Source: Dehalococcoidia bacterium | GTDB lineage: Bacteria; Chloroflexota; Dehalococcoidia; Bin125 | Direction of reading: 5' to 3' | Assembly (NCBI GenBank): GCA_022828105.1 | Contig: JAJEJC010000005.1 | Span: 372,001 to 436,000, forward strand | DNA length: 64,000 bases | In this document: piece after piece, positions 1 to 64,000 of the stretch | How the letters are laid out: each line of letters starts with the position of its first letter | Position numbering within the stretch: position 1 is the stretch's first letter | Made by a program: the position numbers and the translations under genes | Notes under the pieces: model-generated | Told to the model about the DNA's origin: nothing | What the model saw: the letters and a program-made list of their open reading frames with translations, nothing else | The model's database searches: none

Positions 1-228
1 CACATCCGTTTCAGGGCCCAGACCGATTGGTGCAACGAAACCAGAACCGAGCTGTGGCTCGATTCCGATTTCCCCAGCCGTGTCCAATTCACGATAGGTG
101 GTGCCTTTGAGGAATTGGGCACCAGCGCAGATGAAGTCACAAAGAGCGCCAATGGTCTGGCTGCCTTGGTGGATACGGCTACTTACGGAATGATCGGTCT
201 CTGCCACTCGATTGGTGAGACTCAATGA
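1..228 (+). CDS. C-terminal part of an unknown protein, cut by the window edge
   Basis: Frame 1 is open from the first base to a TGA at 226-228 and gives the last 75 residues of a protein. It is too short for an ATG-based ORF search because the start lies outside the window. The stop overlaps the ATG of the next gene in an ATGA arrangement, which implies translational coupling and a shared transcript with the two genes downstream. The visible part has no membrane segment and no motif I recognise. Function unknown. That it is coding rests on the open frame and the tight overlap. Confidence 0.6.
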   Translation, partial: HIRFRAQTDWCNETRTELWLDSDFPSRVQFTIGGAFEELGTSADEVTKSANGLAALVDTATYGMIGLCHSIGETQ

Positions 229-1022
229 GCGCGACACGCAGCGGTTGGAAGCCGCGACACGAGCAATGGCCTAGTACGGGCCCGGAGTTCACCCGAGGTA
301 TCGTCTCTGCGCCAGAAGACACGGACCTCGATGCTCTGGCAGAGTACTTCCATCATCATGGCTTGCCGATGTTGGATTTGCACAATCTGCTGGATCGGCT
401 CCGAGCGCAAACCATCTACAGAAGAACTCTGATCACTGCTGATGATCCGGCTGCAGCAACAGCCGGGTGGCAGGATGCCTACCTTTGGGGCGCCCCAAAA
501 GCGGCGGAGTCGACCGATTCAGGGTTTGTTTCTGGTAGCCAGCACATACAGGTTCCCAGATTGATGGGCAAAAGGGAGGCTGTCACACCGATCGAGAAAG
601 GCTCCACGGAACTCGCTGCCAAGAGCAGAGGTGCCGCTACGGATCGGTCTACAACCCTGGAACTCGATCTTGAGCTACTGAATGATGTGGTGAAGCGCAT
701 CTCTTGGACACCCGAGTGCGACGGTTTGGGACACCCGAAACCCGAGATCGTGATGAAGGCGTTAGGGATAGCCGCTCAAGTCCGCGATGTTGCCGATCCA
801 CCTCTTGTTGCCACGACCGAGGATGGCTCGATCATCTTGGAATGGCAACTCCCAAATGACTCGTCGGTAGAGATTTACATGGAGAACGATTCGCCATTCC
901 CCGGCGAGGTGACAGTGGCAAAAGAAGGCGATGACACCGAGTTCACGTTGGAAAACGTGGCGGCTCTGGCTACTCTTCTGCGATCACTCGCGCGCGAGTC
1001 CGTGAGGCACTCGCGCCGCTAA
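225..1022 (+). CDS. Uncharacterised protein, middle gene of a three-gene overlapping operon
   Basis: This gene encodes 265 residues. The start ATG overlaps the upstream stop by four bases, and its TAA overlaps the next ATG by one base (TAATG). The N-terminal half (about 1-140) is low complexity and probably flexible. The C-terminal half (about 145-250) looks folded and includes a segment reading ATTEDGSIILEWQ near 202-214, followed by alternating hydrophobic strands. From memory, that DG-x-I-x-L-E-W pattern recurs in uncharacterised bacterial proteins encoded just upstream of a small partner gene, as here. There is no signal peptide or transmembrane segment. Its composition is less GC-rich than the metabolic genes further right, which suggests acquisition. 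Function not assignable. Confidence 0.7.
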   Translation: MSATRSGWKPRHEQWPSTGPEFTRGIVSAPEDTDLDALAEYFHHHGLPMLDLHNLLDRLRAQTIYRRTLITADDPAAATAGWQDAYLWGAPKAAESTDSGFVSGSQHIQVPRLMGKREAVTPIEKGSTELAAKSRGAATDRSTTLELDLELLNDVVKRISWTPECDGLGHPKPEIVMKALGIAAQVRDVADPPLVATTEDGSIILEWQLPNDSSVEIYMENDSPFPGEVTVAKEGDDTEFTLENVAALATLLRSLARESVRHSRR

Positions 1023-1432
1023 TGGCAGTGTTCCCGCGACTTGACGACGATGAACTGGTGTTTCGGTTGATTCGACCGGGGGCCGTCAATCGAAACGGAA
1101 CGCTATCCAGAGCGGTGTTCAGCGACTCGAGTCCGCCATCTGTTTATGTCAAAAGCCTGATGCCGGGCAACGACGGCGAACGCCTCCACATAGGTAAGTT
1201 CAAGCACTACGGGCGAGGGCTGGTGTCAGTAGGCCTCATTAGGAGTGTGAGAAAGCCGGGCGAGATTGACGTTCGGCTGACTGGAGAAGCTGAATCCCCT
1301 CACGAGGCATTTTGCGATGCTCATGCGGAAGTGATGGGTCCCACCAAGAATGCCGCGAAAAGGTTGAAGAATGCACTCGTAGAGCACGGCAAGATCGAGA
1401 AGCTCCCGCCCGAACATCTGTGGGGGACATAG
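1022..1432 (+). CDS. Uncharacterised 136-residue protein, partner of the preceding gene
   Basis: Starts within the upstream stop codon (one-base overlap), so it is almost certainly translated together with it. The protein opens with an FRLIRPG segment, has a central AVFSD segment, a GLVSVGLI strand, and a C-terminal HAEVMGPTKNAAKRL helix. This order resembles a widespread group of small uncharacterised proteins that travel with the type of gene found upstream. That similarity is from memory and unverified. No catalytic motif, signal peptide or membrane helix is visible. With its neighbours it could form a toxin-antitoxin-like or defence unit, but nothing in the sequence proves this. Decayed transposases follow directly. 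Confidence 0.65.
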   Translation: MAVFPRLDDDELVFRLIRPGAVNRNGTLSRAVFSDSSPPSVYVKSLMPGNDGERLHIGKFKHYGRGLVSVGLIRSVRKPGEIDVRLTGEAESPHEAFCDAHAEVMGPTKNAAKRLKNALVEHGKIEKLPPEHLWGT

Positions 1433-1448
1433 GCAGCCTGACATCCCG

Positions 1449-1800
1449 TTGACGGACGGACTCCACCTGCCAACGTTGAACGTCAACAGATTGCGGGGTG
1501 GCGAGCCACACACACGACTCACCGACCAGCAGCTGGCGCAAATCGAACCCTCGCTGCAGACCCACAAGGCTGAAACCTGCCGCACCGGGATCGACAACCA
1601 TAAGACGATCTATGGCATCCCTAGGGTGCAGGGGAACGGCGGCGTCTGGCGCAATCTGCCAACCGAGTTGGTCAAATGCAACGAGGGCTACCGACGCTTC
1701 AACCGATCCTCGAAGGCCGAAGCCTACGAGCGCATCCCGAAATCCACTCAGCAGGCTGCTGAAGCACAATCGTGCGAGACCATGGAGGAGGTTCCGATCC
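1449..1800 (+). pseudogene. Decayed IS5-family transposase, N-terminal fragment
   Basis: Between about 1518 and 1740 the frame shows the typical start of an IS5-family transposase (DUF4096-like): LTDQQLAQIEPSL, then a segment matching the usual 'one hit per genome' pattern N-G-I-L-x-x-x-R-T-G-A-P-W-R-D-L-P in altered form (GVWRNLPTEL), then YRRFNRSS. Several normally invariant residues have changed and no DDE catalytic core follows. The open frame continues to 2327 only by chance, reading out of phase through the next transposase remnant. I therefore call this an old fragment and not a 292-residue protein. Confidence 0.6.
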
Positions 1801-1851
1801 GATTCTCGAGGGTAGTCTGCGACGAGCGCCGATTCACAGCGGCAAGCGACA

Positions 1852-2482
1852 ATGATGTTGGGAGTGGCGTCGGACGACTTAGTCCAGAAGGACCACCCGC
1901 TCAGGCGGATCAAGCCCCAGGCGGACTCGGCGCTCAGGCGCATGACACTGCAGTTCAACGAGATCCGCGCGGACACGGGACGGCCCTCGATCCCGCGCGA
2001 GCACGTGCTCAAGGCGATCCTGCCAGCGGCCTTCTACACGGTCCCCTCGCAGCGACGGTTCTGCGAGCAGCTGCGCTACATCCTCTTGTTGAAGTGGTTC
2101 CTGGATCCGAACGTCGAGGACGAGCCGTTCCATCCGACCACCCTCACCAAGAACCGCGAGCGGCTGCTGGACCCCGGTGCGGGGCGGGGGCTGCTCAAGG
2201 AAGTGGTCAAGGAGGCGCGTCAGCGGCGGCTACTGTCCCCAGACCACTTCACGATGTAAGGCACGCTGCTCGATGTCTGGGCATCGCACAAGAGCTACCG
2301 CCCACGCGACGAGCCGCCGCCGCATGACGACCAGCGCGGCGGACGCAGCCGGACGCGGAACCCTAAGGGCGAGCGCCGCCGCCGCGAGACGCACAAGCGA
2401 CCACCGATCCCGAAGCCCGGCTCTGCTCTCTCGGCCACGCTCTGAGCAAGGACCGACACGGCTTGGCCGTGGACGTCGAGTG
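1852..2482 (+). pseudogene. Decayed IS1182/IS5-type transposase (DUF772-like N-terminus)
   Basis: Residues of the first frame (1852-2256) match the N-terminal domain of IS1182-like transposases: KDHPLRRIK, GRPSIPREHVLKAIL, FCEQLRYILLLKWFL, LTKNRERLL and LLSPDHFTM. A TAA at 2257-2259 then stands where the family has the first catalytic Asp (usually V-D-G-T-L). After it the same frame continues with GTLLDVWASHKSYRPRDEP. Near 2390 the match jumps one frame to TTDPEARL, followed by LGHALSKDRHGLAVDVE. The usual intervening residues are missing. So there is a nonsense mutation, an internal deletion with frame change, and no C-terminal half. The element is dead. Its 3' end is cut off near 2482 by what looks like another IS end. 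Confidence 0.75.
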
Positions 2483-2540
2483 TCAACATTGTTGTAGAGC
2501 AGCGACTTTGTCAGTCCAACTGAGCAACGATTCTGTCAAT
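2481..2540 (+). repeat. Isolated IS end with two 19-bp direct repeats
   Basis: A segment beginning TGTCAAC interrupts the transposase remnant. It carries two imperfect direct repeats, at 2497-2515 (GAGCAGCGACTTTGTCAGT) and 2522-2540 (GAGCAACGATTCTGTCAAT). They match at 15 of 19 positions with a 25-bp period, and all differences are transitions. Multiple short terminal repeats after a TGT terminus are typical of IS21-family ends, so this is probably a solo or truncated end of another element. The rest of the gap up to 2771 contains no convincing gene. Confidence 0.4.
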
Positions 2541-2771
2541 ATCACCCTGTTCTGATAAGGATGGACCAGGGCGGTCTCGGCGTCCAGGCACCCCGTTGGT
2601 ATGGATGCGGTTGCTCACGGTCGTGCGCGAGAATCCTCACAGTCGAGAGGTCGCCCGCATCGACGGGCCTTGCAGTTGGGCCTGCTGCATCGCCTTCTTG
2701 CGGGCGAGTCGGCGAGACGTGGTCGTCGGCCAACTCATCGCCCTGCATGAGCGGAGTCGCCCGGAGGGGAA

Positions 2772-2819
2772 TGATGATCTGATTTGGCCCCGGTTTGATC
2801 ATCGTAACTGGCCCCACCT
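2772..2819 (+). repeat. Left end of the IS21 element
   Basis: Terminal inverted repeat at 2772-2791, followed by the internal repeat AACTGGCCCCACCT at 2806-2819. The string TTTGATC lies between them, as it does between the two repeats of the right end when that is read on the other strand. Confidence 0.7.
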
Positions 2820-2830
2820 CGCGGATGGGT

Positions 2831-3613
2831 TCAGGTCTGTGGAGCACCTCCTTTGGCGGATTCGGAGAGCCGGAGCCGGTAGGAGTCGGAGCCGGTCTCG
2901 ATGATGTGGGCGCGGAAGGTGAGGCGGTCGACGACGGCGGCGGCGAGGCGGGGATCTTCGAAGGTCTGACCCCATTCGGAGAACGGCGCGTTGGAGGCGA
3001 CGGCGACGGAGGCGCGCTCCTCGCGCTCGGTCAGGATCTGGAAGAGCAGTTCGGCGCCGCGCGGGTCGAGGTGGACGTAGTTGAGTTCGTCCAGGCAGAG
3101 CAGGTCGAGCCGGCCGTAGCGGGCGACGAGGCGTGAGAGCTGGCGCTCGTCGGCGGCCTCGGCGAGTTCGTTGACCAGGGCGGCGGCGGTCGTATAGCGC
3201 ACGCGCGGGCCGCGCTGGCAGGCGGCGATGCCGAGTCCGATCAGCAGGTGCGACTTGCCGGTACCGCTGTCGCCGAGCAGCACGACCGGCTCGGCCGCGT
3301 CGATCCAGTCGCCGCGTTCGAGTGCTGTGAGCAAGGCCGGGTCGACGGAGGGCGCGGCGGAGAGGTCGAAGTCGGCGAGCTGCTTGAGCCGGGGGAAGCG
3401 CGCTTCGCGGATGCGGCGTTCACGGCGCCGGGCGTTGCGGTCCTCGAGTTCGGCGGTCAGCAGCTCGGCCAGGAAGGCGAGATGGCTGAGCCGGTCGCGC
3501 AGGGCCGCTTCGGCCATCGAGTCGGCCTGCTGGCGGACGGTCGGCAGGTGCAGGGCGCGAGCGGCCGACTCGATCGCGAGGCTGGCCGCCTGTTCGGTCA
3601 GGGGTGCGTTCAT
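2831..3613 (-). CDS. istB: IS21-family helper ATPase IstB
   Basis: AAA+ ATPase of 260 residues that acts as helper and target-selection protein for the IstA transposase, related to DnaC. Walker A is GDSGTGKSH near residues 114-122 and Walker B is LLCLDELN near 170-177. A sensor-type VAVASNAP follows near 203-210. Length is normal for IstB. The ATG overlaps the end of istA by four bases, so the two are translationally coupled as is usual in IS21 elements. The C-terminal tail reaches almost to the left inverted end. It lies on the same strand as istA and has no visible frameshift. Confidence 0.93.
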   Translation of the reverse strand: MNAPLTEQAASLAIESAARALHLPTVRQQADSMAEAALRDRLSHLAFLAELLTAELEDRNARRRERRIREARFPRLKQLADFDLSAAPSVDPALLTALERGDWIDAAEPVVLLGDSGTGKSHLLIGLGIAACQRGPRVRYTTAAALVNELAEAADERQLSRLVARYGRLDLLCLDELNYVHLDPRGAELLFQILTEREERASVAVASNAPFSEWGQTFEDPRLAAAVVDRLTFRAHIIETGSDSYRLRLSESAKGGAPQT

Positions 3614-5139
3614 CGGGCGCTCCCCACCAGCAGGCTGTCGTAGCCCGCGAGGCTCGGCGGGGGGCGCTGGAAGCGTTCCAGCCGCGGCGGCGCCGGGGCC
3701 GGGCTCTGACGGCGGCGGTCGGCGATCCGGCGCGCCTCGATCGCGACCAGGGCGGGGTCCGCGGAGCCGGCCTGAGCGACCGCCTCGAGCGCCTCGTGCA
3801 CAGCGTCGAAGGGCAGGCGCCGATGCCAGAGCAGGACCTCGATCAGCGCGCGTGTGCCCTGGGCGTCGCCGAGCCGGCGGCGGGCCCGCTGCCAGAAGCG
3901 CTCGTGCGCGGCCGTGAAGCGGCCTGAGGCCCTCGCCTGGTCGAGGGCGCTGGCGCCGGGCAACGCGCCCGGCTTGCGCAACAGGACTTCGAGGTAGTGG
4001 TCCAGCATCAGCACCTCGGACCCCTTGCGCAGGCTGCGCTCATGCTGGGCGATCAACTGGCCGCCGGCCACGACCTCGAGACTGCCGCCGCCGAGGCGCA
4101 CCTCCACTGAGCGGCCCGCGTACGCGGCGGGCACCGAGTAGCGCGAGCCGTGCACCGAGATCCGCGCCTTGCGGTCGACCTTGGCGCGCAACGGGACGGT
4201 CGGGTCGAACGGGTCGGCGGGCAGCGGGCGCAGCGCCGAGCGCTCCGCCTCCGCCATCTGGCCGACCGTGGCCAGGCGACCGGCGATGTGACGCCCGTCG
4301 TCCATGCGGTCAGCGGCTGCCAGCAGCGCGTTCAACTCGGCCAGGCTTCCGACGCGCGGGACCGGGACCAGGTGACGCCGGCGGAAGCGTCCGACCTCTC
4401 CCTCGACCCCGCCCTTCTCGTGGGCGCCCTCCACGCCCGGCGCACAGAAGAACGCGTCGAAGCCGAAGTGCGAGCGCAGCGCGGTGAAGCGGTCGCTCTC
4501 GACCCGCTCGCGCCCGGCCAGCACGCGCACCACCGCCGCCTTGAGGTTGTCGTAGCGCAGCCGGCCGGGCACCCCGCCGAAGCGCTCGAAGGCGGCCACG
4601 TGGCCTTCCAGGAACGCTTCCTGGCCTTCGCTCGGGAAGCAGACATGCACAGCCCGGCCTGAGTGGGAGAGCCGCATGACGAACATCGAGAGCTCGGTCA
4701 GCGCTCCATCGAGCCAGACGCTGACCCGGCCGAAGTCGACCTCCGCCTCTGCGCCCGGCGGATGCAACTGGGGCACGGTCACGGCCACCTGGCCGGACTC
4801 CAGCTCGCGCCGCACGCGGGCCACGTAGGCGCGCACCGTCGGCTCGGCCACCCTGGCTCCCCGTTCATCAACCAGCCGCTGCCAGATGCGCCGCGCCGTG
4901 TGCCGCTGCTTGCGCGGCGCGCTGAGGTCGGCGACCAGCCACTCGCGGATCGTCTCGTGGTGCGGACCCAGCAGCGGCGCCGGCCGAGGGCAGGGCTGGC
5001 GCGGCGGCGGCAGCGCTGAATGCAACGCCTGACGCACCGTCCGCCGGTGCACACCGTGGCGGCGCGAGAGGCCGCGAATCGACACGCCCTCTTCTCGTCG
5101 GTCTCGTCGGATACGCTCGAACAACTCCACCTTCGACAA
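3610..5139 (-). CDS. istA: IS21-family transposase IstA
   Basis: DDE transposase of 509 residues. The N-terminus (about 1-40) is a helix-turn-helix domain with GVSIRGLSRRHGVHRRTVR. The catalytic core shows the three acidic positions in the expected contexts: Asp in AEVDFG near 134, Asp in RYDNLK near 198, and Glu in GGVEGEVGRF near 249. A beta-barrel-like part with YSVPAAYAG follows. Length and order are normal for the family. It is the first gene of the element and is followed by istB with a four-base overlap. Any promoter must lie within the right terminal repeats (5140-5258). Confidence 0.93.
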   Translation of the reverse strand: MSKVELFERIRRDRREEGVSIRGLSRRHGVHRRTVRQALHSALPPPRQPCPRPAPLLGPHHETIREWLVADLSAPRKQRHTARRIWQRLVDERGARVAEPTVRAYVARVRRELESGQVAVTVPQLHPPGAEAEVDFGRVSVWLDGALTELSMFVMRLSHSGRAVHVCFPSEGQEAFLEGHVAAFERFGGVPGRLRYDNLKAAVVRVLAGRERVESDRFTALRSHFGFDAFFCAPGVEGAHEKGGVEGEVGRFRRRHLVPVPRVGSLAELNALLAAADRMDDGRHIAGRLATVGQMAEAERSALRPLPADPFDPTVPLRAKVDRKARISVHGSRYSVPAAYAGRSVEVRLGGGSLEVVAGGQLIAQHERSLRKGSEVLMLDHYLEVLLRKPGALPGASALDQARASGRFTAAHERFWQRARRRLGDAQGTRALIEVLLWHRRLPFDAVHEALEAVAQAGSADPALVAIEARRIADRRRQSPAPAPPRLERFQRPPPSLAGYDSLLVGSAR

Positions 5140-5200
5140 CTCCTCGTCCTTCGCTGCGGGTAACTCACGATCACCCGAGCCTAGTCACCGGATCGGTCGG

Positions 5201-5258
5201 AGGTGGGGCCACTTCCTAGGATCAAAACGGCCCCAGGTGGGGCCACTTCAGACAATCA
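5201..5258 (+). repeat. Right end of the IS21 element
   Basis: Two exact copies of AGGTGGGGCCACTT (5201-5214 and 5235-5248) with a 34-bp period, ending in the terminal inverted repeat 5239-5258. These are probably transposase binding sites next to the istA start. Confidence 0.7.
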
Positions 5259-5585
5259 CTCCCACCCGGAGGTGGCGCGTGAGTAGAAAGTCAGCTGCAA
5301 CAGGTCGGGCGACGCCTGGAGTTGCCCTCCCTCGTCTAGCATGAATGCCTCCAAAGGAATACCTCTGCACGCGACGGGACCTACACATGCTTCAGCCGCG
5401 AAGGACATTTTGGTGCTCACAGCGCCACCTCCCAGACGAACGTTCGCAGTACAGTCCCTCTTGGCCTACCACCCCAATCCACATTGACCTGCTTGCCCTC
5501 TCCCAGTCCCCCTGCGTGCGCAGGGGCAGGCTCTGACCCGCTCAGGGACCCGCTCGGCTTCTCTGCTTCACGCAGGGGCCCGCTC
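5259..5585. other. Non-coding gap with repeat copy and short hairpins
   Basis: No gene is visible here. It contains one copy of a 64-bp direct repeat (5411-5473, listed separately). From about 5508 to 5600 several short GC palindromes occur, such as CCCCTGCGTGCGCAGGGG and CCGCTTCGCGG, of the kind found in extragenic repeats elsewhere in the window. Confidence 0.5.
5411..5473 (+). repeat. Copy 1 of a diverged 64-bp direct repeat
   Basis: Aligns in the same orientation with 9201-9264, with about eight substitutions and one single-base gap. The last 15 bases, TCTTGGCCTACCACC, are identical. The two copies bracket the methylase/ParB-like cassette, so they could be remnants of attachment sites or of the ends of a mobile element. 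Confidence 0.6.
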
Positions 5586-5873
5586 CTACTCCGCTTCGCG
5601 GAGGGGTGGGAGATTGTCGACGATCTTCATCGTCTCGACGCTGACGGTGGTGACCCGCTTGATCAGGTCGACGTTGTAGCGGGGGTTGGGCGGGTCGAGC
5701 TCCAGGCCCCAGTCATTGACGTCGTTGACGATGCCGGAGGCCTTGTCGACACGGATGCGGTAACGGTCGATCAGCCACTCCAGCGCGGTGCGGGGACCGA
5801 CGACGTAGCGATGCGCCTTAGAGAGTGAATGACCAACGTGATCGGCTACCCGCACTGCCGTCAGCGGATCCAA
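5586..5873 (-). pseudogene. C-terminal remnant of a large helicase-type restriction protein (type ISP-like)
   Basis: The last ~75 codons read YVVGPRTALEWLIDRY, then KASGIVNDVNDW, PRYNVDLIKRVTTVSVETM and IVDNLPPL. This is the signature C-terminus of very large (about 1,500-residue) predicted helicase/nuclease-methylase proteins of the type ISP or COG4889 class. Everything upstream is missing: only about 20 unrelated residues separate the match from a possible TTG start at 5873, and the dam-like gene ends 69 bp further upstream. So the gene has lost about 95% of its length. Its position suggests it was once the last gene of the leftward cassette and supplied the helicase/nuclease activity. Confidence 0.7.
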
Positions 5874-5942
5874 GCAATGGGGGTGAACGATCCCTCGTTG
5901 CCGCTTTGAGAAACTCCAGCCAGCCTGGGTGAGTGTGCTGGC

Positions 5943-6812
5943 TCATTTGGGTCGGTCGCCGGCCAGACTCAGGGCCAAAGGCGTACGTAGAGCCTTGGGC
6001 GTGATCAGGACCTCCTCACCCTGACGTCGTTCCGCTGCGGTGTAACGCAGCGAGAAGCTCTGGATGTTCGCCCATTCCTCGTAGAGATTGCGAACCTCCG
6101 GGCAGTCGTCATAGGTCAGTACCCAGACTGCGCTGTCGCCAATGCCCCGCAGCTTCTCGGCGAGGCGCTCGTGGTAATCGGGAAGTGGGACGTTCAGATA
6201 CAGCCTCGATCCCTTGCCGTAGTAAGGCGGGTCGATGAAGAACATCGTCGAAGCCCGGTCCAGTGTCCCGATGAATTCGATGCCATCGAGGCCCGTAACA
6301 CCAATCTGCTGGCGATGTTCCGCGACCCGCTGCAAGCGCTCGCGCAGCTTTGGCCGATTGAAGCGGGCACTGATCTTCCACGGCCCGCTCTGGTCGAGTC
6401 CGCCGATGACACCGCCATCCTTGATGATTCCCGACCGATTGCAGCGGTTGAGGTAGAACGCCGAGAAACCGAGTTCCAGGCGCGATGGTCCGCCAGCCCG
6501 GTAGATGTCCCGCTGCCTGATCCACTCTTCTACCGACACGGGGCGCTCGTCGAGCAGGTTGAGCAGCGCCTCGCTCTCATGGACCGCGGACTGCCAGAAG
6601 GCGTGGATCGCTGGGTCAAAGTCATTGATGTGGATCTTCTGCGTCTGGCCGTGGTACAGCAAGGAGAGCGAAGCGCCTGCGCCTCCTGCGAACGGCTCGG
6701 CGACGGCGTGGTCGCAGAGCTCATTCAAGCCCCGTATCTCACCTAGGACGCCGGCCAAAGAGGACTTTCCGCCGGGGTAGCGGAGGGGACTTGCGATCCT
6801 CATACCCACCAT
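5943..6812 (-). CDS. DNA adenine N6-methyltransferase, D12/Dam class
   Basis: Encodes 289 residues. The AdoMet-binding start PLRYPGGKSSL lies near 9-19, the F-x-G-G motif (EPFAGGAGASLSLL) near 38-51, and the catalytic DPPYYGKGSRLY near 193-204. All are typical of D12-class methylases that transfer methyl to adenine N6. The length suits one complete domain. It lies 27 bp downstream of the unknown gene at 6840 and is co-directional with the ParB-like gene, so the three probably form one transcript. As part of a cassette with a helicase remnant, it is more likely a protective methylase of a restriction-type system than a housekeeping Dam. An alternative start is the ATG three codons in. Confidence 0.9.
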   Translation of the reverse strand: MVGMRIASPLRYPGGKSSLAGVLGEIRGLNELCDHAVAEPFAGGAGASLSLLYHGQTQKIHINDFDPAIHAFWQSAVHESEALLNLLDERPVSVEEWIRQRDIYRAGGPSRLELGFSAFYLNRCNRSGIIKDGGVIGGLDQSGPWKISARFNRPKLRERLQRVAEHRQQIGVTGLDGIEFIGTLDRASTMFFIDPPYYGKGSRLYLNVPLPDYHERLAEKLRGIGDSAVWVLTYDDCPEVRNLYEEWANIQSFSLRYTAAERRQGEEVLITPKALRTPLALSLAGDRPK

Positions 6813-6839
6813 CGTCCCACTATTGCGACTGCGGTGTTC

Positions 6840-7787
6840 TCACGATGATGACCCGAGTGCCGCAACGGTCCATGATGAGCAGCGGGCCACGAGTTCGTCG
6901 TCGAGATCGCCGAGCAGCCGCGCAATTCGTAGGCGGTCGAACAGAAGTTGTCGCTCGTGCCGTGCGTCGATTTCCCAATGCGGCTCTCCGATTTGCCTCG
7001 GGACGAAGAAAGCCGCGAACGGCGAAAACGCCGGCGGTTCTAGCATCCACGACCGACAGAAATGAGAAGGCTGGAGTTCAGTGATCTTGCCTCTCCAATT
7101 CTGGCCTGCGGCACATTGGCCGAACACGCTCATCTGGTTCAGACGACCGTCTTCGAACGGCACCCACACCGCGAGATCGAGTCCGGCGTCCTTCATGTCT
7201 GACGCCTTCATTCTATCGGCGCAGCCGCCCCCCTCACCCATCATCCCGCACAGGTCATCGATCGCCTGCCGGAACGACCGCAGAGTCTGTGGCCGCGGGA
7301 ACCCGAAATTGAACGAGCGCACGCTGGGCGCGCCGCCGAGGTACTTGACCAATGCGGCCGCGCTAAGCTTCTCGAACAGCGAACTGCCTTCCAAGGTTCC
7401 GTCGAACAGCGGCCCGAAGTGTGTGAGCGCCGCGAGGAAGGCATATGGGGATGCCAAGGCCCATTCCTCCGCGGTGAGCAAAGAGCCGTCCACGCTGAAC
7501 GGGTAGGCTGCTCCGACCATCTCCTCGCGCTCCGCAAGCAGTTCGAAAGCGGCATCTGCGACTGCTTCGAGTTCGTCATCCTCGGTCTCAACGGGTTCAT
7601 CGAGCGGCTCGTCGTCGTCGAGTTCGTCGGCCTCGCCGACTGCGTCGATCGAGCCGGCACGGCTGATTGCGTTCGTCAGATCGTGACCCGAACTCTCCGA
7701 GTCGCCAGCGACGATCGCTGTCAGTTCGAGCCAATCAGCGTGCGCGATTGCACCAGACGAGACTTCTGGGGCGCGTAATGTCGGCAG
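6840..7787 (-). CDS. Uncharacterised cassette protein, possible restriction-type nuclease fold; non-ATG start
   Basis: The frame clearly encodes protein for about 90 residues upstream of the first ATG (7520): LPTLRAPEVSSGAIA, ADWLELTAIVAG and a long acidic stretch (roughly 7560-7640). No ATG, GTG or TTG exists in that stretch. The best start is CTG at 7785-7787, nine bases after an AAGGAG that lies inside the end of the ParB-like gene. ATA at 7794-7796 is a second option. The protein (about 315 residues) is soluble. It contains AGLDLAVWVPFEDG and MSVFGQCAAGQNWRGKITELQP near the C-terminal third. The Asp followed by a G-Q-C strand vaguely recalls the D-x(n)-Q-x-K core of Mrr-like nucleases, with Lys missing. 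That link is speculative. I recall the family as an uncharacterised companion of ParB-like proteins. Confidence 0.75.
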   Translation of the reverse strand: MPTLRAPEVSSGAIAHADWLELTAIVAGDSESSGHDLTNAISRAGSIDAVGEADELDDDEPLDEPVETEDDELEAVADAAFELLAEREEMVGAAYPFSVDGSLLTAEEWALASPYAFLAALTHFGPLFDGTLEGSSLFEKLSAAALVKYLGGAPSVRSFNFGFPRPQTLRSFRQAIDDLCGMMGEGGGCADRMKASDMKDAGLDLAVWVPFEDGRLNQMSVFGQCAAGQNWRGKITELQPSHFCRSWMLEPPAFSPFAAFFVPRQIGEPHWEIDARHERQLLFDRLRIARLLGDLDDELVARCSSWTVAALGSSS

Positions 7788-7792
7788 GACTG

Positions 7793-8920
7793 CTATCTCC
7801 TTCTTGACGAACGGCGACTCTTGTTGCGACGCTTCGTGACGATGTCTTGCATATCATCGTGCAGCGCCTCGGACAGCGTGACAATCTGTCCGATCTCTTC
7901 GAGTTGGTCCGCCTCACCGACGAACCCTGTCAGCACCTTCCCGCGCGCCTTCTGGAGCGCCTGCCTAGCCTCAACCAACCCTTCGCGGAACAAGGCGGTG
8001 TCGCCGCGATGGACATCGTATGCGACGGATAGACCCAGGCCGACCCGGAGTGCGCTGAGACCGCCCTTCGACTGAAGCGCCTCGTCTAGCTGCCGGAGAT
8101 GTGGATTCTGGGTCTTGATCTCTGGCTTGATGTCTCGAGTCTTGTCGCCCCATAGCCAGACGCATAGCTCGCCGAACTGCTTCATCTTACGTGTAGGTAT
8201 CGGCATATCGGTCGGCGGCTCGAGGTCGGCTATCCCGGTGAAGTCCTGGATGCCGCGATAGTCGAGGCCGGTGTAGAGGTGCGAAAACGCGAACCGTTTG
8301 CGAGATCGCTGCTTATCCACATCGTACACACCGGCGGCCCTGGCCTGCACGAGCGCCATGTACGAACGGTAGAGGCGGGCGACCGTCCGGTGCCGGTCGC
8401 CGATGGTCTCCGCGATGTCGGCGAGATCCTTGCCGACGTCGTTCCTAACCCAGGCAATGTACTCGGCCTTCGCGAAGGAGCCCCATGCTTGCGGGCCGTT
8501 GACGTGCTTGAATCCGACGTACTGCCAGACTTCGTCGCGGCGACGTCGGATCACGGGCAGCGTGTCCAACAAGGCGACCTCTTCTGGCGAGACCGACGGC
8601 AAGTCAGTGGCCTTCATCCTCTCGCGGAGGTCTGGCTCGCGCAGCAGGCGGACCGCAGCAAGCCTGCGGTTACCTTCAATGACGACGAGCGCGCCGTCCT
8701 CCTCCGCGGCGAACAGTGCTTCGTGCGGGAAATAGCCGTTGCGCGCGATGGACCACGCCACCTCGTCCACGGAGTACTCGCGCCACAGGATGTTGAGGAT
8801 CTCGTCCTGGCTGAGGCGCTCGCTCGTGCGTTGGATGCGGGGATTTCGCGCATCCAGACGCAACTCCCCGACCGGCACCTGCTCCGGCGCGTATAACTCC
8901 GCCGGGGTTTTCGTCGTCAT
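7793..8920 (-). CDS. ParB N-terminal-domain (ParB/Srx-like) protein of a defence-type cassette
   Basis: A 375-residue protein. The N-terminal ~110 residues carry the ParB/sulfiredoxin-like fold: VPVGELRLDARNPR near 14-27 and VIEGNRRLAAVRLL near 79-92, the latter matching the G-x-R-R-x-x-A nucleotide-binding box. The remaining part is helical, with a Lys/Arg tail. It lacks the ParB helix-turn-helix spacing and centromere context, so plasmid partition is unlikely. Such domains also occur in DNA-modification systems and have nucleotidase or regulatory roles. I chose the ATG at 8920 over the longer frame from 9046 because the extension has no family character and a GGAGG precedes 8920. It is the first gene of the leftward cassette. 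Confidence 0.8.
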   Translation of the reverse strand: MTTKTPAELYAPEQVPVGELRLDARNPRIQRTSERLSQDEILNILWREYSVDEVAWSIARNGYFPHEALFAAEEDGALVVIEGNRRLAAVRLLREPDLRERMKATDLPSVSPEEVALLDTLPVIRRRRDEVWQYVGFKHVNGPQAWGSFAKAEYIAWVRNDVGKDLADIAETIGDRHRTVARLYRSYMALVQARAAGVYDVDKQRSRKRFAFSHLYTGLDYRGIQDFTGIADLEPPTDMPIPTRKMKQFGELCVWLWGDKTRDIKPEIKTQNPHLRQLDEALQSKGGLSALRVGLGLSVAYDVHRGDTALFREGLVEARQALQKARGKVLTGFVGEADQLEEIGQIVTLSEALHDDMQDIVTKRRNKSRRSSRRR

Positions 8921-9387
8921 GCGCCTGCAGCCTCCGCGAGGACGGGCGTAGTCTACCGCGGTTGCGTGCGCTGCGTCTGCCGCGCACAACCTCCAGCAAC
9001 CGGAGTTTAGGGTGGCCACCAGCGCGCCGCTAAGCGACCCAGGCACTGTGCGCCTCCCTGAGCTGGGAGGGAAAACAGGATGCGCTCAGCTTCACGCCGG
9101 CTGCCGTCCCGTGTCGCATGGTGAGCCCTTAAGCGAACATTGGCTGGAGACTGCCCTGACTCTGCAATCGGCGGACTCGGACACCGACTACAGTGTCCAA
9201 TTGGTGCCTCACAAAGCCACTTCCCAAACGAACGCTTGCAGTACACCCCCTCTTGGCCTACCACCTGCGACCAACACCGGACGGCTGGTTGTTGACGAAG
9301 GGCGCTCGCGTTCGTCCGCCGTTGCAGCAATTTCAGTCGCAACTGTGCATGCGCGGCTCGGCGGCGCATCCGCCGAGGCGCGGGCGC
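8921..9387. other. Non-coding gap upstream of the ParB-like gene
   Basis: No gene is supported here; the overlapping short frames on both strands have no recognisable content. It should hold the promoter of the ParB-like gene (near 8930-9050, not resolved). It also contains the second copy of the 64-bp direct repeat at 9201-9264. Confidence 0.5.
9201..9264 (+). repeat. Copy 2 of the diverged 64-bp direct repeat
   Basis: Same orientation as 5411-5473, with an identical 15-bp end TCTTGGCCTACCACC and roughly 86% identity overall by eye. The repeats are about 3.8 kb apart and flank the ParB-like/unknown/methylase genes. Confidence 0.6.
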
Positions 9388-10449
9388 TCAGTCGGCCAGT
9401 GTGAACGTCTCGGCCGGGGGGTTGGGGAAGTCGTCGGGCCAGAGCAGGCGGGCGAGGTCCTCGGCGCCTCGGATGTTCCAGTAGGACAGCGTCGTGAAGT
9501 GCTTGCTCTCGACCACGTACACCGCGCCGTCGCGGATCGCCGGGACCTCGGCCAGCGCCTCGTTGTTGAGCAGGCTCCGGCGGAACTCCTCGGCGCCGAA
9601 TTCGAGCGGCTGGGGAATGATGATGATCTCCGGCGCCATCGCGATCACGCCCTCAAGGCTGGTCGTCTGATTGCCGCTGATCCCCGCGGTCTCGGCCGCG
9701 TTGACGCCGCCGGCCGCGACGATTACGCCGCCCTCGGTCGAGTCGCCGCCCGCGACCCAGAGCGTGTCCGAGTACAGCGTCAGCGCCAGCACGCTCGGTT
9801 GCGGAGACTGCTCGACGGTGACGGAGACCAATGATTCGTAGCGCGCCTGGACCTCATCGGCGAACGCGAACGCGCGCTCCTCTTCGCCGAAGATGTAGCC
9901 CATCAGCAGGATGCTGTTGACCCGCCCGTCGGGTCCCTGGATCAGCTCGGTCTGGATCACCGGGATGCCGACGCGCTGCAGGGCCTCGACGGCTTCGATC
10001 GGGAAGAATGGGCTGGTCACGACGACATCGGGCGACTGCGCGATGATCACCTCGGGATCGCGGGAGATCTCGGGCTTGTCCTGCACCTGCGCGGCGATGT
10101 TCGAGTAGGTGACGTCCTTGCTCACCGCGCCGACCGCGACCAGGCGTTCGTTGGGGACCAAGGCCAGCGTGACCTCGTCGTGTCCGATCGAGGCGGTGAT
10201 GATCCGCCGCGGCTTGGCCGCAATCGAGACGACGCCGTTCAGACCTTCGACCTCGCGCGGCCAGCCGAGGTTGTCGGGGTCGACGATGCCGCGCACGCCT
10301 TCAAGCGTGCTCGCGGACGCTCGCTGCTCGGCCGCTTGCTGCGCCGACTCGTCCGAGCCGCAGGCAAGTAAGGCCAGCGCGGCGATCAGAACCGCCAGTG
10401 ATCCGATCCAACGCGACGATGATCCAACCAATGGGAACGATGCGAACAT
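9388..10449 (-). CDS. Periplasmic/lipoprotein cobalamin-type ABC transporter substrate-binding protein (BtuF-like)
   Basis: A 353-residue secreted lipoprotein. The signal has a hydrophobic core at about 15-28 and the lipobox LLAC near 28-31, so Cys31 is the likely lipid anchor. The mature part has the two-lobed TroA/BtuF fold: PRRIITASIGHDEVTLAL near 81-98 and PEVIIAQSPDVVVTS near 132-146, then the second lobe with PEIIIIPQPLEF and GAVYVVESKHFTTLSYW. A cobalamin riboswitch lies immediately upstream, so the ligand is probably vitamin B12 or another corrinoid. AAGGAG at 10456-10461 is ideally placed before the ATG. No permease or ATPase gene adjoins it within the window, so the rest of the transporter must be elsewhere. 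Confidence 0.85.
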   Translation of the reverse strand: MFASFPLVGSSSRWIGSLAVLIAALALLACGSDESAQQAAEQRASASTLEGVRGIVDPDNLGWPREVEGLNGVVSIAAKPRRIITASIGHDEVTLALVPNERLVAVGAVSKDVTYSNIAAQVQDKPEISRDPEVIIAQSPDVVVTSPFFPIEAVEALQRVGIPVIQTELIQGPDGRVNSILLMGYIFGEEERAFAFADEVQARYESLVSVTVEQSPQPSVLALTLYSDTLWVAGGDSTEGGVIVAAGGVNAAETAGISGNQTTSLEGVIAMAPEIIIIPQPLEFGAEEFRRSLLNNEALAEVPAIRDGAVYVVESKHFTTLSYWNIRGAEDLARLLWPDDFPNPPAETFTLAD

Positions 10450-10555
10450 GCCCTACTCCTTCGGCTCCGCCGGAGGGTGGGGCTTCGATCTGGCCGGGCT
10501 GCCTGGATTTGGCGCGCGGAGATCGAGGGACCTCTCTGAAGCGGAGAGTTGTCAC

Positions 10556-10756
10556 CTCTCGTCCAGGCAGGTCTCCTGGCTTGCGGGTGGAGGATGCCGC
10601 TTGGCCCTTCCCATCGACGCTTGGGTGGTCGACAGTGGGCGTCTGCGCTCCGTGGCTGCTCACTCAATCGAGCGAGCCCCGCTTACAGTGGCGCTACCGC
10701 GTCGGAATCTCACCGACTTCCCTATTCTCCCGGGACGGGCACCTGGACGAATGTTG
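10556..10756 (-). promoter_or_regulatory. Cobalamin (B12) riboswitch
   Basis: Read on the minus strand, the region contains the hallmark elements in order: GGTGCCCG and GGGAAGTCGGTGA near 10743-10706, GATTCCGACGCG, CGCCACTGTAAGCGGG near 10693-10677, then the B12 box AGCCAGGAGACCTGCC at about 10579-10564. It ends about 100 bases before the BtuF-like ATG, consistent with translational or transcriptional shut-off when adenosyl- or methylcobalamin is plentiful. Outer borders are approximate. Confidence 0.92.
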
Positions 10757-10866
10757 CTGGGGGAAAGCCTAGCACGGGCAGTGCGGCTGGTTCGGGCGCT
10801 CGCTCGCCAGCGCTAGCCTACATCGGCGTGCTACAGGCGCGTTTCGCTGAAGGGGGAACATGTCCG

Positions 10867-11904
10867 ATGGATTGTGGAACCTTCCTCTTGTTGCAGTCTC
10901 CACAGGCGCAAGACCACGCCGAGGTGTTCGCGCGAGCCACCGAGATGGCCCAGACCGCTGATCGGCTGGGCTTCGACAGCATCTGGTGCGCCGAGCATCA
11001 CTTTTCGACCTACGGTTACCTGTCGCGGCCGCTGATGTTCGCCCAGCACCTTGCGGCTCACACCGAACGGATCCGGGTCGGATCGGCGGTGGTCGTGCTT
11101 CCCTTGCATCACCCGCTGGTCGTAGCCGAGGAGATCGCCACGGCCGATGTGCTCAGCGGCGGACGGCTCGATGTCGGGCTGGGGCGCGGATACCAGCGCT
11201 ACGAGTTCGACCGGCTGGGACACACGCTGGACGAGAGCCGCGAGCGCTTCGACGAGTCGGTAGACATCCTGCTCAAGGCGTTCTCGGGCGAACCGTTCGC
11301 GCACGAGGGGAAGTACTACCGCTTCGACGAGACCAGCATCTTCCCGATGCCGGTGCAACAGCCGCATCCGCCGTTCTGGATGGTCGGTCAGAGTCCCGAG
11401 TCGATCGTCGCGACGGCGGAACGAGGCTTCAACCTGATCTCAGGCGGATTCGGCATCCCGATCGAGCGGCTGGCCGAGTTCCGCAAGACGTTCGACGAGT
11501 CGATCCCCGACGAATCGACGCGAGGCGCGATCCGCGTCAGCACGCAGCGTCCGGTCTACGTCACGCACGACGAGTCGGAGCTGCCGGAAATCGTCGAGCA
11601 GGCGCGCTGGAACATGCGCGTGACGCTGAGTCTGCGCCAGGGCCTGGCGCGCGTCGACCACGGCCGCGCGGTCGCGATTCCGATGGAGACCGAGCCCAGC
11701 GCCGAGGCGCTGCTCGACCGCTACTTCGTGATGGGCACGCCTGACACCTGCATCGAGAAGATCCGGCAACTGCGCGAGGTCATGGGCATCGACCACTTCA
11801 ACGCCAACTTCTGGTTCGGCGACCTCTCGCACGAGCAACTCCTGGGATCGATGCAGCTCTTCGCAGACGAAGTCCTGCCGGTGCTGAAGTCGGGGCAGAT
11901 CTAG
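10867..11904 (+). CDS. Luciferase-like (LLM class) flavin-dependent monooxygenase
   Basis: A 345-residue member of the bacterial luciferase family, which uses reduced FMN or F420 with O2 or a substrate carbonyl. The TIM-barrel landmarks are present: GFDSIWCAEHHFSTYGY near 38-54, IRVGSAVVVLPLHHPL near 76-91, VLSGGRLDVGLGRGYQ near 102-117, then PPFWMVGQSPES near 172-183. A longer open frame begins at 10549 but runs through the riboswitch and is not protein-like. The ATG at 10867 follows a GAAGGGGGA ribosome site. The substrate cannot be read from sequence. It converges with the next gene: the TAG codons of both overlap in a CTAG palindrome. Confidence 0.85.
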   Translation: MDCGTFLLLQSPQAQDHAEVFARATEMAQTADRLGFDSIWCAEHHFSTYGYLSRPLMFAQHLAAHTERIRVGSAVVVLPLHHPLVVAEEIATADVLSGGRLDVGLGRGYQRYEFDRLGHTLDESRERFDESVDILLKAFSGEPFAHEGKYYRFDETSIFPMPVQQPHPPFWMVGQSPESIVATAERGFNLISGGFGIPIERLAEFRKTFDESIPDESTRGAIRVSTQRPVYVTHDESELPEIVEQARWNMRVTLSLRQGLARVDHGRAVAIPMETEPSAEALLDRYFVMGTPDTCIEKIRQLREVMGIDHFNANFWFGDLSHEQLLGSMQLFADEVLPVLKSGQI

Positions 11905-12695
11905 GCGCCTCCGGTGACGTCGATGGTGACGCCGGTGACGAAATCGGCGTGCGATGAGGCGAGGAAGCAGACCACGTTGGCCTGATCGATGGGCTCGGCC
12001 AGGCGGCCCAGCGGCGTGCCCTCGACGGCGCGCTCGCGCAGCTCCGTTGGACGGCCCTCCCATTGACGGCGAATGCGCTCGGTCAGCGTCGCCGAAGGCG
12101 CAATCGCGTTGACGTTGATGCCGGCCGGACCGACCTCGAGCGAGAGCTTCTTGGTGAAGGCGATAATCCCGCCCTTGGCCGCGGCGTAGGCCGACGAGCT
12201 GCTGGCGCTCCTGCCGCGACCGGCGATCGAGGCGAAGTTGACGATCTTGCCCGATCCCTGCCTGGTCATGTGGGGGATCACGGCGTGGCAGAAGAGGAAC
12301 GTGCCGCTGAGGTTGAAGTCGAGGATCTTCTGCCACTCGTCCATCGTCAGTTCATCGGCGCGGGCGGCGGAGTTGTCGATGATCGTCGATCCGCCGACGC
12401 CGTTGATCAGGATGTCGATCCGCCCGTAGCGGTCGATCACATCGGCGACGACGGCGTCGACGTCTTCCTGCTCCAGCGCGTTGGCGCAGTAGGCCATATG
12501 CTCGCCGCCGCCCGCCTCGGCCAGCGCCTGCATCGCGCCGTCGAGCAGTTCGCGGTTGATGTCGACGGCGGCGACGATCCCGCCCTCGGCGGCGATGATC
12601 TCGGCGCTGGCGCGGCAGATGCCGGCGGCCGCACCGGAGATCAGCGCGACCTTGCCTTGGAATCGGGCAAACGTGGCATCGGTGGCATCGGTCAT
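11901..12695 (-). CDS. Short-chain dehydrogenase/reductase (SDR)
   Basis: A classical SDR of 264 residues, an NAD(P)-dependent alcohol/ketone oxidoreductase. The cofactor motif near 20-27 reads S-G-A-A-A-G-I-C where T-G-x-x-x-G-x-G is usual; loss of the last Gly is odd and could alter cofactor use. NGVGGS near 98-103 takes the place of the N-A-G motif. The catalytic Ser lies in NFASIAG near 153-159 and the Tyr-x-x-x-Lys in SAYAAAKGG near 167-175. It is the last gene of a four-gene leftward operon (isomerase, SDR, hydratase homologue, SDR) and starts 19 bp after the hydratase homologue. Confidence 0.88.
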   Translation of the reverse strand: MTDATDATFARFQGKVALISGAAAGICRASAEIIAAEGGIVAAVDINRELLDGAMQALAEAGGGEHMAYCANALEQEDVDAVVADVIDRYGRIDILINGVGGSTIIDNSAARADELTMDEWQKILDFNLSGTFLFCHAVIPHMTRQGSGKIVNFASIAGRGRSASSSSAYAAAKGGIIAFTKKLSLEVGPAGINVNAIAPSATLTERIRRQWEGRPTELRERAVEGTPLGRLAEPIDQANVVCFLASSHADFVTGVTIDVTGGA

Positions 12696-12714
12696 CTTGT
12701 GCTCCTCTTCGGCC

Positions 12715-13572
12715 TCAGCGACCTTGGAAGTCCGGCTCGCGGCGCTCTCGCAAGGCGGCGCGCGCCTCGTCGGCGTCCGCCGAGGTGGCCAAGATCGGCG
12801 ACGCGTTGGAGGTCAGCACGGCGGTCGTCTCCAGCGTGCTGTCCATCGCGGCGCGGATCACTCGCTTGTTGATCCAGGTCACCAGCGGCGGATTGCGCAT
12901 AATCCGCGCGCACAGCGCGCGCACCTCGTCCTCCAGATCATCGGACGGGACGAGCCGGTTGAGCACGCCCCACTCGGCCGCCGTCTGCGCGTCGAGGTGT
13001 CCGGTAAAGGAGAACTCCAGCGCCCGGCCCAATCCGGCCAGGCGGGTCAGGTAGTATGCGCCGCCGTTCTCGATGATCTGGCCGACCTGCTGATAGGCGA
13101 TGAAGCGGGTGTGCTCGCAGCCATAACGGATGTCGCACTGCAAGGCCATGTCCATCCCGAACCCGGCGGCGACTCCGTTGACCATTGCGACGGTCGGCTT
13201 GCGCACGTAGGAGATGTCGCGCATCAGCTTGGTCAGTCCGTAGAAGAAGCGCTGGCGAGTCGCGTCCAGACCGCCCGGCTCGTAGGGAGCATTGCCCAGA
13301 TAGTTGTCGTCGGGCTCGAACTCGCCGAGGTCGGAGCCGCGCACATCGACGCCGGCGCAAAATCCGCGACCCATGCCGGTCAGCACGATCACCTTGACGT
13401 CGGGATCGTCGTCCGCGGCGCGCATGTATTCGCCGACCTTGGCCAGCGTGCCGGTCCGTTCGGTTCCGCCGACGGCGGCGTTCAGCTTCTCCGGCCGGTT
13501 GAAACGAATCCAAAGAATGCCGTTGTCTTCCTTCTCGTAGAGCAGATAGGGAACTAACTCGAGCTGTTGCAT
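12715..13572 (-). CDS. Enoyl-CoA hydratase/isomerase-family (crotonase) protein
   Basis: A 285-residue crotonase-fold protein. The oxyanion-hole segment GMGRGFCAGVDVRG near 66-79 and the MVNGVAAGFGMDMAL segment near 129-143 bind acyl-CoA and are clear. At the two positions where true enoyl-CoA hydratases carry catalytic Glu, I see Asp (in GMDMA) and Gln (in YQQVG). It may therefore be an isomerase, a hydrolase, a C-C lyase or another crotonase-type enzyme. The alignment is by eye. Within the operon it probably processes a CoA thioester made or used by the flanking SDRs. Its end is 19 bp from the next gene and its start 13 bp from the previous one. Confidence 0.87.
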   Translation of the reverse strand: MQQLELVPYLLYEKEDNGILWIRFNRPEKLNAAVGGTERTGTLAKVGEYMRAADDDPDVKVIVLTGMGRGFCAGVDVRGSDLGEFEPDDNYLGNAPYEPGGLDATRQRFFYGLTKLMRDISYVRKPTVAMVNGVAAGFGMDMALQCDIRYGCEHTRFIAYQQVGQIIENGGAYYLTRLAGLGRALEFSFTGHLDAQTAAEWGVLNRLVPSDDLEDEVRALCARIMRNPPLVTWINKRVIRAAMDSTLETTAVLTSNASPILATSADADEARAALRERREPDFQGR

Positions 13573-13585
13573 CGTGGACTCCCCT

Positions 13586-14350
13586 TCAGCCGCGACCGAA
13601 CAACGGCATCTTGGTTGCCATCACGGTGATGAACGGCACATTGGCGTCGAGCGGCAGGCGGGCCATGTAGAGAATCGCCTCGGCGACGTGCTCGACGTCA
13701 AAGGTCGGCTCGGGCATCCGCTCGCCGTTCGGTTGCGGCACGCCGCGGCCCATTGCGGCGGTCATCTCGGTGGCTGCGTTGCCGATGTCGATCTGTCCGC
13801 AGGCGATGTCGTACTTGCGCCCGTCGAGCGCAGTCGACTTGGTCAGCCCGGTCAGCGCGTGCTTGGTCGCGGTGTAGGGCGCGGAGTTGGGCCGCGGCCG
13901 GTCGGCGGAGATCGACCCGTTGTTGATGATCCGCCCCCCGCGCGGGTCCTGGTCCTTCATGATCCGGAACGCCTCCTGGGTGCAGAGGAAGCACGCGGTC
14001 AGATTGAGGTCGACGGTGTACTTCCACTGCTCAACGGTCAGGTCTTCGAGCAACAGCGGCGGCGCGCCGCCTCCGGCGTTGTTGAAGAGCAGGTCGAGCC
14101 GTCCGAACTCCTCGCGCACGCGAGCGAAGAGCGAGGCGATCGAGTCCGCGACGGTCACGTCGGACACGACGGCCAGCGACCGCGCCGCGTCGTCGCCGGC
14201 CATCTGTTGGGTCTCTTCGAGCCGCTCGATCCGTCGTCCCGAGAGCACCACCGACCAGCCGTCGCGCAGCAGCGCCAGCGCCGAGGCGCGGCCGACGCCC
14301 GAACCGGCGCCGGTGATCAGCGCGACGGGATTGTGTACGTCATTCGTCAT
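13586..14350 (-). CDS. Short-chain dehydrogenase/reductase (SDR)
   Basis: A classical SDR of about 254 residues. T-G-A-G-S-G-V-G near 13-20 is the canonical NAD(P) loop, NNAGGG near 91-96 the stabilising motif, and Ser (INNGSIS) with Y-T-A-T-K (PYTATKHAL) the catalytic set. I prefer the ATG at 14350 to the longer frame from 14401 because the fold begins with ALITGAG shortly after it. The start overlaps the end of the hydroxypyruvate isomerase-like gene by 11 bp, giving translational coupling. It is the second gene of the operon. The substrate is unknown; in context, an alcohol or ketone intermediate feeding a CoA-linked pathway is likely. Confidence 0.88.
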
Positions 14351-15110
14351 CTGCCGGACCTTTCCCGATGCCCCAGGCTCGCGCCCAGCCGAGACCCGCA
14401 AGCGTTCCGTTGCGCGGTCGGTATTCGCAACCGACCCAGCCGTCGAATCCCAACTCGTCGATCATGGACAGGACACACGAGTAGTTGATCTCCTGCCGAC
14501 CGTCAGGCTCGTGCCGCCCGGGCACGCCGCTGATCTGGACGTGACCGATCAGATCGATGTGTGCCGCGATCGTGTCGGCCAGGTTTCCTTCCATGATCTG
14601 CATGTGGTAGCAGTCGTACTGCATTCGCAGGTTCTCGCGACCGACGCGCTCGATGATCCGCCGCGTCTGAGCGCTGCCGGTCAGGAAGTAGCCGGGATTG
14701 TCGGTCGTATTGAGCGGTTCCAACATGATCCGGGCGTCCTGCTGGGCAGCGCGGTCGGCGGCCCAGCGCAGGTTGTCGATGAACGTCGCTTCGGCGTCGG
14801 GCTGATCGGTGCGTCCGGCGAGGCAGTGAATCTGGCCGCACTGCAGCGCCGATGCGTACTCCAGCGCGGCATCGATCCCGCGACGGAACTCACACTGCTC
14901 GCCCGGCACGGCGGCGAGCGCGACGGGCGTGTTGATCAGCGCCACGCTCAGACCGGCCTCTCGCGCCCTCGCGGCCAGCGCGGCCGGCGACTCCGAGTAC
15001 GGCGCCTGGATCTCGACCGCGCGAAAGCCGGCGTCGGCCGCTGCCTGGAAGCGGTCGAGCAATACGGCTTCCTGGAACATCCACGACACGCTGGCGGCGA
15101 GCTTGGGCAT
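14340..15110 (-). CDS. hyi: Hydroxypyruvate isomerase-family sugar isomerase (TIM barrel)
   Basis: Encodes 256 residues, the normal length for Hyi/OtnI proteins, which interconvert hydroxypyruvate and tartronate semialdehyde or related keto acids. The AP-endonuclease-2-like barrel shows [14 protein letters not shown] near 129-142 with the catalytic Glu, [14 protein letters not shown] near 163-176 with metal-binding Asp and His, [13 protein letters not shown] near 190-202, and CEYRPRNGT near 229-237 with the second Glu. It heads a leftward operon of four genes. The start at 15110 faces the divergent Rieske oxygenase gene with an 88-bp shared promoter region. Family assignment is strong; the exact substrate is not. 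Confidence 0.85.
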
Positions 15111-15198
15111 ATCGGCATGCTAGGCGCTGCCTGCTCCGGTCACGGCAGCCAGTCCAAGGGTCGGGCATAGACTGAGCGCGAATCACGAGGAGCGGGAA

Positions 15199-16851
15199 AT
15201 GAAGACGGAAGTTCACCCACTCAGCGGCGAGACCTACACGGAACTCGGCGAGGGCAAGGTCCGCGTCGACAAGGCGCAGAAGTACGGCATCTTCGACTGG
15301 GAGGGTCGTCACCTCGAAGGGGAACTGAAGCACGCCGACCCGCATCTGCTGCAGTGGGTCGGCGGCCCGGAGATTGCGCGTCGTCGCAACGGCGGGAACG
15401 GCCGCGGCGAGCAGGACGCGCGCACCAGCACGCTCCGTGCCCAGCAAAGCGCCGAAGCGGCCGAAGCGCAATACGCGGGCGGCACGGCGCTGTCCGGCGA
15501 GATCGACGACCGCTACACGCGCTACACGGGCGACCCCGGGCGCGAGACACCCGACGGCGTCCGTTCGACCGGTATCTCATTCCCTGAGCTGCTGGAGATG
15601 GACCAGTACCCCGAGCGCATCCCCGAGACGCTGCGGATGGAGCGCTCGCAGCCCGGCGGCGTGCGCAAGGTCCCGACGGAGCGATACTTCAGCAAGCGGT
15701 GGCACGACCTCGAAGTTGAGCGGCTGTGGAAGCGGGTCTGGCAGATGGCCTGCCACGTGGACGACATCCCCGAGATCGGCGACTACATCGTCTACGACGT
15801 AGCGCATCTCTCCTGGATCGTCGTGCGCACCGGCGCACACGAGTTCAAGGCCTACAACAACGCCTGCCTGCATCGCGGCCGCCAGCTCCGCGAGTTCGAC
15901 GGCAAGCAGGCGACCGAGTTTCGCTGCCCGTTCCACGGTTGGTGCTGGGAGCTGGACGGCTCGCTGCGCGAGATTCCTTCGGAGTGGGACTTTCCCGAAG
16001 TGCGGGAAGACGCCGGACAGTTGCCCGAAGCGCAGGTCGGCACGTGGGGCGGATTCGTGTTCATCAACCCGGATCCCGATTGTGAGCCGTTCGAGGACTT
16101 CCTCGGTTCCCTGCCCGCACACTTCGAGAAATACGACTACGAGACCAAGTACAAACAGATGCACGTCGCCAAAGTGGTGCGGGCCAACTGGAAGGTGAAC
16201 CAGGAAGCCTTCATGGAGGGCTACCACATCATCGCCACGCACCCGCAACTGATGATCTACGGCGGCGACGGCGCAAATCACCAGTACGACTCGTTCGATA
16301 ACTGGTCGCGCGCGATCACGCTGGCGGTGCGGACGAGTCCGCACCGCGATATCCATCCGCCGCGCGAGGAGCTGTCGGAATCGCGCAACAAGATGGCCGA
16401 CATGATGCGCGAGAGCCTGCGCGAGGTGATCGGCGATCGTGTCGACGTCTACTGCGACGCCGAACTGATTGACGGGCAGTACAACAACCTGTTCCCCAAC
16501 TTCCATCCCTGGGGCTCGTTCAGCCGGATCGTGTACCGCTTCCGTCCCTACGGCGACGACCCCGAGATGTCGATCATGGAGGTGATGTACCTCTCGCCCT
16601 GGCCGGAAGACCAGCCGAAGCCGCCGGCCGCGCCGATCCACTGGCTGGGCCCGGACGAGCACTGGACCGAAGCGCCGGAGATGGGCGGGCTCGCGCGGGT
16701 GCTTAATCAGGACAGCTACAACCTGCCCAAGATTCAGAAGGGTCTCAGGGCCAAGGTCAATCCCTACATCTATCTCGCCGCCTACGAAGAGGGCAAGATC
16801 CGCCACTTCCACGATCTGTACGACGCGTGGGTCGCCAGCGACGAGGGCTGA
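15199..16851 (+). CDS. Rieske non-haem iron oxygenase, large (alpha) subunit with an extended N-terminus
   Basis: A 550-residue protein. The Rieske [2Fe-2S] motif is C-L-H-R-G near 223-227 and C-P-F-H-G-W near 243-248. The catalytic domain has NWKVNQEAFMEGYHIIATHP near 334-353, whose E-G-Y-H-x4-H supplies the mononuclear iron ligands. Most alpha subunits are about 400-460 residues. Here about 165 residues precede the Rieske domain, including an Arg/Gln/Ala-rich low-complexity section (about 60-110) of unknown role. The start has GAGGAG upstream. No beta subunit, ferredoxin or reductase is adjacent. It probably hydroxylates or dealkylates an aromatic or alicyclic substrate. Confidence 0.88.
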   Translation: MKTEVHPLSGETYTELGEGKVRVDKAQKYGIFDWEGRHLEGELKHADPHLLQWVGGPEIARRRNGGNGRGEQDARTSTLRAQQSAEAAEAQYAGGTALSGEIDDRYTRYTGDPGRETPDGVRSTGISFPELLEMDQYPERIPETLRMERSQPGGVRKVPTERYFSKRWHDLEVERLWKRVWQMACHVDDIPEIGDYIVYDVAHLSWIVVRTGAHEFKAYNNACLHRGRQLREFDGKQATEFRCPFHGWCWELDGSLREIPSEWDFPEVREDAGQLPEAQVGTWGGFVFINPDPDCEPFEDFLGSLPAHFEKYDYETKYKQMHVAKVVRANWKVNQEAFMEGYHIIATHPQLMIYGGDGANHQYDSFDNWSRAITLAVRTSPHRDIHPPREELSESRNKMADMMRESLREVIGDRVDVYCDAELIDGQYNNLFPNFHPWGSFSRIVYRFRPYGDDPEMSIMEVMYLSPWPEDQPKPPAAPIHWLGPDEHWTEAPEMGGLARVLNQDSYNLPKIQKGLRAKVNPYIYLAAYEEGKIRHFHDLYDAWVASDEG

Positions 16852-16861
16852 GCCGCCAACA

Positions 16862-17254
16862 CTATTCCGACTGGTAGACCGGCGAATCAGGCGAGGATGC
16901 CGCGGCCGCCCGGGCGGTCACCAGCATCGCGCGGATGCGTTCCGCTTGCTGTTCGCGTTCCTCGCCGCTCAACGAGTAAGCATGGGCGCTAATGCCGCCG
17001 ATGTCGTGCGCTCCCCAGACGACGACCAGGTCCTCGATCTCGTCCAGTACTGCTGCCGGCACCGCCTTGCGTGGTAACCGCAGCTCCGCGATTCGCGTCC
17101 ACGCCGACGTGAGCGCCGCGGCGCTCACCGGCTGCGTAGATAGGTCGGCAACTGCCGCTCGGAGGCGCAACAGCGTCGGCTCAAGCTGTTGCGCCGTGTA
17201 GGTCGCGTCCTCGTCCTCGCGGAACATCTGCGGCAGGTCAATGTCTTCGGACAT
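16862..17254 (-). CDS. Small hypothetical protein co-transcribed with the P450
   Basis: A soluble 130-residue protein, mostly helical, with an acidic start (SEDIDLPQMFREDED) and a centre reading LDEIEDLVVVWGAHDIGG. I do not recognise the family. The ATG at 17254 lies only 7 bp after the P450 stop codon, so it is translated from the same leftward message. The longer frame from 17323 would overlap the P450 by about 60 bp and adds a Cys/Ser-rich segment without protein character, so I reject it. Its stop is 10 bp from the convergent stop of the Rieske gene. A role in P450 function is only suggested by position. Confidence 0.6.
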   Translation of the reverse strand: MSEDIDLPQMFREDEDATYTAQQLEPTLLRLRAAVADLSTQPVSAAALTSAWTRIAELRLPRKAVPAAVLDEIEDLVVVWGAHDIGGISAHAYSLSGEEREQQAERIRAMLVTARAAAASSPDSPVYQSE

Positions 17255-17261
17255 CGCGACT

Positions 17262-18521
17262 CTACGTCCGATCGAAGGTGATGTGCAGGTCGTTGAGTCC
17301 GCGCAGGATGAAACTGGGCACATGGCTCGGCGTGGGGTAGGCGGGATCGAGATGGAAGCTGGTCATCCGGCTCAGCACTTCCTCGAAGGCCACGCGAATC
17401 TCCAGCCTCGCCAACGCCGCGCCGATGCAGTAGTGCGGGCCCGCGCTGAACGCGACATGACGCGGGGCGTTCTCCCTGCTCACGTCGAACTGCGCCGCGT
17501 CGGCGAACGTGCACTCATCCCGATTGGCGGCCGCGTAGAGCAGCATGAGCGGCGTACCCGCGTCGAGTTCGACGCCGCCCAGCGTGACTGGCCTGGTCGT
17601 CGTGCGGAACAGCGCCCGCACCGGCGACTCCACCCGCAGCGCTTCCTCGGCCATGTTGCCAATCAGCGACGGATCGGCTTGCACGGCGGCGAGCTGGCTC
17701 GGGTTCTCGACCAACAACAGCATGGCGCTGCCGATCAGGTGCGCCGTTGTCTCCTTGCCGGCCACCTGAAGCTGCTGGAGGATGCTCAGAATCTCCGCGT
17801 CGTTGAGCGGTCGCGAGCCGTCGTCGGTCTCCAGCGCTGCCGTCGCCAGCGTGGTCAATATGTCGTCCTGCGGATTCCTGCGCCGCTCCTCGGCCCGTTC
17901 GAGGAAGAACTCCTGCAACTCGATGCCGGCCTTGAGGATCGCGCGTTCCTCGTCCGGCGCAATCTTCCGTTCGAGACCGCCGATGGCGAAGTCGGCGCGG
18001 CGCTTGAACTCCTTCAGTTCGCTTCGCGGCACCCCGATCTGATCGGCGATCACCGCCATCGGCAACTCGTCGGCGAACTGTTTGGTGAAGTTGACCCGGC
18101 CCTCGTCGATGAAGGCGTCGATCAGTTCGGTCACGATCTCGCGGACGTACGACTCCATCCCCATGATTCTGCGCGGCGCGAGGGCCTTGTCGACTAGCGA
18201 ACGGTATCGCCGGTGGTAGGGCGGATCGGCAGCCAGCAAGGTGGGGACGCTCGCTCGTCCAAAGGTCCGCCGCAGTTCGACGATCTCTTCGTCGGGTTCG
18301 GCCTTGGCGCGGCCCGGCAACGCCGCGCTGCCCACGGCCATCGCCGACGAGTACGTCTCCGGATCATGGACGACTTCCTGCAGCAGGTCGTAGCTGCTCA
18401 CGATGGCGACGCCGAGTTCGGGCGCTTGGTAGACGGGAGCTTCGGCGTGCAGCTCCGCGTAGAAGGGATAGGGACACTCAAGCGTTTCGGGGTCGATCGG
18501 GTTGAAGTCGCTGAGCGCCAT
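17262..18521 (-). CDS. Cytochrome P450
   Basis: A bacterial class I-type P450 of 419 residues without a membrane anchor, a haem-thiolate monooxygenase. The haem-binding loop F-S-A-G-P-H-Y-C-I-G-A-A-L-A lies near 345-358 with Cys as axial ligand. The I-helix AGKETT near 242-247 matches the oxygen-binding A-G-x-E/D-T-T. The K-helix E-x-x-R occurs in EEALRVES. I chose the ATG at 18521 because AAGGGAG precedes it and DFNPIDPETLECPYPFY is a typical P450 start. A 132-bp intergenic region separates it from the divergent sterol-reductase-like gene, so the two may share regulation. No ferredoxin partner is adjacent. Confidence 0.93.
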   Translation of the reverse strand: MALSDFNPIDPETLECPYPFYAELHAEAPVYQAPELGVAIVSSYDLLQEVVHDPETYSSAMAVGSAALPGRAKAEPDEEIVELRRTFGRASVPTLLAADPPYHRRYRSLVDKALAPRRIMGMESYVREIVTELIDAFIDEGRVNFTKQFADELPMAVIADQIGVPRSELKEFKRRADFAIGGLERKIAPDEERAILKAGIELQEFFLERAEERRRNPQDDILTTLATAALETDDGSRPLNDAEILSILQQLQVAGKETTAHLIGSAMLLLVENPSQLAAVQADPSLIGNMAEEALRVESPVRALFRTTTRPVTLGGVELDAGTPLMLLYAAANRDECTFADAAQFDVSRENAPRHVAFSAGPHYCIGAALARLEIRVAFEEVLSRMTSFHLDPAYPTPSHVPSFILRGLNDLHITFDRT

Positions 18522-18653
18522 GATTGACTCCCTTGCGTTGCCCGTGTTGCCCATGTTGCCTGGCGGGGGACGTGTGGCCGCATTCTATGCCGCTGCGATT
18601 TCGATCCTCGATAATGGCGCCAACTCCACATGACGACTTGAGGGGAGCGGTTC

Positions 18654-19787
18654 GTGATTGAATCCCTGGGAATTGAGCACCTGTTCGACCTCACGGCGGA
18701 GGAGAAGATCCTCGCGTTCTTCACTCCGCTGATCATCTTCGCGGCGTTCGCCGTCGCTCAGCTTGCCCTGACGGCGCAGACGGTAACCGGATACGTGATC
18801 AACACCGAAACCGGACAGCCGCGCAGCTACCGGCTGAACGGGCTGCTGGTCTTCGCGATCATGGTGGTCATCTGGGCGACCGAGGCGACCGGCATGCCGC
18901 GCGACTGGTTCTACCGAGCCTCGATCTGGTCGGTCTTCGGCGGCACAGTGTTCGCGACCATCTTCTCGCTGATCGCCGTCTTTGGACAGCCGCGCGGCGA
19001 GGTCAAGAATCCGATCCTCGCCTTCTATCTCGGTCGCAAGCAGGAGTTCTCGTTCTTCGACGAGCGCTTCGACGTGAAGATGTGGTTCTACGTCGTCGGC
19101 GGGGCAATGCTGTCGCTGAACGCGCTCTCCGGGGCGGTCTGGCACCACGAGAATTTCGCCGACGCCAATCTCGGCGTCTTCCTCTACGCCGGGATTTACA
19201 CGTTCTACATCACCGACTACTTCATCTGGGAGCGGGTGCAGCTCTACACCTACGACCTGATCCACGAGAACACGGGATTCAAGTTGTTCTGGGGCGGACT
19301 CGTGGTCTACGGCTGGCTGTTCATCCTGCCCCTGTGGGCGATGGCGAATCAGCCGGATCCGGGATTCTCGGCCGCCGCGGAGTACGCGATCGTGGGCGGA
19401 TCGGCGGCGCTGTTCCTGGCCGGCTGGTCGATTTCGCGCGGTGCGGCTCTGCAGAAGTACTGGTTCAAACGATGGCCCGAGCGCAAGTTCCTGTGGATTG
19501 AACCCGAGGTGATCGAGGCGGGAGATCGCAAGATCCTGTGCAGTGGATTCTGGGGCGCCGCGCGTCACTTCAACTACTTCGGCGAGGGCCTGTTCGGTCT
19601 GGCCATCGCGCTGAGTTTCGGCCACTTCGGCAATCCCTGGGCCTGGAGCTACATGATCTTCGTCGTGACGATGTTCACCTGGCGTCAGTTCGAGGACGAC
19701 CGCGCCTGCGCCGAGAAATACGGCCCAGAAAAGTGGGCCGAGTACCAGCAGCGCGTCCCGTGGCGGATCGTGCCCAAGCTGTACTGA
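18654..19787 (+). CDS. Polytopic membrane reductase of the ERG4/ERG24 (sterol C14/C24 reductase) family
   Basis: A 377-residue integral membrane protein with about eight to nine hydrophobic segments. It has the hallmark C-terminus of the family: GFWGAARHFNYFGE near 296-309, then an F-E-D-D-R-A-C-A-E-K-Y-G segment near 344-355, and a final RVPWRIVPKLY. These enzymes use NADPH to reduce double bonds in sterols; bacterial members are also found where no sterol synthesis is known. The start is GTG at 18654, preceded by GAGGGG. It lies divergently from a P450. With the P450, SDRs and the Baeyer-Villiger enzyme of this window, a role in sterol- or terpenoid-type chemistry is plausible but inferred. 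Confidence 0.85.
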   Translation: MIESLGIEHLFDLTAEEKILAFFTPLIIFAAFAVAQLALTAQTVTGYVINTETGQPRSYRLNGLLVFAIMVVIWATEATGMPRDWFYRASIWSVFGGTVFATIFSLIAVFGQPRGEVKNPILAFYLGRKQEFSFFDERFDVKMWFYVVGGAMLSLNALSGAVWHHENFADANLGVFLYAGIYTFYITDYFIWERVQLYTYDLIHENTGFKLFWGGLVVYGWLFILPLWAMANQPDPGFSAAAEYAIVGGSAALFLAGWSISRGAALQKYWFKRWPERKFLWIEPEVIEAGDRKILCSGFWGAARHFNYFGEGLFGLAIALSFGHFGNPWAWSYMIFVVTMFTWRQFEDDRACAEKYGPEKWAEYQQRVPWRIVPKLY

Positions 19788-20205
19788 GGCCCGCGGGTAT
19801 TGAGACCGGCAAGTCACCGGTCCAGATCGTGCTGGAGGCGGAGTTCGGGGCGGTCATGGGCGGCAGTCTACGCGGAGATTGGGTGGCCAGGGGAGCGGAG
19901 GGCGGCTGCCCCGCCTTCGCGGGGAAGGCCTCTAGCTCTCTCGGGGAGCGGGGACTCGCCATGCTGAGCGCAGGGCAGGCGAGCGGAGGTAGGTTGCGGT
20001 AGCGCCGTCCACTCGCCCTTGCGCGGGATCGTCTGTTACCGATTCCCGCGCTGCTCCTTGCCAGCCTCGGCGTGCCCCCCTCTGTCCCTACGGGACATCT
20101 CCCCCCGCTTCGCGGGGGGAGATGAGATTGCGCGTGCTCCCTGCTCGCCGCTGCGATGAAATCCCTATCCTCGACCCGTCACGAACCTGCATGAGAGAGC
20201 CGTAC
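19788..20205. other. Intergenic region with strong GC hairpins
   Basis: No convincing gene. Several hairpins occur, for example CCCCGCCTTCGCGGGG near 19909-19924 and the perfect 13-bp palindrome at 20096-20124. They may end transcription of the sterol-reductase-like gene but lack a T-run. The promoter of the downstream amidohydrolase probably lies after 20125. Confidence 0.45.
20073..20124 (+). repeat. Interspersed palindromic repeat, copy A
   Basis: CCCCCCTCTG-type lead followed by a perfect inverted repeat at 20096-20124 (13-bp arms CATCTCCCCCCGC and complement, three-base loop TTC). The same arrangement recurs at 59806-59853 and, in opposite orientation and more diverged, at 55063-55105. 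This is a genome-dispersed REP-like or MITE-like element. Confidence 0.65.
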
Positions 20206-21663
20206 ATGACCACCGCCAGCCAATCATCGTCCTCCGCCGTCCGCGAGCAACTCGACCATCCGATCATCGACGGCGACTCGCACATCGTCGAGTTCATGCC
20301 GATGTTCTTTGACTACCTCAAGGACGTCGGCGGCTCGGACATCGTCAAGCGCTACCGCGACTCCAGCGTCAGCCGCCGCTGGGCAGCGATGAGCTGGGAT
20401 GAACGCCGCGCCGAGCGCGTGACGGTCCCGCCCTGGTGGGCGCTGCCGACCGAGAACACGCTCGACCGCGCCACGGCCATGCTGCCGCGTCTGCTGCACG
20501 AGCGGATGGACGAAGTCGGCATGGACTTCGTGGTGCTCTATCCGACGATCGGCCTCGGCTTCCCGCATATGCAGGACGACGAAGTGCGGCAGGCGGTCTG
20601 CCGCGCGTTCAACCAGTTCACGGCCGAGCAGTACGGCGAGTTCTCCGACCGCATGACCGTCGCCGCCGTGATCCCGTTGCATACACCCGAAGAGGGAATC
20701 GCCGAGCTTGAGTATGCGCATTCGCTCGGATTCAAAGTCGCCCAGATGCCGGCCTTCGTCCGGCGCCCGGTCGCGGCCGTCGCCGAGCAGTACCCGGAGC
20801 TGGCCAACCGGGTGACCTGGCTTGACTCGTTCGCGATCGACAGCGAGTACGACTACGACCCGTTCTGGCAACGCTGCATCGATCTCGGCTTCGCGGTTGC
20901 ATCGCACTCCTCGGGGATGGGCTTCATCGACCGCGCCTCGATCTCCAACTACATGTACAACCACATCGGCCACTTCGCCGCCGCCGGCGAGGTGCTCTGC
21001 AAGTCCTTGCTCATGGGCGGCGTGACGACTCGCTTTCCCGAACTCCGGGTGGCCCTGCTCGAGGGCGGCGTGGCGCACGGTGCGCGAATCTACGCCGACA
21101 TCATCGCCCGCTGGGAGAAGCGCGGACCCGAGCAGCTCAATCACCTCGACCCCGCCAATCTCGACATCGAGCTCGCCCAGGACCTGTTCTCGCGCTACGG
21201 CGGCGAGCTGACCGAAGGCAAGCTGGATGATCTGCCCAGGACGCTGGGCTTGACCGCTCCGGACGTTGAAGACGGGCTCAAGGACAACTTTGCTGCGATG
21301 AACATCGAGCGGGCGGAGGACTTCTACGACCGCTTCGTGCCCTCGTTCTACTTCGGCTGCGAGGCGGACGACCCGATCACGGCCTGGGCATTCGACGACC
21401 GGGTCAATCCATTCGGCGCGAAGATCCGCGCATTCATGAGCACTGACCTCGGCCACTGGGACGTGCCCGACATGTCGGAAGCGGTCGCCGAGGCCTACGA
21501 GCCGGTCGAGAACGGCCTGATCAGCCCCGAGGACTTCCGCGACTTCGCCTTCACCAACCAGCTCCGCCTCTACGCGCACAACAACCCCAACTTCTTCAAG
21601 GGCACGATCGTGGAAGACGCCGCGTCGGAAGCCCTGGCCCAGGAGTCGGCAAACGGCGCCTGA
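20206..21663 (+). CDS. Amidohydrolase-2 family metal-dependent hydrolase/decarboxylase
   Basis: A protein of about 485 residues of the COG2159 amidohydrolase-like TIM barrels, which hydrolyse or decarboxylate cyclic and aromatic acids. IIDGDSHIVE near 20-29 stands at the metal-binding position of strand 1 (D-x-H variant). VASHSSGMG near 227-235 carries the barrel His, and RVALLEGGVAHGARI the next strand. STDLGHWDVPD near 421-431 holds the final Asp and His. Two starts are possible, ATG 20191 and ATG 20206; I chose the latter because MTTASQ is a typical disordered start. It is larger than typical family members (about 300-400). It stands alone upstream of a co-directional epimerase gene. Confidence 0.82.
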   Translation: MTTASQSSSSAVREQLDHPIIDGDSHIVEFMPMFFDYLKDVGGSDIVKRYRDSSVSRRWAAMSWDERRAERVTVPPWWALPTENTLDRATAMLPRLLHERMDEVGMDFVVLYPTIGLGFPHMQDDEVRQAVCRAFNQFTAEQYGEFSDRMTVAAVIPLHTPEEGIAELEYAHSLGFKVAQMPAFVRRPVAAVAEQYPELANRVTWLDSFAIDSEYDYDPFWQRCIDLGFAVASHSSGMGFIDRASISNYMYNHIGHFAAAGEVLCKSLLMGGVTTRFPELRVALLEGGVAHGARIYADIIARWEKRGPEQLNHLDPANLDIELAQDLFSRYGGELTEGKLDDLPRTLGLTAPDVEDGLKDNFAAMNIERAEDFYDRFVPSFYFGCEADDPITAWAFDDRVNPFGAKIRAFMSTDLGHWDVPDMSEAVAEAYEPVENGLISPEDFRDFAFTNQLRLYAHNNPNFFKGTIVEDAASEALAQESANGA

Positions 21664-21714
21664 CACGTCGGGGCCGCGTGTCCTCGATCAGTCTCAGCGG
21701 AAAGCAGGCCGGAT

Positions 21715-22653
21715 ATGCGGATCGCAGTGCTTGGCGGCAGCGGGTTCATTGGGCCGCGGGTGATGCGGCGACTGGTGGAGCATGGGCATGAGGTCCACTG
21801 CATGGACATCAATCCTGGCGCGCCGGTTCTCGACCCGTTGCGCGACCGGGTCGAGATCATCCACGGCGACATCACCGTGATGGGCGATGTCGTCGAGGCG
21901 CTGGTCGCTGCGAAACCGGACCGTGTGCTCAACCTCGCCTATGTGCTGGGTGCGTCCGAGGCCGACCCGCATCCGCAGGTGAAGATCAACATCCTGGGCA
22001 TGGACCACTGCTTCGAGGCGGCCCGCCTGCTCGATATCCGCCGCGTGGTCTACGCAAGCTCGCTCGCGGTCTACGGACCGCAACGGTTGCACGGCGACAA
22101 GATGGTGACCGAGGACGACCTCTGCCTCGGGCGCGGCATCTATTCGGTCTCGAAGCGATTCAACGAACACCAGGCCGACTGGTACAGCCGCGCCTATGAC
22201 ATGGCGATCACCGGCATCCGCCCGGCCAACATCACCGGACCGGACAAGCTGCGCGGCTCGATGAATCACGTCCAGTGCCAGGTGCTGCCGGCGCGCGAGG
22301 AGGCGGTCAGCTTTCCCTACCGCGACACGATGACGCTGCCGCTGCACGTTGAGGACATCGCCGAGGTCTTCGTCCGCGTCACGCTGGCCGAACAGACAGC
22401 GCACGCGATCTACAACTCCGGCGGACATCCGACCAGCATGGGCGACCTCGCCAACGCCGTTCGCCGCTTCCTGCCCAACGCGGACATCAGGTTCGATGCC
22501 GACGAGGGCGGCCACGACGCCTCCGGCCTCTACCTGATGGACAACTCGCGCCTATTGGAAGAGTTCGAGGTCGAGTACGCGCCCTTCGATCAGCGCGTGC
22601 TGGAGACGATCAACGAGGTTCGCCAGACCGAGGGTTTGCCGCCTGTCGGCTAG
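21715..22653 (+). CDS. NAD-dependent epimerase/dehydratase (extended SDR)
   Basis: A 312-residue extended SDR. G-G-S-G-F-I-G near 7-13 is the NAD-binding loop, Asp at 33-34 (CMDIN) favours NAD over NADP, YASSLAVYGP near 111-120 provides the Ser, and YSVSKR near 143-148 gives the catalytic Y-x-x-x-K. Typical reactions are epimerisation or dehydration of nucleotide sugars, but such genes also act on other hydroxylated compounds. It lies 51 bp downstream of an amidohydrolase, so a functional link or shared transcript is possible. The substrate cannot be assigned. Confidence 0.85.
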   Translation: MRIAVLGGSGFIGPRVMRRLVEHGHEVHCMDINPGAPVLDPLRDRVEIIHGDITVMGDVVEALVAAKPDRVLNLAYVLGASEADPHPQVKINILGMDHCFEAARLLDIRRVVYASSLAVYGPQRLHGDKMVTEDDLCLGRGIYSVSKRFNEHQADWYSRAYDMAITGIRPANITGPDKLRGSMNHVQCQVLPAREEAVSFPYRDTMTLPLHVEDIAEVFVRVTLAEQTAHAIYNSGGHPTSMGDLANAVRRFLPNADIRFDADEGGHDASGLYLMDNSRLLEEFEVEYAPFDQRVLETINEVRQTEGLPPVG

Positions 22654-23161
22654 CGCCGCCCTGTCCTCGCGTTCCCCAACTCATTCGGTGACCAGCCCGC
22701 TGTTCCGTCAACTCGGACGAATCCACGATCTCCACCTGCGTCGGAACGGGTGCGCGGTCAGAGCGCCGTTGCGACGAATGGACCAACGCCGCGCCTTCAG
22801 GTTGCGCGGCGGGCGGGCGTGGAGGGAACTCGGGTGTCGACTCGCGAGCGGTGTCTGCGGGGACGGTTCGGGCAATCGGGTCATCGCGCGGCCGTTCAAC
22901 TGATCATCAATGGCTGGATCGGTCGTGCCTTCGGAGCCGGCAGACTAAGAGGCCGCTCCAGGGGAGCGACCTCCTAGCCACTGCGTGCTGAGGGTATCGG
23001 CGTGATGTAACTACATCGTGACGTGCGGACATCTATCCAATGACTTCCTGTGATGTCAGTACCGAACACTTGAAGCTCCGCTCCTCGCCCGCACCGGCTT
23101 GTGGAACTGGAAGCCACATGCAGGCAGACTTGGGGTCTAAGCAGGGAACGGAGCGGACCGC
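22654..23161. other. Long intergenic region with a hairpin and a palindrome
   Basis: Five hundred bases without a supported gene; short frames here have no family character. It contains a hairpin with 9-bp arms and one mismatch at 22951-22970 (GGCCGCTCC / GGAGCGACC), which may be a terminator remnant without T-run. It also has the perfect palindrome GATGTA-AC-TACATC at 23004-23017, about 145 bp before the next gene and possibly an operator. Confidence 0.45.
23004..23017. promoter_or_regulatory. Short perfect palindrome, possible operator
   Basis: GATGTA and TACATC separated by two bases in a low-GC patch upstream of the alpha/beta-hydrolase gene. The length and symmetry suit a dimeric repressor site, but no regulator gene is nearby and no other copy was seen. 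Confidence 0.25.
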
Positions 23162-23851
23162 ATGGCGACATACATACTCATTCACGGCGCGTACCAGGGC
23201 GGCTGGATCTGGTCGCCGGTGGCATCGCGGCTGCGGGAACAGGGACACGACGTTCACGCAGCCTCGCTCGACGGTTGCGCCGAGCGCTCCGCACAGGTGC
23301 GGCCCGGCATCACCACGGAGACGCAGGCCGAGGAACTGGTCGAGCTGCTGCGCTACGAGGACCTCGACGATGTCATCCTGGTCGGCACGTCGTCCGGCGG
23401 CATGGTCCTGGCGCGGGTCGCGGAGCTCGCCCGCGAGCGGGTGCGGCGGATCGTGTTCGTCGACGCGTTGGCGCTGTTGCGCGGCGAGACCATTCGCGAC
23501 ATCGTGTCCGGCGCGGTCATTGACGCCACTGAGGTCGCGACGGGTCCAAGGCCCGGAGCCATGCTCGAAGCGCTCAGCGCCAGCATGGAAGCGGACCTGG
23601 CGCAATGGGCGGCCGTCCGATTCGGACAACATCCTGCGGCCGTGTTCAACCGGCCGGTCGAGTTGGACTCATTCTGGGAGCAGTCGTGGGACGCGTCCGT
23701 GATCTGGTGCCGGCAGGCGCCGAATCCGGGGCACGCCCATCAACAGCGATGCGCAGAAAAGCTCAACGCTCGCTGGCACGAGCTGGACACCGGCCACTAT
23801 CCGATGCTGAGCATGCCCGATGAGCTGACCCGTCTGATCCTCGAGGGCTAG
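23162..23851 (+). CDS. Alpha/beta-fold hydrolase (esterase-like)
   Basis: A 229-residue single-domain alpha/beta hydrolase. The oxyanion-hole motif is LIHGAYQGGW near 6-15, the nucleophile elbow G-T-S-S-G-G near 78-83 with Ser as nucleophile, an Asp follows the strand IVFVDALAL, and the catalytic His lies in LDTGHYPMLS near 208-217. The length and the HGAYQGGW start resemble plant-type methyl ester hydrolases and their bacterial relatives (EstC/salicylate esterase-like). It stands alone, co-directional with a zinc-type dehydrogenase 59 bp further on. Likely a cytoplasmic carboxylesterase of unknown substrate. Confidence 0.82.
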   Translation: MATYILIHGAYQGGWIWSPVASRLREQGHDVHAASLDGCAERSAQVRPGITTETQAEELVELLRYEDLDDVILVGTSSGGMVLARVAELARERVRRIVFVDALALLRGETIRDIVSGAVIDATEVATGPRPGAMLEALSASMEADLAQWAAVRFGQHPAAVFNRPVELDSFWEQSWDASVIWCRQAPNPGHAHQQRCAEKLNARWHELDTGHYPMLSMPDELTRLILEG

Positions 23852-23910
23852 CGATACGCTGGCCCTCAGCCGAATGCTCCGTTACGCAGGACACGATTGC
23901 AGGACCAGCC

Positions 23911-25038
23911 ATGCCCAAGCAGATTCAATCGACGATCACGAGCAGCGGCGAACTGCGGCTCGCGCTCGCCGAAGTCGACACGCCCGCGCCGGGGCCGGAC
24001 GAGGTGGTGATCCGGGTCGAGGCGGCGCCGATCAACCCGTCCGATCTCGGCCTGCTGTTGGGACCGGCCGACATGAACCAGGCAACGGCGTCAGGCGGGT
24101 CGGAGGCTCCGGTCGTGACTGCGCCGGTACCCGCTCACCTGCTGCCCATGCAGGCGGAGCGGTTCGACGAGCCGATGCCGGTCGGCAACGAAGGCGCGGG
24201 CGTGGTCGTCGAGGCCGGCTCCGGCGACGCGGCTCAGGCGCTGCTGGGCAAGACCGTCGCGGTGATCGCGCGCGAGATGTATTCCCAGTACCGCGTCGTC
24301 CACGTAAACCAGTGTCTTGTGCTGCACGAGGGCACGACGCCGCGCGAGGGCGCGTCCTGTTTTGTCAATCCGCTGACCGTGTTGGGCATGGTCGAGACGA
24401 TGCGGCTGGAAGGCCACACGGCGATGGTGCATACGGCCGCAGCGTCGAACCTGGGCCAGATGCTGCAGAAGGTCTGCACCGACGAGGACATCCCGTTGGT
24501 CAACGTTGTCCGGCGGCCTGAGCACATCGACCTGCTCCGGGGGCTGGGCGCGACTCACGTCTGCGACACGAGCTCCGACCGCTTCACGGACGAGCTGACC
24601 GAGGCGCTAATCGAGACGGGCGCGACGCTCGCCTTCGACGCAACCGGCGGCGGGCCGCTCGCCAATCAGCTCCTGACCTGCATGGAGGCCGCGGCCAGGG
24701 TGAACAGTCCCGGGTTCAACCGCTACGGCTCCAGCGTGCACAAGCAGGTCTACATTTACGGTGGTCTGGACACGACGCCGACGGTGCTGCATCGCAACTA
24801 CGGCATGGCCTGGGGACTCGGCGGATGGCTGCTGACGCCGTTCCTTGAGCGGGTCGGGCCGGAGGCGGCCGCTCGGCTGCGACAGCGGGTGGCCGACGAA
24901 GTCACGACCACATTCGCAAGCGATTACGCCAGGGAGATCTCGCTGGCCGAGGCGCTCAATCTCGAGCACATCGCGGTCTACAACAAGCGCGCCACGGGCG
25001 AGAAGTACCTGATCAATCCGCACAAGGACGCCGGCTAG
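23911..25038 (+). CDS. Medium-chain dehydrogenase/reductase, quinone-oxidoreductase-like
   Basis: A 375-residue MDR-superfamily protein. The N-terminal GroES-like domain shows VEAAPINPSDLGLLLG near 31-46 and PVGNEGAGVVVEAG near 89-102. The Rossmann part follows, with an unusual loop around 165-180 (HTAAASNLGQM) in place of G-x-G-x-x-G, and then AFDATGGGPLANQL. Zinc ligands of true alcohol dehydrogenases are absent, so it is probably a zinc-independent NADPH-dependent reductase of enones or quinones. Start ATG at 23911. It is followed by a SET-domain gene 30 bp on. Confidence 0.8.
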   Translation: MPKQIQSTITSSGELRLALAEVDTPAPGPDEVVIRVEAAPINPSDLGLLLGPADMNQATASGGSEAPVVTAPVPAHLLPMQAERFDEPMPVGNEGAGVVVEAGSGDAAQALLGKTVAVIAREMYSQYRVVHVNQCLVLHEGTTPREGASCFVNPLTVLGMVETMRLEGHTAMVHTAAASNLGQMLQKVCTDEDIPLVNVVRRPEHIDLLRGLGATHVCDTSSDRFTDELTEALIETGATLAFDATGGGPLANQLLTCMEAAARVNSPGFNRYGSSVHKQVYIYGGLDTTPTVLHRNYGMAWGLGGWLLTPFLERVGPEAAARLRQRVADEVTTTFASDYAREISLAEALNLEHIAVYNKRATGEKYLINPHKDAG

Positions 25039-25068
25039 ACGCCGGCTCAGCGCGTCCATGAGGGCCGC

Positions 25069-25569
25069 ATGGAACTGACCTGGTTCTCAGCGAAGATCGA
25101 GAAACGGCAGAGCGCCATTCACGGTCGCGGCCTGTTTGCGCGCCAGGCGATTGCGCGGGATGAGATTGTGATTGTCAAGGGCGGCTACGTGCTGACCGAG
25201 GCGCAGCGCGACGCCGTCTCGATTGCGTTGGGACCGGCGGAGATTCAAATCACCGAGGATCTGTTCATCGGACCGACCACGCGCGCCGAACGCGAGGGCG
25301 GGATGATGCACCTCAATCACTCCTGCGAGCCCAATCTCGGTCTTCAGGGGCAGATCGTCTTCGTCGCGATGCGCGAGATTGCGGCGGGCGAGGAACTGAA
25401 CATCGACTATGCGATGACCGACGACGAACCGTACGAGATGGTCTGTGGCTGCGAAGCAGAGAACTGCCGTAAGGTCGTCACCGGCTTCGACTGGAAAGAC
25501 CCGGAGATCCAGTCCCGCTACAACGGCTACTTCACCTGGTTCATCCAGCGCCGCATCGACGGGGAGTAA
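25069..25569 (+). CDS. SET-domain protein (putative protein lysine methyltransferase)
   Basis: A compact SET domain of 166 residues. GRGLFARQ near 22-29 starts the SET fold, LNHSCEPN near 83-90 matches the N-H-S-C-x-P-N AdoMet/knot motif, GEELNIDYA near 108-116 matches the E-E-L-x-x-D-Y motif, and CGCEAENC near 127-134 resembles the Cys-rich post-SET zinc site. All features needed for AdoMet-dependent methyl transfer to lysine are present. Bacterial SET proteins are sporadic and their substrates mostly unknown. It lies in a rightward row of three enzymes and converges on an alpha/beta hydrolase with a 5-bp gap between stops. Confidence 0.88.
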   Translation: MELTWFSAKIEKRQSAIHGRGLFARQAIARDEIVIVKGGYVLTEAQRDAVSIALGPAEIQITEDLFIGPTTRAEREGGMMHLNHSCEPNLGLQGQIVFVAMREIAAGEELNIDYAMTDDEPYEMVCGCEAENCRKVVTGFDWKDPEIQSRYNGYFTWFIQRRIDGE

Positions 25570-25574
25570 CCGGG

Positions 25575-26549
25575 TCAGCGCGGCCCATTCAGTGCGCGGT
25601 CAAGCGCCGCCAGTTCGTCGCTGTTCCAGCGCGTCGAGATCTCGGAGTTCGGGACCATTGCGTTCGAGCCGTGAAATGCGCCCGGGTAGACGTGCAACTC
25701 GACCGGCACATCGGCCGCCAACAGCGCCTGCGCATAGGCGACGTCTTCGTCCACGAACAGATCGAGCGTGCCCACGTTGATGTATGCGGGCGGCAGTCCG
25801 GACAGGTCCGTGGCTCGCGCGGGCGCTGCGTACGGCGAGACATCGTCGCCGCCTGCGTTGCCCGACAGGTAGGCGTTCCATCCGGCCAGGTTCGCGGTGC
25901 GGTTCCAGACTCGGGAGTCAACGATGGCATGACTGCTGCGAGTCGTGTTGCGGTCGTCCAGCATCGGGAAGACGAGCAACTGGAAGCACACCTCGACTTC
26001 GCTTCGGTCGCGGGCGACCAGCGCCAGCCCGGCCGCCAGCCCGCCGCCGGCGCTGCCGCCACCGATCGCGATGCGACCACGGTCGATGCCGAACTCGTCG
26101 GCAGACGAAGCAAACCAGCGAAGTGCGGCGTAGCAATCCTCGATCGGCGCAGGGAACGGATGCTCGGGCGCGAGCCGATACTCGACCGACGCCACCAACA
26201 CGTTGAGTTGGTCGGCGACATTGGCGCAGTACGGGTCGTTCATCGCCACGTCGCCCAGCACCATTCCGCCGCCGTGGATCCAGTAGAGCGCCGGAGCGTT
26301 GACGGGCAACGAGGCCGGACGATAGGTGCGAACCATCACATCGGGCGCGCCGTCGGGACCCGGCGCCATGTGATCCTCGATGGACACGTTGTCCGGCAAT
26401 GGCGCGGCCATCAACATGCCGCGCAACTCCTCCATCGTTTCCCGAGTGGCAGGGATGTCGTCCAGATTCAGCCGGATCGGCATCGCTTCAAGCACGGCAC
26501 GGTGCTCGTCGTCCATGTAGGCCACAATGTCGAGTGCAGGGATAGTCAT
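25575..26549 (-). CDS. Alpha/beta hydrolase of the hormone-sensitive lipase family
   Basis: A 324-residue HSL-family esterase. The oxyanion motif H-G-G-G lies in YWIHGGGMVLG near 90-100, the nucleophile elbow G-G-G-S-A-G-G-G near 164-171, the catalytic Asp in GTLDLFVDED near 259-268, and the His in YPGAFHGSN near 287-295. YRLAPEHPFPAPIEDCYAAL near 124-143 is also typical. Such enzymes hydrolyse short-chain or acetylated esters. It stands alone between the SET gene and the glycine cleavage operon, 64 bp downstream of gcvPB's stop in the genome but on the same strand. A second HSL-type esterase lies at 35997. Confidence 0.88.
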   Translation of the reverse strand: MTIPALDIVAYMDDEHRAVLEAMPIRLNLDDIPATRETMEELRGMLMAAPLPDNVSIEDHMAPGPDGAPDVMVRTYRPASLPVNAPALYWIHGGGMVLGDVAMNDPYCANVADQLNVLVASVEYRLAPEHPFPAPIEDCYAALRWFASSADEFGIDRGRIAIGGGSAGGGLAAGLALVARDRSEVEVCFQLLVFPMLDDRNTTRSSHAIVDSRVWNRTANLAGWNAYLSGNAGGDDVSPYAAPARATDLSGLPPAYINVGTLDLFVDEDVAYAQALLAADVPVELHVYPGAFHGSNAMVPNSEISTRWNSDELAALDRALNGPR

Positions 26550-26613
26550 CGGATCGGCTCCTCGTCGGTTCGCGTTCGGCCAAGCGCAGGCTACCGTCCG
26601 GCAAGTCAGCCGT

Positions 26614-28110
26614 TTAGCCGGTCACGGCTGAGTCTTGCGGCGGTTGCCAGCGGAGGACGGGATGGCGGGCGGCGTTCGTCTCGTCGAGGCGGCCGATGGG
26701 CGCGGTGGTCGGCGCGGCGTGAAGCGCGTCGGGGTCCTCCGCCGATTCCTGCGCGATCGCAATCAAGGCAGCGGCCAGCGCCTCGATCGCCTCCGGCGGC
26801 TCGGTCTCGGTCGGCTCGATCATCAGGGCCTCTTCAACGATCAGTGGGAAGTAGACCGTCGGAGGGTGGAAGCCGTGGTCGATCAGGCGCTTGGCGATGT
26901 CGTAGGTGCGCACGCCGTGTTCGCGGCGCTGTCGCGAGCCGGAGAACACGACCTCGTGCAGCACCGGACGGTCGTAGGGCAGGTCGTAGTGGCCATGCAG
27001 CAAGACACGCAAGTAGTTGGCGTTGAGCACCGCCTGTCCCGAGACAGCCCGCAGACCTTCGAGTCCGAGCGCGCGCATGTAGGCGTAGGCGCGCAACAGC
27101 ACGCCCACGTTGCCGTGAAACTGCTGCACTCTGCCGATGCTGCGTTCGGGCGCCGTCAGCCTCACGACGCCGTCGTCGCACTGTTCCAGGGTCGGGGTGG
27201 GCAGGTAGGGCGCGAGCTCGTCCGAGCAGCAGACCGGTCCCGCGCCGGGTCCCCCGCCGCCGTGGGGCGTGCTGAAGCTCTTGTGCAGGTTGAGATGGGC
27301 GACATCGAAGCCCAGGTCGCCGTAGCGGATCCGGCCCATGATTGCGTTGAGGTTGGCGCCGTCGGCGTAGAGGTAGGCGCCGGTGTCGTGGATCAGTTGC
27401 GCGATCTCTTCGATGCCCCGTTCCCACAGACCCAGAGTGTTGGGCACGGTGACCATGACGCCGGCGACCGTCTCGTCCAGCTCGCGCTCGATCGTGGCGC
27501 GATCGAGCGAGCCGTCGTCCGCCGTCGGGATCTGCGTGACCTGGAATCCGGCCATCGACGCCGTAGCCGGGTTGGTGCCGTGAGCGGAATCGGGCACCAG
27601 AATCCGGCGGCGCTGCTCCAACTCGCCGCGGTCTGCGAGCGCGGCCATGATCATCAGCACGCCGGCAAACTCGCCCTGTGCTCCGGCGGCCGGAGCGAGA
27701 CTGACGGCGGGCAGCCCGGTGATTTCGGCCAGCCCGTCGCGCAGCTCCAGCAGGGTCCGCAGGGTGCCCTGCATGTCCTCTTCGCCCGCCAGCGGATGAG
27801 CCTCGGCGAAGTGCGGCAGCGACGCGATCAGGTCATTGACCTTGGGATTGAACTTCATCGTGCAGGAACCGAGCGGGTAAGTTCCGGAGTCGATGCCGTA
27901 GTTGCGGCCCGAGAGCGCCGTGTAGTAGCGGACCAGTTCACCCTGGCTCATCTCCGGCAGGCGCAGCGAGTCGCGCAGCAGATGAGCGGCAGGCAATGGC
28001 GATTCGTCCCCGTTCCAGCGCGGCAGATCGACCGCTCTGCGCCCCGGCGCGCCTCGGTCGAAGCTCAGGCGCGAGCCGAAGTCCTCGTCAACCGGCAGGT
28101 ACCCGCTCAT
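26614..28110 (-). CDS. gcvPB: Glycine dehydrogenase (decarboxylating) subunit 2
   Basis: The PLP-carrying half of the split glycine decarboxylase (P-protein), 498 residues. The PLP lysine lies in LNLHKSFSTPHGGGGPG near 275-291, preceded by ANLNAIMGRIRYGDLG near 255-270. IDSGTYPLGSCTMKFNPKVN near 73-92 is the typical subunit-2 start. With GcvPA it decarboxylates glycine and passes the aminomethyl group to lipoylated GcvH in the cytoplasm. The gene overlaps gcvPA by four bases. The C-terminal tail after about 460 is Ala/Pro-rich. The split form of GcvP occurs in Gram-positives, Thermus, Chloroflexota and archaea. Confidence 0.95.
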   Translation of the reverse strand: MSGYLPVDEDFGSRLSFDRGAPGRRAVDLPRWNGDESPLPAAHLLRDSLRLPEMSQGELVRYYTALSGRNYGIDSGTYPLGSCTMKFNPKVNDLIASLPHFAEAHPLAGEEDMQGTLRTLLELRDGLAEITGLPAVSLAPAAGAQGEFAGVLMIMAALADRGELEQRRRILVPDSAHGTNPATASMAGFQVTQIPTADDGSLDRATIERELDETVAGVMVTVPNTLGLWERGIEEIAQLIHDTGAYLYADGANLNAIMGRIRYGDLGFDVAHLNLHKSFSTPHGGGGPGAGPVCCSDELAPYLPTPTLEQCDDGVVRLTAPERSIGRVQQFHGNVGVLLRAYAYMRALGLEGLRAVSGQAVLNANYLRVLLHGHYDLPYDRPVLHEVVFSGSRQRREHGVRTYDIAKRLIDHGFHPPTVYFPLIVEEALMIEPTETEPPEAIEALAAALIAIAQESAEDPDALHAAPTTAPIGRLDETNAARHPVLRWQPPQDSAVTG

Positions 28111-29453
28111 GCCCGCGCTCCGATCTCCGTGAGGGCGCGGATCAAGGCGTCGACATGGGTGTCGGGCGTCGCCTCGGTCACGCAGAAGAGCAGCGCGTTG
28201 TCAGCCTCGGGCTCCGGCCGATGCGACACGTCAAGGCCCGGCGTGATGCCGTGCGCCGACAACTGAGCGGCCAGTTCTGGGGCCGGCAGCGGACCCCGGA
28301 CGAGGAACTCCTGGAACCAGGGCCCGCGCTCGGGGACATCGAAGCCGGGAATCGCGGCGACGCGGCGGGCGGCGTCGTGCGCGCGCTGGTAGCAGAGTTC
28401 GGCCGACTCGCGCAGCCCGTGCGGACCCAGCGCCTGAACGGCAATCGTGAAGGCGAGCGCGATCAGCGCCTGGGCGGTCGAGATGTTCGAGGTGGCGCGT
28501 TCGCGCCGGATGAACTGTTCGCGAGCCTGCAGCGTGAGCACATAGCCAGTGCGAGGCTCGCGTCCGTCGGCTGGCTTGAGTTCCCGCGTGCGTCCGACAA
28601 TGCGGCCGGGCATCTGGCGGAGAAACTGAGAGCGGGCCGCGAACAGTCCCAGCGACGGACCGCCATAGGCGGCCCCGCCCGCGATGTCGCGGCCCTCGCC
28701 GGTGACGATGTCTGCGCTGGCGTCGCCGGGCGCACGCAGCAGGCCGAGCGCGAACGGATCGGCCACGGCGACCAACAGCGCGCCGCTGGTATGCGCGGCC
28801 TCGGCCAGCGGTTCCAGGTCGACGATCGCGCCGAGGAAATCCGGCTGCTGGACGACGAGGCAGGCGTGCTCCTCGCCGACCGCATCCGGGGATGTGATCG
28901 AGTCGATCCGCAATCCGGGTCCGCGCCCGTAGGTGCGCACCACGTCGGCGGTACCGGGATGGATCGGTTCGAGCAGCGCCACGGCGCCGCGCTTCGTCGC
29001 GCGGGCGGCCATCAGACATGCTTCGGCCGTCGCGCTGGCGACGTCGTAGAGGCCGACGTTGGCTACGTCCATCCCGGTCAGCTCGCAGACGACCGACTGG
29101 AACTCGAAGCCCGACTGCAGCGTGCCCTGGCTGATCTCCGGCTGATACGGCGTGTACGCGGTGACAAACTCGGAGCGGCTCGTGAGGTGCGAGACGACCG
29201 AGGGAACCGACCGTCGATACGCGCCGGCGCCGAGAAAGCTGGGGCGCGAGGGCGCCGCGTTGTGGGCGGAGCGTTCGGCAAGGAGCGCGATCAACTCGGG
29301 TTCGGTGAGTGCGGGCGGCAACGAGAGTGTTGGATCGCGCAGCGATGCGGGCAGGTCCTCGAAGAGCGCATCGAGCGTCTCGACGCCGACGCGCTCCAAC
29401 ATGAGCGCTCGGTCGGCGTCGGTCGCCGGTATGTATGGGTGCGGCGAGGACAC
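28107..29453 (-). CDS. gcvPA: Glycine dehydrogenase (decarboxylating) subunit 1
   Basis: Encodes 448 residues, the N-terminal half of P-protein as a separate subunit. Motifs include PYIPATDADRALML at the start, FLGAGAYRRSVPS near 94-106, FVTAYTPYQPEISQGTLQ near 116-133 (highly conserved in the family), NVGLYDVASATAEA near 151-164, and YVLTLQAREQFIRRERATSNI near 305-325. It has the fold of a PLP transferase but no PLP lysine, as is normal for subunit 1. It starts 1 bp after gcvH and ends in a four-base overlap with gcvPB, so the operon is tightly coupled. Confidence 0.95.
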   Translation of the reverse strand: MSSPHPYIPATDADRALMLERVGVETLDALFEDLPASLRDPTLSLPPALTEPELIALLAERSAHNAAPSRPSFLGAGAYRRSVPSVVSHLTSRSEFVTAYTPYQPEISQGTLQSGFEFQSVVCELTGMDVANVGLYDVASATAEACLMAARATKRGAVALLEPIHPGTADVVRTYGRGPGLRIDSITSPDAVGEEHACLVVQQPDFLGAIVDLEPLAEAAHTSGALLVAVADPFALGLLRAPGDASADIVTGEGRDIAGGAAYGGPSLGLFAARSQFLRQMPGRIVGRTRELKPADGREPRTGYVLTLQAREQFIRRERATSNISTAQALIALAFTIAVQALGPHGLRESAELCYQRAHDAARRVAAIPGFDVPERGPWFQEFLVRGPLPAPELAAQLSAHGITPGLDVSHRPEPEADNALLFCVTEATPDTHVDALIRALTEIGARA

Positions 29454-29454
29454 G

Positions 29455-29859
29455 TTAGTCCTCCGGTAGCTGTGCGCGGTACGCTTCGGCGTCCATCAAC
29501 TTGTCGAGTTCGGCAGCGTCCGAGACGCGCACGCGGACGATCCAGCCGTCGCCGTAAGGCGACTCATTGACCAACTCCGGCCGCTCCTCAAGTTCCGCGT
29601 TCGACGCGACGAGCTCACCGCTGACCGGCGCGAACAGCTCGGCGACGGTCTTGGCCGACTCGATCTCGCCGAACGGTTCACCGGCGGTCAGCGCGGCGCC
29701 GTCGGCCGGCAATTCGAGGTAGACCACATCGCCCACCTGTTCCTGGGCGAAGTCGGTAATGCCGATGGTGACTTCATCGGCCGCGTCGGCCTCGCGGCGC
29801 AGCCACTCGTGATCCTCGGTGTAGAGCAGATCTTCAGGCGTCTCGTAGTCCATCGTCAT
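29455..29859 (-). CDS. gcvH: Glycine cleavage system H protein
   Basis: A 134-residue lipoyl carrier that shuttles the aminomethyl group between P, T and L proteins. The lipoylated Lys is residue 70 in GEIESAKTVAELFAPVSGEL, a near-perfect family motif. The DHEWL start near 16-20 and the WIVRVRVSD end are also typical. It overlaps gcvT by four bases and precedes gcvPA by 1 bp. No lipoate ligase, LipA/LipB or dihydrolipoyl dehydrogenase (L protein) gene is present in the window, so these must lie elsewhere. Confidence 0.96.
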   Translation of the reverse strand: MTMDYETPEDLLYTEDHEWLRREADAADEVTIGITDFAQEQVGDVVYLELPADGAALTAGEPFGEIESAKTVAELFAPVSGELVASNAELEERPELVNESPYGDGWIVRVRVSDAAELDKLMDAEAYRAQLPED

Positions 29860-30956
29860 CCCTTCGGCTTGCGGTAGAACGGCCGGCGCACGACCTCCAC
29901 GGGAAGCGCGCGGCCGCGCACGTCGACTTCGAGCATGGTTCCGGTCCTGGCCAGATCGGCGGGCAGGTATGCCATGCCGATGCCGATCTTGAGGCTCGGA
30001 CTGTGTCCGCCGCTGGTCAGCATGGCGATTGCATCTTCGCCGCCCGGCTTGCGAACCTCGTACCCGGTCCGCGGGACGCCTCGACTTCGGGCGGCCAGGT
30101 GCGCCAGGCGCCGAGACCGAGGTTGGGCCTTGGCCGCAACCAGCGCCTCGCGCCCCGTAAAGGGAGCGCCGTCATCGAGGCTCACGGCGAAACCGAGTCC
30201 GGCCTCATACGGATTTGTCGTCGCGTCGATGTCGTTGCCGTGCAGCGGCAACGCGGCCTCGAGTCGCAGCGAGTCCCTTGCGCCCAGTCCTGCGGGCGTC
30301 GCGCCGCCCCCGATCAGCGCGTCCCACAGCGATTCGGCGCGATCGGCCGGCACGATGCACTCCCCGCCGTCCTCTCCGGTGTACCCGGTGCGGGCGACCA
30401 GCAGCAGCGCGCCCTGCCAGTTCAGCTCGGCGCAATCACGCGGCTCAAGTGCGGCGAATCCCTCGCCGAGCACGCTCGCGAGCAGCCCAACCGCATCGGG
30501 CCCCTGAACGGCCAACATCACCGTCTCCGCCGTCCGTTCCGATGCCGCGTCGCCGGCGACGGCTCGCAGGCGCTCGAAGTCGGCGTCGGCGTTAGCGGCG
30601 TTGTGGATCACCAGCCAGCGCTCAGCGGACAGGTGATAGATGAAGACATCGTCCTCGATGCCGCCGGCCTCGTTGCAGTAGAGCGAGTAATGCGCCTTGC
30701 CCTCGCGCAACGAAGTGACATCGAACGTGGTGGCCGAGCGCAAGAGATCGGCCGCCTCGGGACCTTCGACCCATGCGCGGGCCAGGTGGGATACGTCGAA
30801 CACGCCGACACGCTCGCGCACGGCGCGGTGTTCGGCCACGATGCCCTCGTACTGGAGCGGCATTTCCCAGCCGGCAAACGGTGCAAAGCGCGCCCCCTGG
30901 TCAAGATGGCGCTCGCGCAACGTGAGCTGTGTCAACACCGCACGACTCCTCCGCAT
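29856..30956 (-). CDS. gcvT: Glycine cleavage system aminomethyltransferase (T protein)
   Basis: Encodes about 366 residues, transferring the one-carbon unit from GcvH to tetrahydrofolate and releasing ammonia. FAPFAGWEMPLQY near 23-35 and RVGVFDVSHL near 48-57 are the family start. FIYHLSAERWLVIHNAANADADF near 103-125 and GYTGEDGGECIVPAD near 191-205 are folate-site regions, and the C-terminal barrel ends with GIGMAYLPADLARTG. Possible starts are TTG 30971, ATG 30956 or a GTG further in; I chose the ATG. It is the first gene of gcvT-gcvH-gcvPA-gcvPB. I looked for a glycine riboswitch in the 130 bp upstream and saw none. Confidence 0.93.
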   Translation of the reverse strand: MRRSRAVLTQLTLRERHLDQGARFAPFAGWEMPLQYEGIVAEHRAVRERVGVFDVSHLARAWVEGPEAADLLRSATTFDVTSLREGKAHYSLYCNEAGGIEDDVFIYHLSAERWLVIHNAANADADFERLRAVAGDAASERTAETVMLAVQGPDAVGLLASVLGEGFAALEPRDCAELNWQGALLLVARTGYTGEDGGECIVPADRAESLWDALIGGGATPAGLGARDSLRLEAALPLHGNDIDATTNPYEAGLGFAVSLDDGAPFTGREALVAAKAQPRSRRLAHLAARSRGVPRTGYEVRKPGGEDAIAMLTSGGHSPSLKIGIGMAYLPADLARTGTMLEVDVRGRALPVEVVRRPFYRKPKG

Positions 30957-31103
30957 CAAACTCGCGCCCAATGTAGCCAGATGCCCTCAGGTCTCACAGC
31001 TATGACTGAACAATAGGATTCGCCGTGGGTTGCCGATAGAGAATGCCAATAGCAGGCAAGGGCGCAGCAACGTGTGTCGACGCGCGGCCGGTGCGTGGCA
31101 CGG

Positions 31104-31829
31104 CTAGGAGCTGGCGGCTGCTTTGGCGCGTGCCCGCTCGGCTCTCTTGGCGGCCTGCACCGCCCGACGCGCGAGCGTGCGCTCGATGTAGGGAGCGACA
31201 TCGGGCGTCTTGCAGCCGGTTTCCCCGTGATCGACCTCGACCGGACAGACCTGCGCGGCGGTCTCCAACACTGCGCGCCGCAGGGCGTCGTCCCGCAACC
31301 CAATCGCAATCAGCGCGCCATTCATCTCATGCCGAACGCGGTTTGGCCGACTGCCGATCTCGTCGCTGATCTGGAAAACCAGCGCCTCCAGCTCGTTCTC
31401 CGTCCATAGCTCGGCCTGCTCCGCGCTGCAGGCGACGATGAACCAGCCCAACGATGCCGGCCACTCATTGGAGTCGTCGCGGAGCTGATCACTGATCGGC
31501 CGGGCGACGGGAGACTGCGCGACCAGTTTGCCCAGAGCCTCGACCAGGATGTAGTTGTCCACGTCGGCGAGCCAGTCGAGCGCCAGTGCCACGGTTATCG
31601 CCGACGGATCTGCGATGCGCAGGGCAAGCACGCGCGCGTCGTGATTGCCGCTGCGCCAGAGCTCGATCGCCAGTTGATGGTCAGTCTTCAGCGGCTTGCC
31701 GATTCGGCCCAATTCCTTGTAGCTGACGCCGAACATGGGCTGCGTCGCCCCGTGCCGCGCATAGACCTTGCGATTCTGGGCCGTGCCGGCCGTCTCAAGC
31801 TCGGCGAGCACGTCCTGAACGGTTGCCAT
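31104..31829 (-). CDS. DNA alkylation repair protein (AlkD-like HEAT repeats)
   Basis: A 241-residue member of the DNA_alkylation family. KVYARHGATQPMFGVSYKEL near 21-40, followed by DHQLAIELWRSGNHDARVLAL near 50-70, is the characteristic HEAT-repeat start. LGWFIVACSAEQ and SRPNRVRHEMNGALIAIGLR follow, and the C-terminus is Lys/Arg/Ala-rich. AlkD proteins flip out or excise positively charged alkylated purines; many homologues of this subgroup are untested. It ends about 130 bp from the gcvT start region and lies downstream of an amidohydrolase with a 14-bp gap, so they may share a transcript. Confidence 0.85.
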   Translation of the reverse strand: MATVQDVLAELETAGTAQNRKVYARHGATQPMFGVSYKELGRIGKPLKTDHQLAIELWRSGNHDARVLALRIADPSAITVALALDWLADVDNYILVEALGKLVAQSPVARPISDQLRDDSNEWPASLGWFIVACSAEQAELWTENELEALVFQISDEIGSRPNRVRHEMNGALIAIGLRDDALRRAVLETAAQVCPVEVDHGETGCKTPDVAPYIERTLARRAVQAAKRAERARAKAAASS

Positions 31830-31843
31830 CTTCGCCCGACTCC

Positions 31844-32695
31844 TTACCCAGCGCCGGCAGGCGACCAGCCGTAGATCTGCTGCAGCGACCCGCCCATCAG
31901 CGCCGCGCGCTCGTCGTCCGACAGCGCGTCGGTGACTCGGAATGCCTCGACGCCCTGCTCAAAGGTGAGCAGCTTGGTCGCCCGGGTCCAGTCGGTGCCC
32001 CACATGCAGCGGTCGAAGCTGTACGCCTCGAAGATGCGGCTCAGCGGCGCCCAGATGTCCGGGTAGGGAAACGGCTGGTGCGAGAGGGTGCAGGCGCCGG
32101 AGATCTTGATCGCCACGTTGTCGTACTGGGCCAACGCAATGACCTGGTCGATATCCACCCAGGGATCGTCGGGCGGGGGCGGCTGAAACGGCTGTTGCAG
32201 GCCGACGTGATCGATCACGATCCGGGTATCGGGATGGCGCTGCGCGTAGGCGCGCAACTCGGGAAGATTCTGCCAGCAGAGCACGTTGATCGGGATGCCC
32301 GCCGCGCCGCCGGCCGTCATGATCGCGTCGACGCCGGCGTGATCCCCGCCGACGGATTCGAAGTTCAGCACCACCCGCGCCCCGACCACGCCGGGGCGTT
32401 CGGCCCACGCCTCGACATCCGCCCCGACGGTCGGCGAGTTGGGGTCGAACGGCGCGATCAGGCCGAAGCGGTCGGGGTACCGCTCGGCGACGCCTTCGCA
32501 GTAACTGGAGTCGTAGCCGTAGATCGTGAATGGCGAGATGAGCAGCGCGCCGTCAACGCCGACCGCGTCCATCGCCGCAACCATCTCTTCGCCGGTCACC
32601 GTCGCCGGACCGGCCAGCACGGCTCGGTAGTTCGATTCGTCGTTGCGGTCGTAGGCGTGGACCTGGCAGTCGATCGTGGGTGTGTCGTTGGGCAT
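31844..32695 (-). CDS. Amidohydrolase-2 family protein
   Basis: A 283-residue TIM-barrel metal hydrolase (COG3618/COG2159 type). The strand-1 motif is TIDCQVHAYDR near 6-16, giving D-x-Q-x-H in place of the usual D-x-H-x-H, so the first metal ligand may be altered. RIVIDHVGLQQ near 158-168 supplies a barrel His and MWGTDWTRA near 226-234 the final Asp. Lactonases and decarboxylases of this type act in aromatic or sugar-acid catabolism. It is co-directional with the alkylation-repair gene and divergent from the Rieske-fusion gene, with 180 bp between them. Confidence 0.83.
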   Translation of the reverse strand: MPNDTPTIDCQVHAYDRNDESNYRAVLAGPATVTGEEMVAAMDAVGVDGALLISPFTIYGYDSSYCEGVAERYPDRFGLIAPFDPNSPTVGADVEAWAERPGVVGARVVLNFESVGGDHAGVDAIMTAGGAAGIPINVLCWQNLPELRAYAQRHPDTRIVIDHVGLQQPFQPPPPDDPWVDIDQVIALAQYDNVAIKISGACTLSHQPFPYPDIWAPLSRIFEAYSFDRCMWGTDWTRATKLLTFEQGVEAFRVTDALSDDERAALMGGSLQQIYGWSPAGAG

Positions 32696-32875
32696 GGTGG
32701 GCCCCTCTCCCCTCGCAACATTGCGCTGGTTGCGATTCTAGGAGAGAGCCGCGGGCGACCACAGGAGGGGCGCGCACAGGGGGTCCATTGGAGTTGGCAC
32801 CTGCCACAAGCTCAACATCGGCCGTTCTTCCGACACTAGCCTTGAGTTAACGGACTCGACGGCTGGAGGAGCGGC

Positions 32876-34588
32876 ATGAACGCCCATCTAGAAGTGTGCG
32901 CACTCGACGAACTGAAGCGAGACGGGGTGCGGGTAGTTTCCACGGGACAGCGCACGGTCGCAATGTTCTGGCATCGCGATCAGGTCTTCGCCGTCGACAA
33001 TCGATGCCCGCATATGGGCTTTCCGCTCAGCCAGGGCACCGTCGCCGACGGCATCCTGACCTGTCACTGGCACCATGCCAAGTTCGACCTCGCCGGCGGT
33101 TGCGCGTTTGATCTCTTCGCCGACGACGTGGCGGCGTTCCGCGCGGAGGTGCGCGACGGCGTCGTCTGGCTCGATCCGGAACCGCAGGAGGAGGAAGCGA
33201 TCGCGCATCACACGCGCAAGCTCTCCGAAGGTCTCGAGCAGAATCTCTCGCTCGTGATCGCCAAGTCGGTGATTGGTCTGTGCGAGGCGGGACGCGAGGA
33301 CCTGGTGCTGGCCGAGGCGGCGCGCTTCGGCGTCAAGAACCGCGCCGCCGGCTGGTCGAGCGGCATGTCGATCCTGACCGCAATGGCAAACGTGCAGCCG
33401 CATCTCGATCCCGAGGACCGGCCCCGCGCGCTCTATCACGGCGTGGTGCACGTCGCCCGCAACGTGCAAGGGCAACCGCCCGACTTCGACATCGCCCCGC
33501 TCAACACCGACGAGCAGCGGCCCGAGCAGTTCCGCACCTGGTTCCGGCGCTTCGCCGAGGTTCGCTCGCCGAACGCCGCCGAACGCTGCCTGCGCACGGC
33601 CGCGGTCGCTGGGCTGGACGAGGCGCAACTCGCCGACCTGCTGTTCGCCGCGTCGACCGATCACACCTTCATGGATGTCGGTCACACGCTCGATTTCGCG
33701 AACAAGGCCTGCGAACTGCTCGACGTGGTGGGTTGGGACACGGCGCCCGATGTGCTCAGTTCGGTGATCCCGACAATCACGGGCGCCGAGCGGATGGAGG
33801 AGACCTCGGCCTGGCAGCATCCGGTCGACCTGCCCAGATTGCTCGCTGAAGCGGGCGAGGCGCTGGACGAGGCGCTCGCCGTTGGCGGCGAGCGCAACGA
33901 ATCCTGGGACGAGCACCGACCGGTGGCGGAGTCGATTCTCGACGATCCTCCGGATCGATCGCTGCGCCGGATTGTCGACGCGGCCCGCGCGGGAGCGCCA
34001 CTGGCAGAGTTGAGCGCGACCGTCGCCTACGCGGCCGCGCGGCGACCGATGCACTTCCATATCTCCAACGAGTTCGGCGACTGGAACACGGTCCACCACA
34101 CGTTCACATACACGAACGCCGTGGATCGGGCGATGCAGCGCGCGCCCTCGCGCGAGCTGGCCCGCGCCATCCTCGACGGCGCCGCCTCGGTCTACCTGGA
34201 GCGGTTCCTGAACATGCCCCGACAGCCCCGTCCCGAGCCCAATGGCGGTTCGACCTCGACCGACGACCTGCTCGGACACTTCGACCGTCAGCAGCAGGTC
34301 GACGAGACGGCACAGACTGTCGCCGATCTGCTCGCCGCCGGCCGGCAGGACAAGGTCGCGCGCACGCTCGGCAAAGCGCTGCTGCGTGAGGACGCCGGTT
34401 TCCACTCGTTCCAGATTTACGACGCCGCGCTGCGACTGGTCGAGCGCTTCGAGGGCAGACCCGAGGCAGACGATGTCCTGATCGGCGCAAGCCGATTCCT
34501 CACGGCCCACGCGCCGACGGTCCGCTCGATGGGTCAGACCTACGAGACCGCCGCTCGCCTGCATCGGGGCGAGGCGCTGCATGCGTGA
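32876..34588 (+). CDS. Rieske [2Fe-2S] domain fused to a large uncharacterised helical domain
   Basis: A 570-residue protein. Residues 1-110 are a Rieske ferredoxin-like domain with Cys44-x-His46 and Cys63-x2-His66 (CPHMG ... CHWHH), all four ligands intact. Residues about 115-570 are mainly helical and do not match the Rieske oxygenase catalytic domain; no E/D-x2-H-x4-H is seen. Instead there is SSGMSILTAMANVQPHL near 161-177, MHFHISNEFGDWNTVHHTFT near 392-411 with several His, and GFHSFQIYDAALR near 504-516. The second part may be a separate oxidase or metal-binding domain; a distant relation to questin-oxidase-like proteins is possible but unverified. AGGAG precedes the ATG. It stands alone, upstream of a toxin-antitoxin pair. 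Confidence 0.8.
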   Translation: MNAHLEVCALDELKRDGVRVVSTGQRTVAMFWHRDQVFAVDNRCPHMGFPLSQGTVADGILTCHWHHAKFDLAGGCAFDLFADDVAAFRAEVRDGVVWLDPEPQEEEAIAHHTRKLSEGLEQNLSLVIAKSVIGLCEAGREDLVLAEAARFGVKNRAAGWSSGMSILTAMANVQPHLDPEDRPRALYHGVVHVARNVQGQPPDFDIAPLNTDEQRPEQFRTWFRRFAEVRSPNAAERCLRTAAVAGLDEAQLADLLFAASTDHTFMDVGHTLDFANKACELLDVVGWDTAPDVLSSVIPTITGAERMEETSAWQHPVDLPRLLAEAGEALDEALAVGGERNESWDEHRPVAESILDDPPDRSLRRIVDAARAGAPLAELSATVAYAAARRPMHFHISNEFGDWNTVHHTFTYTNAVDRAMQRAPSRELARAILDGAASVYLERFLNMPRQPRPEPNGGSTSTDDLLGHFDRQQQVDETAQTVADLLAAGRQDKVARTLGKALLREDAGFHSFQIYDAALRLVERFEGRPEADDVLIGASRFLTAHAPTVRSMGQTYETAARLHRGEALHA

Positions 34589-34618
34589 GCGAGTTCGCAT
34601 GAGAGTGGCGCACCGGCC

Positions 34619-34624
34619 TATAAT
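34619..34624 (+). promoter_or_regulatory. -10 box (TATAAT) and operator-like repeat of the first toxin-antitoxin pair
   Basis: A perfect TATAAT 33 bases before the antitoxin ATG, flanked by an inverted ACCG (34612-34615) and CGGT (34625-34628). A weak -35-like TTCGCA lies at 34594-34599. The symmetry over the -10 suits autorepression by a Phd-type antitoxin. Confidence 0.5.
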
Positions 34625-34656
34625 CGGTCTACACGTGGTCGCACAGGAGGAGATCG

Positions 34657-34923
34657 ATGGCGAAGATCAAACCGATCAGTTACTTCAAGGCGAACGCCGC
34701 CGAGATCGTGCGCACGATCGCCGAAGAGCCGGAACCGTTTGTCATCACGCAGAACGGCGAAGCCAAGGCCGTGCTGCTCGACTACGAGCGCTACGAGGAG
34801 CAGCAGGAAACGCTCGCCCTGCTGAAGATCCTCGCGCTCGGTGAGAAGCAGGTTCGAGAAGGTCGGACGCGACCTGCGAAGGAAGTGTTTGACGAACTCC
34901 GAGCACGCTGGCAAGAGGACTGA
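34657..34923 (+). CDS. Phd/YefM-family antitoxin
   Basis: An 88-residue type II antitoxin. The N-terminal part (KPISYFKANAAEIVRTIAEE, then PFVITQNGEAKAVLLDYERYEE) is the DNA-binding Phd/YefM fold, and the C-terminal helices (about 55-88) should wrap the toxin. The stop overlaps the toxin start by one base (TGATG), the usual antitoxin-first coupling. GGAGGAG precedes the ATG. The protein presumably binds the palindrome over its own -10 box, conditionally with the toxin. Confidence 0.9.
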   Translation: MAKIKPISYFKANAAEIVRTIAEEPEPFVITQNGEAKAVLLDYERYEEQQETLALLKILALGEKQVREGRTRPAKEVFDELRARWQED

Positions 34924-35249
34924 TGACTGTCGACGTCAGACTGAGCGATGCTGCGCGGAGCGACTTGATCGATATCGGCACCTACATCGTGCGGCGCGAG
35001 TCATCGGCGAGGGCACTTCGCGTCGTCGATGCCATCGAACAGCACATCAGTGGTTTGTCTGAGTTTCCGTCGCGAGGCCCCTACGTTCGTGAGATGTTGT
35101 CGATGGGCATCAATGACTTCCGCGAGATCCACTCAGGCCCGTTTCGCATCATCTATCGGTACTCCGACAACGTTGTGTCCGTCCTGCTCATCGCAGATGG
35201 CAGGCGCGACATGCGCACGCTACTTGTCGCGCGGCTGCTTGAGGATTGA
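34923..35249 (+). CDS. ParE/RelE-family toxin
   Basis: A 108-residue RelE/ParE-fold toxin. VRLSDAARSDLIDIGTYI near 5-22 is the typical first helix region, and FREIHSGPFRIIYRY near 63-77 followed by VSVLLIADGRRDM near 82-94 form the beta sheet with basic residues. ParE members poison gyrase and RelE members cut mRNA at the ribosome. The C-terminus (MRTLLVARLLED) and the ParE-like start make ParE somewhat likelier, but this is not decided. It is translated by overlap with the antitoxin and ends 5 bp from a convergent gene. Confidence 0.88.
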   Translation: MTVDVRLSDAARSDLIDIGTYIVRRESSARALRVVDAIEQHISGLSEFPSRGPYVREMLSMGINDFREIHSGPFRIIYRYSDNVVSVLLIADGRRDMRTLLVARLLED

Positions 35250-35254
35250 ACGTC

Positions 35255-35818
35255 CTATCGGGCGAAGCGCGCACTGGCGGCGTCGGCGGAACCGGCCGCA
35301 GATTCACCGCTGGAGCCGCCGGATGACTGCGCCATACGGTTGAGCGCTGCCGCCAGCTCTTCGGGGCGCCGGCTGTTGACGTAGTGGCGATTGCCCTGCC
35401 TGGTCTCAATGATCACCCCGGTGCGCAGGAACGGGACCGACATGGCACGGCCAGGCCAACCTTCGTCGATTCCCCAGCGCAGGCCCCAGCCGTAGTAGGA
35501 ACCCCAGCGGTACTCCTCGGCACGAGCAGCTTCGATCTCCTCGGTATCGAGGCTCAGTCCCCAGGGTCCGAAACGCGCCCGCATTCCATGACGTTGCACC
35601 CTGACCCGCAGGACTGCGAACCAGCGCAGGATGGCGCACTGCAACACTCCGGCGACCATCAAGCCGATCCCGTCCCCGGTTTGAGCGGCCCCCACCAGCA
35701 GCCAGACGCCGCCGATCATGCACGCTGCGGCAATCAAGGCGATCGGAATCACGAACCGACGCTGCGCATGCACATCCTCCTTGTGCAGGATCGTCGAGTC
35801 TCGTTCTTCAATGTTCAC
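35255..35818 (-). CDS. Small membrane protein of unknown function with two transmembrane segments
   Basis: About 187 residues if started at the GTG at 35816-35818. The open frame extends to 36214, but its first 130 residues are Ser/Pro-rich, lie antisense to the esterase gene and look non-coding. The chosen start gives an N-terminal STILHKEDVHAQRRF segment, two hydrophobic helices (about 23-45 and 52-68), then a soluble part with RFGPWGLSLDTEEIEAARAE and WGLRWG, a VIIETRQGNRHYVNSRRPEEL strand region and a Ser/Gly/Ala tail. This layout resembles PH-like bacterial membrane proteins of unknown role. An alternative start is the GTG preceded by AAGGAGG near 35773. Confidence 0.65.
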   Translation of the reverse strand: MNIEERDSTILHKEDVHAQRRFVIPIALIAAACMIGGVWLLVGAAQTGDGIGLMVAGVLQCAILRWFAVLRVRVQRHGMRARFGPWGLSLDTEEIEAARAEEYRWGSYYGWGLRWGIDEGWPGRAMSVPFLRTGVIIETRQGNRHYVNSRRPEELAAALNRMAQSSGGSSGESAAGSADAASARFAR

Positions 35819-35996
35819 TTGCGCATGGCCTGCCGACGCAATCGTACGGAGTGGCGACCGGCGCCGCGAGTCACCCGGCGCGGGACTGTTTAGACTCTCG
35901 TGGGGAGATCGAGTCGGCACGCAATCTCTCGGGACGTGCATCACGGACGCTCGTCCCGACTTGCTCGGCAGCATTGACGGAATCGAGGAGCGACGA

Positions 35997-36950
35997 ATGG
36001 CACTTGACCCGCAGACGACGATGTTCATCCAGATGATGGCGGAAGGAGCCGATCCGAACGCCAAGCCGCTGCACGAGATGTCGCCGGAGGAAGCGAGAGG
36101 CTTCGGCGGGGCGATTGCCGAGATGGCCGGTCCCGCGCCGCCGATGGCCCGGGTCGAGGAACACACAGTCGAGACCGGCGACGGGTCGTTCAGCCTGCGG
36201 ATGTTGGTTCCCAAGGAGGATCCGCCTGGCGTGATCGTCTACTACCACGGGGGCGGCTGGGTGATCGGCTCGATCGACGAGACCGACACGATGGCGCGCA
36301 AGCTGGCCGAACGGACCTCCTGCGCGGTGGTCAACGTCGAGTACCGGCTCGCGCCCGAGCATCGCTACCCGACCGCGGCCGACGATTGCTATGCGGCGCT
36401 CGAGTGGACGGCTGCGCATTTGCAGGACATCGCCGGCGCGGACGTGCCCGTGTTTGTCGCCGGCGACAGCGCCGGAGGCAACCTCTCGGCCGTGGTGGCG
36501 CGGCGCGCCCGCGACCGCGGCGGGCCTGAGATTGCGCTCCAGATCCTGATTTACCCCGTCACCGACGCCGACTTCGACCGCGAATCTTATGTCGACCCGG
36601 CAAACGAACTGCTGCTCACCCGAGAGGCGATGGTCTGGTTCTGGGACCACTACGTCCCCGACCCCGCGCAGCGGTCGGAGCCCGACGCCTCCCCGCTCCG
36701 CGCAGAGGACCTGTCCGGGCTCCCGCCTGCGGTCGTCCTGACCGCGGAGCACGACGTGTTGCGCGACGAGGGCGAGGCCTACGCGAAACGGCTGGAGGAA
36801 GCGGGCGTACCGGTCAACTTCCAGCGGCACAAGGGCCAGATGCACGGGTTCTTCACCCTGTTGATGCTGCCCGGCAGCGAGCGCGGCTTCCAGCACGTGG
36901 TCAAGGCGATTCGCGCCGTCGTGGTCAAGCAACTCGCCGCCGCGAAGTAG
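35997..36950 (+). CDS. Alpha/beta hydrolase of the hormone-sensitive lipase family
   Basis: A 317-residue HSL-type esterase. The oxyanion motif is YYHGGGWVIGS near 81-91, the conserved VEYRLAPEHRYPTAADDCYAAL lies near 117-138, and the nucleophile elbow is G-D-S-A-G-G-N near 158-164. The catalytic Asp lies in TAEHDVLRDEGEAYA near 250-264 and the His in GQMHGFF near 281-287. The ATG at 35997 follows GAGGAGCGACGA; the longer frame from 35718 overlaps the divergent membrane-protein gene and is rejected. It precedes the Baeyer-Villiger monooxygenase by 90 bp on the same strand. Hydrolysis of the esters or lactones made by that enzyme is a natural, unproven pairing. Confidence 0.9.
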   Translation: MALDPQTTMFIQMMAEGADPNAKPLHEMSPEEARGFGGAIAEMAGPAPPMARVEEHTVETGDGSFSLRMLVPKEDPPGVIVYYHGGGWVIGSIDETDTMARKLAERTSCAVVNVEYRLAPEHRYPTAADDCYAALEWTAAHLQDIAGADVPVFVAGDSAGGNLSAVVARRARDRGGPEIALQILIYPVTDADFDRESYVDPANELLLTREAMVWFWDHYVPDPAQRSEPDASPLRAEDLSGLPPAVVLTAEHDVLRDEGEAYAKRLEEAGVPVNFQRHKGQMHGFFTLLMLPGSERGFQHVVKAIRAVVVKQLAAAK

Positions 36951-37040
36951 TAGACTCGCGCTGATCAGGGCGTTTCGCAGCGCCGAACTACATTGAGTGC
37001 CTCGGACTCACGCGAGTCAGAGCCGGAGAGAAGATCGAAA

Positions 37041-38684
37041 ATGACCCAGTCCGCTGAAACCAAGCACGTTGACGCTGTCGTGATCGGCGCCGGCTTCGCC
37101 GGTCTCTACATGTACAAGAAGCTGCGCGACGACCTGGGCATGACGGCCCAGGTCTTCGAGCGGGGCGACGGCGTGGGCGGGACCTGGTACTGGAATCGCT
37201 ATCCGGGCGCTCGCTGCGACTCGGAGAGCTACGTCTACTGCTTCTCCTTCGACGAGGATCTGTTGCAGGAATGGAGCTGGAGCGGCAAGTACCCGGAGCA
37301 GCCCGAGATCCTCAGGTATCTCAACCATGTCGCCGACCGCTTCGATTTGCGCAGCGGCATCCAGTTCAATACCAGTGTCACGTCCGCCCACTTCGATGAC
37401 GATTCCGGTCACTGGACCGTTGAGACTGACCAGGGCGATCGCGTGACGGCGAAGTATGTCATCACCGCAATCGGTTGCATCTCAACCGGTCAAATTCCGA
37501 ACATTCCGGGACTCGACTCGTTCGAGGGCGAGTGGCACCACACCGGCGCCTGGCCGCACGAGGGCGTGGAGTTCGAGGGCAAGCGGGTTGCCGTGATTGG
37601 CACCGGCTCCAGCGGTGTCCAGTCGATCCCCGTTATTGCCCGCGAGTGCGAGCACCTGACCGTCTTCCAGCGCACGCCGCAGTACACGATTCCGGCCCAG
37701 CACGGGACGGTCGACCAGGCGTTCCTCAAGGAGGTCAAAGCCAACTACGCCGAGATCATGGATCAGGCCAGGCACTCGGCGGCCGGCTTCCCCTACGACG
37801 CCTCCGAGGTCTCTGCCCTGGAGGTCAGCGACGAGGAGCGTCTGAAGACGTACGAAGAGCTGTGGCAGAAGGGCGGCTTCCACTTCATGCTCGGCTCCTA
37901 CGCCGACATCGCCCTCGACCGGCGCGCCAACGACACCGCCTCTGAGTTCATCCGCGGCAAAATCCGCGAGATTGTCGACGACCCGGAGACGGCCGAGAAA
38001 CTGCTCCCGCGCGATCACCCGTTCGCTTCCAAGCGGGCGCTGATTGACACCAACTACTTCGAGACCTACAACCGTGACAACGTTGACCTCGTCGACATCC
38101 GTCACTTCCCGATCGAGGAAATCACGTCGACCGGTCTGCGCACCACCGACGGCCAGGAGTACGAGGTCGACGTCATCGTCTTCGCCACGGGCTACGACGC
38201 CATGACCGGCACCTTCCTGAAGATGGACATTCGCGGGAGCAACGGCGCCGAACTGCGGGACAAGTGGAACGACGGCCCGAGGACCTACCTGGGTCTGGCC
38301 GCGGCCAACTTCCCGAACATGTTCATGATCACCGGTCCCGGCTCACCCTCGGTGCTGAGCAACATGCCGGTCTCGATCGAGCAGCACGTCGAGTGGATCT
38401 CCGACTTCATCGAGTACTTGCGTGAGCACGACGTGGACGTGGTCGACGCCGAGCAGCAGGCCGAGGATGAATGGGTTGCCCACGTCAACGAGATCGCCGA
38501 GCAGACGATGTACATGCTCGCCGACTCCTGGTACCTGGGCGCGAACATCCCGGGCAAGCCGAGGGTCTTCATGCCCTACGCCGGCGGAGTCAACGTGTAT
38601 CGCGACCGCTGCAACGAAATCGCCGCCGAGGGCTACACCGGCTTCACCATGAGCGAGTCGAGAGAGCCGGCGCTGACCGACTAG
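37041..38684 (+). CDS. Type I Baeyer-Villiger flavin monooxygenase (cyclohexanone monooxygenase-like)
   Basis: A 547-residue FAD- and NADPH-dependent enzyme that inserts oxygen next to ketones, giving esters or lactones. GAGFAG near 15-20 is the FAD Rossmann motif and GGTWYWNRYPGARCD near 44-58 is typical of cyclohexanone/phenylacetone monooxygenases. The Baeyer-Villiger fingerprint F-x-G-x-x-x-H-x-x-x-W-P is present as FEGEWHHTGAWP near 162-173. G-T-G-S-S-G near 187-192 is the NADPH motif, and FATGYDAMTG near 381-390 is the second FAD contact. The ATG at 37041 is preferred to 36993. The esterase upstream and the steroid-like enzymes of the region suggest action on cyclic ketones; this part is inferred. 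Confidence 0.93.
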   Translation: MTQSAETKHVDAVVIGAGFAGLYMYKKLRDDLGMTAQVFERGDGVGGTWYWNRYPGARCDSESYVYCFSFDEDLLQEWSWSGKYPEQPEILRYLNHVADRFDLRSGIQFNTSVTSAHFDDDSGHWTVETDQGDRVTAKYVITAIGCISTGQIPNIPGLDSFEGEWHHTGAWPHEGVEFEGKRVAVIGTGSSGVQSIPVIARECEHLTVFQRTPQYTIPAQHGTVDQAFLKEVKANYAEIMDQARHSAAGFPYDASEVSALEVSDEERLKTYEELWQKGGFHFMLGSYADIALDRRANDTASEFIRGKIREIVDDPETAEKLLPRDHPFASKRALIDTNYFETYNRDNVDLVDIRHFPIEEITSTGLRTTDGQEYEVDVIVFATGYDAMTGTFLKMDIRGSNGAELRDKWNDGPRTYLGLAAANFPNMFMITGPGSPSVLSNMPVSIEQHVEWISDFIEYLREHDVDVVDAEQQAEDEWVAHVNEIAEQTMYMLADSWYLGANIPGKPRVFMPYAGGVNVYRDRCNEIAAEGYTGFTMSESREPALTD

Positions 38685-38738
38685 GGTCTCGCGCTTGAGC
38701 GGAGAAATCCCACTTGGGCGCGCTGGCAGGCCTCTACT

Positions 38739-38756
38739 TGGACTAGACTGGACTAG
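38739..38756 (+). promoter_or_regulatory. Tandem TGGACTAG operator-like repeats of the second toxin-antitoxin pair
   Basis: TGGACTAG occurs twice (38739-38746 and 38749-38756), ten bases apart, ending in ACTAGT. The second copy lies 15 bases before the GTG start. One-turn spacing suggests two antitoxin dimers binding one face, an autoregulatory site. Confidence 0.45.
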
Positions 38757-38770
38757 TTCAGGAGGTCAGC

Positions 38771-39118
38771 GTGGTCGCGCACCGCTCACAATCCGCCGAT
38801 CAGGGCAAGGTCTGGACGATCGCCGAGGCGAAAGCCAAACTCTCCGAGATCCTGCGTATGGCCGAGAGTGAAGGGCCGCAGCGCATCGGCGTGCACAAGG
38901 GCTTTGTCGTCGTCCCCGAAGATGTCTGGCTAGAGCGGGAGAAGTCCGAACGCGAGGAGGAACAGATCCCGATGGGACAGTGGCTCCTCGAGCGAATGCC
39001 CCGGGGCATGTACTCCGAGATTCCTCGTGCCGACGCGCCAGAGAGGCCGCCGTTCTACGCCGATTGGACTGAAGAAGAATGGGCCGCGTTGGACGCCGCC
39101 AATCTGGATGACTCGTGA
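38771..39118 (+). CDS. Phd/YefM-like antitoxin of a VapBC-type pair
   Basis: A 115-residue protein starting at GTG with GGAGG seven bases upstream. WTIAEAKAKLSEILRMAES near 15-33 and VHKGFVVVPEDVWLERE near 41-57 correspond to the Phd/YefM DNA-binding fold. The C-terminal part, with PPFYADWTEEEWAALDA near 94-110, is probably the toxin-neutralising tail. The stop overlaps the toxin GTG (GTGA). The tandem TGGACTAG repeats just upstream are its likely operator. Pairing a Phd-type antitoxin with a PIN toxin is common. Confidence 0.85.
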   Translation: MVAHRSQSADQGKVWTIAEAKAKLSEILRMAESEGPQRIGVHKGFVVVPEDVWLEREKSEREEEQIPMGQWLLERMPRGMYSEIPRADAPERPPFYADWTEEEWAALDAANLDDS

Positions 39119-39540
39119 GCGAACTGCTCTATGACACGAACGTCATCTCGGAGTTGACAGCAGAGCATCCTAACCCGCGAGTTGTGGCGACGCTGAGCCG
39201 TCGTACCGACGTGTGGCTCTGTTCCGTCGTCTTGCACGAGCTCGAGTACGGAGTGCAACTGCTCCCCCATGGCGCGCGCAGAAATCGAATACACGCAACG
39301 CACCAGCGGTTTGTTTCGAGATATCAGCACCAGGTACTGCCGCTTGATCGAGCTGCTGCAAACTCGGCCGCACAAGTGCGTGCGCACGCCCGAAACTCTG
39401 GACGGCCGATCAGTGTGAGCGACGCGCTGATAGCCGGAACCGCGATCGCCAACGACCTGACGCTCGTGACACGAAACGTCAAAGACTTCGAAGGTCTGGG
39501 AGTCGACATCATCAACCCGTGGGACGAGCCGTCTGCGTAG
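39115..39540 (+). CDS. VapC/FitB-type PIN-domain ribonuclease toxin
   Basis: A 141-residue PIN-domain toxin. The four acidic positions are in place: Asp in YDTNVISEL near 6-14, Glu in LHELEYGV near 41-48, Asp in SVSDALIAGTA near 99-109, and the last acidic site in TRNVKDFEGL near 117-126. These coordinate Mg2+/Mn2+ for RNA cleavage. Order and spacing match FitB/VapC toxins. It starts at GTG, overlapping the antitoxin stop by four bases, and the GTG start should lower its expression. It is followed after 92 bp by an unrelated CoA transferase. Confidence 0.92.
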   Translation: MSELLYDTNVISELTAEHPNPRVVATLSRRTDVWLCSVVLHELEYGVQLLPHGARRNRIHATHQRFVSRYQHQVLPLDRAAANSAAQVRAHARNSGRPISVSDALIAGTAIANDLTLVTRNVKDFEGLGVDIINPWDEPSA

Positions 39541-39632
39541 CGTGCCGTCGGACGCGCCACCGGACAGGCGCGTATATTCGCAACATCCGACCGGACTGTT
39601 CGACCTGAAAGCGATTCGGAGGATTGACAACC

Positions 39633-40823
39633 ATGACGCGACCACTACTCGACGGCATACGCGTGCTCGACTTCACCCAGTTTCAGCAAGGACCTTCAGC
39701 GACCGTGCTGATGTCCGACCTTGGCGCAGAGGTGATCAAGGTGGAACGGCTCGAGGTCGGCGATCCGTCGCGGCACGTGGGCAAGCGCGCCGACGGATTC
39801 TGCCAGTACTTCCACACGCACCACCGCGGCAAGCGCAGCATCGCCGTCGACCTGCGTTCGAACGAAGGCCGCGACCTGATTTACGAACTGGTCAAGCGCG
39901 TCGATGTCGTGACCGAGAACTTCAAGCCGGGAGTGATGGACCGCCTCGGACTGGGCTGGGACGACTTGCGGGCGCTCAATCCCAAGTTGGTCTACGCCAG
40001 CGCCAGCGGCTTTGGACCGATGGGGCCGCGAGCCAAATCGACCTCATGGGCCTCGGTCGCCGGAGCGGCCGGCGGCGGGATGTGGGCCAACGGCATAAAG
40101 GGCGACAAGCCATACGGCAATGTCGCCGCGCCCGATCCCGACCAGACCGGCGGAATGATCTTCGCCTTCGCGATTGCCAGCGCGCTGGTTGCACGGGAGC
40201 GAACGGGCGAGGGTCAGCACGTCCAGACTTCGCTCTACGGCAGCCAGATCTGGGGTCGGGCGCCGGCGATCAACGCGCTCGCCAACGGCAGCATCGTGCC
40301 GACCGCGCGCAACATGCCGATCTCGAACATGTTCACGCTGCAGGCGCAGGGCTCAGACGATGAGTGGCTCTTCGTCGGCTACATCACCGACCGCTGGGTG
40401 CCAATGTGCCGCGCGCTCGAACGCGAAGACTTCGTCACCGACGACCGCTTCGCCACGCTCGCCGATCGCAACGCCAACATCGATGAGCTGCGGGATGAGG
40501 TCGCTGCCGTGATCGCCACCCGTCCTGCCGCCGAGTGGCCTGCCCGCTTCGACGCCGAGGAGGTGCCCAGCACCCTGATCCAGGACTACCTGATGATCGC
40601 CCGCGACGAGCAGGCCGCCGCGAACGAGTACATCGTCGACTTCGACGACGAGCGATACGGCACGCTGCGCACCGTCGGCTCGCCAATCCGGGCCAACGGA
40701 GTCCAGGGCCGGGTCAAATCACTCGGCCCGGAACTCGGCCAGGACACTGACGCCCTGCTCAAGGAGATCGGCTGCCCACCGGACGCCATTACCCAACTGC
40801 GTGAAGCGGGCGTAGTCGGCTAG
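39633..40823 (+). CDS. CaiB/BaiF family (class III) CoA transferase
   Basis: A 396-residue class III CoA transferase that moves CoA between acyl-CoA and free acids without ping-pong release. VLDFTQFQQGPSATVLMSDLGAEVIKVE (in two parts near 10-37) and NFKPGVMDRLGLGWDDL near 93-109 are the typical start. The catalytic Asp is expected in PDQTGGMIFAFA near 169-180, and GEGQHVQTSLYGSQIW near 193-208 is the family signature. AGGAGG lies eight bases before the ATG. Its stop is 7 bp from the convergent cytochrome c gene. A second CaiB/BaiF gene lies at 42281. It probably activates a carboxylic acid of the catabolic pathway. Confidence 0.92.
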   Translation: MTRPLLDGIRVLDFTQFQQGPSATVLMSDLGAEVIKVERLEVGDPSRHVGKRADGFCQYFHTHHRGKRSIAVDLRSNEGRDLIYELVKRVDVVTENFKPGVMDRLGLGWDDLRALNPKLVYASASGFGPMGPRAKSTSWASVAGAAGGGMWANGIKGDKPYGNVAAPDPDQTGGMIFAFAIASALVARERTGEGQHVQTSLYGSQIWGRAPAINALANGSIVPTARNMPISNMFTLQAQGSDDEWLFVGYITDRWVPMCRALEREDFVTDDRFATLADRNANIDELRDEVAAVIATRPAAEWPARFDAEEVPSTLIQDYLMIARDEQAAANEYIVDFDDERYGTLRTVGSPIRANGVQGRVKSLGPELGQDTDALLKEIGCPPDAITQLREAGVVG

Positions 40824-40830
40824 GCGGGAC

Positions 40831-41313
40831 TCAGCACGGGGTCGAGGTTGGGACTTCGTCGATGATTCCGTTGGCCAGTTGGAGTTCGCGCACGTAACAG
40901 ATGACCTGGTGAATCTCATCGATCTCCAGGCTTGGCACGGCGGGCATGTTGCCGAAGTCCCAGTGGTGGGCGCGGACGCCTCGGGCGACGGCGATGACGA
41001 AGCTGGCGTTGCTGTGGTGTCCCGGCTCGTAGATCTGATGCACGAGCGGCGGGCCCTGTCCCGTTCCGTCAGCCTTCTCCCCGTGACAGGCGGAGCAATT
41101 GGCGACAAACAGCTTCTCGCCGGCGAGCGCGGCTTCGGACAGCTCGCCCGTGATCACTTCGGTCGGCGCGGCGTCATCGGTGTCATGGGCCTGCGGCTCG
41201 CCGTTATCGCCGTAATGGTCGTCGTCTCCGCCGCCGCAGGCCACGAGCAGCATGGCGGCTGCCGCGAAGACCATCAGCGCCGCAACGCCGCCGATGCGAA
41301 AGAAGTGGGTCAT
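40831..41313 (-). CDS. Membrane-anchored c-type cytochrome lipoprotein
   Basis: An exported 160-residue monohaem cytochrome. A signal with hydrophobic core at about 8-24 ends in the lipobox L-L-V-A-C near 22-26, so it is lipid-anchored. A flexible His/Asp-rich linker (about 28-50) follows. The haem site is C-S-A-C-H near 72-76 (ANCSACHGEKADGTGQGP), and the distal Met may be that in FGNMPAVP near 119-126. The class I fold ends with QVICYVREL. It could carry electrons from a periplasmic dehydrogenase or to an oxidase. It is the last gene of a leftward group (CoA transferase, amidohydrolase, cytochrome). Confidence 0.87.
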   Translation of the reverse strand: MTHFFRIGGVAALMVFAAAAMLLVACGGGDDDHYGDNGEPQAHDTDDAAPTEVITGELSEAALAGEKLFVANCSACHGEKADGTGQGPPLVHQIYEPGHHSNASFVIAVARGVRAHHWDFGNMPAVPSLEIDEIHQVICYVRELQLANGIIDEVPTSTPC

Positions 41314-41376
41314 GCTCGCCACCCCTGTTCTGGAGCCAATGGTACCGAGCGTTCGGGCCGGGCGGCCCACTGAGCT

Positions 41377-42264
41377 TCAGATAGCCGCCAGCCGATCCTC
41401 AACCTCCGACAGCAGCCGCGCGGCGCTCCCACCCAGCCAGGCTTCCTTGACGTGATCCTTCAGTGGGAGCTCCTGGAGTTCTCGCACTGCTCGGTCGAAG
41501 GGGATCATGTTGTCGGTGGCGAAGAGGACGCGGTCGCTGAGCAGGGAGGTGTTGCCGTAGTGGAGCAAGGTCTCCCAGCCGGTGCCGGAGGTGCCGATGT
41601 ACTTGGGCGCGACGGCGCCGATCTCGATGTAGACGTTGCGGTGTTTCCAGGCGACGGCGACGAGTTCGTTGACCCAGGGCCAGCCGCCGTGATTGGCGAC
41701 GATGGTCAGGTCGGGGAAATCGCAGGCGATCTCGTCCAGGACGATCGGGCGGCCGTAGGCGATGGAGCGGTCGTTGGAGAAGTTGATCGATGAGTGAATC
41801 GTGACCGGGACGCCGAGTTCCTGGCACTTGGCGTAGAGCGGGTAGAAGCGCTTGTCGTTGGCCATCACGCGGTAGGAGAACGGCTGCAGGTTGACGCCCT
41901 TCGCACCTCGTTCGCGAACTTCCTCCTCGACGACCAACGCCATGTTGTCGCCCTCGCCGGGATTGACCGTCACGTAGCCGGTCAGCACGTCCGGGAATCC
42001 GGCGACGATGCGGTGCACGGCGTCGTTCATGGCGCGGTAGTCGCCGGCGGCCCATTCGGCCTGGAGGACGGCGCGGTCGACGCCCGCCTCGGCCATCGCT
42101 GCGAGCATCGCAGCCGCGTCGGGTCCGCCGCCGCGTTCGCGTGTGTAGATGCGGTTGTAGTTGGCGAGATAGTCGCGGTCGCTGAAGCGCTCGTCGCCGT
42201 CGCCTGAGGGATCGGTCCATTCGCGGGCCGGGAGCGTGACGCGGAAGTCGATGATTTCGGGCAT
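41377..42264 (-). CDS. Amidohydrolase-2 family protein
   Basis: A 295-residue barrel hydrolase of the COG2159 group. The first strand reads EIIDFRVTLP near 3-12, so the usual D-x-H is replaced by D-F-R and the strand-1 metal ligand is lost or different. Barrel His occurs in VTIHSSINF near 154-162 and IVANHGGWPW near 188-197, and the last Asp in LFATDNMIPFD near 251-261. Together with the absent strand-1 His, this suggests a mononuclear decarboxylase- or hydrolase-type active site. It follows the CoA transferase gene after 16 bp, so the two probably form an operon and may act on one substrate. Confidence 0.83.
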   Translation of the reverse strand: MPEIIDFRVTLPAREWTDPSGDGDERFSDRDYLANYNRIYTRERGGGPDAAAMLAAMAEAGVDRAVLQAEWAAGDYRAMNDAVHRIVAGFPDVLTGYVTVNPGEGDNMALVVEEEVRERGAKGVNLQPFSYRVMANDKRFYPLYAKCQELGVPVTIHSSINFSNDRSIAYGRPIVLDEIACDFPDLTIVANHGGWPWVNELVAVAWKHRNVYIEIGAVAPKYIGTSGTGWETLLHYGNTSLLSDRVLFATDNMIPFDRAVRELQELPLKDHVKEAWLGGSAARLLSEVEDRLAAI

Positions 42265-42280
42265 GGGGTCTCCATCATGC

Positions 42281-43498
42281 TCAGGGGATGACGCCGGACT
42301 CCTTCATGGCGGCGATCCGGTCCCAGCTGTAGCCGAGCTCTTCGAGGACGAGTTCGGTGTGTTCGCCAAGGTCGGGGGCGCTGGAGTAGTTGTCGGTTGG
42401 CGCTTGCTCGAGCTGGAACGGGACGCCGAGAACCTTGAAATCGCCGGCGGACTTGTGCTGCATGGTGCGGACGTAGCCGTTGGCGGCGGCCTGGGGATCG
42501 TTGGCGATCTCGACCGAGTCAGCGGCCGGAGCCCAGGGGAAGTCGTTGGCGTCGAAGATCGCGGCCCAGTGGTCGCGGGGATGTTCGGCGATGCGCTGTT
42601 CGATTAGCTCGACCGCCTCGCGGATGTGCTTGCGGCGGTCGGCGGCGACGGCGAAGCGCGGATCCTCGGTCAGCGCGGGCAGCTCGATCACCTCGGCGAA
42701 GGGTCCCCAGAAGCGCTCCTCCTGGATCATGGCGAGCTGCATCCACTTGCCGTCGGCGGCGCGGTATGAGTTGTAGAGCGGGTTGAATGCGCTGTAGCGG
42801 TCGCTGCGGGGGAAGTTCTCGCCGGTCGCGAGCGCGCCCTGGATAGCGAAGCCGTTGGCCCAGATGCCGCCGCCGTAGAGCGAGCAGGTGACGAACTGGC
42901 CCTCGCCGGTCAGTTCGCGCTGGTAGAGGGCGGCGAAGACGGCGGCGGTGATGTTCATGGCGCTGGGCAGGTCGCCCATCGCGCCGACGAGGCGGACGGG
43001 CTCGCTGTCGGCAGTTCCCAGCGTCTCCATGAATCCGCCGCGGGCCCAGTAGGCAAGCTCGTCGAAGGCGGGCCGGTCGATGTCGGGACCTTCGGTGCCG
43101 TAGCCGGTCGCGTGGGCGTAGATCAGGCGTGGATGGTCAGCCTTGAGCGAGGCGTAGTCGATGCCCAGGCGTTCGAGCGCGCCGCGGCGCAGGTTGACGA
43201 TGAACACATCGGCGTCGGCGAGGAGTTTGCGCAGCGCTTCGTTGCCCTCGGGGGTGCGGACGTTGAGGGCCACGCTGCGCTTGTTGCGATTGGCGATCTC
43301 GAAGACCCAGTCCACGTCGTCGCGGACGCGGTGGATGAGTCCGCGCATCGGGTCGCCCTCGTGCGGCTCGACTTTGACGACGTCGGCGCCGAGTTCGCCC
43401 AGCACGCAGGCGCTCATCGGTCCAAAGAGCCAGGTCGCCATCTCGACGACCTTGAGTCCCTTGAGCAGCGGTTCGGGCTTGGAATGATCGTCGGACAC
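42281..43498 (-). CDS. CaiB/BaiF family (class III) CoA transferase
   Basis: A 405-residue second class III CoA transferase. VVEMATWLFGPMSACVLGEL near 17-36, VKVEPHEGDPMRGL near 41-54, FIVNLRRGALERLGIDY near 95-111, and GEGQFVTCSLYGGGIWANG near 193-211 are family signatures. It is only moderately similar by eye to the copy at 39633, so these are diverged paralogues and not a recent duplication. It heads the leftward group with the amidohydrolase (41377) and cytochrome c (40831). Its likely role is thioesterification of an intermediate before hydratase and dehydrogenase steps. Confidence 0.91.
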   Translation of the reverse strand: MSDDHSKPEPLLKGLKVVEMATWLFGPMSACVLGELGADVVKVEPHEGDPMRGLIHRVRDDVDWVFEIANRNKRSVALNVRTPEGNEALRKLLADADVFIVNLRRGALERLGIDYASLKADHPRLIYAHATGYGTEGPDIDRPAFDELAYWARGGFMETLGTADSEPVRLVGAMGDLPSAMNITAAVFAALYQRELTGEGQFVTCSLYGGGIWANGFAIQGALATGENFPRSDRYSAFNPLYNSYRAADGKWMQLAMIQEERFWGPFAEVIELPALTEDPRFAVAADRRKHIREAVELIEQRIAEHPRDHWAAIFDANDFPWAPAADSVEIANDPQAAANGYVRTMQHKSAGDFKVLGVPFQLEQAPTDNYSSAPDLGEHTELVLEELGYSWDRIAAMKESGVIP

Positions 43499-43582
43499 GG
43501 AGGCTCCGTTCTGCCGCAGGATTCAACCATCCGAGGCTAACTCCTCGGCGGTTTCAGGTGTCGGAGCTTGAGGCCGGGGCGA

Positions 43583-44008
43583 CTAATCGAGGGCCGCTTC
43601 GATCTGCCGCATGTGCTCCTCGCGGTGCGGGGCTCGCTCGACGGCGTAGGAGAGGCCGGCGTTGCTGAGGGACTGGAGTTTTTCGGCGCTGAGTTGGGCG
43701 ACGGCAACGTCCAGCTGATCGGCGGCGCGGACGGCTGCCGCGCCAATCGTTGTGGGATTGAACGCGGCGGCGATGCGCTCGAGGGCGGCGTTGGTGGCCA
43801 TGTCCTCGGACGGAAACGGCTCGCCCTGTGACATACGCTGCAGCGCGGCAACCTGTCGGGCGTCCCAGAAGGCGAGGTGCGCAAGCGCAAACCCGACCGT
43901 CCAGCCGCCGCCGAGGTCGCGATTGATGTCGTCGGCGCCGAGTCCGGCGACGAGGTCTCGAAGGCGGTCGGTCGATTGGATGTTCGAGTCGTTGCTATCG
44001 GCAGTCAC
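43583..44008 (-). CDS. DinB/YfiT-like four-helix metal-binding protein
   Basis: A 141-residue protein of the DinB-like superfamily, a four-helix bundle that usually holds a metal with three His. Helix 2 contains WTVGFALAHLAFWDARQV near 36-53 with one His. The last helix has RAPHREEHMRQIEAAL near 125-140 with two His. Members include thiol-dependent transferases (bacillithiol- or mycothiol-type) and many unknowns. The ATG at 44008 is followed by a short disordered start. It is co-directional with the CoA transferase 84 bp downstream. Function not assignable beyond the fold. Confidence 0.75.
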   Translation of the reverse strand: MTADSNDSNIQSTDRLRDLVAGLGADDINRDLGGGWTVGFALAHLAFWDARQVAALQRMSQGEPFPSEDMATNAALERIAAAFNPTTIGAAAVRAADQLDVAVAQLSAEKLQSLSNAGLSYAVERAPHREEHMRQIEAALD

Positions 44009-44032
44009 GAAGTCTGCTCCAGTCTGTAAGGC

Positions 44033-44605
44033 TCAAGTTCGATCAACGGTAGTCGGAGCTCGTCGATTGGCGTGTCGTCGATTGAGCAGGCGCGCGCCTG
44101 TGAGGCCGAGGATGAGCACTGTGATCAGTCCGACGACGAGCAAGGGTGTGAGCCGGTCGGGACCGGCTACAGGGTCGGCGAGTCCGCCGTTACCTGTGTT
44201 TGGATACATCTCCTGCCCTACGCCATCGCGCAGTGCGTCCAGTTGGTCAAGGTGGCCGGGCCTCCGATTTTGCACTGGTCCCGTGAGCCCACACTGAAAG
44301 GCACTGCCTTCGAGCGCATAGACCACGTATTCGACCCCCTCCTCAAAGGACGGATAGCTACAGCTGCTGACATTTCTGAGTGTCAACTCAAAAGCCGCTT
44401 CGCCCTTCCATACCTCCAGCACCAACATCGTTGTCTCAGCACCATCGGTTGCGATGACTTTGCCTCTGAACACGACCTCCGCCCATTCAAATTCTTCAGC
44501 TACGGTGGGCCTCTCGTCTCCGCAGATACAGGCGAAAATCGGCGTCGGGGACATTGCAATCGCGGGAGCAAGAACCGCGACAACTAGCAACAACCGCAAT
44601 AGCAC
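44033..44605 (-). CDS. Secreted/membrane TIMP-like (NTR-type) protein, paralogue 1
   Basis: About 190 residues starting at GTG 44605, six bases after AAGGAG; the longer frame to 44659 is rejected because it runs into a pseudogene. There is a signal peptide (LLRLLLVVAVLAPAIA) with cleavage near FACIC. The mature start CICGDERP and the AEVVFRGKVI strand near 43-52 match bacterial tissue-inhibitor-of-metalloproteinase-like (NTR) domains, with C-x-C at the mature N-terminus. Further Cys (SSCSYPSF, AFQCG) may form disulfides. A single transmembrane helix (about 155-176) and a basic tail anchor it. A paralogue lies at 44831. In each case the gene is directly downstream of a YtcJ-like amidohydrolase gene or its remnant. 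Confidence 0.75.
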   Translation of the reverse strand: MLLRLLLVVAVLAPAIAMSPTPIFACICGDERPTVAEEFEWAEVVFRGKVIATDGAETTMLVLEVWKGEAAFELTLRNVSSCSYPSFEEGVEYVVYALEGSAFQCGLTGPVQNRRPGHLDQLDALRDGVGQEMYPNTGNGGLADPVAGPDRLTPLLVVGLITVLILGLTGARLLNRRHANRRAPTTVDRT

Positions 44606-44633
44606 TGAGCACTCCTTGGACCCCGCCACACCC

Positions 44634-44830
44634 TTAGACAGAGTACTTGATCTCCCCATCGACGTAGGTCTGCTGGACCGATATCTCCCGGATGGCGGGG
44701 GGATTGACGGGGTCAGGGTGCAGAGGGAATTGAGGGCCGAGCTAACCTCTTCCTCAGCGATCAGGTCATCGTCGCGGGAGCGTCGGGCAGTGAGGGCGCG
44801 GTCGGGCCGAGAATCGGCATGGCCTCGCGC
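44634..44830 (-). pseudogene. 3'-terminal remnant of a third YtcJ-like amidohydrolase
   Basis: On the minus strand the last codons read IREISVQQTYVDGEIKYSV followed by TAA (44634-44636). This is nearly identical to the C-terminus of the intact amidohydrolase at 45421. Upstream, in a shifted frame, TARRSRDDDLIAEEE matches another conserved stretch of that protein, while the intervening ~60 residues are missing. So only scattered pieces of the last quarter remain. It is a deleted copy of the neighbouring gene and evidence for a tandem duplication of the amidohydrolase plus TIMP-like unit. Confidence 0.8.
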
Positions 44831-45409
44831 TCAGCTCAAGCGAGGACCTAAGCGATTCATCACGAGCCAAACGAGCGCGAGAGCGCCGGCAATCAGGGTG
44901 GCGAGGATTGGAATGACCCAGGTCTTCTCCCCCAGCGGCGTGCGATCTGCTGGGTCATAGGCAGTTGGCGGGTTACCGCCGTAATCGATCTCTGTGCCAG
45001 GGCCGAGTTCTCGAAGATCGTCGCCGGCTGCCCATATGGGAGCCGTTCGGCCGCAAATCCCTACGCCACCCGTGTCCGGAGAGGCGTAGACGATGTACTC
45101 GACTCCTTCGTGAAAGAGATAGCCACAGTCTCCACCACCATGGCCTGTGAAGACCGTGAGCTCTTTTGCAATCTCGCCCTTCCAGACGGTCAAGACGTCG
45201 AATGTGATAATAATCGCCTTGCTTAAGTCATCGTCGTCAATAGATTTCGCAATGCCACGAAACACTAGGCCCGACCACTCCAGTTCGACAGAAACAGGGG
45301 GTTTCCCTTCACAAGAACAGGCGCTGGCGCGGGGCACCATGAGGAAGAGGATCGGAGTCACGAAACCAACAGTTAGCAACACCAGTACTATCCCACGCAT
45401 TCTCGCCAT
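44831..45409 (-). CDS. Secreted/membrane TIMP-like (NTR-type) protein, paralogue 2
   Basis: A 192-residue paralogue of the protein at 44033, diverged in sequence but with the same plan. There is a signal peptide (about 5-30, GIVLVLLTVGFVTPILFLMV), a mature start ACSCEGKPPVSVELEW with C-x-C, and the GLVFRGIAKSI strand near 48-58. Cys pairs (GGGDCGYLF, GVGICGR) follow, then one C-terminal membrane helix (about 164-184) and a short tail. The TIMP-like domain could inhibit an extracytoplasmic metalloprotease or simply be an OB-fold surface domain. The gene starts 11 bp after the YtcJ-like amidohydrolase stop, so they are co-transcribed. Composition is less GC-rich than its neighbours. Confidence 0.75.
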   Translation of the reverse strand: MARMRGIVLVLLTVGFVTPILFLMVPRASACSCEGKPPVSVELEWSGLVFRGIAKSIDDDDLSKAIIITFDVLTVWKGEIAKELTVFTGHGGGDCGYLFHEGVEYIVYASPDTGGVGICGRTAPIWAAGDDLRELGPGTEIDYGGNPPTAYDPADRTPLGEKTWVIPILATLIAGALALVWLVMNRLGPRLS

Positions 45410-45420
45410 CTGACAATCCC

Positions 45421-47028
45421 TCAGACCGCGTACAGCAACTCGCCGTCAACATACGTCTGCTGCACCGATATCTCGCGGATGTACTCGGCGTCGACCAGGG
45501 TTGGATCGTGGCTGAGCACAACCAGGTCAGCTCGTTTGCCGACTTCGATTGAGCCGACTTCGTGGTCGCGGAACATGGCGACGGCCGAGTTGATCGTCTG
45601 GGTGCGCAACGCTTCGAGCGGTGTAAGTGTTTCCTCCTCGGCGATCAGGTCGCCGTCGCGGGAGCGGCGGGCGGTCAGGCCGTAGAGGCCGAGCAGCGGC
45701 TCGACCGGGGCACAGGGGAAGTCGGAGCCGGAGGCGACGGTGACGCCGGCGTCGAGGAACGAGCGGTAGGGCAGCGGCGGGATCGTGAGGCCGGCGTCGG
45801 CGATGAAGTCGACGAAGCCCTGGCCGACCGAGTAGAGGAACGCCGGCTGGTGCGAGATGATCACGCCCAGCGAGGCGGCCCGCTCCATCTGGCCGGGGTC
45901 GGCGAAGAAGAAGTGCTCGATCCGGTAGCGCGCGTCGCTGCGGGGGATTTCGCGCTGGACTCGCTCGTAGGTGTTGAGGGCCTGCTCGATCGCTCGGTTG
46001 CCGAGGCAGTGGATCGCAGTCTGCAGGCCGTTCGAGGCGGCGTTGAGCACGAGCTGGTCGACCTCGTCCTGGCCGTAGTAGGGCTCGCCGACATCCTCGA
46101 AGCTGCCGTCGGCGTGGCATTTGCGCAGCGCGTTGGAGGGATAGACGGGGTCCATGAACAGCTTGACAATCCCGCCGCGCAACCGGTCGGAGACGTCGTC
46201 CTTGAGGAACCCGCCCCGGGCCGCTTCCTCGGGAGCGGCGAAGAAGCCGTTGCCGCCGCGCATCTGGTGGATCACGATGGGCAGCTTGCCGCGCTCGTCG
46301 GCGAGGCGGTACATCTCGGCGCTGTCGGGCATCACGACGGCGTCGCCGACGCTGGTCACGCCGTGCGAGAGGTGGCGCAGCGCGTTCTGCTCAACCAGAT
46401 CGGCGATGATCTCGGGCCCGAGCGTGTCGATGTGTGCCCGCATCGATGCGTGATGGACCAGGTCGGAGGCGCGTTCGTAGAGCATTCCGGTCGCTTCGCC
46501 GATCTCGTCGCGCAGGATCTGACCGCCGCGCGGGTCGGGCGTCTCGAAGTTGATCCCGGCGATCGCCATCGCAGCCGAGTTGGCGTAGGAGGCGTGGTAG
46601 GAATAGTCCATCACGCAGACCGGATTGTTGGGTGCGACATCATCGAGTTCATCGCGGGTGAGCCAGCCGCCGTTGGCATGCCGGGCGCCGTAGCCGAGTC
46701 CCCAGACCCACTGACCGTCGGGCGTGGCCTCCGCGGCGGCGGCGAGCGCGTCGAGTACGGCCGGCTTGCCCGACAGTGGCGGAACGCGGCAATCGACCGA
46801 GCGCGGCTCGAATGTCGTCATCGAGAAGTGGTTGTGCGGATCGCAGAAGCCGGGAATCAGCGCCCGTCCGAGCAGGTCGACCTGCGTCGCGTCGGGGCTG
46901 ACGGCCTGCCGCACCTCGTCGCTGTCGCCAACGGCGATGATCTTGCCGTCGCGGACCGCGACGCCTGAGGCGATCCGGTCGAGCCCGTCCATGGTCAACA
47001 CGCGTCCGCCGCTGAATAGCAGTTCCAT
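45421..47028 (-). CDS. YtcJ-like amidohydrolase (amidohydrolase family 3), paralogue 1
   Basis: A 535-residue protein. The N-terminal and C-terminal halves of a small beta-sandwich (GGRVLTMDG near 7-15; VGKRADLVVLSHDP near 497-510) enclose the TIM barrel. Metal ligands are His in DPHNHFSMTT near 61-70, a later His in AIHCLGNRA near 338-346, and the final Asp in ASGSDFPCAP near 438-447. The family hydrolyses amide-type or cyclic C-N bonds; substrates are mostly unknown. No signal peptide, so cytoplasmic. It is very similar to the gene at 49350 and to the remnant at 44634. A TIMP-like membrane protein follows in the same transcript. Confidence 0.88.
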   Translation of the reverse strand: MELLFSGGRVLTMDGLDRIASGVAVRDGKIIAVGDSDEVRQAVSPDATQVDLLGRALIPGFCDPHNHFSMTTFEPRSVDCRVPPLSGKPAVLDALAAAAEATPDGQWVWGLGYGARHANGGWLTRDELDDVAPNNPVCVMDYSYHASYANSAAMAIAGINFETPDPRGGQILRDEIGEATGMLYERASDLVHHASMRAHIDTLGPEIIADLVEQNALRHLSHGVTSVGDAVVMPDSAEMYRLADERGKLPIVIHQMRGGNGFFAAPEEAARGGFLKDDVSDRLRGGIVKLFMDPVYPSNALRKCHADGSFEDVGEPYYGQDEVDQLVLNAASNGLQTAIHCLGNRAIEQALNTYERVQREIPRSDARYRIEHFFFADPGQMERAASLGVIISHQPAFLYSVGQGFVDFIADAGLTIPPLPYRSFLDAGVTVASGSDFPCAPVEPLLGLYGLTARRSRDGDLIAEEETLTPLEALRTQTINSAVAMFRDHEVGSIEVGKRADLVVLSHDPTLVDAEYIREISVQQTYVDGELLYAV

Positions 47029-47171
47029 CTCGGTTCCCTCCCAGGCAGCCTGATCGATCGGTCAGAGGCTAGCGACTGGGTTTCGGACGGCGGGAAGCGT
47101 GCCGGTGACGTCCCGCTGCCGAGCCGTAGCCTGTGTTGGGCGCAAGGGTTGCACGAACCAGGCGGAACAAG

Positions 47172-48908
47172 ATGGCTGCCAATGACTACATTCGCCATGA
47201 ACCCGATGAGCCGGTCCCTCCGCTGTTGACGCTCAACGTCGCCTTCCAGGGCGCGCTCCTGATCGTCTCCAACGTGGTCACCTTCGTGGTCATCTTTGCG
47301 GCTGCGTTCAACGACGACGGCAGCTACATGTCCTGGGCCATCGTTGGCGCGTTGATCGTTGCCGGCGTGGCCACGGCGCTGCACGCATCGAAACTTGGTC
47401 GACTCGGACCGGGCCACATCCTGCTGATGGGCTCCGGCATTCCGTTTCTCGCCGCTTGCGTGCTCGCGGTTGAGCAGGGCGGATTGGCGTTGATGTCGAG
47501 CCTGGTGATCGCCTCTTCACTGGTTCAATTCGTGGTGGCTGCCCGGCTCGCGCAACTGCGACGGCTGATTACTCCCGTGGTGTCGGGCGTCGCGTTCATG
47601 ATGATCGCGCTGTCAGCCATGCCGATCGCGCTGGGTCGTCTGGATGACGTTCCCGAGGGCGTCGGCGATGCGGCCGGCCCGGTGGTCGGACTGGCGACGC
47701 TGGCCATCACGGCGTTGCTGCGGTTGCTCGGAACCGGCCTGTGGAGCCTCTGGGCCCTGCCGATCTCGCTGGTGGCGGGCTGCGTCATCGCAATACCGCT
47801 CGGTGTGTACGACATCCAGCGAGTGCTCGACGCGCCCTGGTTCGATCTTCCCCAGGCATCCGGCTGGCCCGGATTCGGTTCGGTGTTGGATGAGGATTTC
47901 TGGGCCCTGCTGCTGGTCTTCCTCGTCGTCAGCGCCGTCGTCGCGGTCCGCTCCAGCAGCGAAGGCGCGGCGATCCAGCAAGCCTCTCGTCGGGAACCGC
48001 GCAGCATCGACTTCCGCGGCGTGCAGCGGACGCTCAATGTCGGCGGGATTGCCATATTCCTCTCCGGGCTCGCCGGCACGTCGCCGACCATCGCCTATCT
48101 ACCCACAACGATTTCGCTCATCGAGTTCACCGGAGTGGCCGCTCGCCGAGTCGGGATCATCATGGGCGCACTGTTGATCGTGGCCGCGCTGCTGCCCAAG
48201 GTCGTGGCCTTGCTTCTGACGATTCCGCGACCCGTCAGCGGAGCCCTGCTGATCGTCATCATGGGGCTGCTCTTTGTCGAAGGCATGCGCTCCGTCATGC
48301 GCGAGGGGCTCAATCGGCAGCGGGCTTGCATCGTCGGTACCTCGCTCGCAATCGCGGTCGGATTGCAGAGCCAGAACGTCCTGGCCGACGTCATTGGCGG
48401 CATCTGGGGAGCGACCCTGGGCAACGGCGTGGTCTTCGGCGTGCTGGCCGCCGTGCTGCTGACCGTGGTCCTCGAGCTGAGCAGCACCCGGTCTCGGCGT
48501 CTGGAGACCGAGCTGGATGTATCGGCGTTGCCGGGGATTGAGGAGTTCCTGCGTCGAATTGGTTCCGATCTGCGCTGGAGTCAGGCGTCAATCGACCGAC
48601 TGCACGCGGCCGGCGAGGAAACGCTCTCGGCCATGCTGCAGCTGCGTGACGACTACGAATCGGACCAGCCGCCTCGCCTGGTGCTGAACGCGCGTCCAAG
48701 CAGCGGCTCGGCCGAATTGGAGTTCCTGGCCGTGTTCTCCGAGGAAAACCTGGAGGACCGAATCGCCTACCTGAGCGACCAGGCCGAAGAGCCGGATGTG
48801 GGCGATGTCTCGTTCCGCCTGCTGGGCTTCTACGCCTCGTCGGTCCGGCACCGGAAGTACTACGGTGTGGACATCGTCACCGTCGAAGTCGAGGGCTCGC
48901 GGGGCTGA
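47172..48908 (+). CDS. NCS2/uracil-xanthine-type permease with a C-terminal soluble regulatory-like domain
   Basis: Encodes about 578 residues. Residues 20-440 hold about 12-14 hydrophobic segments typical of nucleobase:cation symporters (NCS2/SulP fold), including GHILLMGSGIPFLAACVLAV near 79-98 and GLAGTSPTIAYLPTTISLIE near 300-319. From about 448 a soluble domain follows: LPGIEEFLRRIG, then WSQASIDRLHAAGEETLSAM near 474-493 and FSEENLEDRIAYLSD. It resembles a degenerate HATPase/anti-sigma-like (RsbW-type) fold; this is a visual judgement. The ATG at 47172 is preferred to a TTG at 47133. It is divergent from the YtcJ-like gene (143 bp between), so it may import the substrate of that enzyme. 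Confidence 0.8.
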   Translation: MAANDYIRHEPDEPVPPLLTLNVAFQGALLIVSNVVTFVVIFAAAFNDDGSYMSWAIVGALIVAGVATALHASKLGRLGPGHILLMGSGIPFLAACVLAVEQGGLALMSSLVIASSLVQFVVAARLAQLRRLITPVVSGVAFMMIALSAMPIALGRLDDVPEGVGDAAGPVVGLATLAITALLRLLGTGLWSLWALPISLVAGCVIAIPLGVYDIQRVLDAPWFDLPQASGWPGFGSVLDEDFWALLLVFLVVSAVVAVRSSSEGAAIQQASRREPRSIDFRGVQRTLNVGGIAIFLSGLAGTSPTIAYLPTTISLIEFTGVAARRVGIIMGALLIVAALLPKVVALLLTIPRPVSGALLIVIMGLLFVEGMRSVMREGLNRQRACIVGTSLAIAVGLQSQNVLADVIGGIWGATLGNGVVFGVLAAVLLTVVLELSSTRSRRLETELDVSALPGIEEFLRRIGSDLRWSQASIDRLHAAGEETLSAMLQLRDDYESDQPPRLVLNARPSSGSAELEFLAVFSEENLEDRIAYLSDQAEEPDVGDVSFRLLGFYASSVRHRKYYGVDIVTVEVEGSRG

Positions 48909-48982
48909 TCGACCGGCGTTGGAGACACGTGGCGAGAAGCCGCGCAGTAGACTCGCGCACGCGACAGAAAGGGCTTGGAACA

Positions 48983-49276
48983 ATGAGCAGTTACGTCGTC
49001 ATTGACACCGAGATTTTGGACCAGGACGCGTTCTCCGAGTTCTCGGAGAAGATCTACGACGCGCTCACCGCCCACGGAGGCACGTACCTGGTACGCGGCG
49101 GCGACATCGACACGATTGAGGGCGATTGGACGCCCCAACGGATCGTCGTCATGGCCTTCGACAGCGACGACGGCGCCAGCGCCTTCGTTCGCTCCAGCGA
49201 GTACGCAGCCCTCCAAGGGCTTCGACAGCGAGCCCTCCGCTCGAACGTGCTGGTGGTCGAGGGCTATAGCGGGTAA
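48983..49276 (+). CDS. DUF1330-family small protein
   Basis: A 97-residue dimeric ferredoxin-like-fold protein. YVVIDTEILDQDAFSEFSEK near 4-23, GGTYLVRGGDIDTIEGDWTP near 33-52, and RIVVMAFDSDDGASAFVRSSEY near 54-75 match the DUF1330 pattern well. Function unknown, though members are often near hydrolases and catabolic genes. I use the ATG at 48983; the longer frame from 48929 adds an Arg-rich start with no family character. It lies 74 bp after the permease on the same strand and converges on the second YtcJ-like amidohydrolase, so the three may serve one pathway. Confidence 0.88.
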   Translation: MSSYVVIDTEILDQDAFSEFSEKIYDALTAHGGTYLVRGGDIDTIEGDWTPQRIVVMAFDSDDGASAFVRSSEYAALQGLRQRALRSNVLVVEGYSG

Positions 49277-49349
49277 GACATCCCTTCGACTCAATGGCCG
49301 CCATCACGACTCAGCGGGAGGCGGCCTCCGCCGCGCGGACAACGCACGG

Positions 49350-50960
49350 CTAGACCGAGTACTCCAGGTCGCCGTCGACATAGGTCTGCTGGACGACGAT
49401 GTCGTTGATGCCGGCGGGATCGACGAGGTTCGGGTCGTGGCTGAGGACAACCAGATCCGCCCGCTTGCCGACCTCGATCGAACCGACCTCGTGCTCGCGG
49501 AACATGGCCGTGGCCGAGTTAAGCGTGTAGGTGCGAATCGCCTCCATTGGCGAGATCGTTTGATCCGCGGCGATGACCGTGCCGTCGCGAGACGTTCGCG
49601 AGACGAGTCCGTAGAGACCGAGGAGCGGCGGAACGGGAGCGCAGGGGAAGTCGGAACCTGAGGCCACAAAGACCCCGGCGTCCAGCATCGCCCGGTATGG
49701 GATCGGAATCGCGTCGATGCCCGCGTCGTTGCTGCGCGACTCGAAGTAGTCGCCGATCAGGTGCAGGAACGGCGGCTGGTGCGAAACGATGACGCCGAGC
49801 GAGCGGGCACGCTCGATCTGATCGCTGGTGGCGAAGCTGAAGTGCTCAATGCGGTAACGCGGGTCGCTTCGCGGAATCTCGCGCTGGGCGCGCTCGAAGG
49901 CGTTCAGTCCCTGCTCGACAGCGCGATTGCCGATGCAGTGAATCGCGACCTGCAGCCCGTGCGAGGCGGCGTCGAGCACGAGGTGATCGACCTCTTCCTG
50001 GCCGTAGTACGGCTCGCCGACCGGCTCCTTGGTCCCGTCTTCGTGGCAGACCTCCATCGCCGGACTGGGCCAGACGGGATCCATGAAGATCTTGACGATA
50101 CCGCCGCGCAGGCGGTCCGAGACGTCGTCCTCCATGAAGGCGCCGCCGGCCGCCTCTTCGGGCGCGGCGAAGAAGCCGGGGCCGCCGCGCATCTGGTGAA
50201 TCACGATCGGCAGACGGCCCCGTTCGTCGGTGAGCCGGTAGATCTCGGCGCTCTCGGGCATGACCAGCGCGTCGCCGACCGTCGTGATCCCATGCGATAG
50301 ATGCCTTCGCGCATTCTGCTCGACCAGCCCGGCGACAGCATCCTCGCCGAAGGTATCGATGTAGGCGCGCATCGAGGCGTGGTGGACAGGATCCATCGCT
50401 CGTTCCCAGAGTGTGCCGTTGGGCTCGCCGCTTGCGTCCTTGCGGATCTCGCCGCCGGGCGGGTTGGCTGTGTGCCGGTCGATGCCGACCAACGCCAGCG
50501 CCGCCGAGTTGGCGTAGCAGGCGTGGTAGGAGGAGTCCATCACGCAAACCGGGTTGTTGGGTGCGACGTCGTCAAGCTCGGAACGCAGCAGGCCGTCTTC
50601 CTCGCCGATTAGGCGGGCGGCATAGCCAAGACCCCAGATCCATTGACCCTCGGGCGCGCCGGCTGCCGCCGCGGCGACTGCATCGAGGACGGCGGGACGG
50701 CCGGACAGCGGCGGCACCCGGCAATCGATCGAACGCGGCTCGAATGTCGTCATTGAGAAGTGATTGTGCGGGTCGCAGAAGCCGGGAATCAGCGCGCGCC
50801 CGTTCAGATCGACATGCGTGGCGTCGGGACCGACCGCGTTGCGCGCTTCGGCGCTGTCGCCGACGGCGACGATTCGTCCGTCGCGGACGGCGACGCCCGA
50901 GGCGATGCGGTCCATCGCGTCGATGGTCAACACACGTCCACCGGTGAATAGCAGCTCCAT
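49350..50960 (-). CDS. YtcJ-like amidohydrolase (amidohydrolase family 3), paralogue 2
   Basis: A 536-residue close paralogue of the protein at 45421 along its whole length: identical start motif (GGRVLTIDAMDRIASGVAVR), DPHNHFSMTTFEPRS near 61-75, HCIGNRAVEQGLN near 340-352, ASGSDFPCAPVPPLLGLYGL near 438-457 and the same C-terminus. All metal ligands are kept, so both copies should be active. Local differences lie in the mid-barrel loops (about 130-180 and 395-430), which may change the substrate. Unlike paralogue 1, it has no TIMP-like gene downstream; the convergent DUF1330 gene ends 73 bp away. Confidence 0.88.
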   Translation of the reverse strand: MELLFTGGRVLTIDAMDRIASGVAVRDGRIVAVGDSAEARNAVGPDATHVDLNGRALIPGFCDPHNHFSMTTFEPRSIDCRVPPLSGRPAVLDAVAAAAAGAPEGQWIWGLGYAARLIGEEDGLLRSELDDVAPNNPVCVMDSSYHACYANSAALALVGIDRHTANPPGGEIRKDASGEPNGTLWERAMDPVHHASMRAYIDTFGEDAVAGLVEQNARRHLSHGITTVGDALVMPESAEIYRLTDERGRLPIVIHQMRGGPGFFAAPEEAAGGAFMEDDVSDRLRGGIVKIFMDPVWPSPAMEVCHEDGTKEPVGEPYYGQEEVDHLVLDAASHGLQVAIHCIGNRAVEQGLNAFERAQREIPRSDPRYRIEHFSFATSDQIERARSLGVIVSHQPPFLHLIGDYFESRSNDAGIDAIPIPYRAMLDAGVFVASGSDFPCAPVPPLLGLYGLVSRTSRDGTVIAADQTISPMEAIRTYTLNSATAMFREHEVGSIEVGKRADLVVLSHDPNLVDPAGINDIVVQQTYVDGDLEYSV

Positions 50961-51340
50961 GATCCGCTCCTCTCCAGGCGGCGCAGAGGCTCTACGCGCG
51001 AGTCGAGGCTACCGAATCCAAGTCGCGGAGATCCGTGCGAGTTGCCGACCGCCTCGAGCACGACCTCTCCTACAACCCACCCACGGTCACCCTGACCGAA
51101 GCCACTCCCGCCTGATCACCATCCCGGACACGAAAGCGCGTGCCGCGACCCTCCTTCTTCTGCACTTTCTCGCGCTAGAAACACCCATTCCTGTGCTCCA
51201 TTGAGCGTTCTATGCAGCGGGGACTGGATTTCACTCGGTACCTAGACAACACTTCGTCCGTGGTAATGGAGTCTCCCTAAGCGAAGCTAGACCCCACGTG
51301 CATTGCTCCCACCGAAGAGATTCCATAAGATGTTGGTGAG
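50961..51340. other. Intergenic region, possible gene scrap
   Basis: No complete gene. A short frame ending at about 51114 reads RLEHDLSYNPPTVTLTEA and looks protein-like; it may be the C-terminal scrap of a lost gene, but I cannot name the family. From about 51160 the sequence becomes less GC-rich, continuing into the next gene, which suggests the left edge of acquired DNA. Confidence 0.35.
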
Positions 51341-51814
51341 ATGGAGAAGTTCAGATTGTCAAGGCGTGACGAAGCGGTGCTCCAACTGGAGTCCGAGTTC
51401 ATGGAGACGCTCAAGGAGCTGAATCTCCTTATTGACGCAGGTCGCGTCTCGCACCGCGATGCCCGTGCACTCATAGGAACGATTGCGGCAACCAAAGTGG
51501 CGGTCTCCTTGAGTGGCTCCGTTGATGAGATCGAGAGACGCGTCAATACGTCTCGGTACAGCAGACTTAACATGCAGAAGAAACGATTGGCTTGGGAAGC
51601 CGGGAAGCCCGACTTAGCGGATAGGCACAATGAGGAAATGGTGAGAAACCGGATTTTGCCGGACTTGATGCAGCGCATGGCGGCTGGCGAGTCCAAGGAA
51701 GATCTCATCGACTCGTTACGTTACGACGCGAAGCTTAGCGAACACACGATGGAGCGCATTGAAGCTGGGTTGAGCCACTTCGCCGATGTTGCGCGAGTCA
51801 AAGCAGCACCGTAG
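51341..51814 (+). CDS. Uncharacterised helical protein in low-GC DNA
   Basis: A soluble 157-residue, strongly charged protein, predicted mostly helical (KFRLSRRDEAVLQLESEF start; LMQRMAAGESKEDLIDSL near 107-124). I do not recognise a family or motif, and there are no Cys pairs, signal or membrane helices. The ATG follows GGTGAG. Codon use is visibly less GC-biased than in neighbouring metabolic genes, matching the low-GC C-terminal part of the adjacent restriction-modification gene. It converges on that gene with 119 bp between stops. It may be an accessory of the restriction system or an unrelated passenger. Confidence 0.6.
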   Translation: MEKFRLSRRDEAVLQLESEFMETLKELNLLIDAGRVSHRDARALIGTIAATKVAVSLSGSVDEIERRVNTSRYSRLNMQKKRLAWEAGKPDLADRHNEEMVRNRILPDLMQRMAAGESKEDLIDSLRYDAKLSEHTMERIEAGLSHFADVARVKAAP

Positions 51815-51933
51815 GTGGCCTCACGGTCTGTCCGAGCAATCCGGCCCGCCATGCAAGCTAAGGATGCGACCGCGTTCGTGCCTGCCATAGTCGCATTGAT
51901 TCCGCAATACTCTCAAGCTCTGTTAGGCATCCC

Positions 51934-54900
51934 CTAACCCCCCAACAACCGACCCACCAGCTCCTCCACCCGCCGACCCTCCGCCGACTCCGACAGCCAC
52001 TGCCGTATCTCCCGACGCGCCACCGTCACCGACGTCGACTGACCCTTGCCCTCCCGCTCAGCCCGAACCCCGTCCCAGAGCGCCTTCGCGCCGATCGCCG
52101 CCGCCTCACCGGCCTTAGCCAGTTCAACATGCAGCGAGTCGGAGTCGTCGTACTTGGGAATCGGCAGACGCCACAGATGTTTCTTCATGTTACGAGCACC
52201 GAATTGGCCCTTTGACATGAGCGGTGCGGCAGCATCTTCCAATGCTGCACTATTGATGACCGCGACGACATAGCTTCCCTCAGACCGCGTTTGAACGCCC
52301 ATCCAGTAAAGCGAGCAGTCGATTAACACATTTTGAGATGCAACCACCGATGCAGTCGGCCGCCCACCTGCGCTGTACGCAACTCGGAATGGAGCACCAC
52401 TGGAACGTGGTAGCTGGCCGCTCAGCTTGCCCATGTAATCCAGGTTCTCCAGAAGAGACAGCTTGCTATTGGCACCCTTTTGGGCGTCCCACACTTCATT
52501 GATGACGCGCCACCGACGTCTCATTCGTTCGGCAAGAGTGAGCGGGTCGATCCCAAACCATCCGGGGTTTTCTTTCGCGATCTCCCCACTGCTGAGCGAG
52601 AGGGGCAGCACGGCTTGCAGGGCATCAAGAACCACGTAGGGGGCTATGGATTCACCCATTAGGACGTTCCAAACGTGCCGTGCCTCGATCGGACGATTCA
52701 CCAACTCCGCAAGCTCTAGGTCCCGCCAAGGGGCGCGGTCGTATGCCCCCCTGCGAGGGGTGACCGAGGATGCATCTACGGTGCGAATGCTCGTGTTTCC
52801 CTCGATCGCGTTCACAAAGAACAGCGCGCGCGGATAAATCGTGGCACCTTCACGAACGATTTCGCCATATGGAGACTGATATGCGCTCGAGGTATCCGTG
52901 AGCTCAATCGACTCATGGGAAAATGGGCCACCAATCGGTCCACGCCATCGGTCAGCCCGACTGGCCAGCGGCCTTCCGGGCAAATCCTTACGTTGCAAGA
53001 AGACCACACTTGCCGGTACAGGGAAAAAGTCGTTCGGTTCGATCTTCTCCAAGTCCCAAGCAGGACGAATGCCGAGATCTACTGAAATGACTCCCCAAGT
53101 CCCCGAACGCCACTTGGCATACTGACCAGCTTGAAGGGAGCTGTGAGGAAGTACCATCGCCGCAAGTCCGCCAGGCCGTAGATACAACTCGGCGCTGCGA
53201 GCAAAGAACAGTCCAGCAACGTCTTGCGTTGATGCGTACTGTGCTCCTGCCCAGATCTCATATCGCTGCTTGCTCTGACGCTCCAACTCCTCCCGCACGA
53301 CCGCCTGCGTCTTGTTGTACGTGATCCACGGTGGATTCCCCACGATTACGTCCACCGGATCCGCCCGCAGCGCCACCGGACGCACCAGGTTCCGCGTGTA
53401 GTACGCCCAGATGTGGTCCCGGCCTTCTTTGTGGAGCTGCTGCAGCAGGGCGGCGGTCTTCTCTAGCATCTCCCGATCCGACCCGCTGCCGATCGCTTCG
53501 TCATCCAGCGCCCAGGCCGGGTCTTCCCCGTTCTCGATTGCGTTGGCCATCCGCGTCATCAGGTTGTCGAACCAGTCGGCCTGCTCGACCAGCGCTCGCG
53601 GAAACTCGAGCTCGCGATTGAACTCCACGTCGGAGTCGGGCGGGTCGGGCACGGGGATCGTCACCGTCTGCTGGGCGAACATGCCCGAGGTCTCGGCCCG
53701 CAGTTGTAGCGAGTCGCCCAGGTAGACCGGCACCGTCGCGCTCACCGACTGGCCGTCGGCGACCGCGCCTTCCAGCGCGTCGCGGGCCGCCAGCGTCCAG
53801 GTCGCGCGGGCGAGATGCACCGCGACCGGATGCACGTCGATCCCGATCACGTGGTCGAGCAGTCCGTCGACCGCCTGCGCCGAGCTACGCCCTTCGGCGG
53901 TGGCCGCCGCCAGGTACTTGCGCACCGCCGCGAAGATGAACGATCCCGAGCCGCAGGCCGGGTCGAGCACCCGCTGATTGAGCGGGTCCGTCACGACCGC
54001 GTCGACGATCTCCCGCGCCAGCCAGTCGGGCGTGTAGTACTCGCCCAGCCGCCGCCGGTCGTCCGCCGGGATCACCGACTCATACAGAATCCGCGCGATG
54101 TCCGACTCCGCCTCGTTCCAGTTAAACCAGCCAATCCGCTTGGCCAGGTCGCGAATCCACTCGTCGCCGCCAACCTCTGCGGGCCAGGTGAAGAAGTCCG
54201 ATTCGACCACGCCGCTCACGCCCGTCTGGTCGACGAACAGTTGCCCGCCCAACAGCGCCACCGGATCGCTGTTCGCCGCCGACTCAATCGGAATCCCGAA
54301 CGCCGCCTGCACCGCCAGTCCCACCACCACCGAGAGATACGTATGCCGCACAAACAGCCGGTCGAGGTCGGGTTCCTCCTCAACGACTTGCCCCAGCGCC
54401 GCCGCTAGCAGGCTGCGCCACAGGTCGCGCTTCAGCGCAATCGTCGGATCGTCACGATTCGCCTGGTACAGCTCGCTCAGCGAGGCGATGTGCTGCTCGA
54501 ATCGCGGACCCTCTCCCAGCCGTGAGCGGACTTCCTCGTCGGTCGGCGGAACGCCGCGCGCCTCAAGCGCCTGCGACTGGTCCCGCAGCCACTCGAAGAG
54601 CAACAACCCGTGTTCCGCGCTGCCCAGGGTGAACGCATTCGGCGCTTGCGTGCTGACCGCGCCCATGCCCGGCCAGCGCAGGATCCAGTACTTGCCGTCG
54701 GTCAGAATCCCGAATCGTTGGGGTTCGCCGCTTTCCCTTGCCGCCTTCAAGTAGTCGTCCAGTTGCTCCACGAACTCGGACTGCGGCGAAATCTGGTTGC
54801 CGATCCGCACCTTGAACTCGATGATCACGTCGCGAGTACGCAAGTCAACCCGCCCCGATGCGCCGGGCGCCGGCGGCTGCTCCATGCCTTCCTCGCCGGC

Positions 54901-55029
54901 GCTGACCAATCCGGTCTGAATCAGGAAGTCGCGGACGGCAACGCCAATCTCCGCTTCCTTGACACCCGCTTGCAGGTGCCGGTCGAGAATCAGCTTCGCG
55001 TACTGCGCACACGTCTGCGGGTCGGACAT
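51934..55029 (-). CDS. Single-chain restriction endonuclease-methyltransferase (type IIG/IIL-like)
   Basis: A 1,031-residue protein combining nuclease, adenine methylase and specificity parts. Residues 55-75 contain Asp62 (GRVDL) and E71-F-K73 (VIIEFKV), a PD-(D/E)xK nuclease core of the type I R-like sort. EYYTPDWLAREIVDAVV near 337-353 and the AdoMet motif VLDPACGSGSFIFAAV near 362-377 start the methylase. The catalytic N-P-P-W lies in VDVIVGNPPWITYNKTQ near 558-574, giving N6-adenine. The rest is target recognition. The C-terminal half (52130-53290) is clearly less GC-rich than the N-terminal half. No separate S, R or M gene is adjacent. An SOS-type operator/-10 unit lies about 145 bp upstream of the ATG. 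Confidence 0.9.
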   Translation of the reverse strand: MSDPQTCAQYAKLILDRHLQAGVKEAEIGVAVRDFLIQTGLVSAGEEGMEQPPAPGASGRVDLRTRDVIIEFKVRIGNQISPQSEFVEQLDDYLKAARESGEPQRFGILTDGKYWILRWPGMGAVSTQAPNAFTLGSAEHGLLLFEWLRDQSQALEARGVPPTDEEVRSRLGEGPRFEQHIASLSELYQANRDDPTIALKRDLWRSLLAAALGQVVEEEPDLDRLFVRHTYLSVVVGLAVQAAFGIPIESAANSDPVALLGGQLFVDQTGVSGVVESDFFTWPAEVGGDEWIRDLAKRIGWFNWNEAESDIARILYESVIPADDRRRLGEYYTPDWLAREIVDAVVTDPLNQRVLDPACGSGSFIFAAVRKYLAAATAEGRSSAQAVDGLLDHVIGIDVHPVAVHLARATWTLAARDALEGAVADGQSVSATVPVYLGDSLQLRAETSGMFAQQTVTIPVPDPPDSDVEFNRELEFPRALVEQADWFDNLMTRMANAIENGEDPAWALDDEAIGSGSDREMLEKTAALLQQLHKEGRDHIWAYYTRNLVRPVALRADPVDVIVGNPPWITYNKTQAVVREELERQSKQRYEIWAGAQYASTQDVAGLFFARSAELYLRPGGLAAMVLPHSSLQAGQYAKWRSGTWGVISVDLGIRPAWDLEKIEPNDFFPVPASVVFLQRKDLPGRPLASRADRWRGPIGGPFSHESIELTDTSSAYQSPYGEIVREGATIYPRALFFVNAIEGNTSIRTVDASSVTPRRGAYDRAPWRDLELAELVNRPIEARHVWNVLMGESIAPYVVLDALQAVLPLSLSSGEIAKENPGWFGIDPLTLAERMRRRWRVINEVWDAQKGANSKLSLLENLDYMGKLSGQLPRSSGAPFRVAYSAGGRPTASVVASQNVLIDCSLYWMGVQTRSEGSYVVAVINSAALEDAAAPLMSKGQFGARNMKKHLWRLPIPKYDDSDSLHVELAKAGEAAAIGAKALWDGVRAEREGKGQSTSVTVARREIRQWLSESAEGRRVEELVGRLLGG

Positions 55030-55062
55030 GCCTGCATCCTACGCAACCTCCCCCTACTCCCC

Positions 55063-55105
55063 GCTTCCCCCCCTGGGGGGAAGCTGCCGAAGGCTGAAGG
55101 GGGGC
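55063..55105 (-). repeat. Interspersed palindromic repeat, copy B (opposite orientation)
   Basis: CTTCCCCCC followed by GGGGGGAAG, then GCTGCCGAAGGCTGAAGGGGGG. Read on the minus strand this has the same layout as 20073-20124 and 59806-59853: a CCCCCC lead, a short CTTCGGC-type step, then a C-tract palindrome. More diverged than copies A and C. Confidence 0.5.
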
Positions 55106-55171
55106 TCCCCGACTCGCAACAACGCCCCGTGAACGTTGAACCATATCCCCCATCTGACCACGCCCTGAGGT

Positions 55172-55191
55172 AGAATAGAGAACACAAGTTC
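55172..55191 (-). promoter_or_regulatory. LexA-type operator with adjacent -10 box, facing the restriction-modification gene
   Basis: On the minus strand: GCGAAC-TTGT-GTTCT-C-TATTCT. The palindrome GAAC-N4-GTTC (55180-55191) is followed two bases later by TATTCT (55172-55177). The imuB promoter at 63916-63944 has exactly the same layout. Transcription would run leftward toward the ATG at 55029. No good -35 is visible. Confidence 0.6.
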
Positions 55192-55217
55192 GCCAGAACC
55201 CACGGAGACAGCCCCCA

Positions 55218-55349
55218 ATGACCACCGACCTACCAAAACCAACCAAATCTAACCACTTCCAACCACCCCGAACCTCGCGATCCCCAGTAAAACACTGGAG
55301 ATCGGCGCTGTTTTTCCTGGATACCGCTCAGAAAAAAATTGCGCCGTGA
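55218..55349 (+). CDS. Possible small basic protein of 43 residues
   Basis: ATG at 55218 with GGAGA nine bases upstream, 43 codons, TGA at 55347-55349. The peptide is Pro/Lys/Ser-rich with a hydrophobic LFFLD near its end. The DNA is AT-rich compared with everything around it and shows repeated CCAAC-type words, so the ORF may be accidental. It lies 26 bases after the LexA-type palindrome, but the -10 arrangement of that site favours the other direction. Low confidence. Confidence 0.25.
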   Translation: MTTDLPKPTKSNHFQPPRTSRSPVKHWRSALFFLDTAQKKIAP

Positions 55350-55482
55350 CCACTGACCACTGCCTCACTCAGTGAATCCCATCAGCGACCGCCCCTGAGA
55401 CGCACGGCCGCGCTGCCGGGATCGGCGTTCCGCAGGCGCCGCCCACATCCAGCACTCGCAAGACGCGGAACGTGCCTATCCT

Positions 55483-58400
55483 GTGCGGGTGACCTTCTCC
55501 TGGGAACTGTGGCGATTCACGGAGGGCGTGCGCTGGCGCGTGGCGCTCTCGGTGATCGTGGGACTACTTGCGGTGGCGGCCGGCGTCGCGCGGCTGGCGC
55601 TGCTGGGCTGGATCGGCGCGCGCATCTTCGAGGGCGACCGCTTCAGCGACCTGGTGCCGCTGATCATCGCCGCGGCCGCCTCGATCGCCGCCCGCTCGCT
55701 CTTCCTCTACGCGAAGGAGGAGATCGCCAACGGCACGGCGCTGCAGGTGCAGTACAAGCTCCGACAGCGGCTGTTCGACCAGGTCGTGCGCTTGGGGCCG
55801 TCGCACTTCGACCGCCAGCGCACGGGCGATATCACGGTCGGCGTGGTTGAGGGCGTCGAGCAGCTCGAGACGTTCTTCGGCCAGTACCTGCCGCAGCTGA
55901 TCGTCGCCTCGCTGGCGCCGATCGGCATCTTCGTCTTCATGGGCTTCCTCGATCTGCCGGTCGCGGCGATCTACTTCGGGTTCGCCCTCGTCACGCTGAC
56001 CTTGCCCTCGCTGCTCAAGCAGAAGAACGCCGAGGCCTCGCTGCGACGGCGCGACGCCTACGGCTCGTTCGCGGCCGACTTCCTCGACTCAATCCAGGGC
56101 CTGGCCACGCTCAAGGCCTTCGGCCAGAGCGGACGCCGAGGCGCGGAGCTGGCCGAGCGCGCCCAGGAGGTGTTCCGCTCGACGATGGGCGTGCTGTTCC
56201 ACAACGCGGTCGCGCAGGGTCTGACGATCCTGGCGATCACGGTGGGCGCAGCAGTGGCGCTGTATGTCGGCGCATTGCGGGTCGAGAGCGGCGCGATGGA
56301 GCTGGCCGAGCTGCTGGTCGTGCTGATGCTGGGCGTCGAGGTGTTCCGGCCGCTGCGTGAGCTGAGCCAGCTCTTCCACCAGGGGTTGCTCGGCGTCGCC
56401 GCTGCCCAGAGCGTGCTCGATGTCGATCAGGCCGCGCCGCTGACGCCCGATGTCGAGGCGGAACCGGCGCCCGCGCTCGCACCCCGCATTGAATTCGATC
56501 AGGTCACCTTCAACTATCCGACGGGCAGGCGGCCTGCGCTCAGCGACGTGTCGTTCAGCGTCGAGCCCGGCCAGCGCGTCGGCGTCGTCGGACGCTCGGG
56601 CTCCGGCAAGTCAACCCTGGTCTGGCTGCTGCAGCGGCTCTACACGCCGCAGGAGGGGACGATCCGGATTGGCGGGCGAGACGTCAACTCGCTGCGCTTC
56701 GACGACATCCGAGCACAGATGGCGGTCGTGCTGCAGGACACCTACCTGTTCCACGGCAGTGTGCTGGCCAACCTGCGATTCGCCAGACCGGACGCGACCG
56801 AGGACCAGATCCGCGCCGCCGCACAAGCGGCCAACGCGCACGAGTTCATCACTGCGCTGCCCGAGGGCTACGCCACGGTGATTGGCGAGCGCGGGCATCG
56901 GCTCTCGGGCGGCGAGCGTCAGCGGATCGCGATTGCCCGGGCGCTGCTGCGCAATGCGCCGATGCTGATCCTCGACGAGGCGCTCTCCAGCGTCGACGCC
57001 GAGAACGAGGCCACGATCCAGGCAGCGCTGGACCGCCTGATGGAGGGCCGCACGACGCTGATCATGGCGCATCGACTGTCGAGCGTGCGCGACTGCGACG
57101 ACATCCTCGTGCTCGACGACGGCCGGCTCGTGGAGCGCGGCGACCACGAGACCCTGCTGGCCGAGGGCGGCGTGTACGACTGGTTGATGCAGGGACAGAT
57201 GACCGACCCCTCGCTGGACGGCGACCCCGGCCTGACTGGCCTGACCACCTCGGAACCCGAGGCCGTCGGCGCCGCCTCCGGCTCGCTGGCCATGCGCGAG
57301 TACGACGGCGGGGCGACGGAAGCGATCATCCGCGCCGAGGGAATGGGCTGGCGCGAGACGTCGTCGCGGCTGCTGACCCTGGCCGCGCCGTACTGGTTCA
57401 AGACCTCGCTCTCGTTCCTGACCGGCATCGCGCACTTCTTTGGCGCGATCGCGGTCGGCGTGATTGGCGCGTTGATGGTCGCCAACGTGCGCGATGGCGA
57501 CTCGATCGATCTGCTCGCCGCCCTCCTAATCGTGGTGGCGGTGCTGACCGGCTTGTTCCGCTTCCTCGAGAACTGGGTCTCCCACGACATGGCATTCCGA
57601 CTGTTGGCGGACATGCGTATTGACCTCTTCCGCAAGCTCGACCAACTCGCGCCTGCGTATCTGCTCAGGCGGCGCACGGGCGACCTCGTCTCGATGGCGA
57701 CGCAGGATGTCGAGACGGTCGAGTACTTCTTCGCCCACACGATCGCCAACGCCGTGGTCAGCGTGGTGATTCCCGGCGCGGCGCTGATCACGCTGTTCGT
57801 CGTGGACTGGCGGCTCGGCTTGGGGCTGGCGCCGCTGCTGTTGATCGCTGCATTGAGTCCGCTCTTCACGCGGCGGATCGTCGACCGGCTGGGCTCGCGC
57901 TCGCGCGATCATCTGGGCGCGCTCAATGCGCACATGGTGGACACGCTCCAGGGTCTGCGCGAGGTGACGGCCTTCCAGCGCGAGCCCGAGCGCAAGACCG
58001 AGTTCGAAGGCTTGATGAGCGACTACGTTCCGGTGCGGGCCGGATTCAATCGACAGATCTCGACCCAGCGCACCCTGCTGGAAGGACTGACGGGATACGG
58101 CGGTCTGGCGGTGCTGACGATTGGCGGCGCGCTCACGGCGCGGGGCGACATCGACGCGACCCTTGCGCCGCTGCTGACGTTGCTGGCAATGGGCGCCTTC
58201 ATGCCGGTCGCGGAGCTGGCCCAGGTCGGCCGCCGACTCGGCGACACGCTGGGCGCTACCCGCCGGCTGACCGCCGTGCACGGTGAGGCCGTGGCAGTGG
58301 TCGACGGTCCGGGCGTCGGAGGCAACGGCCGCTCCGCTCCGGCAGGCGGCGTTTCGGAAGGCGCGTTTGCCGGGGTCGATTTCAGATACGAGGACACGCC

Positions 58401-59091
58401 GCGAGCGGCGCTGGATCGCGTGTCGTTCGACCTCAAGCCCGGCGGCACGGTCGCCCTGGTCGGTCCGTCCGGCGCGGGCAAGACGACGGCGGCGCACCTG
58501 ATGCTGCGCTTCTGGGACCCGCAAGACGGCACGATCACCCTGGAGGACTCGGACCTGCGCGCCTACCGACTGGATGAACTGCGCGGACAGGTCGCGCTGG
58601 TGGCGCAGGACACCTATCTGTTCAACGCCTCGATCCGCGACAACCTGCTGGTCGCCAAGCCCGACGCGGACGAGGCTGATCTGTTGCTGGCGATTGAGCG
58701 GGCGGGCCTTGCCGACTTCGTCGAGTCGTTGCCGAACGGCCTGGACACGCCCGTCGGCGAACGCGGCGCGCAGCTCTCCGGCGGCCAGCGCCAGCGCGTG
58801 GCGATCGGTCGCGCGCTGCTCAAGGACGCTCCGGTGCTGATCCTCGACGAAGCGACCTCGCACCTGGACGGACTCAACGAGCGGCTGGTCCGCGACGCCC
58901 TGGACGAGCTGATGGAAGACCGCACGACGCTGGTCATCGCGCATCGGCTCTCGACCGTGCACGACGCCGACCAGATCGTCGTGCTCGACGAGGGCAAGGT
59001 GGTGGAGATCGGCGACCACGAGGAGCTTGCGGCACAGGACGGTCTGTACTCGCGCCTGGTGCGCCGCCAGCTCAGCGCGGCGCGTCGATAA
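55483..59091 (+). CDS. Fused heterodimeric ABC exporter (CydDC-like) in one chain
   Basis: 1,202 residues comprising two complete ABC half-transporters. TMD1 is about 1-330 and NBD1 has Walker A G-R-S-G-S-G-K-S-T near 369-377, signature L-S-G-G-E-R-Q near 474-480, Walker B LILDEALSS near 494-502. An acidic/Ala-rich linker (about 570-625) joins TMD2 (about 640-930) and NBD2 with G-P-S-G-A-G-K-T-T near 993-1001, L-S-G-G-Q-R-Q near 1098-1104 and LILDEATSH near 1118-1126. Both ATP sites look complete. The layout resembles CydD plus CydC, the cysteine/glutathione exporter needed for cytochrome bd, but no cydAB is nearby, so lipid or drug export is equally possible. The start is GTG 55483; GTG 55489 is an alternative. 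It converges on dnaE2. Confidence 0.88.
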   Translation: MRVTFSWELWRFTEGVRWRVALSVIVGLLAVAAGVARLALLGWIGARIFEGDRFSDLVPLIIAAAASIAARSLFLYAKEEIANGTALQVQYKLRQRLFDQVVRLGPSHFDRQRTGDITVGVVEGVEQLETFFGQYLPQLIVASLAPIGIFVFMGFLDLPVAAIYFGFALVTLTLPSLLKQKNAEASLRRRDAYGSFAADFLDSIQGLATLKAFGQSGRRGAELAERAQEVFRSTMGVLFHNAVAQGLTILAITVGAAVALYVGALRVESGAMELAELLVVLMLGVEVFRPLRELSQLFHQGLLGVAAAQSVLDVDQAAPLTPDVEAEPAPALAPRIEFDQVTFNYPTGRRPALSDVSFSVEPGQRVGVVGRSGSGKSTLVWLLQRLYTPQEGTIRIGGRDVNSLRFDDIRAQMAVVLQDTYLFHGSVLANLRFARPDATEDQIRAAAQAANAHEFITALPEGYATVIGERGHRLSGGERQRIAIARALLRNAPMLILDEALSSVDAENEATIQAALDRLMEGRTTLIMAHRLSSVRDCDDILVLDDGRLVERGDHETLLAEGGVYDWLMQGQMTDPSLDGDPGLTGLTTSEPEAVGAASGSLAMREYDGGATEAIIRAEGMGWRETSSRLLTLAAPYWFKTSLSFLTGIAHFFGAIAVGVIGALMVANVRDGDSIDLLAALLIVVAVLTGLFRFLENWVSHDMAFRLLADMRIDLFRKLDQLAPAYLLRRRTGDLVSMATQDVETVEYFFAHTIANAVVSVVIPGAALITLFVVDWRLGLGLAPLLLIAALSPLFTRRIVDRLGSRSRDHLGALNAHMVDTLQGLREVTAFQREPERKTEFEGLMSDYVPVRAGFNRQISTQRTLLEGLTGYGGLAVLTIGGALTARGDIDATLAPLLTLLAMGAFMPVAELAQVGRRLGDTLGATRRLTAVHGEAVAVVDGPGVGGNGRSAPAGGVSEGAFAGVDFRYEDTPRAALDRVSFDLKPGGTVALVGPSGAGKTTAAHLMLRFWDPQDGTITLEDSDLRAYRLDELRGQVALVAQDTYLFNASIRDNLLVAKPDADEADLLLAIERAGLADFVESLPNGLDTPVGERGAQLSGGQRQRVAIGRALLKDAPVLILDEATSHLDGLNERLVRDALDELMEDRTTLVIAHRLSTVHDADQIVVLDEGKVVEIGDHEELAAQDGLYSRLVRRQLSAARR

Positions 59092-59113
59092 GGCGGCGGC
59101 GATCGCGGTCGAC

Positions 59114-62100
59114 TCAGTGCCAGTCGTGGGCGCTGGGCATGCGGATGTCGGCGCCGATCGCGTCGATCCGTTCGGCCACGATGTTGGTCGTCCCGTCCCA
59201 GCGATCGATGCGGCCCTGCAGCAGGATGAGCTGGTTGGATAGCGCCCGGCGGCAGCGAGCGAAGACCTTGGGCCAGACGATCGACTGCACGTCGCCCGTC
59301 TCGTCCTCGATCGTGACGAACACCGTGCCGTCCTGGCCGCGCGGATGCTGGCGCGCGATCGGCCAGCCGGCCACGCGGATACGGGCGCCGTCCTCGCAGT
59401 CGTAGACCTGGGCGGTGGTCAGCACACCCGCGTCCAGGGTGGGGCGGATGAACTCCATCACGTGTCCCGAGGGGTAGATGCCCAGCGTCTTGTATTCGCC
59501 GACCATCTTCTCGTAGTCGCTGAAGTCGTCGAAGCGCGGCGGCGCTTCCGCGCCGACGACCGGAAAGGCGCGCTGGCCCGATCGCGCGGGGCGGATCGAG
59601 AGTCCCGCTTCCCACAGCGCCTCACGGCGGTTGGGCGTGACGGCGTCGAACGCGCCTGCCTCAATCAGCGATCGCACCGCCTGCGGCTTGAGTCCCGTCC
59701 GACGGACTAGTTCGCCCGCGTCGGCGTAGGGCCCGCGCGCCTCGCGTTCCGCGACGATCAGCCGCGCCGACTCGGGTCCGATGTCCTTGATCATGCCCAG
59801 GCCGAGGCGGCCCCCCTCTGCCTGCGGCATCTCCCCCCGCTCCGCGGGGGGAGAGAGAAGGGTGGGCAGCGTCTCACCTCGTGGAGCGGGGGGAGAGAGA
59901 ACGGTGGGCAGCGTCTCACCCCGCAGAGCGGGGGAAGAGGGGAAGGCAGGTGCGGCCCGTACCTCGCTGTGGTTGACGCAGGGGTTGAGGAAGCGCACGC
60001 CGAACCGGCGCGCGTCCTCCTTGAGCGTCTCGACCGGGTAGAAGCCCATCGGCTGGTTGTTGATCAGGGTGACGAAAAACTCCAGCGGGTGATAGCGCTT
60101 GAGCCAGGCGGCCTGGTAGGCGGTGATCGCGAAGGCGTGCGAGTGCGACTCGGGGAACATGTAGTGTCCGTTGATCTTGGCGAAGATTTTCTCGGCGATG
60201 TCGTCGGGCACGCCGTTCGCCCGCGCGCCCTCGAAGAAGCGTTCGCGGTGCATGGCGATCAGATGCTCGTTGTTGGCCCGCGCGAAGGCGCGGCGGACCT
60301 CATCGGCCTCGGCCGCGGTCATCCCGGCCACGTCCATGATCAGTTGCACGACCTGTTCCTGCCAGACGATCACGCCGTAGCCCCGCTCCAGCGCGCGCGC
60401 CTCCAGCGGATGGTCGTACTCCCACTCGACGCCGTGCCGGTAACGGTCGACGAATTGGCTGACGGCGCTGCCTTGCGTGCCCACGCCGGGCCGGATCAGC
60501 GCGACCTGATAGGCGAGATCAAGCAGCCGGCGAGAACGCAGCCGCTGACCCATCTTGAGCTGGGCCGGCGACTGCAGCAGGAAGACGCCTTTCGAGCGGC
60601 CCGCGTTGATCATGTCGTAGACGCCGTCGTCCTCGGGACTGATCTGGCTCAGATCAGGCCGCTCGCCGCTGCGCTGCTCGATCAGGTCCAGCGCCTCCTC
60701 GAGCTGGTCGAGCACGGGCAGGGAGAGCAGGTCGATCTTGGCGAAGTTGGCGTCGGCGACGCTGTCCTTGTTCCAGTCCATGATGTAGCGGCCGTCCATC
60801 GCGCCGGCGCGGACCGGCACCATCTCGGGGATTGGCGAGTCCGAGAGGATCATCCCGCCCACGTGCTGACCCAGCCCGCGCGGCGCATTCATTAGTTGCG
60901 GCGCGAGCTCAATCAGGTCGCGCCAGCCGTGCGCTTCGACCTTGTCGCGGAAGGCGGGCAGTTGCTCCATCTCCTCGCGCAGGCGCGCGCCGTCGTGCGA
61001 GTGAATCTGCTTCGACAGGAGCCGCAGATCATCCTGCGGCAGACCCAGCGCCTTGCCCAGGTCCTGGATGATGCCCTTGACCGAGTAGGTTGAGATCGCG
61101 CCGGTGAGGACGGCGTAATCGCGGCCGAAGTATTCGTGCACCCGCTCGATCAGCTCGTCGCGCAGCCCGCGCGGAAAATCGAGGTCGATATCGGGCAGCG
61201 AGGTCATGTCGTCGGGCAGGAAGCGCTCGAGCGTCAGCTCCCACTTGAGCGGATCGACGTGGCTGATCCCGATCAGGTAACCGACCAGCAGCGCGACCGA
61301 CGATCCGCGACCGCGACCCGGCGGACGCTTCTCCAACGGCGTCTCCGGCTCGGCCAGGCCGCGTTCTTCCATGATCCGCTGGGCCAGCCGCACGATCTCG
61401 CGGTAGAGCAGCAGGAAGCCGGCCAGGTTGTGGCGGCCGATCAGGTTGAACTCTTCCTCCAGTCGCTGGGCAACTTCGTGGGTGACCGAGCCGTAGCGCC
61501 GCGCTGCGGCCTCCTCGCAGAGGCGGCGGAGATACGTCTCGGGCGTGTAGCCCTCGGGCACGAGCGGCTCGGGCAGGGTGTAGCCGAGGTCGGCTGAGAG
61601 GTCGAAGGCGCACTGCTCGGCGACTCGCCGCGTGTTGCAGAGCGCCTCGGGGAACTCCGAGAACAGCTCCGCCATCTGCGTTGCGGACTTGAGGTGCAGA
61701 TGATGATTGGCCTGGATGTGCCGCAGCGCCTGATCGATGGTCACGTTACGCTTCGCCGCGACCAGCGCATGCTGCAGCCGGTAGCGCTCGGGCGAGTGGT
61801 AGTGGACGTCGTTCGAGGCGACCGGCGGCGCGCCGAGATCGCGGGCCAGCCCGATCAACTCGCGGTTGCGCTCGGTGTCGCCGCGCAGGAAGTTCTGCTG
61901 CAGTTCGACGTAGACCGAGTCGGCGCCGTACCAGTCGCGGTAGCGCTCCAGCAGCTCGCGAGCCTCGGCCCGCTCGCCGGCCAGCGCCAGGCGCGAGAGC
62001 GCGCCGTGCCGTCCGCCGGCGAGCAGCACCAATCCCCCGGCGTGCTCGGGCAGATGGGCCGGATCGAGCCGAGGCTCGCGCCGGTCGACCGTGTTGGCCA

Positions 62101-62377
62101 GGGTGAACAATCGCGACAGGTTGGCATAGCCCTCGCGCGACTTGACCAGCAGCGTGACGCGGGAACCGTCCTGCAGGGTGATCTCGCCGCCGGTGATCGG
62201 CTGGATCTCCAGGCTGTTGGCCAGCCGCGCAAACTCCAGCGCGCCGCACAGATTGGTGTCGGTCTGCGCCAGCGCCGGCATCCCCAGCGCCCGAGCCCGG
62301 GCCAGCAGCTCGTGACCGTGCGAGGCTCCGAGTCCGAAGGAGTGAAAGCTCTTGGCGTGCAACTCGACGTAGGACAT
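59114..62377 (-). CDS. dnaE2: Error-prone DNA polymerase III alpha subunit, DnaE2
   Basis: A 1,087-residue C-family polymerase of the translesion mutasome. The polymerase active site LPDIDLDFPRGLRDEL lies near 393-408; GRGRGSSVALLVGYLIGISH near 353-372 and GYGVIVWQEQVVQLIMDVAGM near 663-683 are conserved. GLGQHVGGMILSD near 497-509 is also typical. The N-terminal PHP domain is altered: LHAKSFHSF where H-x-H is expected and QTDTNLCG instead of T-D-H, so metal-dependent proofreading is unlikely. Residues about 808-857 are encoded by inserted repeat DNA. The tail (about 990-1087) is the OB domain. It starts 18 bp after imuB in the same LexA-controlled operon. Confidence 0.93.
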   Translation of the reverse strand: MSYVELHAKSFHSFGLGASHGHELLARARALGMPALAQTDTNLCGALEFARLANSLEIQPITGGEITLQDGSRVTLLVKSREGYANLSRLFTLANTVDRREPRLDPAHLPEHAGGLVLLAGGRHGALSRLALAGERAEARELLERYRDWYGADSVYVELQQNFLRGDTERNRELIGLARDLGAPPVASNDVHYHSPERYRLQHALVAAKRNVTIDQALRHIQANHHLHLKSATQMAELFSEFPEALCNTRRVAEQCAFDLSADLGYTLPEPLVPEGYTPETYLRRLCEEAAARRYGSVTHEVAQRLEEEFNLIGRHNLAGFLLLYREIVRLAQRIMEERGLAEPETPLEKRPPGRGRGSSVALLVGYLIGISHVDPLKWELTLERFLPDDMTSLPDIDLDFPRGLRDELIERVHEYFGRDYAVLTGAISTYSVKGIIQDLGKALGLPQDDLRLLSKQIHSHDGARLREEMEQLPAFRDKVEAHGWRDLIELAPQLMNAPRGLGQHVGGMILSDSPIPEMVPVRAGAMDGRYIMDWNKDSVADANFAKIDLLSLPVLDQLEEALDLIEQRSGERPDLSQISPEDDGVYDMINAGRSKGVFLLQSPAQLKMGQRLRSRRLLDLAYQVALIRPGVGTQGSAVSQFVDRYRHGVEWEYDHPLEARALERGYGVIVWQEQVVQLIMDVAGMTAAEADEVRRAFARANNEHLIAMHRERFFEGARANGVPDDIAEKIFAKINGHYMFPESHSHAFAITAYQAAWLKRYHPLEFFVTLINNQPMGFYPVETLKEDARRFGVRFLNPCVNHSEVRAAPAFPSSPALRGETLPTVLSPPAPRGETLPTLLSPPAERGEMPQAEGGRLGLGMIKDIGPESARLIVAEREARGPYADAGELVRRTGLKPQAVRSLIEAGAFDAVTPNRREALWEAGLSIRPARSGQRAFPVVGAEAPPRFDDFSDYEKMVGEYKTLGIYPSGHVMEFIRPTLDAGVLTTAQVYDCEDGARIRVAGWPIARQHPRGQDGTVFVTIEDETGDVQSIVWPKVFARCRRALSNQLILLQGRIDRWDGTTNIVAERIDAIGADIRMPSAHDWH
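59806..59955 (+). repeat. Palindromic repeat (copy C) plus 42-bp tandem repeat inside dnaE2
   Basis: 59806-59853 repeats the intergenic element of 20073-20124, with palindrome arms 59831-59840 and 59844-59853. It is followed by two tandem units of about 42 bp sharing GGTGGGCAGCGTCTCACC and GAGCGGGGG. On the coding strand this gives three units of the type SPPAxRGETLPT, 14 residues each, so the frame is preserved. Normal DnaE2 proteins have no such segment here. Confidence 0.75.
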
Positions 62378-62395
62378 GTCGGTCCAGTTACCGCT

Positions 62396-63886
62396 TCACG
62401 CCGTCTGCCGATACCACTGCTGATCTCCCTCGTCCCGATAGATCGTCACCTGTTGCCCATCCTCCTGGCTGATCCGGTAGTAGCGGCGATGCATGGGTGT
62501 GGGACGCCACCAGAGGTCGAAGCTCCATCGATCCTCGATCCGTGACACCTCGTGCCACTGCCGACCGACCTGGACCGCAAGCGGCTCCTGCGCAGGGCCT
62601 TCGCGGACCTCGACCGAGCTCGGCGTCGACACCGGGCGCATACCGTCGGTCGCGGCGGGGTCGATGGAGATCTGGACGGTGCGCATTTCAGGCGCGGGAT
62701 GCCAGGGGGCGACCTCGACCATGCGGTGCAGCGCGTGCGCGCCCCTGAGCCGCGCCTGGAGCCGGCGCTCGGTTTCCAGCAGGCGGCGCTCGCGGTCGGC
62801 GCGCAGGTCGGGGAAAAGCGAGAGCTGGACGCCCGAGGCGCCGCTGAGATTGGCCAACGTGACGGTCATCGCCTCGACCGGCGCCTGCGGATGCTCGGTC
62901 TCCAGCCGGTCCTTGATGATCTCCGCCGCCCGCTGCCAGTGACCAACGCCGCTCTTGAAGTGGAACTCTTTGCTCCACGTCGACGCATCGGTGGGCGCGT
63001 CTTCGAGCGTGCAGGCGAGGGTCGCCGAGCCGGCGTAGCGGCCTTGCATCGGCGGCTGGGCGAAGACGCGCGTGAGCAGCGTGTCGACCGCGACGCGGAG
63101 CAGCTCGAGCGAGGCCGAGGCGGCCGGCAGCGTGACGGTCTCGGTGATCGACTCGGCGGCCACGCGCGGACGCAGCGGCCGCGCGTCGATGCCCGAGGCC
63201 AGCTCCCAGGCGCGCCGGCCCTCGTGCCCGAAGCGGTCGAGCAGCGCGTGCATCTCCTGCCCGGCGAGATCGCCCATCGTGTGCAAGCCCAGCCGGTGCA
63301 GATCGTCGATCAACTCGGACGCAACGAACGCCGGGGGCAACAGATTGATCGAATGCGGCGCGAGGAAGGCGGCCGCGTCGCGGCCGACCCGGCTGATCCC
63401 CGGCGAGCCGCGCGTGCGAGCCGCGACGAAGGTGGGGAACTTGCCTGCGCCGATCCCGATCCGAGGCTCGAAGTGGGACGGCACGGCGTGCAGCAGCGCA
63501 TCGAGCATCGCCGTCTCGCCGCCGTACATCGCCTCGAGCCCATCCAGGCCGACGTAGGCGACGCCCAGCCCGCCGTCCGGTTCGGCTCCTTCCACGCGGT
63601 CGCTGACGTCGTCGAGCGCGCGCAACAGCCGCTCAAACTCGCGCGCGTAATGCGGCTCGTCCGCCTCCAGCACGACGGCGTCGGGCTGCAGCGACAATGC
63701 CCGCTCCAGCGTCATCCCCGGCTCAACCGCCTCAGCCGCCGGCAGGCAATCGATCACCACCGGCCGGGTTCCCGAGCGCTCGACGATCACACCCGCACGC
63801 CCCCACAGCTCCGGCCGCCGCGCCAACTCGACGCGAGCGCGGAAGTGGGAAATCAGCAGGCAGGCGATGGTCGCGGCGTCGCCCAT
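62396..63886 (-). CDS. imuB: ImuB-like Y-family DNA polymerase homologue
   Basis: A 496-residue protein of the DinB/UmuC fold serving as hub of the DnaE2 mutasome. CLLISHFRARVELARRPEL near 9-27 stands where active Y-family enzymes have D-x-x-x-F-F, and YVGLDGLEAMYG near 110-121 stands for S-x-D-E; the key acidic residues are replaced, as is usual for catalytically inactive ImuB. Palm and little-finger parts follow (GIGAGKFPTFVAARTRG near 142-158; GDLAGQEMHALLDRFG near 204-219). The C-terminus has the ImuB-type end with RRYYRISQEDGQQVTIYRD. GVQLSLFPDL near 357-366 contains a QLSLF beta-clamp-binding motif. GGAGG lies ten bases before the ATG. No imuA is between it and its promoter. Confidence 0.9.
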   Translation of the reverse strand: MGDAATIACLLISHFRARVELARRPELWGRAGVIVERSGTRPVVIDCLPAAEAVEPGMTLERALSLQPDAVVLEADEPHYAREFERLLRALDDVSDRVEGAEPDGGLGVAYVGLDGLEAMYGGETAMLDALLHAVPSHFEPRIGIGAGKFPTFVAARTRGSPGISRVGRDAAAFLAPHSINLLPPAFVASELIDDLHRLGLHTMGDLAGQEMHALLDRFGHEGRRAWELASGIDARPLRPRVAAESITETVTLPAASASLELLRVAVDTLLTRVFAQPPMQGRYAGSATLACTLEDAPTDASTWSKEFHFKSGVGHWQRAAEIIKDRLETEHPQAPVEAMTVTLANLSGASGVQLSLFPDLRADRERRLLETERRLQARLRGAHALHRMVEVAPWHPAPEMRTVQISIDPAATDGMRPVSTPSSVEVREGPAQEPLAVQVGRQWHEVSRIEDRWSFDLWWRPTPMHRRYYRISQEDGQQVTIYRDEGDQQWYRQTA

Positions 63887-63915
63887 ATCTGGTCAGCCTC
63901 CAAGGATGGAGAGTC

Positions 63916-63944
63916 AGCATACAGAACACCCGTTCGCTTCTCAA
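63916..63944 (-). promoter_or_regulatory. SOS promoter of imuB-dnaE2 with LexA-type operator
   Basis: On the minus strand: -35 TTGAGA (63944-63939), 17-bp spacer, -10 TATGCT (63921-63916). The spacer contains the perfect palindrome GAAC-GGGT-GTTC (63935-63924), the Gram-positive/actinobacterial LexA box. Transcription would start about 25 bases before the imuB ATG. Everything beyond 63945 to the window end shows no gene. Confidence 0.85.
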
Positions 63945-64000
63945 CAGAAGCGGAGCCACTGGGAGCAGAACACATAACGCGCCCGCTCCCGACGACTCCC

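Follow-up and report, generated by a model that had tools for sequence, protein, structure and literature searches.

The locus described here raises the question of whether a group of neighbouring genes in a Dehalococcoidia genome is the remnant of a larger anti-phage system or a complete system in its own right. In the 64,000-nucleotide stretch of DNA that was analysed (the window), a preliminary description made from the letters alone had noted three leftward genes, for a ParB-like protein, an unknown protein with an odd start and a D12 adenine methylase, followed by the end of a helicase-type restriction protein. It had read these as a four-gene system whose effector was deleted and whose modification part was kept. 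All four elements were found in place. The ParB-like gene (7793-8920, reverse strand) encodes 375 aa from an ATG at 8920, while gene 2 (6840-7787, reverse strand) encodes 315 aa, a predicted PD-(D/E)XK restriction nuclease, from a putative CTG start at 7785-7787. The third gene (5943-6812, reverse strand) encodes a D12-class N6-adenine DNA methyltransferase of 289 aa with a DPPY motif, and its proposed class was borne out by Pfam (PF02086, E 3e-10).

The ParB-like gene, gene 2 and the D12 methylase gene are one real unit. Two other Chloroflexota MAGs, L002 and L003, have kept the gene order and are 84-85% identical in DNA sequence along about 3.2-3.5 kb. By blastn the homology covers window positions 5812-9262 (85%) in L002 and 5848-9001 (84%) in L003; this includes a conserved 3' flank of the cassette (5812-5942), common to L002 as far as 5812 and to L003 as far as 5848. 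A sigma-70 promoter scan gave no signal above chance. Viral-contig scans with ParB and gene 2 alignments, together with phage, plasmid and genome matches, gathered 99 distinct ParB loci. Gene 2 lies immediately downstream in 95 of these. Recurrence of the pair or the trio in about 95 distinct loci, together with the conservation in L002 and L003, speaks against a chance arrangement. Where loci were found by ParB alone, gene 2 was present in 77 of 80, and two of the three exceptions lie at a contig edge. A methylase adjoins ParB and gene 2 in 88 of the 95 loci (49 C5-cytosine, 33 D12 and six of N6/N4 type). The viral contigs are partly redundant, and clustering ParB at 85% identity left 73 loci, with 40 C5, 21 D12 and six N4 methylases and six loci without a methylase. 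An adjacent methylase is absent from ParB and gene 2 in L012, L013 and L054, and in L004 a C5 gene lies just upstream; in loci without an adjacent methylase, the effector might be independent of one.

Among the hosts of the cassette are Chloroflexota and Actinobacteria, plasmids from Mesorhizobium, Neorhizobium, Vibrio and Persicobacter, Pseudomonas phage D14A, and Wφ and 12474III, which are P2-like phages. Its place in 12474III is after the portal gene Q, and a defence hotspot of P2 has been mapped from the portal gene by Vassallo et al. (PMC9519451). The genes gp98-gp96-mth of phage Wφ are the same cassette, with ParB and gene 2 of the same families, but mth encodes a HaeIII-like C5 methylase and is convergent, whereas the methylase of the window is an adenine methylase in the same orientation as its partners. 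Of 5426 complete E. coli genomes, 103 (~2%) contain 80% or more of the Wφ cassette, and gene 2 is annotated as 'hypothetical protein' among the matches listed. Within the class to which the window belongs, gene 2 is rare (4/197 genomes).

The odd start of the second protein was noted correctly, as its frame has no ATG, GTG or TTG before residue 94. An AAGGAG ribosome-binding-like site (7797-7802, reverse strand) precedes a CTG at 7785-7787, nine bases past the GGAG, and the ParB gene ends nearby with TAG (7793-7795, reverse strand). The CTG and the purine-rich site are retained in L002 and L003, the closest two relatives, and a canonical start is absent at this place in only three of 95 gene 2 sequences, namely those of the window, L002 and L003. 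From this pattern we infer that gene 2 starts at the CTG. A start at the first canonical codon (7520) would cost the protein D17 and E20, which are 97-98% conserved, and was rejected for this reason. A weak CTG start could keep the level of the nuclease low.

The product of gene 2 is likely a nuclease of the PD-(D/E)XK fold, and the likely effector of the cassette. Its AF2 model (pLDDT 89.3, from an alignment of 70 relatives) is covered well by structural matches only at residues 112-303, which align with MspJI (Z 8.2), AF1548, N.BspD6I, BsmI, PaqCI, AspBHI (Z 6.8) and FokI; a Z of about 8 is close to background for such models and weak alone, yet nearly all of the top matches are nucleases. 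MspJI was also the top Foldseek match to the model (E 2e-3), and a D...Q motif in the gene 2 profile aligned to the MspJI catalytic region (E 0.037). The predicted active-site stretch (7086-7178, reverse strand) contains D203 (7176-7178), Q223 (7116-7118) and K233 (7086-7088), counting the residue next to the CTG as 1. Among the 70 relatives, D203 and Q223 are conserved at 100% and K233 at 95%; the lysine is found as K233 only in 66, in a Q-x-K arrangement only in three, in both places in one and in neither in none. This putative active-site pattern adds support for the nuclease reading that is independent of the structural match. None of the 70 gene 2 members had a convincing match in Pfam, NCBIfam or PADLOC; the family corresponds to PHROG 14650 (E 8e-21), which is listed as of unknown function, and no recognition domain was identified. 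Structure prediction thus gave the 315-residue protein, which the preliminary description had left without a role, a PD-(D/E)XK fold with MspJI as best match. As gene 2 is a predicted nuclease and still in place, the effector would be retained, and the claim that it had been deleted does not hold.

The ParB-like protein consists of a ParB/Srx-type N-domain, a KorB/Noc-like central helical domain and long C-terminal helices, and matches PHROG 3694 over its full length (E 1e-67). Its AF2 model (pLDDT 91.6) resembles KorB (8qa9, Z 10.9 over 202 residues), ParB and Noc, with the N-domain also matching sulfiredoxin, and across 65 relatives the EGNRR motif, H139, W146 and K151 do not vary. Judged from the model, the protein would bind nucleotide and load onto DNA. 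ParB-like domains of other conflict systems have been reported as NTPases and nucleases (PMC5512222), therefore it is possible that ParB itself is a nuclease. ParB accompanies nearly every gene 2 and the identities of the two co-vary (rho 0.81), which argues for, but is not proof of, a requirement of gene 2 for ParB.

While ParB and the predicted nuclease appear as a constant, co-evolving core, sequence comparison places the methylase as an exchangeable module. The methylases of the relatives fall into three chemical classes, i.e., C5-cytosine, D12 adenine and N6/N4, and the ParB tree shows a minimum of five switches of class. Correlations of pairwise identity, which come from related sequences and are not independent tests, were high for ParB with gene 2 (0.81 in the 21 D12 cassettes, 0.83 in the 40 C5 cassettes) and lower for ParB with the methylase (0.13 and 0.51, respectively). 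The methylase does track ParB among the N4-type cassettes (0.89), though six are too few to weigh. The nearest solved structure to the C5 methylases is M.HaeIII, which by analogy suggests a GGCC-like target. If the nuclease had a fixed target site of its own, such swapping of methylase class would be difficult to explain.

These observations make it probable that the cassette is a complete three-gene, restriction-modification-like anti-phage system, in which gene 2 cuts unmarked DNA with ParB as obligate partner and the methylase marks self. The adjacent methylase, a D12 adenine methylase in the window, would mark host DNA as self; the ParB-like protein, with nucleotide, would load on or scan DNA and probably license or position the nuclease; and gene 2 would then cut DNA without the host mark. 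Cleavage, methylation-based discrimination of self from non-self, ParB as loader or licensor and the anti-phage function itself are what we infer from the composition and models of the cassette. The target could be chosen by ParB, by gene 2 or by a docked methylase, and the outcome could be restriction or cell suicide. The combination of a predicted PD-(D/E)XK nuclease and a DNA methylase in one small unit is shared with Type II restriction-modification, but here there is a constant third, ParB-like subunit, and the methylase class swaps while the nuclease core stays. The defence-type reading of the preliminary description is thus kept, and the cassette looks like an overlooked, widespread restriction system whose effector belongs to a family that Pfam, NCBIfam and PADLOC do not name. 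Exchange of the methylase class around a kept nuclease core turns the seat of restriction specificity into a testable question, and a possible function can be offered for three cargo genes of Wφ, a laboratory phage.

One tentative form of this reading, which we consider possible but not the likelier case, is that of a plug-in system, in which the core of ParB and nuclease lacks a target site and reads its specificity from the docked methylase. If true, adenine, N4/N6 and C5 methylases could be exchanged without rebuilding the nuclease, and the logic of type I and BREX systems, in which the methylase is the recognition subunit, would be extended across methylase classes in a three-gene unit.

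The closest of the known systems is PD-λ-5, which protects E. coli broadly, was assayed in a host without mrr, and was termed a compacted RM+Abi system by Vassallo et al. (PMC9519451). The N-terminal 231 columns of the window ParB are homologous to its component A (hhalign 99.9%; PADLOC 1.4e-18), the D12 protein of the window matches PD-Lambda-5_B (PDLC04018, E 5e-94 over 274 residues), and both systems are carried by temperate phages. This raises a rival reading, in which the cassette is a variant of PD-λ-5 with the same ParB sensor and methylase, gene 2 takes the place of the fused C-terminal domain, and disturbance of the methylase leads to abortive infection instead of restriction at specific sites. 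However, PD-λ-5 has two genes, and its component A is a single protein of 430-590 aa with its own C-terminal domain, whereas the window ParB has 375 aa, matches only about the first 170 positions of component A and is accompanied by a separate predicted nuclease. Gene 2 was rejected as a detached C-terminus of component A (hhalign homology probability 0.2%), and most relatives of the cassette carry C5 rather than D12 methylases, so we regard the variant reading as a minority possibility. Two-gene relatives do occur: L009 matches PD-Lambda-5_A over its full length, and its ParB-plus-D12 layout recurs in L008 and L014, but all three share only the N-terminal region of ParB with the window protein, and their C-terminus is unrelated to gene 2. 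Since it lacks the fused C-terminal domain by which component A is defined, the window cassette is best described by sequence as a sister arrangement of PD-λ-5 and not as a member. The PADLOC candidate PDC-M38A (715 aa) matches ParB relatives with its N-terminal half over about 300 residues, and its second half has no match in the cassette. That no named system equals the cassette was upheld among those tested, PD-λ-5 being the nearest; a literature search for a system of ParB, nuclease and methylase found none in open-access papers, and a report elsewhere is possible.

The resemblance to MspJI and AspBHI, the best structural matches, could also be taken to mean that the nuclease module is type IV-like and depends on modification of its target, the methylase being a hitchhiker. 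Gene 2 is predicted to share with these enzymes the nuclease domain fold and the D...Q active-site pattern with a lysine, but the matched part is the nuclease domain, which is common to many cutters of unmodified DNA, and the gene 2 lysine usually lies downstream (W..K) and not in Q-x-K. Moreover, 88 of 95 loci have a methylase next to gene 2, which would turn the host into a target and makes this explanation improbable.

The four-gene system with a deleted helicase effector, as first proposed, fares worse still. It was suggested by a C-terminal remnant of a type ISP restriction protein (5586-5807, reverse strand) that abuts the cassette, and this was described correctly in so far as the final ~75 codons of the ORF at 5586-5873 match the type ISP C-terminus (Pfam 5e-9, PADLOC 4e-27). 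The remnant and the ISP protein of L157 are 70% identical in 77 aligned residues (72% in DNA over window 5587-5807). The initial ~20 codons of the ORF are cassette 3' flank, and by blastn the cassette block and the ISP block meet sharply at 5807/5812, with only the final codons of an ISP protein across this junction and no full-length one in the operon. The ORF was not found as a complete small protein in relatives, in keeping with a remnant, though of an unrelated system. When the ORFs of cassette loci were searched with thirty ISP proteins, only the window scrap matched, so the full-length COG4889-like helicase proposed as a partner accompanies none of the other cassettes examined. L002 and L003 have the cassette and no ISP at that border, and ISP is common in the class without the cassette (24/148 genomes). 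Type ISP and the cassette have no component in common and are not linked at the other cassette loci examined. On synteny and the sharp junction we rejected the four-gene system as highly improbable; the sequence comparisons make the ISP scrap unrelated debris at an insertion border.

That these are partition (ParB) genes of a plasmid or phage next to an unrelated methylase is the least credible reading, for which only the ParB fold speaks, since the constant partner is a predicted nuclease and no ParA adjoins the ParB-like gene in the window, where the neighbours are IS21 genes and a periplasmic-binding protein.

The surroundings of the cassette offer some further observations. A direct repeat of about 65 bp is present just twice in the genome, and its copies, which are 86% identical, flank the cassette and the ISP scrap: copy A (5410-5473, forward strand) on the outer side of the ISP remnant, and copy B (9201-9265, forward strand), within which the L002 cassette homology stops, at 9262. 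The repeat may be a recombination site or a dispersed intergenic repeat; its copies might be the ends of a mobile element, although the same-genus relative L193 carries just one, close to the same gene for a binding protein. Beside the cassette, 1852-5139 holds transposon debris, with a DUF772 transposase fragment and an intact-looking IS21 istA/istB pair, and on the other side lies the periplasmic-binding-protein gene (9388-10449). In several same-genus genomes, the place that the cassette occupies in the window is taken by a run of about three genes on one strand, possibly a transporter operon, which the binding-protein gene faces. At other loci, a SMODS-like nucleotidyltransferase gene (L173, 11231-12073) adjoins a sister cassette, and on the Neorhizobium plasmid L013 genes for a C5 methylase, DUF262, Z1 and DUF4420 (1-5867), likely a defence island, lie upstream of ParB and gene 2. 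The L003 contig, which carries a sister cassette, also has a ResIII/SWI2-SNF2 helicase beside an N6_N4 methylase (13119-17319), possibly another restriction system.
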